From Lepidurus packardi (taxonomy: Eukaryota > Arthropoda > Branchiopoda > Notostraca > Triopsidae): a stretch of DNA of 64,000 nucleotides. Shown piece by piece: positions 1 to 64,000 of the stretch (position 1 is its first letter; each line of letters opens with the position of its first letter). The DNA is taken from the NCBI GenBank assembly GCA_023053545.1, contig JAKZAN010000158.1:1-64000 (forward strand), written 5' to 3'. The position numbers and the translations under genes were made by a program. A model generated the notes under the pieces. That model did no database searches. It was not told the origin of the DNA and saw only the letters and a program-made list of their open reading frames with translations.

Positions 1-3000
1 TAAGGAATAAGTTCAGTACGTAAGGAATTAATTCAGTCCGTAAGGAATTAATTAAGTCCGTAATGAATTAATTCAGTCCGTATGAAATTAATTCAGTCCG
101 TAATGGATTAATTAAGTCCGTAATGAATTAATTCAGTCCGTATGAAATTAATTCAGTCCGAAAGGAATTCATTAGTCCGTAAGGAATTAATTCAGTAAGA
201 AAGGAATTCAATCAATCCTAAAGAATTAATTCAGTCCGTAAGGAACTAATTCAGTCCGTAAGGAATTAATTCAGTCCGTAAGGAATTATTTCAGTCCGTA
301 ATTAATTCATTCATTCCTTACGGAATTAATTAAGTCCATAAGGAATTAATTTAGTCTGTAAGGATTTAATTAAGTCCGTAATGAATTAATTCAGTCCGTA
401 ATGAATTAATTCAGTCCGTAAGGATTTAATTCAGTCCGTAAGGTATTAATTCAGTCCGTAAGGAATTAATTCAGTCCGTAATGAATTAATTCAGTCCGTA
501 AGGAATTAATTCTGTCCGTAAGGATGTAATTCAGTCCGTGAGGTATTAATTCAGTCCGTAAGGAATTAATTCAGTCCGTAAGGAATTATTTCAGTCCGTA
601 AGGATTTAATTCAGTCCGTAAGGTATTAATTCAGTCCGTAAGGAATTAATTCAGTCCGTAAGGAATTAATTCAGTCCGTAAGGATATATTTCAGTCCGTA
701 AGGAATAAGTTCAGTACGTAAGGAATTAATTCAGTCCGTAATCGATTAATTAAGTCCGTAATGAATTAATTCAGTCCGTATGAAATTAACTCAGTCCGTA
801 AGGAATTAATTAAGGAATTAATTCAGTCCGTAAGGAATTAATTCAGTCCGTAAGGAATTAATTCAGTCCGTAATTAATTAATTCATTCCTTACGGAATTA
901 ATTAAGTCCATAAGGAATTAATTCAGTCTTTAAGGATTTAATTAAGTCCGTAATGAATTAATTCAGTCCGTAATGAATTAATTCAGTCCGTAAAGGATTT
1001 AATTCAGTCCGTAAGGTATTAATTCAGTCCGTAAGGAATTAATTCAGTCCGTAAGGAACTAATTCAGTCCGTAAGGAATTAATTCAGTCCGTAAGGAATT
1101 AATTCAGTCCGTAAGGAATTAATTCTGTCCGTAAGGATGTAATTCAGTCCGTAAGGTATTAATTCAGTCCGTAAGGAATTAATTCAGTCCGTAAGGAATT
1201 AATTCAGCCCGTAAGGAATAAGTTCAGTCCGTAAGGATTTAATTCAGTCCGTAAGGAATTAATTCTGTCCGTAAGGATGTAATTCAGTCCGTAAGGTATT
1301 AATTCAGTCCGTAAGGAATTAATTAAGTCCGTAAGGAATTATTTCAGTCCGTAAGGAATTATTTCAGTCCGTAATTAATTAATTCATTCCTTACGGTATT
1401 AATTAAGTCCATAAGGAATTAATTTAGTCTGTAAGGATTTAATTAAGTCCGTAATGAATTAATTCAGTCCGTAAGGAATAACTTCAGTACGTAAGGAAAT
1501 AATTCAGTCCGTAATTTATAAATTCAGTACGTAAGGAATTAATTCAGTCCGTAAGGAATTAATTCAGTCCGTAAGGATTTAATTCAGTCCGTAAGGTATT
1601 AATTCAGTCCGTAAGGAATTAATTCAGTCCGTAAGGAATTAATTCAGTCCGTAAGGAATAAGTTCAGTACGTAAGGAATTAATTCAGTCCGTAATCGATT
1701 AATTAAGTCCGTAATGAATTAATTAATTCCGTATGAAATTAACTCAGTCCGTAAGGAATTAATTAAGGAATTAATTCAGTCCGTAAGGAATTAATTCAAT
1801 CCGTAATTAATTAATTCATTCCTTACGGAATTAATTAAGTCCATAAGGAATTAATTTAGTCTGTAAGGATTTAATTAAGTCCGTAATGAATTAATTCAGT
1901 CCGTAAGGAATAACTTCAGTACGTAAGGAATAACTTCAGTACGTATGGAAATAATTCAGTCCGTAATTTATTAATTCAGTACGTAAGGAATTATTTCAGT
2001 CCGTAAGGATTTAATTCAGTCCGTAAGGAATAAGTTCAGTACGTAAGGAATTAATTCAGTCCGTAATCGATTAATTAAGTCCGTAATGAATTAATTCAGT
2101 CCGTATGAAATTAACTCAGTCCGTAAGGAATTAATTAAGGAATTAATTCAGTCCGTAAGGAATTAATTCAGTCCGTAAGGAATTAATTCAGTCCGTAATT
2201 AATTAATTCATTCCTTACGGAATTAATTAAGTCCATAAGGAATTAATTCTGTCCGTAAGGATGTAATTCAGTCCGTAAGGTATTAATTCAGTCCGTAAGG
2301 AATTATTTCAGTCCGTAAGGAATTAATTCAGCCCGTAAGGAATAAGTTCAGTCCGTAAGGATTTAATTCAGTCCGTAAGGAATTAATTCTGTCCGTAAGG
2401 ATGTAGTTCAGTCCGTAAGGTATTAATTCAGTCCGTAAGGAATTAATTAAGTCCGTAAGGAATTAATTCAGTCCGTAAGGAATTATTTCAGTCCGTAATT
2501 AATTAATTCATTCCTTACGGTATTAATTAAGTCCATAAGGAATTAATTTAGTCTGTAAGGATTTAATTAAGTCCGTAATGAATTAATTCAGTCCGTAAGG
2601 AATAACTTCAGTACGTAAGGAAATAATTCAGTCCGTAATTTATTAATTCAGTACGTAAGGAATTAATTCAGTCCGTAAGGAATTAATTCAGTCCGTAAGG
2701 ATTTAATTCAGTCCGTAAGGTATTAATTCAGTCCGTAAGGAATTAATTCAGTCCGTAAGGAATTAATTCAGTCCGTAAGGAATAAGTTCAGTACGTAAGG
2801 AATTAATTCAGTCCGTAATCGATTAATTAAGTCCGTAATGAATTAATTAAGTCCGTATGAAATTAACTCAGTCCGTAAGGAATTAATTAAGGAATTAATT
2901 CAGTCCGTAAGGAATTAATTCAATCCGTAATTAATTAATTCATTCCTTACGGAATTAATTAAGTCCATAAGGAATTAATTTAGTCTGTAATGATTTAATT

Positions 3001-3847
3001 AAGTCCGTAATGAATTAATTCAGTCCGTAAGGAATAACTTCAGTACGTAAGGAATAACTTCAGTACGTATGGAAATAATTCAGTCCGTAATTTATTAATT
3101 CAGTACGTAAGGAATTAATTCAGTCAGTAAGGAATTAATTCAGTCCGTAAGGAACTAATTCAGTCCGTAAGGATTTAATTCAGTCCGTAAGGATTTAATT
3201 CAGTCCGTAAGGTATTAATTCGGTCCGTAAGGAATTAATACAGTCCGTAAGGAATAAGTTCAGTACGTAAGGAATTAATTCAGTCCGTAATCGATTAATT
3301 AAGTCCGTAATGAATTAATTCAGTCCGTAAGGAATTAATTAAGTCCGTAAGGAATTAATTCAGTCCGTAAGGAATTAATTCAGTCCGTAAGGAATTAATT
3401 CAGTCAGTAAGGAATTATTTCAGTCCGTAAGGAATTAATTCAGTCCGTAAGGAATTATTTCAGTCCGTAAGGATTTAATTCAGTCCGTAAGGTATTAATT
3501 CAGTCCGTAAGGAATTAATTCAGTCCGTAATTAATTAATTCAGTCCGTAATTAATTAATTCATTCCTTACGGAATTAATTAAGTCCATAAGGAATTAATT
3601 CTGTCTGTAAGGATTTAATTAAGTCCGTAATGAATTAATTCAGTCCGTAATGAATTAATTCAGTCCGTAAGGATTTAATTCAGTCCGTAAGGTATTAATT
3701 CAGTCCGTAAGGAATTAATTCAGTCCGTAATGAATTAATTCAGTCCGTAAGGAATTAATTCTGTCCGTAAGGATGTAATTCAGTCCGTGAGGTATTAATT
3801 CAGTCCGTAAGGAATTAATTCAGTCCGTAAGGAATTAATTCAGTCCG
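1..3847 (+). repeat. Large higher-order unit, copy alpha (3,847 bp in window)
   Basis: The sequence from base 1 reappears at 3848 (offset 3,847) and again at 8908. Bases 1-1468 match 3848-5315 with a single substitution noticed (4872). Bases 361 to about 1500 also match 5281-6420 (offset 4,920), 1571 to about 2240 match at offset 4,860, and 2241-3847 match at offset 5,060. Alpha therefore carries one copy of a 1,073-bp block that is doubled in copy beta, has a 60-bp stretch (about 1511-1570) absent from beta, and lacks a 200-bp stretch present in beta. The unit start is arbitrary because the window opens inside the array. Confidence 0.85.
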
Positions 3848-6800
3848 TAAGGAATAAGTTCAGTACGTAAGGAATTAATTCAGTCCGTAAGGAATTAATT
3901 AAGTCCGTAATGAATTAATTCAGTCCGTATGAAATTAATTCAGTCCGTAATGGATTAATTAAGTCCGTAATGAATTAATTCAGTCCGTATGAAATTAATT
4001 CAGTCCGAAAGGAATTCATTAGTCCGTAAGGAATTAATTCAGTAAGAAAGGAATTCAATCAATCCTAAAGAATTAATTCAGTCCGTAAGGAACTAATTCA
4101 GTCCGTAAGGAATTAATTCAGTCCGTAAGGAATTATTTCAGTCCGTAATTAATTCATTCATTCCTTACGGAATTAATTAAGTCCATAAGGAATTAATTTA
4201 GTCTGTAAGGATTTAATTAAGTCCGTAATGAATTAATTCAGTCCGTAATGAATTAATTCAGTCCGTAAGGATTTAATTCAGTCCGTAAGGTATTAATTCA
4301 GTCCGTAAGGAATTAATTCAGTCCGTAATGAATTAATTCAGTCCGTAAGGAATTAATTCTGTCCGTAAGGATGTAATTCAGTCCGTGAGGTATTAATTCA
4401 GTCCGTAAGGAATTAATTCAGTCCGTAAGGAATTATTTCAGTCCGTAAGGATTTAATTCAGTCCGTAAGGTATTAATTCAGTCCGTAAGGAATTAATTCA
4501 GTCCGTAAGGAATTAATTCAGTCCGTAAGGATATATTTCAGTCCGTAAGGAATAAGTTCAGTACGTAAGGAATTAATTCAGTCCGTAATCGATTAATTAA
4601 GTCCGTAATGAATTAATTCAGTCCGTATGAAATTAACTCAGTCCGTAAGGAATTAATTAAGGAATTAATTCAGTCCGTAAGGAATTAATTCAGTCCGTAA
4701 GGAATTAATTCAGTCCGTAATTAATTAATTCATTCCTTACGGAATTAATTAAGTCCATAAGGAATTAATTCAGTCTTTAAGGATTTAATTAAGTCCGTAA
4801 TGAATTAATTCAGTCCGTAATGAATTAATTCAGTCCGTAAAGGATTTAATTCAGTCCGTAAGGTATTAATTCTGTCCGTAAGGAATTAATTCAGTCCGTA
4901 AGGAACTAATTCAGTCCGTAAGGAATTAATTCAGTCCGTAAGGAATTAATTCAGTCCGTAAGGAATTAATTCTGTCCGTAAGGATGTAATTCAGTCCGTA
5001 AGGTATTAATTCAGTCCGTAAGGAATTAATTCAGTCCGTAAGGAATTAATTCAGCCCGTAAGGAATAAGTTCAGTCCGTAAGGATTTAATTCAGTCCGTA
5101 AGGAATTAATTCTGTCCGTAAGGATGTAATTCAGTCCGTAAGGTATTAATTCAGTCCGTAAGGAATTAATTAAGTCCGTAAGGAATTATTTCAGTCCGTA
5201 AGGAATTATTTCAGTCCGTAATTAATTAATTCATTCCTTACGGTATTAATTAAGTCCATAAGGAATTAATTTAGTCTGTAAGGATTTAATTAAGTCCGTA
5301 ATGAATTAATTCAGTCCGTAATGAATTAATTCAGTCCGTAAGGATTTAATTCAGTCCGTAAGGTATTAATTCAGTCCGTAAGGAATTAATTCAGTCCGTA
5401 ATGAATTAATTCAGTCCGTAAGGAATTAATTCTGTCCGTAAGGATGTAATTCAGTCCGTGAGGTATTAATTCAGTCCGTAAGGAATTAATTCAGTCCGTA
5501 AGGAATTATTTCAGTCCGTAAGGATTTAATTCAGTCCGTAAGGTATTAATTCAGTCCGTAAGGAATTAATTCAGTCCGTAAGGAATTAATTCAGTCCGTA
5601 AGGATATATTTCAGTCCGTAAGGAATAAGTTCAGTACGTAAGGAATTAATTCAGTCCGTAATCGATTAATTAAGTCCGTAATGAATTAATTCAGTCCGTA
5701 TGAAATTAACTCAGTCCGTAAGGAATTAATTAAGGAATTAATTCAGTCCGTAAGGAATTAATTCAGTCCGTAAGGAATTAATTCAGTCCGTAATTAATTA
5801 ATTCATTCCTTACGGAATTAATTAAGTCCATAAGGAATTAATTCAGTCTTTAAGGATTTAATTAAGTCCGTAATGAATTAATTCAGTCCGTAATGAATTA
5901 ATTCAGTCCGTAAAGGATTTAATTCAGTCCGTAAGGTATTAATTCAGTCCGTAAGGAATTAATTCAGTCCGTAAGGAACTAATTCAGTCCGTAAGGAATT
6001 AATTCAGTCCGTAAGGAATTAATTCAGTCCGTAAGGAATTAATTCTGTCCGTAAGGATGTAATTCAGTCCGTAAGGTATTAATTCAGTCCGTAAGGAATT
6101 AATTCAGTCCGTAAGGAATTAATTCAGCCCGTAAGGAATAAGTTCAGTCCGTAAGGATTTAATTCAGTCCGTAAGGAATTAATTCTGTCCGTAAGGATGT
6201 AATTCAGTCCGTAAGGTATTAATTCAGTCCGTAAGGAATTAATTAAGTCCGTAAGGAATTATTTCAGTCCGTAAGGAATTATTTCAGTCCGTAATTAATT
6301 AATTCATTCCTTACGGTATTAATTAAGTCCATAAGGAATTAATTTAGTCTGTAAGGATTTAATTAAGTCCGTAATGAATTAATTCAGTCCGTAAGGAATA
6401 ACTTCAGTACGTAAGGAAATAATTCAGTCCGTAAGGATTTAATTCAGTCCGTAAGGTATTAATTCAGTCCGTAAGGAATTAATTCAGTCCGTAAGGAATT
6501 AATTCAGTCCGTAAGGAATAAGTTCAGTACGTAAGGAATTAATTCAGTCCGTAATCGATTAATTAAGTCCGTAATGAATTAATTAATTCCGTATGAAATT
6601 AACTCAGTCCGTAAGGAATTAATTAAGGAATTAATTCAGTCCGTAAGGAATTAATTCAATCCGTAATTAATTAATTCATTCCTTACGGAATTAATTAAGT
6701 CCATAAGGAATTAATTTAGTCTGTAAGGATTTAATTAAGTCCGTAATGAATTAATTCAGTCCGTAAGGAATAACTTCAGTACGTAAGGAATAACTTCAGT

Positions 6801-8907
6801 ACGTATGGAAATAATTCAGTCCGTAATTTATTAATTCAGTACGTAAGGAATTATTTCAGTCCGTAAGGATTTAATTCAGTCCGTAAGGAATAAGTTCAGT
6901 ACGTAAGGAATTAATTCAGTCCGTAATCGATTAATTAAGTCCGTAATGAATTAATTCAGTCCGTATGAAATTAACTCAGTCCGTAAGGAATTAATTAAGG
7001 AATTAATTCAGTCCGTAAGGAATTAATTCAGTCCGTAAGGAATTAATTCAGTCCGTAATTAATTAATTCATTCCTTACGGAATTAATTAAGTCCATAAGG
7101 AATTAATTCAGTCTGTAAGGATTTAATTAAGTCCGTAATGAATTAATTCAGTCCGTAATGAATTAATTCAGTCCGTAAGGATTTAATTCAGTCCGTAAGG
7201 TATTAATTCAGTCCGTAAGGAAATTATTCAGTCCGTAAGGAACTAATTCAGTCCGTAAGGAATTAATTCAGTCCGTAAGGAATTAATTCAGTCCGTAAGG
7301 AATTAATTCTGTCCGTAAGGATGTAATTCAGTCCGTAAGGTATTAATTCAGTCCGTAAGGAATTATTTCAGTCCGTAAGGAATTAATTCAGCCCGTAAGG
7401 AATAAGTTCAGTCCGTAAGGATTTAATTCAGTCCGTAAGGAATTAATTCTGTCCGTAAGGATGTAGTTCAGTCCGTAAGGTATTAATTCAGTCCGTAAGG
7501 AATTAATTAAGTCCGTAAGGAATTAATTCAGTCCGTAAGGAATTATTTCAGTCCGTAATTAATTAATTCATTCCTTACGGTATTAATTAAGTCCATAAGG
7601 AATTAATTTAGTCTGTAAGGATTTAATTAAGTCCGTAATGAATTAATTCAGTCCGTAAGGAATAACTTCAGTACGTAAGGAAATAATTCAGTCCGTAATT
7701 TATTAATTCAGTACGTAAGGAATTAATTCAGTCCGTAAGGAATTAATTCAGTCCGTAAGGATTTAATTCAGTCCGTAAGGTATTAATTCAGTCCGTAAGG
7801 AATTAATTCAGTCCGTAAGGAATTAATTCAGTCCGTAAGGAATAAGTTCAGTACGTAAGGAATTAATTCAGTCCGTAATCGATTAATTAAGTCCGTAATG
7901 AATTAATTAAGTCCGTATGAAATTAACTCAGTCCGTAAGGAATTAATTAAGGAATTAATTCAGTCCGTAAGGAATTAATTCAATCCGTAATTAATTAATT
8001 CATTCCTTACGGAATTAATTAAGTCCATAAGGAATTAATTTAGTCTGTAATGATTTAATTAAGTCCGTAATGAATTAATTCAGTCCGTAAGGAATAACTT
8101 CAGTACGTAAGGAATAACTTCAGTACGTATGGAAATAATTCAGTCCGTAATTTATTAATTCAGTACGTAAGGAATTAATTCAGTCAGTAAGGAATTAATT
8201 CAGTCCGTAAGGAACTAATTCAGTCCGTAAGGATTTAATTCAGTCCGTAAGGATTTAATTCAGTCCGTAAGGTATTAATTCGGTCCGTAAGGAATTAATA
8301 CAGTCCGTAAGGAATAAGTTCAGTACGTAAGGAATTAATTCAGTCCGTAATCGATTAATTAAGTCCGTAATGAATTAATTCAGTCCGTAAGGAATTAATT
8401 AAGTCCGTAAGGAATTAATTCAGTCCGTAAGGAATTAATTCAGTCCGTAAGGAATTAATTCAGTCAGTAAGGAATTATTTCAGTCCGTAAGGAATTAATT
8501 CAGTCCGTAAGGAATTATTTCAGTCCGTAAGGATTTAATTCAGTCCGTAAGGTATTAATTCAGTCCGTAAGGAATTAATTCAGTCCGTAATTAATTAATT
8601 CAGTCCGTAATTAATTAATTCATTCCTTACGGAATTAATTAAGTCCATAAGGAATTAATTCTGTCTGTAAGGATTTAATTAAGTCCGTAATGAATTAATT
8701 CAGTCCGTAATGAATTAATTCAGTCCGTAAGGATTTAATTCAGTCCGTAAGGTATTAATTCAGTCCGTAAGGAATTAATTCAGTCCGTAATGAATTAATT
8801 CAGTCCGTAAGGAATTAATTCTGTCCGTAAGGATGTAATTCAGTCCGTGAGGTATTAATTCAGTCCGTAAGGAATTAATTCAGTCCGTAAGGAATTAATT
8901 CAGTCCG
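3848..8907 (+). repeat. Large higher-order unit, copy beta (5,060 bp)
   Basis: Every marker from 3848 recurs 5,060 bp later until about 11474. Relative to copy alpha, beta has gained a tandem 1,073-bp duplication (4208-5280 and 5281-6353), lost three monomers (60 bp, at about 6431), and gained ten monomers (200 bp, about 7101-7300, including the odd GGAAATTATTCAG monomer). The arithmetic closes exactly: 3,847 + 1,073 - 60 + 200 = 5,060. Rare point variants such as AATTAATTCCGTATG (1724 and 6584) are kept between alpha and beta, so the matches reflect copying and not chance similarity of monomers. Confidence 0.88.
4208..6353 (+). repeat. Tandem duplication, 2 x 1,073 bp, in copy beta
   Basis: Bases 4208-5280 and 5281-6353 match monomer for monomer at an offset of 1,073. 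Shared oddities include the 21-bp monomer with GTAAAGGATTT (about 4837 and 5909), the GGATATATTTCAG monomer, the GTCTTTAAGG variant after an inverted core, and one 32-bp monomer. The only difference noticed is T at 4872 (CTGTCCG), shared with gamma at 9932 but absent from the second copy and from alpha. The period equals 53 monomers plus 12 bp (the 32-bp form) and 1 bp (the 21-bp form). Confidence 0.85.
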
Positions 8908-11474
8908 TAAGGAATAAGTTCAGTACGTAAGGAATTAATTCAGTCCGTAAGGAATTAATTAAGTCCGTAATGAATTAATTCAGTCCGTATGAAATTAATT
9001 CAGTCCGTAATGGATTAATTAAGTCCGTAATGAATTAATTCAGTCCGTATGAAATTAATTCAGTCCGAAAGGAATTCATTAGTCCGTAAGGAATTAATTC
9101 AGTAAGAAAGGAATTCAATCAATCCTAAAGAATTAATTCAGTCCGTAAGGAACTAATTCAGTCCGTAAGGAATTAATTCAGTCCGTAAGGAATTATTTCA
9201 GTCCGTAATTAATTCATTCATTCCTTACGGAATTAATTAAGTCCATAAGGAATTAATTTAGTCTGTAAGGATTTAATTAAGTCCGTAATGAATTAATTCA
9301 GTCCGTAATGAATTAATTCAGTCCGTAAGGATTTAATTCAGTCCGTAAGGTATTAATTCAGTCCGTAAGGAATTAATTCAGTCCGTAATGAATTAATTCA
9401 GTCCGTAAGGAATTAATTCTGTCCGTAAGGATGTAATTCAGTCCGTGAGGTATTAATTCAGTCCGTAAGGAATTAATTCAGTCCGTAAGGAATTATTTCA
9501 GTCCGTAAGGATTTAATTCAGTCCGTAAGGTATTAATTCAGTCCGTAAGGAATTAATTCAGTCCGTAAGGAATTAATTCAGTCCGTAAGGATATATTTCA
9601 GTCCGTAAGGAATAAGTTCAGTACGTAAGGAATTAATTCAGTCCGTAATCGATTAATTAAGTCCGTAATGAATTAATTCAGTCCGTATGAAATTAACTCA
9701 GTCCGTAAGGAATTAATTAAGGAATTAATTCAGTCCGTAAGGAATTAATTCAGTCCGTAAGGAATTAATTCAGTCCGTAATTAATTAATTCATTCCTTAC
9801 GGAATTAATTAAGTCCATAAGGAATTAATTCAGTCTTTAAGGATTTAATTAAGTCCGTAATGAATTAATTCAGTCCGTAATGAATTAATTCAGTCCGTAA
9901 AGGATTTAATTCAGTCCGTAAGGTATTAATTCTGTCCGTAAGGAATTAATTCAGTCCGTAAGGAACTAATTCAGTCCGTAAGGAATTAATTCAGTCCGTA
10001 AGGAATTAATTCAGTCCGTAAGGAATTAATTCTGTCCGTAAGGATGTAATTCAGTCCGAAAGGTATTAATTCAGTCCGTAAGGAATTAATTCAGTCCGTA
10101 AGGAATTAATTCAGCCCGTAAGGAATAAGTTCAGTCCGTAAGGATTTAATTCAGTCCGTAAGGAATTAATTCTGTCCGTAAGGATGTAATTCAGTCCGTA
10201 AGGTATTAATTCAGTCCGTAAGGAATTAATTAAGTCCGTAAGGAATTATTTCAGTCCGTAAGGAATTATTTCAGTCCGTAATTAATTAATTCATTCCTTA
10301 CGGTATTAATTAAGTCCATAAGGAATTAATTTAGTCTGTAAGGATTTAATTAAGTCCGTAATGAATTAATTCAGTCCGTAATGAATTAATTCAGTCCGTA
10401 AGGATTTAATTCAGTCCGTAAGGTATTAATTCAGTCCGTAAGGAATTAATTCAGTCCGTAATGAATTAATTCAGTCCGTAAGGAATTAATTCTGTCCGTA
10501 AGGATGTAATTCAGTCCGTGAGGTATTAATTCAGTCCGTAAGGAATTAATTCAGTCCGTAAGGAATTATTTCAGTCCGTAAGGATTTAATTCAGTCCGTA
10601 AGGTATTAATTCAGTCCGTAAGGAATTAATTCAGTCCGTAAGGAATTAATTCAGTCCGTAAGGATATATTTCAGTCCGTAAGGAATAAGTTCAGTACGTA
10701 AGGAATTAATTCAGTCCGTAATCGATTAATTAAGTCCGTAATGAATTAATTCAGTCCGTATGAAATTAACTCAGTCCGTAAGGAATTAATTAAGGAATTA
10801 ATTCAGTCCGTAAGGAATTAATTCAGTCCGTAAGGAATTAATTCAGTCCGTAATTAATTAATTCATTCCTTACGGAATTAATTAAGTCCATAAGGAATTA
10901 ATTCAGTCTTTAAGGATTTAATTAAGTCCGTAATGAATTAATTCAGTCCGTAATGAATTAATTCAGTCCGTAAAGGATTTAATTCAGTCCGTAAGGTATT
11001 AATTCAGTCCGTAAGGAATTAATTCAGTCCGTAAGGAACTAATTCAGTCCGTAAGGAATTAATTCAGTCCGTAAGGAATTAATTCAGTCCGTAAGGAATT
11101 AATTCTGTCCGTAAGGATGTAATTCAGTCCGTAAGGTATTAATTCAGTCCGTAAGGAATTAATTCAGTCCGTAAGGAATTAATTCAGCCCGTAAGGAATA
11201 AGTTCAGTCCGTAAGGATTTAATTCAGTCCGTAAGGAATTAATTCTGTCCGTAAGGATGTAATTCAGTCCGTAAGGTATTAATTCAGTCCGTAAGGAATT
11301 AATTAAGTCCGTAAGGAATTATTTCAGTCCGTAAGGAATTATTTCAGTCCGTAATTAATTAATTCATTCCTTACGGTATTAATTAAGTCCATAAGGAATT
11401 AATTTAGTCTGTAAGGATTTAATTAAGTCCGTAATGAATTAATTCAGTCCGTAAGGAATAACTTCAGTACGTAA
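8908..11474 (+). repeat. Large higher-order unit, partial copy gamma
   Basis: This stretch repeats 3848-6414 at an offset of 5,060, including both copies of the 1,073-bp block. I saw one substitution in about 2,570 bp: A at 10059 where beta has T at 4999. After about 11474 the match switches to beta 7685 onward (offset 3,796), so gamma lacks the 1,264 bp that separate beta's two CCTTACGGTATT landmarks (6309 and 7573). Such near-identity indicates very recent duplication and is also the kind of place where assemblies can go wrong. Confidence 0.85.
9268..11413 (+). repeat. Tandem duplication, 2 x 1,073 bp, in copy gamma
   Basis: Bases 9268-10340 and 10341-11413 are the same doubled 1,073-bp block as in copy beta, displaced by 5,060 bp. 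Its presence in both beta and gamma but not in alpha shows that the 1,073-bp doubling came before the 5,060-bp amplification, or that alpha lost one copy. Confidence 0.83.
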
Positions 11475-13924
11475 GGAAATAATTCAGTCCGTAATTTATT
11501 AATTCAGTACGTAAGGAATTAATTCAGTCCGTAAGGAATTAATTCAGTCCGTAAGGATTTAATTCAGTCCGTAAGGTATTAATTCAGTCCGTAAGGAATT
11601 AATTCAGTCCGTAAGGAATTAATTCAGTCCGTAAGGAATAAGTTCAGTACGTAAGGAATTAATTCAGTCCGTAATCGATTAATTAAGTCCGTAATGAATT
11701 AATTAAGTCCGTATGAAATTAACTCAGTCCGTAAGGAATTAATTAAGGAATTAATTCAGTCCGTAAGGAATTAATTCAATCCGTAATTAATTAATTCATT
11801 CCTTACGGAATTAATTAAGTCCATAAGGAATTAATTTAGTCTGTAAGGATTTAATTAAGTCCGTAATGAATTAATTCAGTCCGTAAGGAATAACTTCAGT
11901 ACGTAAGGAATAACTTCAGTACGTATGGAAATAATTCAGTCCGTAATTTATTAATTCAGTACGTAAGGAATTAATTCAGTCAGTAAGGAATTAATTCAGT
12001 CCGTAAGGAACTAATTCAGTCCGTAAGGAATTAATTCAGTCCGTAAGGATTTAATTCAGTCCGTAAGGTATTAATTCAGTCCGTAAGGAATTAATACAGT
12101 CCGTAAGGAATAAGTTCAGTACGTAAGGAATTAATTCAGTCCGTAATCGATTAATTAAGTCCGTAATGAATTAATTCAGTCCGTATGAAATTAATTCAGT
12201 CCGTAAGGAATTAATTCAGTCCGTAAGGAATTAATTCAGTCCGTAAGGAATTATTTCAGTCCGTAATTAATTAATTCATTCCTTACGGAATTAAATAAGT
12301 CCATAAGGAATTAATTCAGTCTGTAAGGATTTAATTAAGTCCGTAATGAATTAATTCAGTCCGTAAGGAATTAATTAAGTCCGTAAGGAATTAATTCAGT
12401 CCGTAAGGAATTAATTCAGTCCGTAAGGAATTAATTCAGTCAGTAAGGAATTATTTCAGTCCGTAAGGAATTAATTCAGTCCGTAAGGAATTATTTTAGT
12501 CCGTAAGGATTTAATTCAGTCCGTAAGGTATTAATTCAGTCCGTAAGGAATCATTTCAGTCCGTAAGGATTTAATTCAGTCCGTAAGGAATTAATTCAGT
12601 CCGTAAGGAATTAATTCAGTCCGTAAGGAATTATTTCAGTCCGTAATTAATTAATTCATTCCTTACGGTATTAATTAAGTCCATAAGGAATTAATTTAGT
12701 CTGTAAGGATTTAATTAAGTCCGTAATGAATTAATTCAGTCCGTAAGGAATAACTTCAGTACGTAAGGAAATAATTCAGTCCGTAATTTATTAATTCAGT
12801 ACGTAAGGAATTAATTCAGTCCGTAAGGAATTAATTCAGTCCGTAAGGATTTAATTCAGTCCGTAAGGTATTAATTCAGTCCGTAAGGAATTAATTCAGT
12901 CCGTAAGGAATTAATTCAGTCCGTAAGGAATAAGTTCAGTACGTAAGGAATTAATTCAGTCCGTAATCGATTAATTAAGTCCGTAATGAATTAATTAAGT
13001 CCGTATGAAATTAACTCAGTCCGTAAGGAATTAATTAAGGAATTAATTCAGTCCGTAAGGAATTAATTCAATCCGTAATTAATTAATTCATTCCTTACGG
13101 AATTAATTAAGTCCATAAGGAATTAATTTAGTCTGTAAGGATTTAATTAAGTCCGTAATGAATTAATTCAGTCCGTAAGGAATAACTTCAGTACGTAAGG
13201 AATAACTTCAGTACGTATGGAAATAATTCAGTCCGTAATTTATTAATTCAGTACGTAAGGAATTAATTCAGTCAGTAAGGAATTAATTCAGTCCGTAAGG
13301 AACTAATTCAGTCCGTAAGGAATTAATTCAGTCCGTAAGGATTTAATTCAGTCCGTAAGGTATTAATTCAGTCCGTAAGGAATTAATACAGTCCGTAAGG
13401 AATAAGTTCAGTACGTAAGGAATTAATTCAGTCCGTAATCGATTAATTAAGTCCGTAATGAATTAATTCAGTCCGTATGAAATTAATTCAGTCCGTAAGG
13501 AATTAATTCAGTCCGTAAGGAATTAATTCAGTCCGTAAGGAATTATTTCAGTCCGTAATTAATTAATTCATTCCTTACGGAATTAAATAAGTCCATAAGG
13601 AATTAATTCAGTCTGTAAGGATTTAATTAAGTCCGTAATGAATTAATTCAGTCCGTAAGGAATTAATTAAGTCCGTAAGGAATTAATTCAGTCCGTAAGG
13701 AATTAATTCAGTCCGTAAGGAATTAATTCAGTCAGTAAGGAATTATTTCAGTCCGTAAGGAATTAATTCAGTCCGTAAGGAATTATTTTAGTCCGTAAGG
13801 ATTTAATTCAGTCCGTAAGGTATTAATTCAGTCCGTAAGGAATCATTTCAGTCCGTAAGGATTTAATTCAGTCCGTAAGGAATTAATTCAGTCCGTAAGG
13901 AATTAATTCAGTCCGTAAGGAATT
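11369..13924 (+). repeat. Tandem duplication, about 2 x 1,292 bp
   Basis: Markers repeat at an offset of 1,292: CCTTACGGTATT at 11369 and 12661, CCTTACGGAATTAAATAAG at 12281 and 13573, and a GGAATCATTTCAG monomer near 12545 and 13838. Sequence identity starts about 40 bp before the first landmark (about 11329) and ends near 13924, where copy 2 has TTAATTCAGTCAG against TTATTTCAG in copy 1. The first 750 bp of each copy are homologous to beta 7573-8320. The period is 64 monomers plus one 12-bp extension. Confidence 0.85.
12621..12668. repeat. Representative inverted repeat around an inverted core
   Basis: CCGTAAGGAAT (12621-12631) and ATTCCTTACGG (12658-12668) are perfect 11-bp inverted arms with a 26-bp spacer. 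A closer 6-bp pair, CCGTAA (12641-12646) and TTACGG (12663-12668), leaves a 16-bp spacer. The same geometry holds at most of the other core sites because the preceding two monomers are conserved. A hairpin or cruciform is possible in single-stranded or supercoiled DNA; no function can be read from sequence. Confidence 0.8.
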
Positions 13925-15050
13925 AATTCAGTCAGTAAGGAATTAATTCAGCCCGTAAGGAATTAATTCAGTCCGTAAGGAATTAATTCAGTCAGTAAGG
14001 AATTAATTCAGTCCGTATGGAATTAATTCAATCCGTAAGGAATTCATTCAGTCCGTAAGGAATTATTCAGTGAGAAAGGAATTCAATCAATCTTAAATAA
14101 TTAATTCAGTCCGTAAAGAACTAATTCAGTCTGTATTGAATTAATTAAGTCCGTAAGGAATTAATTAAGTCCGTAAGGAATTAATTCAGTCCGTAAGGAA
14201 TTATTTCAGTCCGTAATTAATTAATTCATTCCTTACGGAATTAATTAAGTCCATAAGGAATTAATTTAGTCTGTAAGGATTTAATTAAGTCCGTAATGAA
14301 TTAATTCAGTCCGTAAGGAATAACTTCAGTACGTAAGGAATAACTTCAGTACGTAAGGAAATAATTCAGTCCGTAATGGATTTTTTCTGTACGTAAGGAA
14401 TTAATTCAGTCAGTAAGGAATTGATTCAGTCCGTAAGGTATTAATTCAGTCCGTAAGGAATTAATTCAGTCCGTAAGGAATTAATTCAGTCCGTAAGGAA
14501 TAAGTTCAGTACGTAAGGAATTAATTCTGTCCGTATGAAATTAATTAAGTCCGTAATGAATTAATTCAGTCCGTATGAAATTAATTCAGTCCGTAAGGAA
14601 TTAATTCAGTCCGTAAGGAATTAATTCAGTCCGTAAGGAATTATATCAGTCCGTAATTAATTAATTCATTCCTTACGGAATTAATTAAGTCCATAAGGAA
14701 TTAATTTAGTCTGTAAGGATTTAATTAAGTCCGTAAGGAATTAATTCAGTCCGTAAGGAATTAATTCAGTCAGTAAGGAATTAATTCAGTCCGTAAGGAA
14801 TTAATTCAGTCCGTAAGGAATTATTTCAGTCCGTAAGGATTTAATTCAGTCCGTAAGGTATTAATTCAGTCCGTAAGGAATTAATTCAGTCCGTAAGGAA
14901 TTAATTCAGTCCGTAAGGATATATTTCAGTCCGTAAGGAATAAGTTCAGTACGTAAGGAATTAATTCAGTCCGTAATCGATTAATTAAGTCCGTAATGAA
15001 TTAATTCAGTCCGTAAGAAATTAACTCAGTACGTAAGGAATTAATTAAGG
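13925..15050 (+). repeat. Bridge segment between the 1,292- and 1,104-bp duplications
   Basis: This is monomer array without an obvious adjacent duplicate. It contains the first GTGAGAAAGG-AATTCAATCAATC pair (14072), here ending TTAAATAATT, and it lies 159 bp from the inverted core at 14231 (later copies keep 179 bp). A second core is at 14671, preceded by a unique TTATATCAG monomer. It also has a unique monomer with a run of six T (14381-14386). The segment mixes domain 1 and domain 2 markers and may be an older exchange product. Confidence 0.6.
14373..14400 (+). repeat. Unique T6-containing monomer
   Basis: One monomer reads GTAATGGATTTTTTCTGTACG, with T at six successive bases where AATTAATT is expected. 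I saw it nowhere else in the window, so it is a private mutation useful as a single-copy sequence tag. Confidence 0.7.
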
Positions 15051-15059
15051 AATTAATTC

Positions 15060-17064
15060 AGTCCGTAAGGAATTAATTCAGTCCGTAGTTAATTAATTCA
15101 TTCCTTACGGAATTAATTAAGTCCATAAGGAATTAATTCAGTCTGTAAGGATTTAATTAAGTCCGTAATGAATTAATTCAGACCGTAAGGAATTAATTCA
15201 GTCCGTAAGGAATTAATTCAGTCCGTAAGGAATTAATTCAGTCCGTAAGGATTTAATTCAGTCCGTAAGGTATTAATTCAGTCCGTAAGGAATTAATTCA
15301 GTCCGTAAGGAACTAATTCAGTCCGTAAGGAATTAATTCAGTCCGTAAGGAATTAATTCTGTCCGTGAGGATGTAATTCAGTCCGTAAGGTATAAATTCA
15401 GTCCGTAAGGAATTAATTCAGTCCGTAAGGAATTAATTCAGTCCGTAAGGATATAATTCAGTCCGTAAGGAATAAGTTCAGTACGTAAGGAATTAATTCA
15501 GTCCGTAATCGATTAATTAAGTCCGTAATGAATTAATTCAGTCCGTATGAAATTAACTCAGTCCGTAAGGAATTAATTAAGGAATTAATTCAGTCCGTAA
15601 GGAATTAATTCAGTCCGTAATTAATTAATTCATACCTTACGGAATTAATTAAGTCCATAAGGAATTAATTCAGTCTGTAAGGATTTAATTAAGTCCGTAA
15701 TGAATTAATTCAGTCCGTAATGAATTAATTCAGTCCGTAAGGATTTAATTCAGTCCGTAAGGTATTAATTCAGTCCGTAAGGAATTAATTCAGTCCGTAA
15801 GGAACTAATTCAGTCCGTAAGGAATTAATTCAGTCCGTAAGGAATTAATTCAGTCCGTAAGGAATTAATTCTGTCCGTAAGGATGTAATTCAGTCCGTAA
15901 GGTATTAATTCAGTCCGTAAGGAATTAATTCAGTCCGTAAGGAATTAATTCAGCCCGTAAGGAATTAATTCAGTCCGTAAGGAATTAATTCAGTCCGTAA
16001 GGATATATTTCAGTCCGTAAGGAATAAGTTCAGTACGTAAGGAATTAATTCAGTCCGTAATCGATTAATTAAGTCCGTAATGAATTAATTCAGTCCGTAT
16101 GAAATTAACTCAGTCCGTAAGGAATTAATTAAGGAATTAATTCAGTCCGTAAGGAATTAATTCAGTCCGTAAGGAATTAATTCAGTCCGTAATTAATTAA
16201 TTCATTCCTTACGGAATTAATTAAGTCCATAAGGAATTAATTCAGTCTGTAAGGATTTAATTAAGTCCGTAATGAATTAATTCAGACCGTAAGGAATTAA
16301 TTCAGTCCGTAAGGAATTAATTCAGTCCGTAAGGAATTAATTCAGTCCGTAAGGATTTAATTCAGTCCGTAAGGTATTAATTCAGTCCGTAAGGAATTAA
16401 TTCAGTCCGTAAGGAACTAATTCAGTCCGTAAGGAATTAATTCAGTCCGTAAGGAATTAATTCTGTCCGTGAGGATGTAATTCAGTCCGTAAGGTATTAA
16501 TTCAGTCCGTAAGGAATTAATTCAGTCCGTAAGGAATTAATTCAGTCCGTAAGGATATAATTCAGTCCGTAAGGAATAAGTTCAGTACGTAAGGAATTAA
16601 TTCAGTCCGTAATCGATTAATTAAGTCCGTAATGAATTAATTCAGTCCGTATGAAATTAACTCAGTCCGTAAGGAATTAATTAAGGAATTAATTCAGTCC
16701 GTAAGGAATTAATTCAGTCCGTAATTAATTAATTCATACCTTACGGAATTAATTAAGTCCATAAGGAATTAATTCAGTCTGTAAGGATTTAATTAAGTCC
16801 GTAATGAATTAATTCAGTCCGTAATGAATTAATTCAGTCCGTAAGGATTTAATTCAGTCCGTAAGGTATTAATTCAGTCCGTAAGGAATTAATTCAGTCC
16901 GTAAGGAACTAATTCAGTCCGTAAGGAATTAATTCAGTCCGTAAGGAATTAATTCAGTCCGTAAGGAATTAATTCTGTCCGTAAGGATGTAATTCAGTCC
17001 GTAAGGTATTAATTCAGTCCGTAAGGAATTAATTCAGTCCGTAAGGAATTAATTCAGCCCGTAA
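15060..17064 (+). repeat. Tandem duplication, about 2 x 1,104 bp
   Basis: Copies lie at about 15060-15960 and 16164-17064. Paired markers are CAGACCG at 15181 and 16285, CATACCTTACGG (a one-base variant of the inverted core's left flank, unique to this pair) at 15631 and 16735, and GTCCGTGAGGATG near 15361 and 16465. Differences noticed are GTAGTT against GTAATT at 15088/16192 and TATAAATT against TATTAATT near 15391/16495. The period is 54 monomers plus two 12-bp extensions. Confidence 0.83.
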
Positions 17065-17154
17065 GGAATAAGTTCAGTCCGTAAGGATTTAATTCAGTCC
17101 GTAAGGTATTAATTCAGTCCGTAAGGAATTAATTCAGTCCGTAAGGAATTAATT

Positions 17155-18357
17155 CAGTCCGTAAGGATATAATTCAGTCCGTAAGGAATAAGTTCAGTAC
17201 GTAAGGAATTAATTCAGTCCGTAATCGATTAATTAAGTCCGTAATGAATTAATTCAGTCCGTATGAAATTAACTCAGTCCGTAAGGAATTAATTAAGGAA
17301 TTAATTCAGTCCGTAAGGAATTAATTCAGTCCGTAATTAATTAATTCAGTCCGTAATTAATTAATTCATTCCTTACGGAATTAATTAAGTCCATAAGGAA
17401 TTAATTCAGTCTGTAAGGATTTAATTAAGTCCGTAATGAATTAATTCAGTCCGTAATGAATTAATTCAGTCCGTAAGGATTTAATTCAGTCCGTAAGGTA
17501 TTAATTCAGTCCGTAAGGAATTAATTCAGTCCGTAATGAATTAATTCAGTCCGTAAGGAATTAATTCTGTCCGTAAGGATGTAATTCAGTCCGTGAGGTA
17601 TTAATTCAGTCCGTAAGGAATTAATTCAGTCCGTAAGGAATTAATTCAGTCCGTAAGGAATAAGTTCAGTACGTAAGGAATTAATTCAGTCCGTAATGGA
17701 TTAATTAAGTCCGTAATGAATTAATTCAGTCCGTATGAAATTAATTCAGTCCGTAAGGAATTCATTAGTCCGTAAGGAATTAATTCAGTAAGAAAGGAAT
17801 TCAATCAATCCTAAAGAATTAATTCAGTCCGTAAGGAACTAATTCAGTCCGTAAGGAATTAATTCTGTCCGTAAGGAATTAATTCAGTCCGTAAGGAATT
17901 AATTCAGTCCGTAAGGAATTATTTCAGTCCGTAATTAATTCATTCATTCCTTACGGAATTAATTAAGTCCATAAGGAATTAATTTAGTCTGTAAGGATTT
18001 AATTAAGTCCGTAATGAATTAATTCAGTCCGTAAGGAATAACTTCAGTACGTAAGGAAATAATTCAGTAAGTAATGGATTAATTAAGTCCGTAATGAATT
18101 AATTCAGTCCGTAAGGAATTAATAAAATCCGTACGGAATTAATTCAGTCCGAAAGGAATTAATTCAGTCCGTAATTAATAAGTTCAGTACGTAAGGAATT
18201 AATTCAGTCCGTATTGGATTAATTAAGTCCGTAATTAATAAGTTCAGTACGTAAGGAATTAATTAAGTCCGTAATGGATTAATTAAGTCCGTAATGAATT
18301 AATTCAGTCCGTATGAAATTAATTCAGTCCGTAAGGAATTCATTCAGTCCGTAAGGA
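17155..18357 (+). repeat. 2,150-bp-period duplication, copy 1
   Basis: This segment recurs at 19305-20507. It runs from a GGATATAATT monomer through GTACG, AATCGATT, a 32-bp monomer, a doubled TTAATTAATTCAG before the core at 17371, the AGTAAGAAAGG-AATTCAATC pair near 17790, and into the first 480-bp unit. No difference was noticed between the copies. The 480-bp triplet lies between the shared ends, so expansion to three copies explains much of the 2,150-bp spacing. Confidence 0.83.
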
Positions 18358-19339
18358 TATAATTCAGTCCGTAAGGAATTAATTCAGTCCGTAAGGAATT
18401 ATTTCAGTCCGTAATTAATTCATTCATTCCTTACGGAATTAATTAAGTCCATAAGGAATTAATTTAGTCTGTAAGGATTTAATTAAGTCCGTAATGAATT
18501 AATTCAGTCCGTAAGGAATAACTTCAGTACGTAAGGAAATAATTCAGTAAGTAATGGATTAATTAAGTCCGTAATGAATTAATTCAGTCCGTAAGGAATT
18601 AATAAAATCCGTACGGAATTAATTCAGTCCGAAAGGAATTAATTCAGTCCGTAATTAATAAGTTCAGTACGTAAGGAATTAATTCAGTCCGTATTGGATT
18701 AATTAAGTCCGTAATTAATAAGTTCAGTACGTAAGGAATTAATTAAGTCCGTAATGGATTAATTAAGTCCGTAATGAATTAATTCAGTCCGTATGAAATT
18801 AATTCAGTCCGTAAGGAATTCATTCAGTCCGTAAGGATATAATTCAGTCCGTAAGGAATTAATTCAGTCCGTAAGGAATTATTTCAGTCCGTAATTAATT
18901 CATTCATTCCTTACGGAATTAATTAAGTCCATAAGGAATTAATTTAGTCTGTAAGGATTTAATTAAGTCCGTAATGAATTAATTCAGTCCGTAAGGAATA
19001 ACTTCAGTACGTAAGGAAATAATTCAGTAAGTAATGGATTAATTAAGTCCGTAATGAATTAATTCAGTCCGTAAGGAATTAATAAAATCCGTACGGAATT
19101 AATTCAGTCCGAAAGGAATTAATTCAGTCCGTAATTAATAAGTTCAGTACGTAAGGAATTAATTCAGTCCGTATTGGATTAATTAAGTCCGTAATTAATA
19201 AGTTCAGTACGTAAGGAATTAATTAAGTCCGTAATGGATTAATTAAGTCCGTAATGAATTAATTCAGTCCGTATGAAATTAATTCAGTCCGTAAGGAATT
19301 CATTCAGTCCGTAAGGATATAATTCAGTCCGTAAGGAAT
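17881..19339 (+). repeat. Perfect 480-bp higher-order tandem, 3 copies
   Basis: Units at 17881-18360, 18361-18840 and 18841-19320 read identically line by line, and identity continues to about 19339. Each has 24 monomers, one inverted core (17949, 18429, 18909), the CpG-decayed pair, AATAAAATCCGTACGG, GTCCGAAAGG, two GTAATTAATAAGTTCAGTACG monomers, GTATTGGATT, TATGAAATT, GGAATTCATT and GGATATAATT. No substitution was noticed in 1,440 bp. A partial fourth copy is at 20031-20507. Confidence 0.92.
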
Positions 19340-20507
19340 AAGTTCAGTACGTAAGGAATTAATTCAGTCCGTAATCGATTAATTAAGTCCGTAATGAATT
19401 AATTCAGTCCGTATGAAATTAACTCAGTCCGTAAGGAATTAATTAAGGAATTAATTCAGTCCGTAAGGAATTAATTCAGTCCGTAATTAATTAATTCAGT
19501 CCGTAATTAATTAATTCATTCCTTACGGAATTAATTAAGTCCATAAGGAATTAATTCAGTCTGTAAGGATTTAATTAAGTCCGTAATGAATTAATTCAGT
19601 CCGTAATGAATTAATTCAGTCCGTAAGGATTTAATTCAGTCCGTAAGGTATTAATTCAGTCCGTAAGGAATTAATTCAGTCCGTAATGAATTAATTCAGT
19701 CCGTAAGGAATTAATTCTGTCCGTAAGGATGTAATTCAGTCCGTGAGGTATTAATTCAGTCCGTAAGGAATTAATTCAGTCCGTAAGGAATTAATTCAGT
19801 CCGTAAGGAATAAGTTCAGTACGTAAGGAATTAATTCAGTCCGTAATGGATTAATTAAGTCCGTAATGAATTAATTCAGTCCGTATGAAATTAATTCAGT
19901 CCGTAAGGAATTCATTAGTCCGTAAGGAATTAATTCAGTAAGAAAGGAATTCAATCAATCCTAAAGAATTAATTCAGTCCGTAAGGAACTAATTCAGTCC
20001 GTAAGGAATTAATTCTGTCCGTAAGGAATTAATTCAGTCCGTAAGGAATTAATTCAGTCCGTAAGGAATTATTTCAGTCCGTAATTAATTCATTCATTCC
20101 TTACGGAATTAATTAAGTCCATAAGGAATTAATTTAGTCTGTAAGGATTTAATTAAGTCCGTAATGAATTAATTCAGTCCGTAAGGAATAACTTCAGTAC
20201 GTAAGGAAATAATTCAGTAAGTAATGGATTAATTAAGTCCGTAATGAATTAATTCAGTCCGTAAGGAATTAATAAAATCCGTACGGAATTAATTCAGTCC
20301 GAAAGGAATTAATTCAGTCCGTAATTAATAAGTTCAGTACGTAAGGAATTAATTCAGTCCGTATTGGATTAATTAAGTCCGTAATTAATAAGTTCAGTAC
20401 GTAAGGAATTAATTAAGTCCGTAATGGATTAATTAAGTCCGTAATGAATTAATTCAGTCCGTATGAAATTAATTCAGTCCGTAAGGAATTCATTCAGTCC
20501 GTAAGGA
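19305..20507 (+). repeat. 2,150-bp-period duplication, copy 2
   Basis: This is the second copy of 17155-18357. Checked anchors at an offset of 2,150: GGATATAATT (17161/19311), the shortened TTCATTAGTCCG monomer (17761/19911), CTGTCC (17861/20011) and CATTCATTCC (17941/20091). It ends in a partial fourth 480-bp unit that continues into GGAATTCATT and GGAATTCGTT monomers instead of GGATATAATT. Confidence 0.83.
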
Positions 20508-21320
20508 ATTCATTCAGTCCGTAAGGAATTCGTTCAGTCCGTAAGGAATTAATTCAGCGAGAAAGGAATTCAATCAATCTTAAAGAATTAATTCAATCCG
20601 TAAGGAACTAATTCAGTCCGTAAGGAATTAATTCAGTCCGTAAGGAAATAATTAAGTCCGTAAGGAATTAATTAAGTCCGTAAGGAATTAATTCAGTCCG
20701 TAAGGAATTAATTCAGTCCGTAAGGAATTATTTCAGTCCGTAATTAATTAATTCATTCCTTACGGAATTAATTAAGTCCATAAGGAATTAATTTAGTCTG
20801 TAAGGATTTAATTAAGTCCGTAATGAATTAATTCAGTCCGTAAGGAATTAATTCAGTCCGTAAGGAATTAATTCAGTCCGTAAGGAATTAATTCAGTCCG
20901 TAAGGAATTAATTCAGTCCGTAAGGAATTAATTCTGTCCGTGAGGATGTAATTCAGTCCGTAAGGTATTAATTAAGTCCGTAAGGAATTAATTCACTCCG
21001 TAAGGAATTAATTCAGTCCGTAAGGAATTAATTCAGTCCGTAAGAAATTAATTCAGTCAGTAAGGAATTAATTCAGTCCGTATGAAATTAATTCAGTCCG
21101 TAAGGAATTCATTCAGTCCGTAAGGAATTCATTCAGTCCGTAAGGAATTATTCAGTGAGAAAGGAATTCAATCAATCTTAAAGAATTAATTCAGTCCGTA
21201 AGGAACTAATTCAGTCCGTAAGGAATTAATTCAGTCCGTAAGGAATTAATTAAGTCCGTAAGGAATTAATTAAGTCCGTAAGGAATTAATTAAGTCCGTA
21301 AGGAATTAATTCAGTCCGTA
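20184..21320 (+). repeat. 1,137-bp duplication, copy 1
   Basis: The unit starts with GGAATAACTTCAGTACG and ends just before the same string at 21321. It includes the AATAAAATCCGTACGG monomer, GTATTGGATT, a unique GGAATTCGTT monomer (20531), the GCGAGAAAGG variant (20559), an inverted core at 20758, GTGAGGATG and a GTGAGAAAGG pair at 21157. The period is an odd number because of 19-bp monomers in the AGAAAGG pairs. Confidence 0.85.
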
Positions 21321-22377
21321 AGGAATAACTTCAGTACGTAAGGAAATAATTCAGTAAGTAATGGATTAATTAAGTCCGTAATGAATTAATTCAGTCCGTA
21401 AGGAATTAATAAAATCCGTACGGAATTAATTCAGTCCGAAAGGAATTAATTCAGTCCGTAATTAATAAGTTCAGTACGTAAGGAATTAATTCAGTCCGTA
21501 TTGGATTAATTAAGTCCGTAATTAATAAGTTCAGTACGTAAGGAATTAATTAAGTCCGTAATGGATTAATTAAGTCCGTAATGAATTAATTCAGTCCGTA
21601 TGAAATTAATTCAGTCCGTAAGGAATTCATTCAGTCCGTAAGGAATTCATTCAGTCCGTAAGGAATTCGTTCAGTCCGTAAGGAATTAATTCAGCGAGAA
21701 AGGAATTCAATCAATCTTAAAGAATTAATTCAATCCGTAAGGAACTAATTCAGTCCGTAAGGAATTAATTCAGTCCGTAAGGAAATAATTAAGTCCGTAA
21801 GGAATTAATTAAGTCCGTAAGGAATTAATTCAGTCCGTAAGGAATTAATTTAGTCTGTAAGGATTTAATTAAGTCCGTAATGAATTAATTCAGTCCGTAA
21901 GGAATTAATTCAGTCCGTAAGGAATTAATTCAGTCCGTAAGGAATTAATTCAGTCCGTAAGGAATTAATTCAGTCCGTAAGGAATTAATTCTGTCCGTGA
22001 GGATGTAATTCAGTCCGTAAGGTATTAATTAAGTCCGTAAGGAATTAATTCACTCCGTAAGGAATTAATTCAGTCCGTAAGGAATTAATTCAGTCCGTAA
22101 GAAATTAATTCAGTCAGTAAGGAATTAATTCAGTCCGTATGAAATTAATTCAGTCCGTAAGGAATTCATTCAGTCCGTAAGGAATTCATTCAGTCCGTAA
22201 GGAATTATTCAGTGAGAAAGGAATTCAATCAATCTTAAAGAATTAATTCAGTCCGTAAGGAACTAATTCAGTCCGTAAGGAATTAATTCAGTCCGTAAGG
22301 AATTAATTAAGTCCGTAAGGAATTAATTAAGTCCGTAAGGAATTAATTAAGTCCGTAAGGAATTAATTCAGTCCGTA
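21321..22377 (+). repeat. 1,137-bp duplication, copy 2 with 80-bp loss
   Basis: This copy matches 20184 onward at an offset of 1,137 (GGAATTCGTT at 20531/21668, GCGAGAAAGG at 20559/21696) until about 21840. There 80 bp are missing, namely the TTATTTCAG monomer, the inverted core and GTCCATAAGG. Later markers match at an offset of 1,057 (CTGTCCGTGAGG at 20935/21992, GTGAGAAAGG at 21157/22214). The loss is exactly four monomer lengths and removes a whole inverted core without disturbing phase. Confidence 0.85.
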
Positions 22378-25109
22378 AGGAATTATTTCAGTCCGTAATT
22401 AATTAATTCATTCCTTACGGAATTAATTAAGTCCATAATGAATTAATTTAGTCTGTAAGGATTTAATTAAGTCCGTAATGAATTAATTCAGTCCGTAAGG
22501 AATAACTTCAGTACGTAAGGAAATAATTAATTCCGTAATTTATTAATTCAGTACGTAAGGAATTAATTCAGTCCGTAAGGAATTAATTCAGTCCGTAAGG
22601 ATTTAATTCAGTCCGTAAGGTATTAATTCAGTCCGTAAGGAATTAATTCAGTCCGTAAGGAATTAATTCAGTCTGTAAGGATTTGATTAAGTCCGTAATG
22701 AATTAATTCAGTCCGTAAGGAATTAATTCAGTCCGTAAGGAATTAATTTAGTCCGTAAGGAATTAATTCAGTCCGTAAGGAATTAATGAAGTCCGTAATG
22801 AATTAATTCAGTCCGTATGAAATTAATTCAGTCCGTAAGGAATTCATTCAGTCCGTAAGGAATTAATTCAGTCCGTAAGGAATTAATTCAGTCCGTAAGG
22901 AATTAATTCAGTCCGTAAGGAATTAATTCAGTCCGTAAGGATTTTATTCATTCCGTAAGGTATTAATTCAGTCCGTAAGGAATTAATTCAGTCCGTAAGG
23001 AATTAATTCAGTCCGTAAGGAATTAATTCAGTCCGTAAGGAATTAATTCTGTCCGTGAGGATGTAATTCAGTCCGTAAAGTATTAATTCATTCCGTAAGG
23101 AATTAATTCAGTCCGTAAGGAATTAATTCAGTCCGTAAGGAATTAATTCAGTCCGTAAGAAATTAATTCAGTCCGTAAGGAATTCATTCAGTCCTTAAGG
23201 AATTCATTCAGTCCGTAAGGAATTAATTCAGTCCGTAAGGAATTAATTCAGTCCGTAAGGAATTAATTCAGTCCGTAAGGATTTAATTCATTCCGTAAGG
23301 TATTAATTCAGTCCGTAAGGAATTAATTCAGTCCGTAAGGAATTAATTCAGTCCGTAAGGAATTAATTCAGTCCGTAAGGAATTAATTCTGTCCGTGAGG
23401 ATGTAATTCAGTCCGTAAGGAATTAATTCAGTCCGTAAGGAATTAATTCAGTCCGTAAGGAATTAATTCAGTCCGTAAGGATTTAATTCATTCCGTAATG
23501 AATTAATTCAGTCCGTAAGGAATTAATTCAGTCCGTAAGGAATTAATTCAGTCCGTCAGGAATTAATTCAGTCCGTAAGGAATTAATTCACTCCGTAAGG
23601 AATTATTTCAGTCCGTAAGGAATTAATTCAGTAAGAAAGGAATTCAATCAATCCTAAAGAATTAATTCAGTCCGTTAGGAAATATTTCAGTCCGTAAGGA
23701 ATTAATTCAGTCCGTAAGGAATTAATTCAGTCCGTAAGGAATTAATTCAGTCCGTAAGGAATATGTTCAGTACGTAAGGAATTAATTCAGTCCGTAAGGA
23801 ATTAATTCAGTCCGTAAGGAATTAATTCAGTCCGTAAGGAATTAATTCAGTCCGTAAGGAATTAATTCTGTCCGTGAGGATGTAATTCAGTCCGTAAGGT
23901 ATTAATTCATTCCGTAAGGAATTAATTCAGTCCGTAAGGAATTAATTCAGTCCGTAAGGAATTAATTCAGTCCGTAAGAAATTAATTCAGTCCGTAAGGA
24001 ATTCATTCAGTCCGTAAGGAATTCATTCAGTCCGTAAGGAATTAATTCAGTCCGTAAGGAATTAATTCAGTCCGTAAGGAATTAATTCAGTCCGTAAGGA
24101 TTTAATTCATTCCGTAAGGTATTAATTCAGTCCGTAAGGAATTAATTCAGTCCGTAAGGAATTAATTCAGTCCGTAAGGAATTAATTCAGTCCGTAAGGA
24201 ATTAATTCTGTCCGTGAGGATGTAATTCAGTCCGTAAGGAATTAATTCAGTCCGTAAGGAATTAATTCAGTCCGTAAGGAATTAATTCAGTCCGTAAGGA
24301 TTTAATTCATTCCGTAATGAATTAATTCAGTCCGTAAGGAATTAATTCAGTCCGTAAGGAATTAATTCAGTCCGTCAGGAATTAATTCAGTCCGTAAGGA
24401 ATTAATTCACTCCGTAAGGAATTATTTCAGTCCGTAAGGAATTAATTCAGTAAGAAAGGAATTCAATCAATCCTAAAGAATTAATTCAGTCCGTTAGGAA
24501 ATATTTCAGTCCGTAAGGAATTAATTCAGTCCGTAAGGAATTAATTCAGTCCGTAAGGAATATGTTCAGTACGTAAGGAATTAATTCAGTCCGTAATGAA
24601 TTAATTCAGTCCGTAATGGATTAATTAAGTCCGTAATGAATTAATTCAGTCCGTATGAAATTAATTCAGTCCGTAAGGAATTCATTTAGTCCGTAAGGAA
24701 TTCATTCAGTCCGTAAGGAATTAATTCAGTCCGTAAGGAATTAATTCAGTCCGTAAGGAATTAATTCAGTCCGTAAGGATTTAATTCATTCCGTAAGGTA
24801 TTAATTCAGTCCGTAAGGAATTAATTCAGTCCGTAAGGAATTAATTCAGTCCGTAAGGAATTAATTCAGTCCGTAAGGAATTAATTCTGTCCGTGAGGAT
24901 GTAATTCAGTCCGTAAGGTATTAATTCAGTCCGTAAGGAATTAATTCACTCCGTAAGGAATTAATTCAGTCCGTAAGGAATTAATTCATTCCGTAAGAAA
25001 TTAATTCAGTCAGTAAGGAATTAATTCAGTCCGTATGAAATTAATTCAGTCCGTAAGGAATTCATTCAGTCCGTAAGGAATTCATTCAGTCCGTAAGGAA
25101 TTATTCAGT
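22214..25109 (+). repeat. Domain 2 unit 1 (2,896 bp, GTGAGAAAGG to GTGAGAAAGG)
   Basis: The unit opens with the GTGAGAAAGG pair, with its inverted core at 22413 (199 bp on, one monomer more than in later units). It contains GTCTGTAAGGATTTGATT (22671), which recurs as GCCTGTAAGGATTTGATT 2,876 bp later at 25547. Its second half is an internal duplication of about 0.8 kb (see 22980-24590). No further inverted cores occur inside it. Confidence 0.75.
22980..24590 (+). repeat. Tandem duplication of about 0.82 kb (offset 819, then 799)
   Basis: Markers pair at an offset of 819: CTGTCCGTGAGG (23041/23860), GTCCGTAAGAAATT (23151/23970), GTCCGTCAGG (23551/24370) and the AGTAAGAAAGG-AATCC pair (about 23634/24453). 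The next marker, GGAATATGTTCAG, pairs at 799 because copy 2 has one fewer consensus monomer. GTCCTTAAGG near 23191 is a private change in copy 1. Confidence 0.8.
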
Positions 25110-26706
25110 GAGAAAGGAATTCAATCAATCTTAAAGAATTAATTCAGTCCGTAAGGAACTAATTCAGTCCGTAAGGAATTAATTCAGTCCGTAAGGAATT
25201 AATTAAGTCCGTAAGGAATTAATTAAGTCCGTAAGGAATTAATTCAGTCCGTAAGGAATTATTTCAGTCCGTAATTAATTCATTCATTCCTTACGGAATT
25301 AATTAGGTCCATAAGGAATTAATTTAGTCTGTAAGGATTTAATTAAGTCCGTAATGAATTAATTCAGTCCGTAAGGAATAACTTCAGTACGTAAGGAAAT
25401 AATTCAGTCCGTAATTTATTAATTCAGTACGTAAGGAATTAATTCAGTCCGTAAGGAATTAATTCAGTCCGTAAGGATTTAATTCAGTCCGTAAGGTATT
25501 AATTCAGTCCGTAAGGAATTAATTCAGTCCGTAAGGAATTAATTCAGCCTGTAAGGATTTGATTAAGTCCGTAATGAATTAATTCAGTCCGTAAGGAATT
25601 AATTCAGTCCGTAAGGAATTAATTTAGTCCGTAAGGAATTATTTCAGTCCGTAAGGAATTAATTAAGTCCGTAATGAATTAATTCAGTCCGTATGAAATT
25701 AATTCAGTCCGTAAGGAATTAATTCAGTCCGTAAGGAATTAATTCAGTCCGTAAGGAATTAATTCAGTCCGTAAGGAATTAATTGAGTCCGTAAGGAATT
25801 AATTCAGTCCGTAAGGATTTTATTCATTCCGTAAGGTATTAATTCAGTCCGTAAGGAATTAATTCAGTCCGTAAGGAATTAATTTAGTCCGTAAGGAATT
25901 AATTCTGTCCGTGAGGATGTAATTCAGTCCGTAAGGTATTAATTCATTCGTAAGGAATTAATTCAGTCCGTAAGGAATTAATTCAGTCCGTAAGGAATTA
26001 ATTCAGTCCGTAAGAAATTAATTCAGTCCGTAAGGAATTCATTCAGTCCGTAAGGAATTCATTCAGTCCGTAAGGAATTAATTCAGTCCGTAAGGAATTA
26101 ATTCAGTCCGTAAGGAATTAATTCAGTCCGTAAGGATTTAATTCATTCCGTAAGGTATTAATTCAGTCCGTAAGGAATTAATTCAGTCCGTAAGGAATTA
26201 ATTCAGTCCGTAAGGAATTAATTCAGTCCGTAAGGAATTAATTCTGTCCGTGAGGATGTAATTCAGTCCGTAAGGAATTAATTCAGTCCGTAAGGAATTA
26301 ATTCAGTCCGTAAGGAATTAATTCAGTCCGTAAGGAATTAATTCAGTCCGTAAGGAATTAATTCAGTCCGTAAGGATTTAATTCATTCCGTAAGGTATTA
26401 ATTCAGTCCGTAAGGAATTAATTCAGTCCGTAAGGAATTAATTCAGTCCGTAAGGAATTAATTCAGTCCGTAAGGAATTAATTCTGTCCGTGAGGATGTA
26501 ATTCAGTCCGTAAGGTATTAATTCAGTCCGTAAGGAATTAATTCACTCCGTAAGGAATTAATTCAGTCCGTAAGGAATTAATTCATTCCGTAAGAAATTA
26601 ATTCAGTCAGTAAGGAATTAATTCAGTCCGTATGAAATTAATTCAGTCCGTAAGGAATTCATTCAGTCCGTAAGGAATTCATTCAGTCCGTAAGGAATTA
26701 TTCAGT
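25110..26706 (+). repeat. Domain 2 unit 2 (1,597 bp)
   Basis: The unit opens with GTGAGAAAGG, with its inverted core 179 bp later (25289) and then TTAGGTCCATAAGG, where TTAAGTCC has become TTAGGTCC. It includes GCCTGTAAGGATTTGATT (25547), CTGTCCGTGAGGATG repeats, and a 19-bp monomer lacking one C (CATTCGTAAGG, near 25946). It ends with paired GAATTCATT monomers and the 19-bp GGAATTATTCAG that always precedes the next GTGAGAAAGG. Confidence 0.78.
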
Positions 26707-27924
26707 GAGAAAGGAATTCAATCAATCTTAAAGAATTAATTCAGTCCGTAATTAACTAATTCAGTCCGTAAGGAATTAATTCAGTCCGTAAGGAATTAAT
26801 TAAGTCCGTAAGGAATTAATTAAGTCAGTAAGGAATTAATTTAGTCCGTAAGGAATTATTTCAGTCCGTAATTAATTAATTCATTCCTTACGGAATTAAT
26901 TAGGTCCATAAGGAATTAATTTAGTCTGTAAGGATTTAATTAAGTCCGTAATGAATTAATTCAGTCCGTAAGGAATAACTTCAGTACGTAAGGAAATAAT
27001 TCAGTCCGTAATTTATTAATTCAGTACGTAAGGAATTAATTCAGTCCGTAAGGAATTAATTCAGTCCGTAAGGATTTAATTCAGTCCGTAAGGTATTAAT
27101 TCAGTCCGTAAGGAATTAATTCAGTCCGTAAGGAATTAATTCAGCCTGTAAGGATTTGATTAAGTCCGTAATGAATTAATTCAGTCCGTAAGGAATTAAT
27201 TCAGTCCGTAAGGAATTAATTTAGTCCGTAAGGAATTATTTCAGTCCGTAAGGAATTAATTTAGTCCGTAATGAATTAATTCAGTCCGTATGAAATTAAT
27301 TCAGTCCGTAAGGAATTCATTCAGTCCGTAAGGAATTAATTCAGTCCGTAAGGAATTAATTCAGTCCGTAAGGAATTAATTCAGTCCGTAAGGAATTAAT
27401 TCAGTCCGTAAGGATTTTATTCATTCCGTAAGGTATTAATTCAGTCCGTAAGGAATTAATTCAGTCCGTAAGGAATTAATTTAGTCCGTAAGGAATTAAT
27501 TCTGTCCGTGAGGATGTAATTCAGTCCGTAAGGTATTAATTCATTCCGTAAGGAATTAATTCAGTCCGTAAGGAATTAATTCAGTCCGTAAGGAATTCAT
27601 TCAGTCCGTAAGGAATTCATTCAGTCCGTAAGGAATTAATTCAGTCCGTAAGGAATTAATTCAGTCCGTAAGGAATTAATTCAGTCCGTAAGGAATTAAT
27701 TCTGTCCGTGAGGATGTAATTCAGTCCGTAAGGTATTAATTCAGTCCGTAAGGAATTAATTCACTCCGTAAGGAATTAATTCAGTCCGTAAGGAATTAAT
27801 TCATTCCGTAAGAAATTAATTCAGTCAGTAAGGAATTAATTCAGTCCGTATGAAATTAATTCAGTCCGTAAGGAATTCATTCAGTCCGTAAGGAATTCAT
27901 TCAGTCCGTAAGGAATTATTCAGT
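26707..27924 (+). repeat. Domain 2 unit 3 (1,218 bp)
   Basis: This has the same opening module, with its inverted core at 26886, 179 bp on, then TTAGGTCCATAAGG. It differs from unit 2 by an internal loss of several hundred bases between the GTGAGGATG markers, and privately by GTAATTAACTAATT near 26748 and GTCAGTAAGG near 26824. Confidence 0.78.
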
Positions 27925-30760
27925 GAGAAAGGAATTCAATCAATCTTAAAGAATTAATTCAGTCCGTAAGGAACTAATTCAGTCCGTAAGGAATTAATTC
28001 AGTCCGTAAGGAATTAATTAAGTCCGTAAGGAATTAATTAAGTCCGTAAGGAATTAATTTAGTCCGTAAGGAATTATTTCAGTCCGTAATTAATTAATTC
28101 ATTCCTTACGGAATTAATTAGGTCCATAAGGAATTAATTTAGTCTGTAAGGATTTAATTAAGTCCGTAATGAATTAATTCAGTCCGTAAGGAATAACTTC
28201 AGTACGTAAGGAAATAATTCAGTCCGTAATTTATTAATTCAGTACGTAAGGAATTAATTCAGTCCGTACGGAATTAATTCAGTCCGTAAGGATTTAATTC
28301 AGTCCGTAAGGTATTAATTCAGTCCGTAAGGAATTAATTCAGTCCGTAAGGAATTAATTCAGCCTGTAAGGATTTGATTAAGTCCGTAATGAATTAATTC
28401 AGTCCGTAAGGAATTAATTCAGTCCGTAAGGAATTAATTTAGTCCGTAATGAATTAATTCAGTCCGTATGAAATTAATTCATTCCGTAAGGAATTCATTC
28501 AGTCCGTAAGGAATTAATTCAGTCCGTAAGGAATTAATTCAGTCCGTAAGGAATTAATTCAGTCCGTAAGGAATTAATTCAGTCCGTAAGGATTTTATTC
28601 AGTCCGTAAGGAATTAATTCAGTCCGTAAGAAATTAATTCAGTCCGTAAGGAATTCATTCAGTCCGTAAGGAATTCATTCAGTCCGTAAGGAATTCATTC
28701 AGTCCGTAAGGAATTAATTCAGTCCGTAAGGAATTAATTCAGTCCGTAAGGAATTAATTCAGTCCGTAAGGAATTAATTCTGTCCGTGAGGATGTAATTC
28801 ATTCCGTAAGGAATTAATTCAGTCCGTAAGGAATTAATTCAGTCCGTAAGGAATTAATTCAGTCCGTAAGGATTTAATTCATTCCGTAATGAATTAATTC
28901 AGTCCGTAAGGAATTAATTCAGTCCGTAAGGAATTAATTCAGTCCGTCAGGAATTAATTCAGTCCGTAAGGAATTAATTCACTCCGTAAGGAATTATTTC
29001 AGTCCGTAAGGAATTAATTCAGTAAGAAAGGAATTATTTCAGTCCGTAAGGAATTAATTCAGTAAGAAAGGAATTCAATCAATCCTAAAGAATTAATTCA
29101 GTCCGTTAGGAAATATTTCAGTCCGTAAGGAATTAATTCAGTCCGTAAGGAATTAATTCAGTCCGTAAGGAATATGTTCAGTACGTAAGGAATATGTTCA
29201 GTACGTAAGGAATTAATTCAGTCCGTAATGAATTAATTCAGTCCGTAATGGATTAATTAAGTCCGTAATGAATTAATTCAGTCCGTATGAAATTAATTCA
29301 GTCCGTAAGGAATTCATTCAGTCCGTAAGGAATTCATTCAGTCCGTAAGGTATTAATTCAGTCCGTAAGGAATTAATTCAGTCCGTAAGGAATTAATTCA
29401 GCCTGTAAGGATTTGATTAAGTCCGTAATGAATTAATTCAGTCCGTAAGGAATTAATTCAGTCCGTAAGGTATTAATTCAGTCCGTAAGGAATTAATTCA
29501 GTCCGTAAGGAATTAATTCAGTCCGTAAGGAATTAATTCAGTCCGTAAGGAATTAATTCTGTCCGTGAGGATGTAATTAAGTCCGTAAGGTATTAATTCA
29601 TTCCGTAAGGAATTAATTCAGTCCGTAAGGAATTAATTCAGTCCGTAAGGAATTAATTCAGTCCGTAAGAAATTAATTCAGTCCGTAAGGAATTCATTCA
29701 GTCCGTAAGGAATTCATTCAGTCCGTAAGGAATTCATTCAGTCCGTAAGGAATTAATTCAGTCCGTAAGGAATTAATTCAGTCCGTAAGGAATTAATTCA
29801 GTCCGTAAGGAATTAATTCTGTCCGTGAGGATGTAATTCATTCCGTAAGGAATTAATTCAGTCCGTAAGGAATTAATTCAGTCCGTAAGGAATTAATTCA
29901 GTCCGTAAGGATTTAATTCATTCCGTAATGAATTAATTCAGTCCGTAAGGAATTAATTCAGTCCGTAAGGAATTAATTCAGTCCGTCAGGAATTAATTCA
30001 GTCCGTAAGGAATTAATTCACTCCGTAAGGAATTATTTCAGTCCGTAAGGAATTAATTCAGTAAGAAAGGAATTATTTCAGTCCGTAAGGAATTAATTCA
30101 GTAAGAAAGGAATTCAATCAATCCTAAAGAATTAATTCAGTCCGTTAGGAAATATTTCAGTCCGTAAGGAATTAATTCAGTCCGTAAGGAATTAATTCAG
30201 TCCGTAAGGAATATGTTCAGTACGTAAGGAATTAATTCAGTCCGTAATGAATTAATTCAGTCCGTAATGGATTAATTAAGTCCGTAATGAATTAATTCAG
30301 TCCGTATGAAATTAATTCAGTCCGTAAGGAATTCATTCAGTCCGTAAGGAATTCATTCAGTCCGTAAGGAATTAATTCAGTCCGTAAGGAATTAATTCAG
30401 TCCGTAAGGAATTAATTCAGTCCGTAAGGATTTAATTCATTCCGTAAGGTATTAATTCAGTCCGTAAGGAATTAATTCAGTCCGTAAGGAATTAATTCAG
30501 TCCGTAAGGAATTAATTCAGTCCGTAAGGAATTAATTCTGTCCGTGAGGATGTAATTCAGTCCGTAAGGTATTAATTCAGTCCGTAAGGAATTAATTCAC
30601 TCCGTAAGGAATTAATTCAGTCCGTAAGGAATTAATTCAGTCCGTAAGAAATTAATTCAGTCAGTAAGGAATTAATTCAGTCCGTATGAAATTAATTCAG
30701 TCCGTAAGGAATTCATTCAGTCCGTAAGGAATTCATTCAGTCCGTAAGGAATTATTCAGT
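27925..30760 (+). repeat. Domain 2 unit 4 (2,836 bp, internally duplicated)
   Basis: The unit opens with the 179-bp module (core at 28104). Its length is roughly doubled by an internal 1,039-bp-offset duplication (28610-30360). It has no second inverted core, so the extra material came from the core-free part of the unit. Confidence 0.76.
28610..30360 (+). repeat. Duplication with 1,039-bp offset
   Basis: About 28610-29340 and 29650-30360 match: GTCCGTAAGAAATT at 28622/29661 and the double AGTAAGAAAGG arrangement at 29022/30061 (AGTAAGAAAGG-AATTATTTCAG, one monomer, then AGTAAGAAAGG-AATTCAATC). This double arrangement is found only in these two places. Copy 1 has GGAATATGTTCAGTACG twice (29171, 29191) where copy 2 has it once. 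Confidence 0.8.
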
Positions 30761-31918
30761 GAGAAAGGAATTCAATCAATCTTAAAGAATTAATTCAGTC
30801 CGTAAGGAACTAATTCAGTCCGTAAGGAATTAATTCAGTCCGTAAGGAATTAATTAAGTCCGTAAGGAATTCATTAAGTCCGTAAGGAATTAATTCAGTC
30901 CGTAAGGAATTATTTCAGTCCGTAATTAATTAATTCATTCCTTGCGGAATTAATTAGGTCCATAAGGAATTAATTTAGTCTGTAAGGATTTAATTAAGTC
31001 CGTAATGAATTAATTCAGTCCGTAAGGAATTAATTCATTCCGTAAGGAATTAATTTAGTCCGTAAGGAATTATTTCAGTCCGTAAGGAATTAATTAAGTC
31101 CGTAATGAATTAATTCAGTCCGTATGAAATTAATTCAGTCCGTAAGGAATTCATTCAGTCCGTAAGGAATTAATTCAGTCCGTAAGGAATTAATTCAGTC
31201 CGTAAGGAATTTATTCAGTCCGTAAGGAATTAATTCAGTCCGTAAGGATTTTATTCATTCCGTAAGGTATTAATTCAGTCCGTAAGGAATTAATTCAGTC
31301 CGTAAGGAATTAATTCAGCCCGTAAGGAATTAATTTAGTCCGTAAGGAATTAATTCTGTCCGTGAGGATGTAATTCAGTCCGTAAGGTATTAATTCATTC
31401 CGTAAGGAATTAATTCAGTCCGTAAGGAATTAATTCAGTCCGTAAGGAATTAATTCAGTCCGTAAGAAATTAATTCAGTCCGTAAGGAATTCATTCAGTC
31501 CGTAAGGAATTCATTCAGTCCGTAAGGAATTAATTCAGTCCGTAAGGAATTAATTCAGTCCGTAAGGAATTAATTCAGTCCGTAAGGATTTAATTCATTC
31601 CGTAAGGTATTAATTCAGTCCGTAAGGAATTAATTCAGTCCGTAAGGAATTAATTCAGTCCGTAAGGAATTAATTCAGTCCGTAAGGAATTAATTCTGTC
31701 CGTGAGGATGTAACTCAGTCCGTAAGGTATTAATTCAGTCCGTAAGGAATTAATTCACTCCGTAAGGAATTAATTCAGTCCGTAAGGAATTAATTCAGTC
31801 CGTAAGAAATTAATTCAGTCAGTAAGGAATTAATTCAGTCCGTATGAAATTAATTCAGTCCGTAAGGAATTCATTCAGTCCGTAAGGAATTCATTCAGTC
31901 CGTAAGGAATTATTCAGT
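30761..31918 (+). repeat. Domain 2 unit 5 (1,158 bp)
   Basis: The GTGAGAAAGG opening is followed 179 bp later by the inverted core at 30940, which here reads CCTTGCGG, a private A-to-G change. GGAATTCATTAAG is another variant shared with unit 6. It carries GTGAGGATGTAACTCAG at its far end. Confidence 0.78.
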
Positions 31919-33236
31919 GAGAAAGGAATTCAATCAATCTTAAAGAATTAATTCAGTCCGTAAGGAACTAATTCAGTCCGTAAGGAATTAATTCAGTCCG
32001 TAAGGAATTAATTAAGTCCGTAAGGAATTCATTAAGTCCGTAAGGAATTAATTCAGTCCGTAAGGAATTATTTCAGTCCGTAATTAATTAATTCATTCCT
32101 TACGGAATTAATTAGGTCCATAAGGAATTAATTTAGTCTGTAAGGATTTAATTAAGTCCGTAATGAATTAATTCAGTCCGTAAGGAATAACTTCAGTACG
32201 TAAGGAAATAATTCAGTCCGTAATTTATTAATTCAGTACGTAAGGAATTAATTCAGTCCGTAAGGAATTAATTCAGTCCGTAAGGATTTAATTCAGTCCG
32301 TAAGGTATTAATTCAGTCCGTAAGGAATTAATTCAGTCCGTAAGGAATTAATTCAGCCTGTAAGGATTTGATTAAGTCCGTAATGAATTAATTCAGTCCG
32401 TAAGGAATTAATTCAGTCCGTAAGGAATTAATTTAGTCCGTAAGGAATTATTTCAGTCCGTAAGGAATTAATTAAGTCCGTAATGAATTAATTCAGTCCG
32501 TATGAAATTAATTCAGTCCGTAAGGAATTCATTCAGTCCGTAAGGAATTAATTCAGTCCGTAAGGAATTAATTCAGTCCGTAAGGAATTAATTCAGTCCG
32601 TAAGGAATTAATTCAGTCCGTAAGGATTTTATTCATTCCGTAAGGTATTAATTCAGTCCGTAAGGAATTAATTCAGTCCGTAAGGAATTAATTCAGTCCG
32701 TAAGGAATTAATTTAGTCCGTAAGGAATTAATTCTGTCCGTGAGGATGTAATTCAGTCCGTAAGGTATTAATTCATTCCGTAAGGAATTAATTCAGTCCG
32801 TAAGGAATTAATTCAGTCCGTAAGGAATTAATTCAGTCCGTAAGAAATTAATTCAGTCCGTAAGGAATTCATTCAGTCCGTAAGGAATTCATTCAGTCCG
32901 TAAGGAATTCATTCAGTCCGTAAGGTATTAATTCAGTCCGTAAGGAATTAATTCAGTCCGTAAGGAATTAATTCAGTCCGTAAGGAATTAATTCAGTCCG
33001 TAAGGAATTAATTCTGTCCGTGAGGATGTAATTCAGTCCGTAAGGTATTAATTCAGTCCGTAAGGAATTAATTCACTCCGTAAGGAATTAATTCAGTCCG
33101 TAAGGAATGAATTCAGTCCGTAAGAAATTAATTCAGTCAGTAAGGAATTAATTCAGTCCGTATGAAATTAATTCAGTCCGTAAGGAATTCATTCAGTCCG
33201 TAAGGAATTCATTCAGTCCGTAAGGAATTATTCAGT
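31919..33236 (+). repeat. Domain 2 unit 6 (1,318 bp)
   Basis: The core is at 32098, 179 bp after the opening. It retains TTAGGTCCATAAGG, GGAATTCATTAAG, the GTAATTTATT monomer and GCCTGTAAGGATTTGATT, in the same order as unit 2. A GGAATGAATTCAG monomer near 33107 is private. Confidence 0.78.
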
Positions 33237-34913
33237 GAGAAAGGAATTCAATCAATCTTAAAGAATTAATTCAGTCCGTAAGGAACTAATTCAGTCCGTA
33301 AGGAAATAATTCAGTCCGTAAGGAATTAATTAAGTCCGTAAGGAATTAATTAAGTCCGTAAGGAATTAATTCAGTCCGTAAGGAATTATTTCAGTCCGTA
33401 ATTAATTAATTCATTCCTTACGGAATTAATTAAGTCCATAAGGAATTAATTCAGTCCGTAAGGAATTAATTCAGTCCGTAAGGAATTAATTCAATCTGTA
33501 AGGATTTGATTAAGTCCGTAATGAATTAATTCAGTCCGTAAGGAATTAATTCAGTCCGTAAGGAATTAATTTAGTCCGTAAGGAATTAATTCAGTCCGTA
33601 AGGAATTAATTAAGTCCGTAATGAATTTATTCAGTCCGTATGAAATTAATTCAGTCCGTAAGGAATTCATTCAGTCCGTAAGGTATTAATTCATTCCGTA
33701 AGGAATTAATTCAGTCCGTAAGGAATTAATTCAGTCCGTAAGGAATTAATTCAGTCCGTAAGAAATTAATTCAGTCCGTAAGGAATTAATTCAGTCCGTA
33801 AGAAATCAATTCAGTCCGTAAGGAATTCATTCAGTCCGTAAGGAATTCATTCAGTCCTTAAGGAATTAATTCAGTCCGTAAGGAATTAATTCAGTCCGTA
33901 AGGAATTAATTCAGTCCGTAAGGATTTAATTCATTCCGTAAGGTATTAATTCAGTCCGTAAGGAATTAATTCAGTCCGTAAGGAATTAATTCAGTCCGTA
34001 AGGAATTAATTCAGTCCGTAAGGAATTAATTCTGTCCGTGAGGATGTAATTCAGTCCGTAAGGAATTAATTCAGTCCGTAAGGAATTAATTCAGTCCGTG
34101 AGGAATTAATTCAGTCCGTAAGGATTTAATTCATTCCGTAATGAATTAGTTCAGTCCGTAAGGAATTAATTTAGTCCGTAAGGAATTAATTCAGTCCGTC
34201 AGGAATTAATTCAGTCCGTAAGGAATTAATTCACTCCGTAAGGAATTATTTCAGTCCGTAAGGAATTAATTCAGTAAGAAAGGAATTCAATCAATCCTAA
34301 AGAATTAATTCAGTCCGTTAGGAAATATTTCAGTCCGTAAGGAATTAATTCAGTCCGTAAGGAATTAATTCAGTCCGTAAGGAATTAATTCAGTCCGTAA
34401 TGAATTAATTCAGTCCGTAATGGATTAATTAAGTCCGTAATGAATTAATTCAGTCCGTATGAAATTAATTCAGTCCGTAAGGAATTCATTCAGTCCGTAA
34501 GGAATTCATTCAGTCCGTAAGGAATTAATTCAGTCCGTAAGGAATTAATTCAGTCCGTAAGGAATTAATTCAGTCCGTAAGGATTTAATTCATTCCGTAA
34601 GGTATTAATTCAGTCCGTAAGGAATTAATTCAGTCCGTAAGGAATTAATTCAGTCCGTAAGGAATTAATTCAGTCCGTAAGGAATTAATTCTGTCCGTGA
34701 GGATGTAATTTAGTCCGTAAGGTATTAATTCAGTCCGTAAGGAATTAATTCACTCCGTAAGGAATTAATTCAGTCCGTAAGGAATTAATTCAGTCCGTAA
34801 GAAATTAATTCAGTCAGTAAGGAATTAATTCAGTCCGTATGAAATTAATTCAGTCCGTAAGGAATTCATTCAGTCCGTAAGGAATTCATTCAGTCCGTAA
34901 GGAATTATTCAGT
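33237..34913 (+). repeat. Domain 2 unit 7 (1,677 bp)
   Basis: The core is at 33416 (179 bp on), followed here by TTAAGTCCATAAGG rather than TTAGG. The block including GTCTGTAAGGATTTAATT is missing after the core. The second half resembles 23.8-24.5 kb, with GTCCGTCAGG near 34194 and the AGTAAGAAAGG-AATCC pair near 34273. Confidence 0.76.
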
Positions 34914-35900
34914 GAGAAAGGAATTCAATCAATCTTAAAGAATTAATTCAGTCCGTAAGGAACTAATTCAGTCCGTAAGGAATTAATTCAGTCCGTAAGG
35001 AATTAATTAAGTCCGTAAGGAATTAATTAAGTCCGTAAGGAATTAATTCAGTCCGTAAGGAATTATTTCAGTCCGTAATTAATTAATTCATTCCTTACGG
35101 AATTAATTAAGTCCATAAGGAATTAATTCAGTCCGTAAGGATTTAATTCATTCCGTAAGGAATTAATTCAGTCCGTAAGGAATAACTTCAGTACGTAAGG
35201 AAATAATTCAGTCCGTAATTTATTAATTCAGTACGTAAGGAATTAATTCAGTCCGTAAGGAATTAATTCAGTCCGTAAGGATTTAATTCAGTCCGTAAGG
35301 TATTAATTCAGTCCGTAAGGAATTAATTCTGTCCGTAAGGAATTAATTCAGTCCGTAAGGAATAAGTTCAGTACGTAAGGAATTAATTCAGTCCGCAATC
35401 GATTAATTAAGTCCGTAATGAATTAATTAAGTCCGTATGAAATTAACTCAGTCCGTAAGGAATTAATTAAGGAATTAATTCAGTCCGTAAGGAATTAATT
35501 CAATCCGTAATTACTTAATTCATTCCTTACGGAATTAATTAAGTCCATAAGGAATTAATTTAGTCTGTAAGGATTTAATTAAGTCCGTAATGAATTAATT
35601 CAGTCCGTAATCGATTAATTAAGTCCGTAATGAATTAATTCAGTCCGTATGAAATTAATTCAGTCCGTAAGGAATTAATTCAGTCCGTAAGGAATTAATT
35701 CAGTCCGTAAGGAATTAATTCAGTCCGTAAGGAATAAGTTCAGTCCGTAAGGAATTAATTCAGTCCGTAAGGAATTATTTGAGTCCGTAATTAATTCATT
35801 CATTCCTTACGGAATTAATTAAGTCCATAAGGAATTAATTTAGTCTGTAAGGATTTAATTCAGTCCGTAATGGATTAATTAAGTCCGTAATGAATTAATT
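34914..35900 (+). repeat. Last GTGAGAAAGG module and domain 2/3 junction
   Basis: The final GTGAGAAAGG (34914) keeps the 179-bp distance to its core at 35093. From about 35160 the order GGAATAACTTCAGTACG, GTAATTTATT, GGTATT, GTACG, AATCGATT (as GTCCGCAATCG at about 35394), TATGAAATTAACTCAG, 32-bp monomer and core (35525) is the domain 1 order, so the array switches back to domain 1-like material. A further core is at 35805, after a private GGAATTATTTGAG monomer. Confidence 0.7.
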
Positions 35901-38290
35901 CAGTCCGTAAGGAATTAATAAATTCCGTACGGAATTAATTCAGACCGTAAGGAATTAATTCAGTCCGTAAAGAATTCATTCAGTCCGTAAGGAATTAATT
36001 CAGTCCGTAAGGAATTAATTCAGTCCGTAAGGAATTAATTCAGTCCGTAAGGTATTAATTCAGTCCGTAAGGTATTAATTCAGTCCGTAAGGAATTAATT
36101 CAGTCCGTAAGGAATTAATTCAGTCCGTAAGGAATTAATTCAGTCCGTTAGGAATAAGTTCAGTACGTAAGGAATTAATTCAGTCGGTAATCGATTAATT
36201 AAGTCCGTAATGAATTAATTCAGTCCGTATGAAATTAATTCAGTCCGTAAGGAATTAATTAAGGAATTAATTCAGTCCGTAAGGAATTAATTAAGGAATT
36301 GATTCAGTCCGTAAGGAATTAATTCAGTCCGTAACGAATAAGTTCAGTACGTAAGGAATTAATTCAGTCCGTAATCGATTAATTAAGTCCGTAATGAATT
36401 ACTTCAGTCCGTATGAAATTAATTCAGTCCGTAAGGAATTAATTAAGGAATTTATTCAGTCCGTACGGAATTAATTCAGTCCGTAATTAATTAATTCAGT
36501 CCGAAAGGATTTAATTCGGTCCGTAAGGTATTAATTCAGTCCGTAAGGAATAAATTCAGTCCGTAAGGAATTAATTCAGTCCGTAAGGAATTATTTCAGT
36601 CCGTAATTAATTCATTCATTCCTTACGGAATTAATTAAGTCCATAAGGAATTAATTTAGTCTGTAAGGATTTAATTAAGTCCGTAATGAATTAATTCAGT
36701 CCGTAAGGAATTAATAAAATCCGTACGGAATTAATTCAGACCGTAAGGAATTAATTCAGTCCGTAAGGAATTAATTCAGTCCGTAAGGAATTAATTCAGT
36801 CAGTAAGGAATTAATTCAGTCCGTAAGGAATTAATTCAGTCCGTAATCGATTATTTAAGTCCGTAAGGAATTAATTCAGTCCGTAAGGTATTAATTCAGT
36901 CCGTAAGGTATTAATTCAGTCCGTAAGGAATTAATTCAGTCCGTAAGGAATTAATTCAGTCCGTAAGGAATTAATTCAGTCCGTTAGGAATAAGTTCAGT
37001 ACGTAAGGAATTAATTCAGTCGGTAATCGATTAATTAAGTCCGTAATGAATTAATTCAGTCCGTATGAAATTAATTCAGTCCGTAAGGAATTAATTAAGG
37101 AATTAATTCAGTCCGTAAGGAATTAATTAAGGAATTGATTCAGTCCGTAAGGAATTAATTCAGTCCGTAAGGAATTAATTCAGTCCGTAAGGAATAAGTT
37201 CAGTACGTAAGGAATTAATTCAGTCCGTAATCGATTAATTAAGTCCGTAATGAATTACTTCAGTCCGTATGAAATTAATTCAGTCCGTAAGGAATTAATT
37301 AAGGAATTTATTCAGTCCGTACGGAATTAATTCAGTCCGTAATTAATTAATTCAGTCCGAAAGGATTTAATTCGGTCCGTAAGGTATTAATTCAGTCCGT
37401 AAGGAATTAATTCAGTCCGTAGGGAATTAATTCAGTCCGTAAGGAATTAATTCAGTCCGTAAGGAATTAATTCAGTCCGTAAGGAATTAATTCAGTCCGT
37501 AAGGAATAAATTCAGTCCGTAAGGAATTAATTCAGTCCGTAAGGAATTATTTCAGTCCGTAATTAATTCATTCATTCCTTACGGAATTAATTAAGTCCAT
37601 AAGGAATTAATTTAGTCTGTAAGGATTTAATTAAGTCCGTAATGAATTAATTCAGTCCGTAAGGAATTAATAAAATCCGTACGGAATTAATTCAGACCGT
37701 AAGGAATTAATTCAGTCCGTAAGGAATTAATTCAGTCCGTAAGGAATTAATTCAGTCAGTAAGGAATTAATTCAGTCCGTAAGGAATTAATTCAGTCCGT
37801 AAGGAATTAATTCAGTCCGTAAGGTATTAATTCAGTCCGTAAGGTATTAATTCAGTCCGTAAGGAATTAATTCAGTCCGTAAGGAATTAATTCAGTCCGT
37901 AAGGAATTAATTCAGTCCGTAAGGAATAAGTTCAGTACGTAAGGAATTAATTCAGTCGGTAATCGATTAATTAAGTCCGTAATGAATTAATTCAGTCCGT
38001 ATGAAATTAATTCAGTCCGTAAGGAATTAATTAAGGAATTGATTCAGTCCGTAAGGAATTAATTCAGTCCGTAAGGAATTAATTCAGTCCGTAAGGAATA
38101 AGTTCAGTACGTAAGGAATTAATTCAGTCCGTAATCGATTAATTAAGTCCGTAATGAATTAATTCATTCCGTATGAAATTAATTCAGTCCGTAAGGAATT
38201 AATTAAGGAATTTATTCAGTCCGTAAGGAATTAATTCAGTCCGTAATTAATTAATTCAGTCCGAAAGGATTTAATTCGGTCCGTAAGGTT
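35901..38290 (+). repeat. Higher-order tandem, 0.84-0.94-kb period, about 2.5 copies
   Basis: Three marker sets recur: CAGTCGGTAATCG at 36181, 37017 and 37953; GTCCGAAAGGATTTAATTCGG at about 36499, 37355 and 38259; and inverted cores at 36621 and 37577. Spacings are 836 and 936 for the first set and 856 and 904 for the second, so copies differ by whole monomers. AATAAAATCCGTACGG followed by CAGACCG is present in each. The array ends abruptly in the truncated monomer at 38279. Confidence 0.8.
38279..38290 (+). repeat. Truncated 12-bp monomer (recombination breakpoint)
   Basis: The monomer GTCCGTAAGGTT is followed directly by the next GTCCG, with eight bases missing. It is the shortest unit I saw. 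Upstream marker order (GTCCGAAAGG, CGGTCC, GGT) belongs to the 0.9-kb tandem and downstream order does not, so it marks an out-of-register join. Confidence 0.85.
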
Positions 38291-39369
38291 GTCCGTAAGG
38301 AATTAATTAAGTCCGTAAGGAATTAATTCATTCCGTAAGGAATTAATTCAGTCCGTAAGGAATTAATTCAGTCCGTAAGGAATTATTTCAGTCCGTAATT
38401 AATTCATTCATTCCTTACGGAATTAATTTAGTAAATAAAGAATTAATTTAGTCTGTAAGGATTTAATTACGTCCGTAATGAATTAATTCAGTCCGTAAGG
38501 AATTATTTAAGTCCGTAAGGAATTAATTCAGTCCGTAAGGAATTAATTCAGTCCGTAAGGAATTAATTCAGTCCGTAAGGAATTAATTCAGTCAGTAAGG
38601 AATTAATTCAGTCCGTAAGGAATTAATTCAGTCCGTAAGGAATTAATTCAGTCCGTAAGGATTTAATTCAGTCCGTAAGGTATTAATTCAGTCCGTAAGG
38701 AATTAATTCAGTCCGTAAGGAATTAATTCAGTCCGTAAGGAATTAATTCAGTCCGTAAGGAATAAGTTCAGTCCGTAAGGAATTAATTCAGTCCGTAAGG
38801 AATTATTTCAGTCCGTAATTAATTCATTCATTCCTTACGGAATTAATTAAGTCCATAAGGAATTAATTTAGTCTGTAAGGATTTAATTAAGTCCGTAATG
38901 AATTAATTCAGTCCGTAGGGAATAACTTCAGTCCGTAAGGAATAACTTCAGTACGTAAGGAAATAATTCAGTCCGTAATGGATTAATTAAGTCCGTAATG
39001 AATTAATTCAGTCCGTAAGTAATTAATAAAATCCGTACGGAATTAATTCAGACCGTAAGGAATTAATTCAGTCCGTAAGGAATTAATTCAGTCCGTAAGG
39101 ATTTAATTCAGTCCGTAAGGTATTAATTCAGTCCGTAAGGAATTAATTCAGTCCGTAAGGAATTAATTCAGTCCGTAAGGAATTAATTCAGTCCGTAAGG
39201 AATAAGTTCAGTCCGTAAGGAATTAATTCAGTCCGTAAGGAATAAGTTCAGTACGTAAAGAATTAATTCAGTCCGTAATGGATTAATTAAGTCCGTAATG
39301 AATTAATTCAGTCCGTATGAAATTAATTCAGTCCGTAAGGAATTCATTCAGTCCGTAAGGAATTAATTC
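38291..39369 (+). repeat. Monomer array between breakpoint and 0.82-kb duplication
   Basis: Inverted cores are at 38413 and 38833. The first is followed by an unusual GTAAATAAAG monomer in place of GTCCATAAGG, shared with 39573 and, as GTAAATAAGG, with 40393. AATAAAATCCGTACGG and CAGACCG follow at about 39028. No internal duplication was evident. Confidence 0.65.
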
Positions 39370-40876
39370 AGTAAGAAAGGAATTAATTAAGTCCGTAAGG
39401 AATTAATTCAGTCCCTAAGGAATTAATTAAGTCCGTAAGGAATTAATTAAGTCCGTAAGGAATTAATTAAGTCCGTAAGGAATTAATTCAGTCCGTAAGG
39501 AATTAATTCAGTCCGTAAGGAATTAATTCAGTCCGTAAGGAATTATTTCAGTCCGTAATTAATTCATTCATTCCTTACGGAATTAATTTAGTAAATAAAG
39601 AATTAATTTAGTCTGTAAGGATTTAATTAAGTCCGTAATGAATTAATTCAGTCCGTAAGGAATAACTTCAGTACGTAATGGATTAATTAAGTCCGTAATG
39701 AATTAATTCAGTCCGTAAGGATTTAATAAAATCCGTAAGGAATTAATAAAATCCTCACGGAATTAATTCAGACCGTAAGGAATTAATTCAGTCCGTAAGG
39801 AATTAATTCAGTCCGTAAGGAATTAATTCAGTCAGTAAGGAATTAATTCAGTCCGTAAGGAATTAATTCAGTCCGTAAGGATTTAATTCAGTCCGTAAGG
39901 AATTAATTCAGTCCGTAAGGTATTAATTCAGTCCGTAAGGTATTAATTCAGTCCGTAAGGAACTAATTCAGTCCGTAAGGAATTAATTCAGTCCGTAAGG
40001 ATTTAATTCAGTCCGTAAGGTATTAATTCAGTCCGTAATGAATTAATTCAGTCCGTAAGGAATTAATTCAGTCCGTAAGGAATAAGTTCAGTACGTAAGG
40101 AATTAATTCAGTCCGTAATGAATTAATTCAGTCCGTAATGGATTAATTCAGTCCGTATGAAATTAATTCAGTCCGTAAGGAATTCATTCAGTCCGTAAGG
40201 AATTAATTCAGTAAGAAAGGAATTAATTAAGTCCGGAAGGAATTAATTAAGTCCGGAAGGAATTAATTCAGTCCCTAAGGAATTAATTCAGTCCGTAAGG
40301 AATTAATTCAGTCTGTAAGGAATTAATTCAGTCCGTAAGGAATTAATTCAGTCCGTAAGGAATTATTTCAGTCCGTAATTAATTCATTCATTCCTTACGG
40401 AATTAATTAAGTAAATAAGGAATTAATTTAGTCTGTAAGGATTTAATTAAGTCCGTAATGAATTAATTCAGTCCGTAAGGAATAACTTCAGTACGTAATG
40501 GATTAATTAAGTCCGTAATGAATTAATTCAGTCCGTAAGGATTTAATAAAATCCGTAAGGAATTAATAAAATCCTCACGGAATTAATTCAGACCGTAAGG
40601 AATTAATTCAGTCCGTAAGGAATTAATTCAGTCCGTAAGGAATTAATTCAGTCAGTAAGGAATTAATTCAGTCCGTAAGGAATTAATTCAGTCCGTAAGG
40701 ATTTAATTCAGTCCGTAAGGAATTAATTCAGTCCGTAAGGTATTAATTCAGTCCGTAAGGTATTAATTCAGTCCGTAAGGAACTAATTCAGTCCGTAAGG
40801 AATTAATTCAGTCCGTAAGGATTTAATTCAGTCCGTAAGGTATTAATTCAGTCCGTAATGAATTAATTCAGTCCGT
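39370..40876 (+). repeat. Tandem duplication, period 820 bp
   Basis: AATCCTCACGG occurs at 39751 and 40571, GTAAATAAAG/GG at 39591 and 40411, and cores at 39573 and 40393, all at an offset of 820. The left edge has GTCCGGAAGG twice in copy 2 only (near 40231-40260). The right edge is where copy 2 enters GTCCGTTAGGAATAACTTC at about 40871. TCACGG is a variant of the AATAAAATCC-GTACGG monomer. Confidence 0.8.
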
Positions 40877-43800
40877 TAGGAATAACTTCAGTACGTAAGG
40901 AAATAATTCAGTCCGTAATGGATTAATTAAGTCCGTAATGAATTAATTCAGTCCATAAGGAATTAATAAAATCCGTACGGAATTAATTCAGACAGTAAGG
41001 AATTAATTCAGTCCGTAAGGAATTAATTCAGTCCGTAATGGATTAATTAAGTCCGTAATGAATTAATTCAGTCAGTAAGGAAGTAATTCAGTCCGTAAGG
41101 AATTAATTCAGTCCGTAAGGATTTAATTCAGTCCGTAAGGAATTAATTCAGTCCGTAAGGTATTAATTCAGTCCGTAAGGTATTAATTCAGTCCGTAAGG
41201 AACTAATTCAGTCCGTAGGGAATTAATTCAGTCCGTAAGGATTTAATTCAGTCCGTAAGGTATTAATTCAGTCCGTAATGAATTAATTCAGTCCGTAAGG
41301 AATAACTTCAGTAGGTAAGGAAATAATTCAGTCCGTAATGGATTAATTAAGTCCGTAATGAATTAATTCAGTCCATAAGGAATTAAGGAATTAATAAAAT
41401 CCGTACGGAATTAATTCAGACAGTAAGGAATTAATTCAGTCCGTAAGGAATTAATTCAGTCCGTAAGGAATTAATTCAGTCAGTAAGGAATTAATTCAGT
41501 CCGTAAGGAATTAATTCAGTCCGTAAGGAATTAATTCAGTCCGTAAGGTATTAATTCAGTCCGTAAGGAATTAATTCAGTCCGTAATTAATTAATTCAGT
41601 CCGTAAGGAATTAATTCAGTTAGTAATCGATTAATTAAGTCCGTAATGAATTAATACAGTCAGTATGAAATTAATTCAGTCCGTAAGGAATTAATTCAGT
41701 CCGTAAGGAATTAATTCAGTCCGTAAGGAATTAATTCAGTCCGTAAGGAATTAATTCAGTTAGTAATCGATTAGTTAAGTCCGTAATGAATTAATACAGT
41801 CAGTATGAAATTAATACAGTCCGTAAGGAATTAATTCAGTTAGAAATCGATTAACTAAGTCCGTAATGAATTAATACAGTCAGTATGAAATTAATTCAGT
41901 CCGTAAGGAAATAATTCAGTTAGAAATCGATTAATTAAGTCCGTAATGAATTAATTCAGTCCGTATGAAATTAGTTCAGTCCGTAAGGAATTAATTAAGC
42001 AATTAATTGTGTCCGTAAGGAATTAATTCAGTCCGTAAGGAATTAATTAAGCAATTAATTGTGTCCGTAAGGAATTAATTCAGTCCGTAAGGAATTATTT
42101 CAGTCCGTAATTAATTAATTCATTCCTTATGGAATTAATTAAGTCCATAAGGAATTAATTCAGTCTGTAAGGATTTAATTAAGTCCGTAATGAATTAATT
42201 CTGTCCGTAAGGAATTAATTCAGTCCGTAAGGAATTAATTCAGTCCGTAAGGAATTAATTCAGTCCGTAAAGAATTAATTCAGTCCGTAAGGAAATATTT
42301 CAGTCCGTAAGGAATTAATTCAGTAAGAAAGGAATTCAATCAATCCTAAAGAATTAATTCAGTCCGTAAGGAAATATTTCAGTCCGTAAGGAATTAATTA
42401 AGTCCGTAAGGAATTAATTCAGTCCGTAAGGAATTAATTCAGTCAGTAAGGAATTAATTCAGTCCGTAAGGAATTAATTCAGTCCGTAAGGAATTAATTA
42501 AGTCCGTAAGGAATTAATTCAGTCCGTAAGGTATTAATTCAGTCCGTAAGGAACTAATTCAGTCCGTAAGGAATTAATTCAGTCCGTAAGGATTTAATTC
42601 AGTCCGTAAGGTATTAATTCAGTCCGTAATGAATTAATTCAGTCCGTAAGGATTTAATTCAGTCCGTAATGGATTAATTAAGTCCGTAATGAATTAATTC
42701 AGTCCATAAGGAATTAATAAAATCCGTACGGAATTAATTCAGACAGTAAGGAATTAATTCAGTCCGTAAGGAATTAATTCAGTCCGTAAGGAATAAGTTC
42801 AGTACGTAAGGAATTAATTCAGTCCGTAATGAATTAATTCAGTCCGTAATGGAATAATTAAGTCCGTAATGAATTAATTCAGTCCGTATGAAATTAATTC
42901 AGTCCGTAATGAATTAATTCAGTCCGTAAGGAATAACTTCAGTACGTAATGGATTAATTAAGTCCGTAATGAATTAATTCAGTCCGTAAGGATTTAATAA
43001 AATCCGTAAGGAATTAATAAATTCCTCACGGAATTAATTCAGACCGTAAGGAATTAATTCAGTCCGTAAGGAATTAATTCAGTCCGTAAGGAATTAATTC
43101 AGTCAGTAAGGAATTAATTCAGTCCGTAAGGAATTAATTCAGTCCGTAAGGATTTAATTCAGTCCGTAAGGAATTAATTCAGTCCGTAAGGTATTAATTC
43201 AGTCCGTAAGGTATTAATTCAGTCCGTAAGGAACTAATTCAGTCCGTAAGGAATTAATTCAGTCCGTAAGGATTTAATTCAGTCCGTAAGGTATTAATTC
43301 AGTCCGTAATGAATTAATTCAGTCCGTTAGGAATAACTTCAGTACGTAAGGAAATAATTCAGTCCGTAATGGATTAATTAAGTCCGTAATGAATTAATTC
43401 AGTCCATAAAGAATTAATAAAATCCGTACGGAATTAATTCAGACAGTAAGGAATTAATTCAGTTCGTAAGGAATTAATTCAGTCCGTAATGGATTAATTA
43501 AGTCCGTAATGAATTAATTCAGTCAGTAAGGAATTAATTCAGTCCGTAAGGAATTAATTCAGTCCGTAAGGATTTAATTCAGTCCGTAAGGAATTAATTC
43601 AGTCCGTAAGGTATTAATTCAGTCGTAAGGTATTAATTCAGTCCGTAAGGAACTAATTCAGTCCGTAGGGAATTAATTCAGTCCGTAAGGATTTAATTCA
43701 GTCCGTAAGGTATTAATTCAGTCCGTAATTAATTAATTCAGTCCGTAAGGAATAACTTCAGTAGGTAAGGAAATAATTCAGTCCGTAATGGATTAATTAA

Positions 43801-45340
43801 GTCCGTAATGAATTAATTCAGTCCATAAGGAATTAATAAAATCCGTACGGAATTAATTCAGACAGTAAGGAATTAATTCAGTCCGTAAGGAATTAATTCA
43901 GTCCGTAAGGAATTAATTCAGTCAGTAAGGAATTAATTCAGTCCGTAAGGAATTAATTCAGTCCGTAAGGAATTAATTCAGTCCGTAAGGAATTAATTCA
44001 GTCCGTAAGGTATTAATTCAGTCCGTAAGGTATTAATTCAGTCCGTAAGGAATTAATTCAGTCCGAAAGGAATTAATCCAGTCCGTAACGAATTAATTCA
44101 GTCCGTATGAAATTAATTCAGTCCGTAAGGAATTAATTAAGGAATTAATTCAGTCCGTAAGGAATTAATTAAGGAATTAATTCAGTCCGTAAGGAATTAA
44201 TTCAGTCCGTAAGGAATTAATTCAGTCCGTAAGGATTTAATTCAGTCCGTAAGGTATTAATTCAGTCCGTAAGGAATTAATTCAGTCCGTAATTAATTAA
44301 TTCAGTCCGTAAGAAATTAATTCAGTTAGTAATCGATTAATTAAGTCCGTAATGAATTAATACAGTCAGTATGAAATTAATTCAGTCCGTAAGGAATTAA
44401 TTCAGTCCGTAAGGAATTAATTCAGTCCGTAAGGAATTAATTCAGTTAGTAATCGATTAGTTAAGTCCGTAATGAATTAATACAGTCAGTATGAAATTAA
44501 TTCAGTCCGTAAGGAATTAATTCAGTTAGAAATCGATTAATTAAGTCCGTAATGAATTAATACAGTCAGTATGAAATTAATTCAGTCCGTAAGGAAATAA
44601 TTCAGTTAGAAATCGATTAATTAAGTCCGTAATGAATTAATTCAGTCCGTATGAAATTAGTTCAGTCCGTAAGGAATTAATTAAGCAATTAGTTGTGTCC
44701 GTAAAGAATTAATTCAGTCCGTAAGGAATTAATTAAGCAATTAATTGTGTCCGTAAGGAATTAATTCAGTCCGTAAGGAATTATTTCTGTCCGTAATTAA
44801 TTAATTCATTCCTTACGGAATTAATTAAGTCCATAAGGAATTAATTCAGTCTGTAAGGATTTAATTAAGTCCGTAATGAATTAATTCTGTCCGTAAGGAA
44901 TTAATTCAGTCCGTAAGGAATTAATTCAGTCCGTAAGGAATTAATTCAGTCCGTAAAGAATTAATTCAGTCCGTAAGGAAATATTTCAGTCCGTAAGGAA
45001 TTAATTCAGTAAGAAAGGAATTCAATCAATCCTAAAGAATTAATTCAGTCCGTAAGGAAATATTTCAGTCCGTAAGGAATTAATTCAGTCCGTAAGGAAT
45101 TAATTCAGTCCGTAAGGAATTAATTCAGTCAGTAAGGAATTAATTCAGTCCGTAAGGAATTAATTCAGTCCGTAAGGAATTAATTAAGTCCGTAAGGAAT
45201 TAATTCAGTCCGTAAGGTATTAATTCAGTCCGTAAGGTATTAATTCAGTCCGTAAGGAATTAATTCAGTCCGAAAGGAATTAATTCAGTCCGTAAGGAAT
45301 TAATTCAGTCCGTAAGGAATAAGTTCAGTAAGTAAGGAAT
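40451..45340 (+). repeat. Tandem duplication, period about 2.45-2.69 kb
   Basis: 40451 and 42902 begin the same order (offset 2,451). The offset drops to 2,450 after a 1-bp deletion in copy 2 (AGTCGTAAGG at 43622), then to 2,442 after an 8-bp insertion in copy 1 (AATTAAGGAATTAATAAAATCC near 41381), and rises to 2,686 after extra monomers in copy 2 (about 44020-44250). Late anchors at 2,686 are AAGCAATT (42000/44686), cores 42125/44811 and AGTAAGAAAGG (42324/45010). Each copy holds several TTAGTAATCG/TTAGAAATCG monomers with CAGTATGAAATT. Confidence 0.8.
42000..42065 (+). repeat. Doubled AAGCAATTAATTGTG variant
   Basis: In this variant the usual GAATTAATTC palindrome is accompanied by CAATTAATTG, also a perfect 10-bp palindrome, inserted after TTAATTAAG. 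It appears twice, 52 bp apart. The same doubled form is near 44683/44735, 48500/48550 and 49910/49955; single forms are near 46810, 51329, 58081 and 61715. It is specific to 42-62 kb and marks copies of the same ancestral block. Confidence 0.78.
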
Positions 45341-48030
45341 TAATTCAGTCCGTAATAGATTAATTAAGTCCGTAACGAATTAATTCAGTCCGTATGAAAT
45401 TAATTCAGTCCGTAAGGAATTAATTAAGGAATTAATTCAGTCCGTAAGGAATTAATTAAGGAATTAATTCAGTCCGTAAGGAATTAATTCAGTCCGTAAG
45501 GAATTAATTCAGTCCGTAAGGAATTAATTAAGGAATTAATTCAGTCCGTAAGGAATTAATTCAGTCCGTAAGGAATTAATTCAGTCCGTAAGGATTTAAT
45601 TCAGTCCGTAAGGTATTAATTCAGTCCGTAAGGAATTAATTCAGTCCGTAAGGAATTAATTCAGTCCGTAAGGAATTAATTCAGTCAGTAAGGAATTAAT
45701 TCAGTCCGTAAGGAATTAATTCAGTCCGTAAGGAATTAATTAAGTCCGTAAGGAATTAATTCAGTCCGTAAGGTATTAATTCAGTCCGTAAGGTATTAAT
45801 TCAGTCCGTAAGGAATTAATTCAGTCCGAAAGGAATTAATTCAGTCCGTAAGGAATTAATTCAGTCCGTAAGGAATAAGTTCAGTACGTAAGGAATTAAT
45901 TCAGTCCGTAATAGATTAATTAAGTCCGTAACGAATTAATTCAGTCCGTATGAAATTAATTCAGTCCGTAAGGAATTAATTAAGGAATTAATTCAGTCCG
46001 TAAGGAATTAATTCAGTCCGTAAGGAATTAATTCAGTCCGTAAGGATTTAATTCAGTCCGTAAGGTATTAATTCAGTCCGTAAGGAATTAATTCAGTCCG
46101 TAAGGAATTAATTCAGTCCGTAAGGAATTAATTCAGTCCGTAAGGAATTAATTAAGTCCGTAAGGAATTAATTCAGTCCGTAAGGTATTAATTCAGTCCG
46201 TAAGGTATTAATTCAGTCCGTAAGGAATTAATTCAGTCCGAAAGGAATTAATTCAGTCCGTATGGAATTAATTCAGTCCGTAAGGAATAAGTTCAGTACG
46301 TAAGGAATTAATTCAGTCCGTAATAGATTAATTAAGTCCGTAACGAATTAATTCAGTCCGTATGAAATTAATTCAGTCCGTAGGGAATTAATTAAGGAAT
46401 TAATTCAGTCCGTAAGGAATTAATTAAGGAATTAATTCAGTCCGTAAGGAATTAATTCAGTCCGTAAGGAATTAATTCAGTCCGTAAGGATTTAATTCAG
46501 TCCGTAAGGTATTAATTCAGTCCGTAAGGAATTAATTCAGTCCGTAAGGAATTAATTCAGTCCGTAAGGAATTAATTCAGTTAGTAATCGATTAATTAAG
46601 TCCGTAATGAATTAATACAGTCAGTATGAAATTAATTCAGTCCGTAAGGAATTAATTCAGTTAGAAATCGAATAATTAAGTCCGTAATGAATTAATACAG
46701 TCAGTATGAAATTAATTCAGTCCGTAAGGAATTAATTCAGTTAGAAATCGATTAATTAAGTCCGTAATGAATTAATTCAGTCCGTATGAAATTAATTCAG
46801 TCCGTAAGGAATTAATTAAGCAATTAATTGTGTCCGTAAGGAATTAATTCAGTCCGTAAGGAATTATTTCAGTCCGTAATTAATTAATTCATTCCTTACG
46901 GAATTAATTAAGTCCATAAGGAATTAATTCAGTCTGTAAGGATTTAATTAAGTCCGTAATGAATTAATTCTGTCCGTAAGGAATTAATTCAGTCCGTAAG
47001 GAATTAATTCAGTCCGTAAGGAATTAATTCAGTCCGTAAGGAATTAATTCAGTCCGTAAGGAAATATTTCAGTCCGTAAGGAATTAATTCAGTAAGAAAG
47101 GAATTCAATCAATCCTAAAGAATTAATTCAGTCCGTAAGGAAATATTTCAGTCCGTAAGGAATTAATTCAGTCCGTAAGGAATTAATTCAGTCCGTAAGG
47201 AATTAATTAAGTCCGTAAGGAATTAATTCAGTCCGTAAGGTATTAATTCAGTCCGTAAGGTATTAATTCAGTCCGTAAGGAATTAATTCAGTCCGAAAGG
47301 AATTAATTCAGTCCGTAAGGAATTAATTCAGTCCGTAAGGAATAAGTTCAGTACGTAAGGAATTAATTCAGTCCGTAATAGATTAATTAAGTCCGTAACG
47401 AATTAATTCAGTCCGTATGAAATTAATTCAGTCCGTAAGGAATTAATTAAGGAATTAATTCAGTCCGTAAGGAATTAATTAAGGAATTAATTCAGTCCGT
47501 AAGGAATTAATTCAGTCCGTAAGGAATTAATTCAGTCCGTAAGGATTTAATTCAGTCCGTAAGGTATTAATTCAGTCCGTAAGGAATTAATTCAGTCCGT
47601 AAGGAATTAATTCAGTCCGTAAGGAATTAATTCAGTCCGTAAGGAATTAATTAAGTCTGTAAGGAATTAATTCAGTCCGTAAGGTATTAATTCAGTCCGT
47701 AAGGTATTAATTCAGTCCGTAAGGAATTAATTCAGTCCGAAAGGAATTAATTCAGTCCGTAAGGAATTAATTCAGTCCGTAAGGAATAAGTTCAGTACGT
47801 AAGGAATTAATTCAGTCCGTAATAGATTAATTAAGTCCGTAACGAATTAATTCAGTCCGTATGAAATTAATTTAGTCCGTAAGGAATTAATTAAGGAATT
47901 AATTCAGTCCGTAAGGAATTAATTAAGGAATTAATTCAGTCCGTAAGGAATTAATTCAGTCCGTAAGGAATTAATTCAGTCCGTAAGGATTTAATTCAGT
48001 CCGTAAGGTATTAATTCAGTCCGTAAGGAA
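45341..48030 (+). repeat. AATAGATT-tagged higher-order array
   Basis: The monomer string GTAATAGATT, TTAAGTCCGTAACG, TATGAAATT and then a 32-bp monomer occurs with GTAATAGATT at 45352, 45908, 46320, 47375 and 47819 (spacings 556, 412, 1,055, 444). AATAGATT is a derivative of AATCGATT and is confined to this stretch. Between 46580 and 47100 there is a block with TTAGAAATCG monomers and a core at 46894 that accounts for the long spacing. Confidence 0.75.
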
Positions 48031-48199
48031 TTAATTCAGTCCGTAAGGATTTAATTCAGTCCGTAAGGTATTAATTCAGTCCGTAAGGAATTAATTCAGT
48101 CCGTAATTAATTAATTCAGTCCGTAAGAAATTAATTCAGTTAGTAATCGATTAATTAAGTCCGTAATGAATTAATACAGTCAGTATGAAATTAATTCAG

Positions 48200-50977
48200 T
48201 CCGTAAGGAATTAATTCAGTCCGTAAGGAATTAATTCAGTCCGTAAGGAATTAATTCAGTTAGTAATCGATTAGTTAAGTCCGTAATGAATTAATACAGT
48301 CAGTATGAAATTAATTCAGTCCGTAAGGAATTAATTCAGTTAGAAATCGAATAATTAAGTCCGTAATGAATTAATACAGTCAGTATGAAATTAATTCAGT
48401 CCGTAAGGAATTAATTCAGTTAGAAATCAATTAATTAAGTCCGTAATGAATTAATTCATTCCGTATGAAATTAATTCAGTCCGTAAGGAATTAATTAAGC
48501 AATTAATTGTGTCCGTAAGGAATTAATTCAGTCCGTAAGGAATTAATTAAGCAATTAATTGTGTCCGTAAGGAATTAATTCAGTCCGTAAGGAATTATTT
48601 CAGTCCGTAATTAATTAATTCATTCCTTACGGAATTAATTAAGTCCATAAGGAATTAATTCAGTCTGTAAGGATTTAATTAAGTCCGTAATGAATTAATT
48701 CTGTCCGTAAAGAATTAATTCAGTCCGTAAGGAATTAATTCAGTCCGTAAGGAATTAATTCAGTCCGTAAGGAATTAATTCAGTCCGTAAGGAAATATTT
48801 CAGTCCGTAAGGAATTAATTCAGTAAGAAAGGAATTCAATCAATCCTAAAGAATTAATTCAGTCCGTAAGGAAATATTTCAGTCCGTAAGGAATTAATTC
48901 AGTCCGTAAGGAATTAATTCAGTCCGTAAGGAATTAATTAAGTCCGTAAGGAATTAATTCAGTCCATAAGGAATTAATAAAATCCGTACGGAATTAATTC
49001 AGACAGTAAGGAATTAATTCAGTCCGTAAGGAATTAATTCAGTCCGTAATGGATTAATTAAGTCCGTAATGAATTAATTCAGTCAGTAAGGAATTAATTC
49101 AGTCCGTAAGGAATTAATTCAGTCCGTAAGGATTTAATTCAGTCCGTAAGGAATTAATTCAGTCCGTAAGGTATTAATTCAGTCCGTAAGGTATTAATTC
49201 AGTCCGTAAGGAACTAATTCAGTCCGTAGGGAATTAATTCAGTCCGTAAGGATTTAATTCAGTCCGTAAGGTATTAATTCAGTCCGTAATGAATTAATTC
49301 AGTCCGTAAGGAATAACTTCAGTAGGTAAGGAAATAATTCAGTCCGTAATGGATTAATTAAGTCCGTAATGAATTAATTCAGTCCATAAGGAATTAATAA
49401 AATCCGTACGGAATTAATTCAGACAGTAAGGAATTAATTCAGTCCGTAAGGAATTAATTCAGTCCGTAAGGAATTAATTCAGTCAGTAAGGAATTAATTC
49501 AGTCCGTAAGGAATTAATTCAGTCCGTAAGGAATTAATTCAGTCCGTAAGGAATTAATTCAGTCCGTAAGGATTTAATTCAGTCCGTAAGGTATTAATTC
49601 AGTCCGTAAGGAATTAATTCAGTCCGTAAGGAATTAATTCAGTCCGTAAGGAATTAATTCAGTTAGTAATCGATTAATTAAGTCCGTAATGAATTAATAC
49701 AGTCAGTATGAAATTAATTCAGTCCGTAAGGAATTAATTCAGTTAGAAATCGAATAATTAAGTCCGTAATGAATTAATACAGTCAGTATGAAATTAATTC
49801 AGTCCGTAAGGAATTAATTCAGTTAGAAATCAATTAATTAAGTCCGTAATGAATTAATTCATTCCGTATGAAATTAATTCAGTCCGTAAGGAATTAATTA
49901 AGCAATTAATTGTGTCCGTAAGGAATTAATTCAGTCCGTAAGGAATTAATTAAGCAATTAATTGTGTCCGTAAGGAATTAATTCAGTCCGTAAGGAATTA
50001 TTTCAGTCCGTAATTAATTAATTCATTCCTTACGGAATTAATTAAGTCCATAAGGAATTAATTCAGTCTGTAAGGATTTAATTAAGTCCGTAATGAATTA
50101 ATTCTGTCCGTAAAGAATTAATTCAGTCCGTAAGGAATTAATTCAGTCCGTAAGGAATTAATTCAGTCCGTAAGGAATTAATTCAGTCCGTAAGGAAATA
50201 TTTCAGTCCGTAAGGAATTAATTCAGTAAGAAAGGAATTCAATCAATCCTAAAGAATTAATTCAGTCCGTAAGGAAATATTTCAGTCCGTAAGGAATTAA
50301 TTCAGTCCGTAAGGAATTAATTCAGTCCGTAAGGAATTAATTAAGTCCGTAAGGAATTAATTCAGTCCATAAGGAATTAATAAAATCCGTACGGAATTAA
50401 TTCAGACAGTAAGGAATTAATTCAGTCCGTAAGGAATTAATTCAGTCCGTAATGGATTAATTAAGTCCGTAATGAATTAATTCAGTCAGTAAGGAATTAA
50501 TTCAGTCCGTAAGGAATTAATTCAGTCCGTAAGGATTTAGTTCAGTCCGTAAGGAATTAATTCAGTCCGTAAGGTATTAATTCAGTCCGTAAGGTATTAA
50601 TTCAGTCCGTAAGGAACTAATTCAGTCCGTAGGGAATTAATTCAGTCCGTAAGGATTTAATTCAGTCCGTAAGGTATTAATTCAGTCCGTAATGAATTAA
50701 TTCAGTCCGTAAGGAATAACTTCAGTAGGTAAGGAAATAATTCAGTCCGTAATGGATTAATTAAGTCCGTAATGAATTAATTCAGTCCATAAGGAATTAA
50801 TAAAATCCGTACGGAATTAATTCAGACAGTAAGGAATTAATTCAGTCCGTAAGGAATTAATTCAGTCCGTAAGGAATTAATTCAGTCAGTAAGGAATTAA
50901 TTCAGTCCGTAAGGAATTAATTCAGTCCGTAAGGAATTAATTCAGTCCGTAAGGAATTAATTCAGTCCGTAAGGTAT
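48200..50977 (+). repeat. Tandem duplication, period 1,403 bp
   Basis: Copies at about 48200-49574 and 49603-50977. Checked anchors at an offset of 1,403: TTAGTAATCG (48261/49664), TTAGAAATCGAATAATT (48341/49744), TTAGAAATCAATTAATT (48421/49824), cores 48625/50028, and GTCCATAAGG before AATAAAATCC (48962/50365). One substitution is GATTAGTT against GATTAATT near 48273/49676, another GGATTTAGTTC near 50530. The period is 70 monomers plus 3 bp, from two doubled AAGCAATT inserts and one 19-bp monomer. Confidence 0.85.
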
Positions 50978-53494
50978 TAATTCAGTCCGTAAGGTATTAA
51001 TTCAGTCCGTAAGGAATTAATTCAGTCCGAAAGGAATTAATCCAGTCCGTAAGGAATTAATTCAGTCCGTAAGGAATAAGTTCAGTACGTAAGGAATTAA
51101 TTCAGTCCGTAATCGATTAATTAAGTCCGTAACGAATTAATTCAGTCCGTATGAAATTAATTCAGTCCGTAAGGAATTAATTAAGGAATTAATTCAGTCC
51201 GTAAGGAATTAATTAAGGAATTAATTCAGTCCGTAAGGAATTAATTCAGTTAGTAATCGATTAATTAAGTCCGTAATGAATTAATTCAGTCCGTATGAAA
51301 TTAATTCAGTCCGTAAGGAATTAATTAAGCAATTAATTATGTCCGTAAGGAATTAATTCTGTCCGTAAGGAATTATTTCAGTCCGTAATTAATTAATTCA
51401 TTCCTTACGGAATTAATTAAGTCCATAAGGAATTAATTCAGTCTGTAAGGATTTAATTAAGTCCGTAATGAATTAATTCAGTCCGTAAGGAATTAATTCA
51501 GTCCGTAAGGAATTAATTCAGTCCGTAAGGAATTAATTCAGTCCGTAAGGAAATATTTCAGTCCGTAAGGAATTAATTCAGTAAGAAAGGAATTCAATCA
51601 ATCCTAAAGAATTAATTCAGTCCGTAAGGAAATATTTCAGTCCGTATGGAATTAATTCAGTCCGTAAGGAATTAATTCAGTCCGTAAGGAATAAGTTCAG
51701 TACGTAATGGATTAGTTAAGTCCGTAATGAATTAATTCAGTCCGTATGAAATTAATTCAGTCCGTAAATAATTCATTCAGTCCGTAAGGAATTAATTCAG
51801 TAAGAAAGGAATTAATTAAGTCCGTAAGGAATTAATTCAGTCCATAAGGAATTAATTCAGTCCGTAAGGAATTAATTCAGTCCGTAAGGAATTAATTCAG
51901 TCCGTAAGGAATAAGTTCAGTACGTAAGGAATTAATTCAGTCCGTAATCGATTAATTGAGTCCGTAATGAATTAATTCAGTCCGTATGAAATTAATTCAG
52001 TCCGTAAGGAATTAATTCAGTCCGTAAGGAATTATTTCAGTCCGTAATTAATTAATTCATTCCTTACGGAATTAATTAAGTCCATAAGGAATTAATTCAG
52101 TCTGCAAGGATTTAATTAAGTCCGTAATGAATTAATTCAGTCCGTAAGGATTTAATTCAGTCCGTAAGGAATTAATTCAGTCCATAAGGAAATAATTTAG
52201 TCTGTACGGATTTAATTAAGTCCGTAATGAATTAATTCAGTCCGTAAGGAATAACTTCAGTACGTAAGGAAATAATTCAGTCCGTAATGGATTAATTAAG
52301 TCCGTAATGAATTAATTCAGTCCGTAAGGAATTAATAAAATCCGTACGGAATTAATTCAGACCGTAAGGAATTAATTCAGTCCGTAAGGAATTAATTCAG
52401 TCCGTAAGGAATTAATTCAGTCCGTAAGGAATTAATTCAGTCCGTAAGGAAATATTTCAGTCCGTAAGGAATTAATTCAGTAAGAAAGGAATTCAATCAA
52501 TCCTAAAGAATTAATTCAGTCCGTAAGGAAATATTTCAGTCCGTAAGGAATTAATTCAGTCCGTAAGGAATTAATTAAGTCCGTAAGGAATTAATTCAGT
52601 CCGTAAGGAATTAATTCTGTCCGTAAGGATGTAATTCAGTCCGTAAGGTATTAATTCAGTCCGTAAGGAATTAATTCAGTCCGTAATGGATTAATTAAGT
52701 CCGTAATGAATTAATTCAGTCCGTATGAAATTAATTCAGTCCGTAAGGAATTCATTCAGTCCGTAAGGAATTAATTCAGTAAGAAAGGAATTAATTAAGT
52801 CCGTAAGGAATTAATTAAGTCCGTAAGGAATTAAATCAGTCCGTAGTGAATTAATTCAGTCCGTAATGGATTAATTTAGTCCGTAATGAATTAATTCAGT
52901 CCGTATGAAATTAATTCAGTCCGTAAGGAATTCATTCAGTCCGTAAGGAATTAATTAAGTCCGTAAGGAATTAATTCAGTCCGTAAGGAATTAATTCAGT
53001 CCGTAAGGAATTAATTCAGTCCGTAAGGAATTAATTCAGTCCTTAAGGAATTAATTCAGTCCGAAAGGAATTAATTCATTCCGTAAGGAATTAATTCAAT
53101 CCGTAAGGAATTAATTCAGTCCGTAAGGAATTAATTCAGTCCGTACGGTATTAATTCAGTCCGTAAGGTATTATTTTATTCCGTAAGGAATTAATTCAGT
53201 CCGTAAGGAATTAATTCAGTCCGTAAGGAATTAATTCACTCCGTAAGGTATTATTTTAGTCCGTAATTAATTAATTCATTCCTTACGGAATTAATTAAGT
53301 CCATAAGGAATTAATTCAGTCTGTAAGGATTTAATTAAGTCCGTAATGAATTAATTCTGTCCGTAAGGAATTAATTCATTCCGTAAGGAATTAATTCAGT
53401 CCGTAAGGAATTAATTCAGTCGGTAAGGAATTAATTCAGTCCGTAAGGAAATATTTCAGTCCGTAAGGAATTAATTCAGTCCGTAAGGAATTAA
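50978..53494 (+). repeat. Monomer array between the 1,403- and 1,942-bp duplications
   Basis: Inverted cores are at 51403, 52062 and 53281. Two AGTAAGAAAGG-AATTCAATCAATCC pairs lie near 51583 and 52483, each flanked by AAATATTTCAG monomers. AAGCAATTAATTATG (51329) differs from the usual TTGTG ending. Private changes include GTCTGCAAGG (52103), GTCTGTACGG (52201) and GGTATTATTTTATTCCG (near 53167). No clear internal duplication was seen. Confidence 0.65.
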
Positions 53495-53739
53495 TTCAGT
53501 CCGTAAGGAATTAATTCAGTCCGTAATGGATTAATTAAGTCCGTAATGAATTAATTCAGTCCGTAAGGAATTAATTCAGTCCGTAAGGAATTCATTCAGT
53601 CCGTAAGGAATTAATTCAGTAAGAAAGGAATTCAATCAATCCTAAATAATTTATTCAGTCCGTAAGGAGCTAATTCAGTCCGTAAGGAATTAATTCTGTC
53701 CGTAAGGAATTAATTCAGTCCGTAAGGAATTATTTCAGT

Positions 53740-53830
53740 CCGTAATTAATTCATTCATTCCTTACGGAATTATTTCAGTCCGTAATTAATTCATTCATTC
53801 CTTACGGAATTAATTAAGTCCATAAGGAAT
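53740..53830. repeat. Doubled inverted core, 40-bp spacing
   Basis: Cores at 53760 and 53800 are only two monomers apart. The 40-bp string TTATTTCAG, GTAATTAATT, CATTCATT and core is repeated. The pair recurs at 54421/54461 (first core mutated to CCATACGG), 55702/55742 and 56363/56403. Nowhere else are cores closer than 240 bp. Confidence 0.85.
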
Positions 53831-53845
53831 TAATTTAGTCTGTAA

Positions 53846-53890
53846 GGATTTATTTCTTAAGGATTTTTAATTTTTTTTAAGGATGTAAGG
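53846..53890 (+). repeat. T-rich island, copy 1
   Basis: About 45 bp breaks the monomer pattern: GGATTTATTTCTTAAGG, then GATTTTTAA, then eight T, then AAGGATGTAAGG. It follows a GTCTGTAAGG monomer where ATTAAGTCCG would be expected, and returns to AAATATTTCAGTCCG. AAGG recurs at intervals, so it may be several badly decayed or slipped monomers rather than an insertion. It has no terminal inverted repeats. Confidence 0.85.
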
Positions 53891-54506
53891 AAATATTTCA
53901 GTCCGTAAGGAATTAATTCAGTCCGTAAGGAATTAATTCAGTCCGTAAGGAAATATTTCAGTCCGTAAGGAATTAATTCAGTAAGAAAGGAATTCAATCA
54001 ATTCTAAAGAATTAATTCAGTCCGTAAGGAAATATTTCAATCCGTAAGGAATTAATTCAGTCCGTAAGGAATTAATTAAGTCCGTAAGGAATTAATTCAG
54101 TCCGTAAGGAATTAATTCTGTCCGTAAGGATGTAATTCAGTCCGTAAGGTATTAATTCAGTCCGTAAGGAATTAATTCAGTCCGTAATGGATTAATTAAG
54201 TCCGTAATGAATTAATTCAGTCCGTAAGGAATTAATTCAGTCCGTAAGGAATTCATTCAGTCCGTAAGGAATTAATTCAGTAAGAAAGGAATTCAATCAA
54301 TCCTAAATAGTTTATTCAGTCCGTAAGGAGCTAATTCAGTCCGTAAGGAATTAATTCTGTCCGTAAGGAATTAATTCAGTCCGTAAGGAATTTTTTCAGT
54401 CCGTAATTAATTCATTCATTCCATACGGAATTATTTCAGTCCGTAATTAATTCATTCATTCCTTACGGAATTAATTAAGTCCATAAGGAATTAATTTAGT
54501 CTGTAA

Positions 54507-54551
54507 GGATTTATTTCTTAAAGATTTTTAATTTTTTTTAAGGATGTAAGG
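54507..54551 (+). repeat. T-rich island, copy 2
   Basis: Same island 661 bp further on, with CTTAAAGA in place of CTTAAGGA. The T8 run is unchanged. Confidence 0.85.
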
Positions 54552-55787
54552 AAATATTTCAGTCCGTAAGGAATTAATTCAGTCCGTAAGGAATTAATTC
54601 AGTCCGTAAGGAATGAATTCAGTCCGTAAGGAATAAGTTCAGTACGTAATGGATTAATTAAGTCCGTAATGAATTAATTCAGTCCGTATGAAATTAATTC
54701 AGTCCGTAAGGAATTAATTCAGTCCGTAAGGAATTATTTCAGTCCGTAATTAATTAATTCATTCCTTACGGAATTAATTAAGTCCATAAGGAATTAATTC
54801 AGTCTGTAAGGATTTAATTAAGTCCGTAATGAATTTATTCAGTCCGTAAGGATTTAATTCAGTCCGTAAGGAATTAATTCAGTCCATAAGGATATAATTT
54901 AGTCTGTAAGGATTTAATTAAGTCCGTAATGAATTAATTCAGTCCGTAAGGAATAACTTCAGTACGTAAGGAAATAATTCAGTCCGTAATGGATTAATTA
55001 AGTCCGTAATGAATTAATTCAGTCCGTAAGGAATTAATAAAATCCGTACGGAATTAATAAAATCCGTACGGAATTAATTCAGACCGTAAGGAATTAATTC
55101 AGTCCGTAAGGAATTAATTCAGTCCGTAATGAATTAATTCTGTCCGTAAGGAATTAATTCATTCCGTAAGGAATTAATTCAGTCCGTAAGGAATTAATTC
55201 AGTCCGTAAGGAATTAATTCAGTCCGTAAGGAAATATTTCAGTCCGTAAGGAATTAATTCAGTAAGAAAGGAATTCAATCAATCCTAAAGAATTAATTCA
55301 GTCCGTAAGGAAATATTTCAGTCCGTAAGGAATTAATTCAGTCCGTAAGGAATTAATTAAGTCCGTAAGGAATTAATTCAGTCCGTAAGGAATTAATTCT
55401 GTCCGTAAGGATGTATTTCAGCCCGTAAGGTATTAATTCAGTCCGTAAGGAATTAATTCAGTCCGTAATGGATTAATTAAGTCCGTAATGAATTATTTCA
55501 GTCCGTAAGGAATTAATTCAGTCCGTAAGGAATTCATTCAGTCCGTAAGGAATTAATTCAGTAAGAAAGGAATTCAATCAATCCTAAATAATTTATTCAG
55601 TCCGTAAGGAGCTAATTCAGTCCGTAAGGAATTAATTCTGTCCGTAAGGAATTAATTCAGTCCGTAAGGAATTATTTCAGTCCGTAATTAATTCATTCAT
55701 TCCTTACGGAATTATTTCAGTCCGTAATTAATTCATTCATTCCTTACGGAATTAATTAAGTCCATAAGGAATTAATTTAGTCTGTAA

Positions 55788-55832
55788 GGATTTATTTCTT
55801 AAGGATTTTTAATTTTTTTTAAGGATGTAAGG
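55788..55832 (+). repeat. T-rich island, copy 3
   Basis: Same as copy 1 (CTTAAGGA form), displaced by 1,942 bp. Confidence 0.85.
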
Positions 55833-56448
55833 AAATATTTCAGTCCGTAAGGAATTAATTCAGTCCGTAAGGAATTAATTCAGTCCGTAAGGAAATATTT
55901 CAGTCCGTAAGGAATTAATTCAGTAAGAAAGGAATTCAATCAATTCTAAAGAATTAATTCAGTCCGTAAGGAAATATTTCAATCCGTAAGGAATTAATTC
56001 AGTCCGTAAGGAATTAATTAAGTCCGTAAGGAATTAATTCAGTCCGTAAGGAATTAATTCTGTCCGTAAGGATGTAATTCAGTCCGTAAGGTATTAATTC
56101 AGTCCGTAAGGAATTAATTCAGTCCGTAATGGATTAATTAAGTCCGTAATGAATTAATTCAGTCCGTAAGGAATTAATTCAGTCCGTAAGGAATTCATTC
56201 AGTCCGTAAGGAATTAATTCAGTAAGAAAGGAATTCAATCAATCCTAAATAGTTTATTCAGTCCGTAAGGAGCTAATTCAGTCCGTAAGGAATTAATTCT
56301 GTCCGTAAGGAATTAATTCAGTCCGTAAGGAATTTTTTCAGTCCGTAATTAATTCATTCATTCCATACGGAATTATTTCAGTCCGTAATTAATTCATTCA
56401 TTCCTTACGGAATTAATTAAGTCCATAAGGAATTAATTTAGTCTGTAA

Positions 56449-56493
56449 GGATTTATTTCTTAAAGATTTTTAATTTTTTTTAAGGATGTAAGG
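56449..56493 (+). repeat. T-rich island, copy 4
   Basis: Same as copy 2 (CTTAAAGA form), displaced by 1,942 bp. Confidence 0.85.
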
Positions 56494-56825
56494 AAATATT
56501 TCAGTCCGTAAGGAATTAATTCAGTCCGTAAGGAATTAATTCAGTCCGTAAGGAATGAATTCAGTCCGTAAGGAATAAGTTCAGTACGTAATGGATTAAT
56601 TAAGTCCGTAATGAATTAATTCAGTCCGTATGAAATTAATTCAGTCCGTAAGGAATTAATTCAGTCCGTAAGGAATTATTTCAGTCCGTAATTAATTAAT
56701 TCATTCCTTACGGAATTAATTAAGTCCATAAGGAATTAATTCAGTCTGTAAGGATTTAATTAAGTCCGTAATGAATTTATTCAGTCCGTAAGGATTTAAT
56801 TCAGTCCGTAAGGAATTAATTCAGT

Positions 56826-59600
56826 CCATAAGGATATAATTTAGTCTGTAAGGATTTAATTAAGTCCGTAATGAATTAATTCAGTCCGTAAGGAATAACT
56901 TCAGTACGTAAGGAAATAATTCAGTCCGTAATGGATTAATTAAGTCCGTAATGAATTAATTCAGTCCGTAAGGAATTAATAAAATCCGTACGGAATTAAT
57001 AAAATCCGTACGGAATTAATTCAGACCGTAAGGAATTAATTCAGTCCGTAAGGAATTAATTCAGTCCGTAATGAATTAATTCTGTCCGTAAGGAATTAAT
57101 TCATTCCGTAAGGAATTAATTCAGTCCGTAAGGAATTAATTCAGTCCGTAAGGAATTAATTCAGTCCGTAAGGAAATATTTCAGTCCGTAAGGAATTAAT
57201 TCAGTAAGAAAGGAATTCAATCAATCCTAAAGAATTAATTCAGTCCGTAAGGAAATATTTCAGTCCGTAAGGAATTAATTCAGTCCGTAAGGAATTAATT
57301 AAGTCCGTAAGGAATTAATTCAGTCCGTAAGGAATTAATTCTGTCCGTAAGGATGTATTTCAGCCCGTAAGGTATTAATTCAGTCCGTAAGGAATTAATT
57401 CAGTCCGTAATGGATTAATTAAGTCCGTAATGAATTATTTCAGTCCGTAAGGAATTAATTCAGTCCGTAAGGAATTCATTCAGTCCGTAAGGAATTAATT
57501 CAGTAAGAAAGGAATTCAATCAATCCTAAATAATTAATTCAGTCCGTAAGGAGCTAATTCAGTCCGTAAGGAATTAATTCAGTAAGAAAGGAATTCAATC
57601 AATCCTAAATAATTAATTCAGTCCGTAAGGAGCTAATTCAGTCCGTAAGGAATTATTTCAGTCCGTAATTAATTCATTCATTCCTTACGGAATTAATTAA
57701 GTCCATAAGGAATTAGTTTAGTCTGTAAGGATTTAATTAAGTCCGTAATGAATTAATTCAGTCCGTAAGGAATAACTTCAGTACGTAAGGAAATAATTCA
57801 GTCCGTAATGGATTAATTAAGTCCGTAATGAATTAATTCAGTCCGTTAATAATTAATTCAGTCCGAAATGAATTAATTCAGTCCGTAAGGTATTAATTCA
57901 GTAAGTAAGGTATTAATTCAGTCCGTAAGGAATTAATTCAGTCCGTAAGGAATTAATTCAGTCCGTAAGGAATTAATTCAGTCCGTAAGGAATTAATTCA
58001 GTTAGTAATCGATTAATTAAGTCCGTAATGAATTAATTCAGTCCGTATGAAATTAATTCAGTCCGTAAGGAATTAATTAAGCAATTAATTATGTCCGTAA
58101 GGAATTAATTCAGTCCGTAAGGAATTATTTCAGTCCGTAATTAATTAATTCATTCCTTACGGAATTAATTAAGTCCATAAGGAATTAATTCAGTCTGTAA
58201 GGATTTAATTAAGTCCGTAATGAATTAATTCAGTCCGTAAGTATTTAATTCAGTCCGTAAGGAATTAATTCAGTCCGTAAGGAATTAATTCAGTCCGTAA
58301 GGAATTAATTCAGTCCGTAAGGAATTATTTCAGTCCGTAATTAATTCATTCATTCCGTAAGGAATTAATAAAATCCGTACGGAATTAATTCAGACCGTAA
58401 GGAATTAATTCAGTCCGTAAGGAATTAATTCAGTCCGTAAGGAATTAATTCAGTCAGTAAGGAATTAATTCAGTCCGTAAGGAATTAACTCAGTCCGTAA
58501 GGAATTAATTCAGTCCGTAAGGAGTTAATTCAGTCTGTAAGGTATTAATTCAGTCCATAAGGTATTAAATCAGTCCGTAAGGAATTAATTCAGTCCGTAA
58601 GGAATTAATTCAGTCCGTAAGGAATTAATTCAGTCCGTAAGGAATTATTTCAGTCCGTAAGGAATTAATTCAGTAAGAAAGGAATTCAATCAATCCTAAA
58701 GAATTAATTCAGTCCGTAAGGAAATATTTCAGTCCGTAAGGAATTAATTCAATCCGTAAGGAATTAATTCAGTCCGTAAGGAATTAATTCAGTCCGTAAA
58801 GTATTAATTCAGTCCGTAAGGTATTATTTTATTCCGTAAGGAATTAATTCAGTCCGTAAGGAATTAATTCAGTCCGTAAGGAATAAGTTCAGTACGTAAG
58901 GAATTAATTCAGTCCGTAATCGATTAATTAAGTCCGTAATGAATTAATTCAGTCCGTAATCGATTAATTAAGTCCGTAATGAATTAATTCAGTCCGTATG
59001 AAATTAATTCAGTCCGTAAGGAATTAATTAAGGAATTAATTCAGTCCGTAAGGAATTAATTCAGTCCGTAAGGAATTGATTCGGTCCGTAAGGATTTAAT
59101 TCAGTCCGTAAGGTATTAATTCAGTCCGTAAGGAATTCATTCAGTCCGTAAGGAATTAATTCAGTCCGTAAGGAACTAATTCAGTCCGTAAGGAATTAAT
59201 TCAGTCCGTAAGGAATTAATTCAATCCGTAAGGAATTAATTCAGTCCGTAAGGAATTAATTCAGTCCGTAAGGTATTAATTCAGTCCGTAAAGAATTAAT
59301 TCAGTCCGTAAGGAATTAATTCAGTCCGTAAGGAATTAATTCAGTCCGTAATCGATTAATTAAGTCCGTAATGAATTAATTCAGTCCGTATGAAATTAAT
59401 TCAGTCCGTAAGGAATTAATTAAGGAATTAATTCAGTCCGTAAGGAATTAATTAAGGAATTAATTCAGTCCGTAAGGAATTAATTCAGTCCGTAAGGAAT
59501 TAATTCGGTCCGTAAGGATTTAATTCAGTCCGTAAGGTATTAATTCAGTCCGTAAGGAATTAATTCAGTCCGTAAGGAATTAATTCAGTCCGTAAGGAAT
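56826..59600 (+). repeat. Large duplication (offset 3.58-3.64 kb), copy 1
   Basis: Recurs at 60421-63230. It runs from GTCCATAAGG through AATAAAATCCGTACGG (double here, single in copy 2), the tandem AGTAAGAAAGG/AGGAGCTAATT pair (57504 on), GTCCGTTAATAATT (57841), AAGCAATTAATTATG, the core at 58155, GTAAGTATTT, GGTATTATTTTATTCCG (58821), a double AATCGATT string and TTAATTCGG. Offsets step through 3,595, 3,575, 3,615 and 3,635, each step a whole number of monomers. Confidence 0.83.
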
Positions 59601-60420
59601 TAATTCAGTCCGTAAGGAATAAGTTCAGTACGTAAGGAATTAATTCAGTTAGTAATCGATTAATTAAGTCCGTAATGAATTAATTCAGTCCGTATGAAAT
59701 TAATTCAGTCCGTAAGGAATTAATTAAGGAATTAATTCAGTCCATAAGGAATTAATTCAGTCTGTAAGGATTTAATTAAGTCCGTAATGAATTAATTCAG
59801 TCCGTAAGGATTTAATTCAGTCCGTAAGGAATTAATTCAGTCCGTAAGGAATTAATTCAGTCCGTAAGGAATTAATTCAGTCCGTAAGGAAATATTTCAG
59901 TCCGTAAGGAATTAATTCAGTAAGAAAGGAATTCAATGAATCCTAAAGAATTAATTCAGTCCGTAAGGAAATATTTCAGTCCGTACGGAATTAATTCAGT
60001 CCGTAAGGGATTAATTCAGTCCGTAAGGAATTAATTAAGTCCGTAAGGAATTAATTCAGTCCATAAGGAATTAATTCAGTCCGTAAGGAAATATTTCAGT
60101 CCGTAAGGAATTAAGTCAGTCCGTAAGGAATTAATTCAGTCCGTAAGGAATTAATTCAGTCCGTAAGGAATAAGTTCAGAACGTAAGGAATTAATTCAGT
60201 CCGTAATGAATTAATTCAGTCCGTAATGGACTAATTAAGTCCGTAATGAATTAATTCAGTCCGTATGAAATTAATTCAGTCCGTAAGGAATTCATTCAGT
60301 CCGTAAGGAATTAATTCAGTCCGTAAGGAATTAATTCAGTCTGTAAGGAATTAATTCAGTCCGTAAGGAATTAATTCAGTCTGTAAGGAATTAATTCAGT
60401 CCGTAAGGAATTAATTCAGT
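59601..60420 (+). repeat. Monomer array between the two 3.6-kb copies
   Basis: Contains GGAATAAGTTCAGTACG, TTAGTAATCG, a 32-bp monomer, a GTCCATAAGG/GTCTGTAAGG pair without an inverted core in front of it (about 59751), and an AGTAAGAAAGG pair whose second half reads AATGAATCC (about 59937) instead of AATCAATCC. Two GTCTGTAAGGAATT monomers occur near 60340-60390. No coding or RNA-like sequence is seen. Confidence 0.65.
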
Positions 60421-63230
60421 CCATAAGGAATTAATTTAGTCTGTAAGGATTTAATTAAGTCCGTAATGAATTAATTCAGTCCGTAAGGAATAACTTCAGT
60501 ACGTAAGGAATTAATTCAGTCCGTAATGGATTAATTAATTCCGTAATGAATTAATTCAGTCCGTAAGGAATTAATAAAATCCGTACGGAATTAATTCAGA
60601 CCGTAAGGAATTAATTCAGTCCGTAAGGAATTAATTCAGTCCGTAATGAATTAATTCTGTCCGTAAGGAATTAATTCATTCCGTAAGGAATTAATTCAGT
60701 CCGTAAGGAATTAATTCAGTCCGTAAGGAATTAATTCAGTCCGTAAGGAAATATTTCAGTCCGTAAGGAATTAATTCAGTAAGAAAGGAATTCAATCAAT
60801 CCTAAAGAATTAATTCAGTCCGTAAGGAAATATTTCAGTCCGTAAGGAATTAATTCAGTCCGTAAGGAATTAATTAAGTCCGTAAGGAATTAATTCAGTC
60901 CGTAAGGAATTAATTCTGTCCGTAAGGATGTATTTCAGCCCGTAAGGTATTAATTCAGTCCGTAAGGAATTAATTCAGTCCGTAATGGATTAATTAAGTC
61001 CGTAATGAATTATTTCAGTCCGTAAGGAATTAATTCAGTCCGTAAGGAATTCATTCAGTCCGTAAGGAATTAATTCAGTAAGAAAGGAATTCAATCAATC
61101 CTAAATAATTAATTCAGTCCGTAAGGAGCTAATTCAGTCCGTAAGGAATTAATTCAGTAAGAAAGGAATTCAATCAATCCTAAATAATTAATTCAGTCCG
61201 TAAGGAGCTAATTCAGTCCGTAAGGAATTAATTCTGTCCGTAAGGAATTAATTCAGTCCGTAAGGAATTATTTCAGTCCGTAATTAATTCATTCATTCCT
61301 TACGGAATTAATTAAGTCCATAAGGAATTAGTTTAGTCTGTAAGGATTTAATTAAGTCCGTAATGAATTACTTCAGTCCGTAAGGAATAACTTCAGTACG
61401 TAAGGAAATAATTCAGTCCGTAATGGATTAATTAAGTCCGTAATGAATTAATTCAGTCCGTTAATAATTAATTCAGTCCGAAATGAATTAATTCAGTCCG
61501 TAAGGTATTAATTCAGTAAGTAAGGTATTAATTCAGTCCGTAAGGAATTAATTCAGTCCGTAAGGAATTAATTCAGTCCGTAAGGAATTAATTCAGTCCG
61601 TAAGGAATTAATTCAGTCCGTAAGGAATTAATTCAGTTAGTAATCGATTAATTAAGTCCGTAATGAATTAATTCAGTCCGTATGAAATTAATTCAGTCCG
61701 TAAGGAATTAATTAAGCAATTAATTATGTCCGTAAGGAATTAATTCAGTCCGTAAGGAATTATTTCAGTCCGTAATTAATTAATTCATTCCTTACGGAAT
61801 TAATTAAGTCCATAAGGAATTAATTCAGTCTGTAAGGATTTAATTAAGTCCGTAATGAATTAATTCAGTCCGTAAGTATTTAATTCAGTCCGTAAGGAAT
61901 TAATTCAGTCCGTAAGGAATTAATTCAGTCCGTAAGGAATTAATTCAGTCCGTAAGGAATTATTTCAGTCCGTAATTAGTTCATTCATTCCGTAAGGAAT
62001 TAATAAAATCCGTACGGAATTAATTCAGACCGTAAGGAATTAATTCAGTCCGTAAGGAATTAATTCAGTCCGTAAGGAATTAATTCAGTCAGTAAGGAAT
62101 TAATTCAGTCCGTAAGGAATTAACTCAGTCCGTAAGGAATTAATTCAGTCCGTAAGGAGTTAATTCAGTCTGTAAGGTATTAATTCAGTCCATAAGGTAT
62201 TAATTCAGTCCGTAAGGAATTAATTCAGTCCGTAAGGAATTAATTCAGTCCGTAAGGAATTAATTCAGTCCGTAAGGAATTATTTCAGTCCGTAAGGAAT
62301 TAATTCAGTAAGAAAGGAATTCAATCAATCCTAAAGAATTAATTCAGTCCGTAAGGAAATATTTCAGTCCGTAAGGAATTAATTCAATCCGTAAGGAATT
62401 AATTCAGTCCGTAAGGAATTAATTCAGTCCGTAAGGTATTAATTCAGTCCGTAAGGTATTATTTTATTCCGTAAGGAATTAATTCAGTCCGTAAGGAATT
62501 AATTCAGTCCGTAAGGAATAAGTTCAGTACGTAAGGAATTAATTCAGTCCGTAATCGATTAATTAAGTCCGTAATGAATTAATTCAGTCCGTAATCGATT
62601 AATTAAGTCCGTAATGAATTAATTCAGTCCGTATGAAATTAATTCAGTCCGTAAGGAATTAATTAAGGAATTAATTCAGTCCGTAAGGAATTAATTCAGT
62701 CCGTAAGGAATTGATTCGGTCCGTAAGGATTTAATTCAGTCCGTAAGGTATTAATTCAGTCCGTAAGGAATTAATTCAGTCCGTAAGGAATTAATTCAGT
62801 CCGTAAGGAACTAATTCAGTCCGTAAGGAATTAATTCAGTCCGTAAGGAATTAATTCAATCCGTAAGGAATTAATTCAGTCCGTAAGGAATTAATTCAGT
62901 CCGTAAGGTATTAATTCAGTCCGTAAGGAATTAATTCAGTCCGTAAGGAATTAATTCAGTCCGTAAGGAATTAATTCAGTCCGTAATCGATTAATTAAGT
63001 CCGTAATGAATTAATTCAGTCCGTATGAAATTAATTCAGTCCGTAAGGAATTAATTAAGGAATTAATTCAGTCCGTAAGGAATTAATTAAGGAATTAATT
63101 CAGTCCGTAAGGAATTAATTCAGTCCGTAAGGAATTAATTCGGTCCGTAAGGATTTAATTCAGTCCGTAAGGTATTAATTCAGTCCGTAAGGAATTAATT
63201 CAGTCCGTAAGGAATTAATTCAGTCCGTAA
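60421..63230 (+). repeat. Large duplication (offset 3.58-3.64 kb), copy 2
   Basis: Second copy of 56826-59600. It has gained two monomers near 61221 and another near 61601, and lost one AATAAAATCCGTACGG monomer. GTAATTAGTTCATTCATTCCG (about 61973) differs from copy 1 (GTAATTAATTCATT, about 58337) by one base; this AGTT form is then carried into the 564-bp tandem at the window end. Confidence 0.83.
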
Positions 63231-63952
63231 GGAATTATTTCAGTCCGTAATTAGTTCATTCATTCCGTAAGGAATTAATAAAATCCGTACGGAATTAATT
63301 CAGACCGTAAGGAATTAATTCAGTCCGTAAGGAATTAATTCAGTCCGTAAGGAATTAATTCAGTCAGTAAGGAATTAATTCAGTCCGTAAGGAATTAATT
63401 CAGTCCGTAAGGAATTAATTCAATCCGTAAGGAATTAATTCAGTCCGTAAGGAATTAATTCAGTCCGTAAGGTATTAATTCAGTCCGTAAGGAATTAATT
63501 CAGTCCGTAAGGAATTAATTCAGTCCGTAAGGAATTAATTCAGTCCGTAATCGATTAATTAAGTCCGTAATGAATTAATTCAGTCCGTATGAAATTAATT
63601 CAGTCCGTAAGGAATTAATTAAGGAATTAATTCAGTCCGTAAGGAATTAATTAAGGAATTAATTCAGTCCGTAAGGAATTAATTCAGTCCGTAAGGAATT
63701 AATTCGGTCCGTAAGGATTTAATTCAGTCCGTAAGGTATTAATTCAGTCCGTAAGGAATTAATTCAGTCCGTAAGGAATTAATTCAGTCCGTAAGGAATT
63801 ATTTCAGTCCGTAATTAGTTCATTCATTCCGTAAGGAATTAATAAAATCCGTACGGAATTAATTCAGACCGTAAGGAATTAATTCAGTCCGTAAGGAATT
63901 AATTCAGTCCGTAAGGAATTAATTCAGTCAGTAAGGAATTAATTCAGTCCGT
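62821..63952 (+). repeat. Tandem duplication, 2 x 564 bp
   Basis: Anchors at an offset of 564: AATCGATT string (62981/63545), AATTCAATCCG (about 62857/63421), GTAATTAGTT (63247/63811), AATAAAATCCGTACGG, and two 32-bp monomers per copy. Copy 2 ends near 63952, where GGTATT replaces GGAATT, and the last 48 bp of the window return to the GGTATTATTTTATTCCG order seen near 62450. Confidence 0.83.
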
Positions 63953-64000
63953 AAGGTATTAATTCAGTCCGTAAGGTATTATTTTATTCCGTAAGGAATT

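Follow-up and report, generated by a model that had tools for sequence, protein, structure and literature searches.

Papers on minisatellite maps reportedly follow the same line as this study, the reading of duplication history from repeat variants, and a study of centromeric satellites in Drosophila sibling species is said to name 20-bp repeats, which resemble those described here in length only and for which no kinship is claimed. Estimating tandem-duplication histories computationally is established work (PMC6364452, PMC11062924), and PMC6364452 reads duplications from repeat variants, as is done here. Human alpha satellite higher-order repeats (HORs) hold monomer variants in a fixed order within nested larger units, and near-identical stretches lie beside diverged ones (array descriptions within PMC11062924 and PMC9549924); our array is alike in both respects. 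It is also like the Drosophila histone cluster, where unequal sister-chromatid exchange changes copy number by out-of-register exchange, according to the part of PMC12400953 concerned with it.

Here we describe the first 64,000 bp (the window) of an 83,478-bp contig in the 108.6-Mb assembly of Lepidurus packardi. Three related copies of a unit of about 5 kb (alpha, beta and gamma) lie at its left end, and their intervals are lettered A to G below. We consider it probable that they record four steps in the turnover of an ordinary satellite array of 20-bp monomers, with beta as a hybrid. Feature coordinates are collected in Table 1.

Table 1 Positions of the features discussed, in window coordinates
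Feature	Position	Strand	Remarks
20-bp satellite array	1..64000	+	consensus TAAGGAATTAATTCAGTCCG; Tandem Repeats Finder, monomer count
Alpha single A-B block, putative pre-doubling arrangement	312..1384	+	marker phase (225-1297 in block-comparison phase); differs from beta block 1 at 1 and from beta block 2 at 5 positions over 1,073 bp
77-bp stretch, partner 1	325..401	+	exactly identical to 1398-1474; flanked by differences at offsets 99 and 177
77-bp stretch, partner 2	1398..1474	+	exactly identical to 325-401
P1, first copy of ~5,120-bp segment	1385..6304	+	now 4,920 bp, 200 bp lost
Alpha interval E, 300 bp	2209..2508	+	200-bp loss at 2236-2249, ends with 14 bp in common; full-length homologues 500/501 bp
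Beta block 1 (A-B)	4072..5144	+	T at 4873
Beta block 2 (A-B)	5145..6217	+	doubled junction 5237-5338
Stretch identical in alpha, beta and gamma	5245..6434	+	alpha 325-1514, gamma 10305-11494; no mismatch at offsets of 4920 and 5060
P2, second copy of ~5,120-bp segment	6305..11364	+	now 5,060 bp, 60 bp lost
Beta interval C, 372 bp	6305..6676	+	60-bp loss at 6420-6434, ends with 15 bp in common; 0/372 mismatches and one 60-bp gap against the 432-bp interval of alpha
Gamma block 1	9132..10204	+	T at 9933 in common with beta; private A at 10059
Gamma block 2	10205..11277	+	identical to beta block 2; doubled junction, second place, 10297-10398
Separate tandem duplication of period 1,292, complete	11323..13925	+	0 mismatches/1,311

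The satellite array and its setting

Tandem Repeats Finder returned a single row for the window (1-64000, period 20, 85% matches). It contains 3,228 monomers in 244 variants, 3,087 of the monomers being 20 bp long, and 92.8% of its bases match the monomer consensus. In the three segments that make up the remainder of the contig, 427, 431 and 160 monomers (at most 3 mismatches) lie on the + strand and none on the opposite one, and the contig is satellite in all parts read. The exact 40-base dimer occurs 30,618 times assembly-wide (13,236 + 17,382), with 486 occurrences on this contig. The locus thus has both marks of a satellite DNA array, a long head-to-tail run of short monomers and a high copy number in the genome. 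The 100 dimer matches listed all fall on contig C1, where they begin at 13,957,479 of 14,048,370, following a stretch of N; when thirteen C1 loci were scanned for monomers and 12 test strings, none of the 12 strings matched. A search of 5.39 million open-access papers with six typed forms of the monomer returned none.

Long repeats within the window exceed chance, since the longest exact one measures 2,763 bp and 20 shuffles of monomer order yielded none above 155 bp. Beside the copies analysed below there is a complete duplication of period 1,292, and a period-564 duplication, whose match runs 17 bp beyond the full period, is also present in the contig. In the assembly, exact runs of five TTAGG units occur at 104 overlapping places and an exact run of four TTAGGC units at none. 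The assembly also contains a mitochondrial insertion in which cox1 was read (COX1 family search and translation), followed by what we take by eye to be cox2; ARAGORN found no tRNA in this insertion. Together these features point to an animal, probably an arthropod.

Duplicated blocks and the two halves of the unit

The preliminary description placed copy starts at 1, 3848 and 8908. These positions are homologous (1-1025, 3848-4872 and 8908-9932 are identical), but position 1 is the contig's first base and not a copy boundary. Marker spacing bears out the lengths given for alpha (3,847 bp) and beta (5,060 bp). That the length differences between them sum exactly was offered as evidence, which it is not, because the gaps of any global alignment add up to the length difference; an alternative alpha-beta alignment with gaps of 300+413+300+200 likewise totals 1,213. 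Gamma was taken for a whole third copy and does not extend so far, as beta and gamma first diverge past the left half at 6587/11707, and from 6854/11974 onwards they differ at closely spaced positions.

In the left half, the 1,073-bp A-B block is present once in alpha and twice in both beta and gamma, as first described. The exact doubled junction is found at two places genome-wide, both on this contig. Compared with alpha, offsets 0-176 of beta's second block equal 1298-1474 and offsets 100-1289 equal 325-1514, without a mismatch. The match at period 1,073 extends over 1,150 bp, exceeding by 77 bp the one complete period expected of a simple tandem duplication; the exchange that doubled A-B would lie within the 77-bp identity. 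A maximum-likelihood tree of the blocks pairs first with first and second with second between beta and gamma, as had been predicted. The second blocks show 0 differences and the first blocks 1, against 6 between the two blocks of beta and 7 between those of gamma. This tree is built on 7 variable sites, 5 of them inside the first 100 bp; the rows for the second blocks are identical, support for the pair of first blocks is 82/81, and no inner branch reaches the tool's starred level. We explain the 5 clustered sites by the edge of the exchange.

Beta and gamma do share a T in their first blocks, although it stands at 4873/9933, one base higher than reported (4872/9932), and is private to them in register only. 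In similar 41-base contexts (at most 2 mismatches), T occurs at that place 16 times in the window, 14 of them beyond these two; because of these 14, the T may have arrived by conversion.

The larger segment copies P1 and P2 differ at 1 of 4,860 aligned bases. Their match covers 0.83 of the period ungapped and the full period once losses of 60 and 200 bp are allowed, as a simple tandem duplication requires. MAFFT inserted a 20/20 gap pair between P1 and P2 where the exact match runs unbroken. The exchange behind this duplication most likely fell in the stretch identical in all three copies, and at latest before 6587, to judge from the match limits. A duplication of 5,060 bp starting at 2236 was rejected, because its ungapped match of 4,199 bp is shorter than the period and because 7260-7330 is not a new junction, these 71 bases being present also at 1076, 4923, 5996, 9983, 11056, 15822 and 16926; position 2236 is instead the edge of alpha's 200-bp loss.

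The direction of both losses follows from homologous intervals of full length. The 60-bp difference is real and confined to beta, whose interval C measures 372 bp, whereas its homologues (1385, 2509, 7569, 11365 and 12657) are 432 bp long. The 200-bp difference is equally real, but it had been read as a gain of ten monomers in beta and is a loss in alpha, because beta's 500-bp interval (7069-7568) aligns end to end with five 501-bp intervals (6 to 8 mismatches and a 1-base gap) and that of alpha measures 300 bp. As an exact match, the junction of this loss occurs once in the genome. Gamma is silent on this step because its counterpart is a diverged 380-bp interval. A tandem gain of 200 bp in beta was rejected on two grounds, the divergence of 7002-7201 from 7202-7401 (10 and 11 differences per 100 bases) and the existence of full-length homologues of the stretch.

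The sisterhood of beta and gamma therefore depends on the half considered. It stands in the left half, where they differ at 1 of 2,457 bases, and fails in the right, where beta differs from alpha at 0 of 2,714 and from gamma at 146 of 2,801, a count that varies with gap costs (with cheaper long gaps, 68 of the 2,328 bases aligned from position 6420 onwards). A three-way alignment of the right half has 130 sites uniting alpha and beta and 0 for either other pair. For intervals D and E alone, MAFFT gives 47 sites for alpha+beta, 17 for beta+gamma and 14 for alpha+gamma; we read the contrary sites as probable misplacement around alpha's 200-bp gap, because the pairwise alpha-beta comparisons there show 0/392 and 0/300 differences. 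The best-supported reading is that beta would be a hybrid, with a gamma-like left half and an alpha-like right half, produced by the single 5.12-kb duplication, which has a different phase and would account for the two halves together. Cutting copies by an arbitrary frame can thus yield a wrong family tree, in which one unit has different sisters in each half.

The proposed history and its rivals

In the history that we propose, a single 1,073-bp A-B would have become A-B-A-B by exchange between paralogous stretches with 77 identical bases in common, after which the first of its two B intervals would have gained a T. Next, the segment C D E C' F G A B A B, about 5,120 bp long, would have been tandemly duplicated through an out-of-register exchange that joined the A-B/C region of a single-block unit to that of a double-block unit and so produced beta. 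Finally, the first copy would have lost 200 bp, the second would have lost 60 bp and one base would have changed at 10059, with the order among these three unset. A still earlier duplication, cut by the contig edge, probably lies behind the 3,847-bp relation of 1-1474 to 3848-5321. The order of the steps can be read directly, as the preliminary description held, but not in the order proposed there, the 200 bp being a late loss; the claim that such a reading is rare finds no support, this being an established line of work.

That earlier history, with beta and gamma as sisters over the whole 5-kb unit, alpha as outgroup and 200 bp gained in beta, agrees with the common doubling and T and with the block tree, but we regard it as very improbable given the right-half counts and the presence of the 200-bp stretch in the homologous 501-bp intervals; it also demands a later replacement of gamma's entire right half. 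An assembly artefact, in which P1 and P2 would be two haplotypes of one segment placed head to tail in an unresolved repeat, is also improbable, if less so. Two haplotypes wrongly joined could give the same data, and with one lone substitution and two indels the P1-P2 difference is of allelic size; the window opens a separate 83-kb contig that is satellite throughout the parts read, and tandem-duplication misassembly is documented for long-read assembly in a part of PMC12400953. Against this, six other periods among the 170 segments listed have matches of a full period or longer in the contig, and the doubled junction has no exact match on any other contig.

Two variants keep the rest of the proposed history. 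Alpha could have contracted, A-B-A-B losing one block by exchange between its blocks, and since alpha resembles block 1 up to offset 99 and block 2 at 801, a break at offsets 100-800 would fit and would leave the same alpha as an ancestral one. The doubled junction, however, implies a single-block precursor with exactly alpha's flanks, so that contraction is an extra event, and the A at offset 801, the state of both second blocks, is by far the commoner in similar contexts; we therefore take alpha as probably ancestral and contraction as unlikely, if slightly less so than the artefact. Replication-based copying (break-induced replication or template switching) or conversion, in place of unequal chromatid exchange, is the most plausible of these alternatives, though doubtful. 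It would leave an identical sequence, the ends of the losses have 14 and 15 bp in common, and the duplications of period 1,292 and period 564 run past their periods by no more than 19 and 17 bp, about the effect of one 20-bp monomer in itself. Against replication, both main steps lie within longer identical stretches, of 77 bp and 1,190 bp, as homologous exchange would, and we infer sister-chromatid exchange.

Returning to the proposed history, we lean towards the wider reading that this animal satellite of 20-bp monomers grows by kb-scale exchange of paralogous blocks, with six ordered changes at one place: a doubling, a substitution, a hybrid-making 5.12-kb duplication, and two deletions and a substitution, these last three unordered. 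If this is true, such loci could be used as clocks of satellite turnover.

Comparison with known systems

The process is ordinary unequal-exchange evolution and no new kind of system, and the locus offers a clean, checkable case of a hybrid repeat unit arising through out-of-register exchange. As in a higher-order repeat, the copies are far more alike than the monomers (1/4,860 between P1 and P2, against 92.8% to the monomer consensus), but many copies in a homogeneous array are lacking, the 5.12-kb unit and the exact doubled junction each occurring twice, the latter genome-wide. The interval pattern of the unit shifts after one or two copies, so that no long homogeneous array of the HOR kind is formed. 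Compared with human alpha satellite, the monomer is 20 bp instead of about 171 bp. The Drosophila histone cluster differs in that ours is a satellite without genes, its history drawn from one assembly rather than from a comparison of haplotypes. While methods for estimating duplication histories are computational, the reading given here was made by hand at a single locus and drew on match lengths, markers and junctions.

The satellite array and the wider assembly

The whole window is a 20-bp array with the consensus TAAGGAATTAATTCAGTCCG (Tandem Repeats Finder). Monomer decomposition gave 3,228 monomers of 244 variants, with the consensus matched by 92.8% of bases and a truncated 12-base monomer, TAAGGAATTAAT, occurring 62 times. 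The exact 40-base dimer was found 30,618 times across the assembly (108,557,554 bases in 344 contigs), including 486 times on C147, the 83,478-base contig whose first 64,000 bases are the window; if the dimer density of C147 applied genome-wide, the satellite would total about 5 Mb, as a rough figure only. A variant motif, CATTCCTTACGG, recurs at 125 places from 312 to 63825 (up to 2 mismatches), divides the array into intervals and serves as a map marker. It resembles part of the monomer read on the reverse strand and could be a small, ancient inversion. Contig C1 (14.05 Mb) also ends in this satellite (G000:C1:13957479-14048370), preceded by a stretch of N (locus L021 contains 2,325 N), and there at least five dimers at 14,015,505-14,015,964, among the matches listed, are on the opposite strand.

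Elsewhere, COX1 matches without internal stops occur on G000:C52, C214 and C43 (L009, L010 and L011; GC 41, 66 and 41%), contigs that are probably bacterial cobionts or contamination. Many mitochondrial insertions are present, at G000:C6:695716-699924 (L012) and at places on C1, C2, C4, C5, C21 and C38; they were read with the invertebrate code and one was translated, with what looks like cox2 downstream of cox1. Among the COX1 matches listed, 37 of 41 have an internal TGA. The longest TTAGG runs among the 100 places listed, of 104, are on G000:C86 (58115-58264 and 58295-58434, maybe further), and 58115-58434 is a possible telomeric array. The insertions and the TTAGG runs mark the genome as that of an animal, probably an arthropod.

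Three homologous copies and the affinities of beta

Features of C147, with interval lengths (bp) delimited by the marker motif; the intervals of alpha are named, in order, A B C D E C' F G
Feature	Position	Details
Alpha	from 1	572 501 432 392 300 432 620 598
Beta	from 3848	572 501 572 501 372 392 500 432 620 598
Gamma	from 8908	572 501 572 501 432 480 380 432 480 658
Duplicated segment C D E C' F G A B A B, first copy	1385-6304	200-bp gap
Duplicated segment, second copy	6305-11364	60-bp gap
Complete tandem duplication	53490-57580	period 1,942; 2 mismatches in 2,149 bp
480-bp unit, three tandem copies	17880-19339	980-bp match at period 480, 0 mismatches

The starts of the three homologous stretches in the preliminary description hold (1-1025 = 3848-4872 = 8908-9932), and the 1,073-bp doubling (572+501) and the 60-bp and 200-bp differences it listed can be seen in the interval lengths. 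Position 1 is the contig edge, which leaves alpha open on that side. Long repeats greatly exceed chance expectation: the longest exact one measures 2,763 bp, whereas the maximum was 155 when monomer order was shuffled 20 times. That the three length differences sum exactly is not evidence, since the gaps of any global alpha-beta alignment must total 1,213; another alignment, with gaps of 300+413+300+200, closes at the same figure. Among 170 listed segments of at least 400 bp, six more periods on C147 (1,942, 1,292, 480, 661, 564 and 444) have matches of a full period or longer, with 9 mismatches in 717 at period 661, and the feature at 1-11474 is therefore typical of the array, not special.

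As predicted, a tree of the 1,073-bp A-B blocks paired the first blocks of beta and gamma (b1, g1) and likewise the second (b2, g2). Only 7 sites vary in these blocks. The single block of alpha differs from b1 at 1 site and from b2 at 5, while b1-g1 and b2-g2 differ at 1 and 0 and the within-copy pairs b1-b2 and g1-g2 at 6 and 7. With 15,544-16,647 as outgroup, the identical b2 and g2 grouped together, b1 joined g1 (support 82/81) and alpha fell beside b1/g1 (87/86), no inner branch reaching the tool's starred level.

The proposed sister relation of beta and gamma stands in the left half of the 5-kb unit (1 of 2,457 positions differ) and fails in the right half, where beta differs from gamma at 146 of 2,801 positions (9 gaps) and from alpha at 0 of 2,714 (2 gaps). 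When long gaps were made cheaper, beta and gamma differed from 6420 on at 68 of 2,328 positions (summed). A three-way alignment of the right half yielded 130 sites uniting alpha and beta and none uniting either with gamma. For intervals D+E aligned separately, the counts were 47 for alpha+beta, 17 for beta+gamma and 14 for alpha+gamma, the contrary sites being attributed to misplacement around alpha's gap because alpha and beta are pairwise identical there. Given these opposite affinities, beta is a hybrid, gamma-like to 5244 at least and alpha-like from 6587 at the latest; between these parts, all three copies are identical over 5245-6434.

In marker phase, the two copies of the duplicated segment differ at 1 base in 4,860, and each comes to 5,120 bp once the lost lengths are restored. 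The match spans the full period and, judged from the sequence, appears to be a tandem duplication, a single event that would account for both halves: one duplication of about 5,120 bp would leave beta with a gamma-like left and an alpha-like right. The earlier frame cuts across this duplication, hence the different sister of beta in each half. Overall, that description was real and mostly good, its faults being the phase, the sign of the 200-bp difference and a sister relation extended beyond half of the unit.

Order of events and alternative explanations

Within alpha, 225-500 is paralogous to 1298-1573, and the longest stretch of identity between them is 77 bp (325-401 = 1398-1474). The b2 block begins as alpha 1298-1474 and then runs on as alpha 325-1514, a start and continuation that exchange inside the 77-bp run would give; the match at period 1,073 is 1,150 bp, i.e., 1,073+77. 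Exact matches to the doubled junction and to the A-start number 2 and 3 in the genome, all on C147. Since alpha has the arrangement required before the doubling, it is more simply taken as ancestral, as one of the two earlier options had it. The other, contraction to a single block, would give an indistinguishable result if its break fell at offsets 100-800, and replication-based copying instead of unequal exchange would leave the same sequence; both are variants of the best explanation, not competitors to it. The main risk is that two haplotypes were falsely joined in assembly.

The 200 bp had been counted as a gain in beta, which is the wrong sign: beta's 500-bp interval has full-length homologues, aligning with five 501-bp intervals at 6 to 8 mismatches and a 1-base gap, whereas alpha's has only 300 bp. 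The ends of alpha's missing piece have 14 bp in common, and the exact loss junction occurs once genome-wide. Beta's 372-bp interval aligns to alpha's 432-bp interval without a mismatch, apart from a 60-bp gap whose ends have 15 bp in common; its homologues at 2509, 7569, 11365 and 12657 likewise measure 432 bp. Because each loss is confined to one of the two copies, both postdate the 5.12-kb duplication, as does the A at 10059. The T said to be common to beta and gamma is indeed shared, at 4873/9933 rather than 4872/9932. Being in both copies and absent from the second blocks, it arose between the doubling and the duplication, possibly by conversion, since the window has 14 more sites where a similar context has T at that place. 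The order would thus be the doubling, the T, the 5.12-kb duplication, and then, in any order, the 200-bp loss, the 60-bp loss and the A at 10059.

We consider the finding to be of low to moderate interest. Unequal exchange is a usual explanation of such structures (PMC9549924, PMC12400953 and PMC11062924), and duplication histories have been estimated earlier from repeat variants (PMC6364452).
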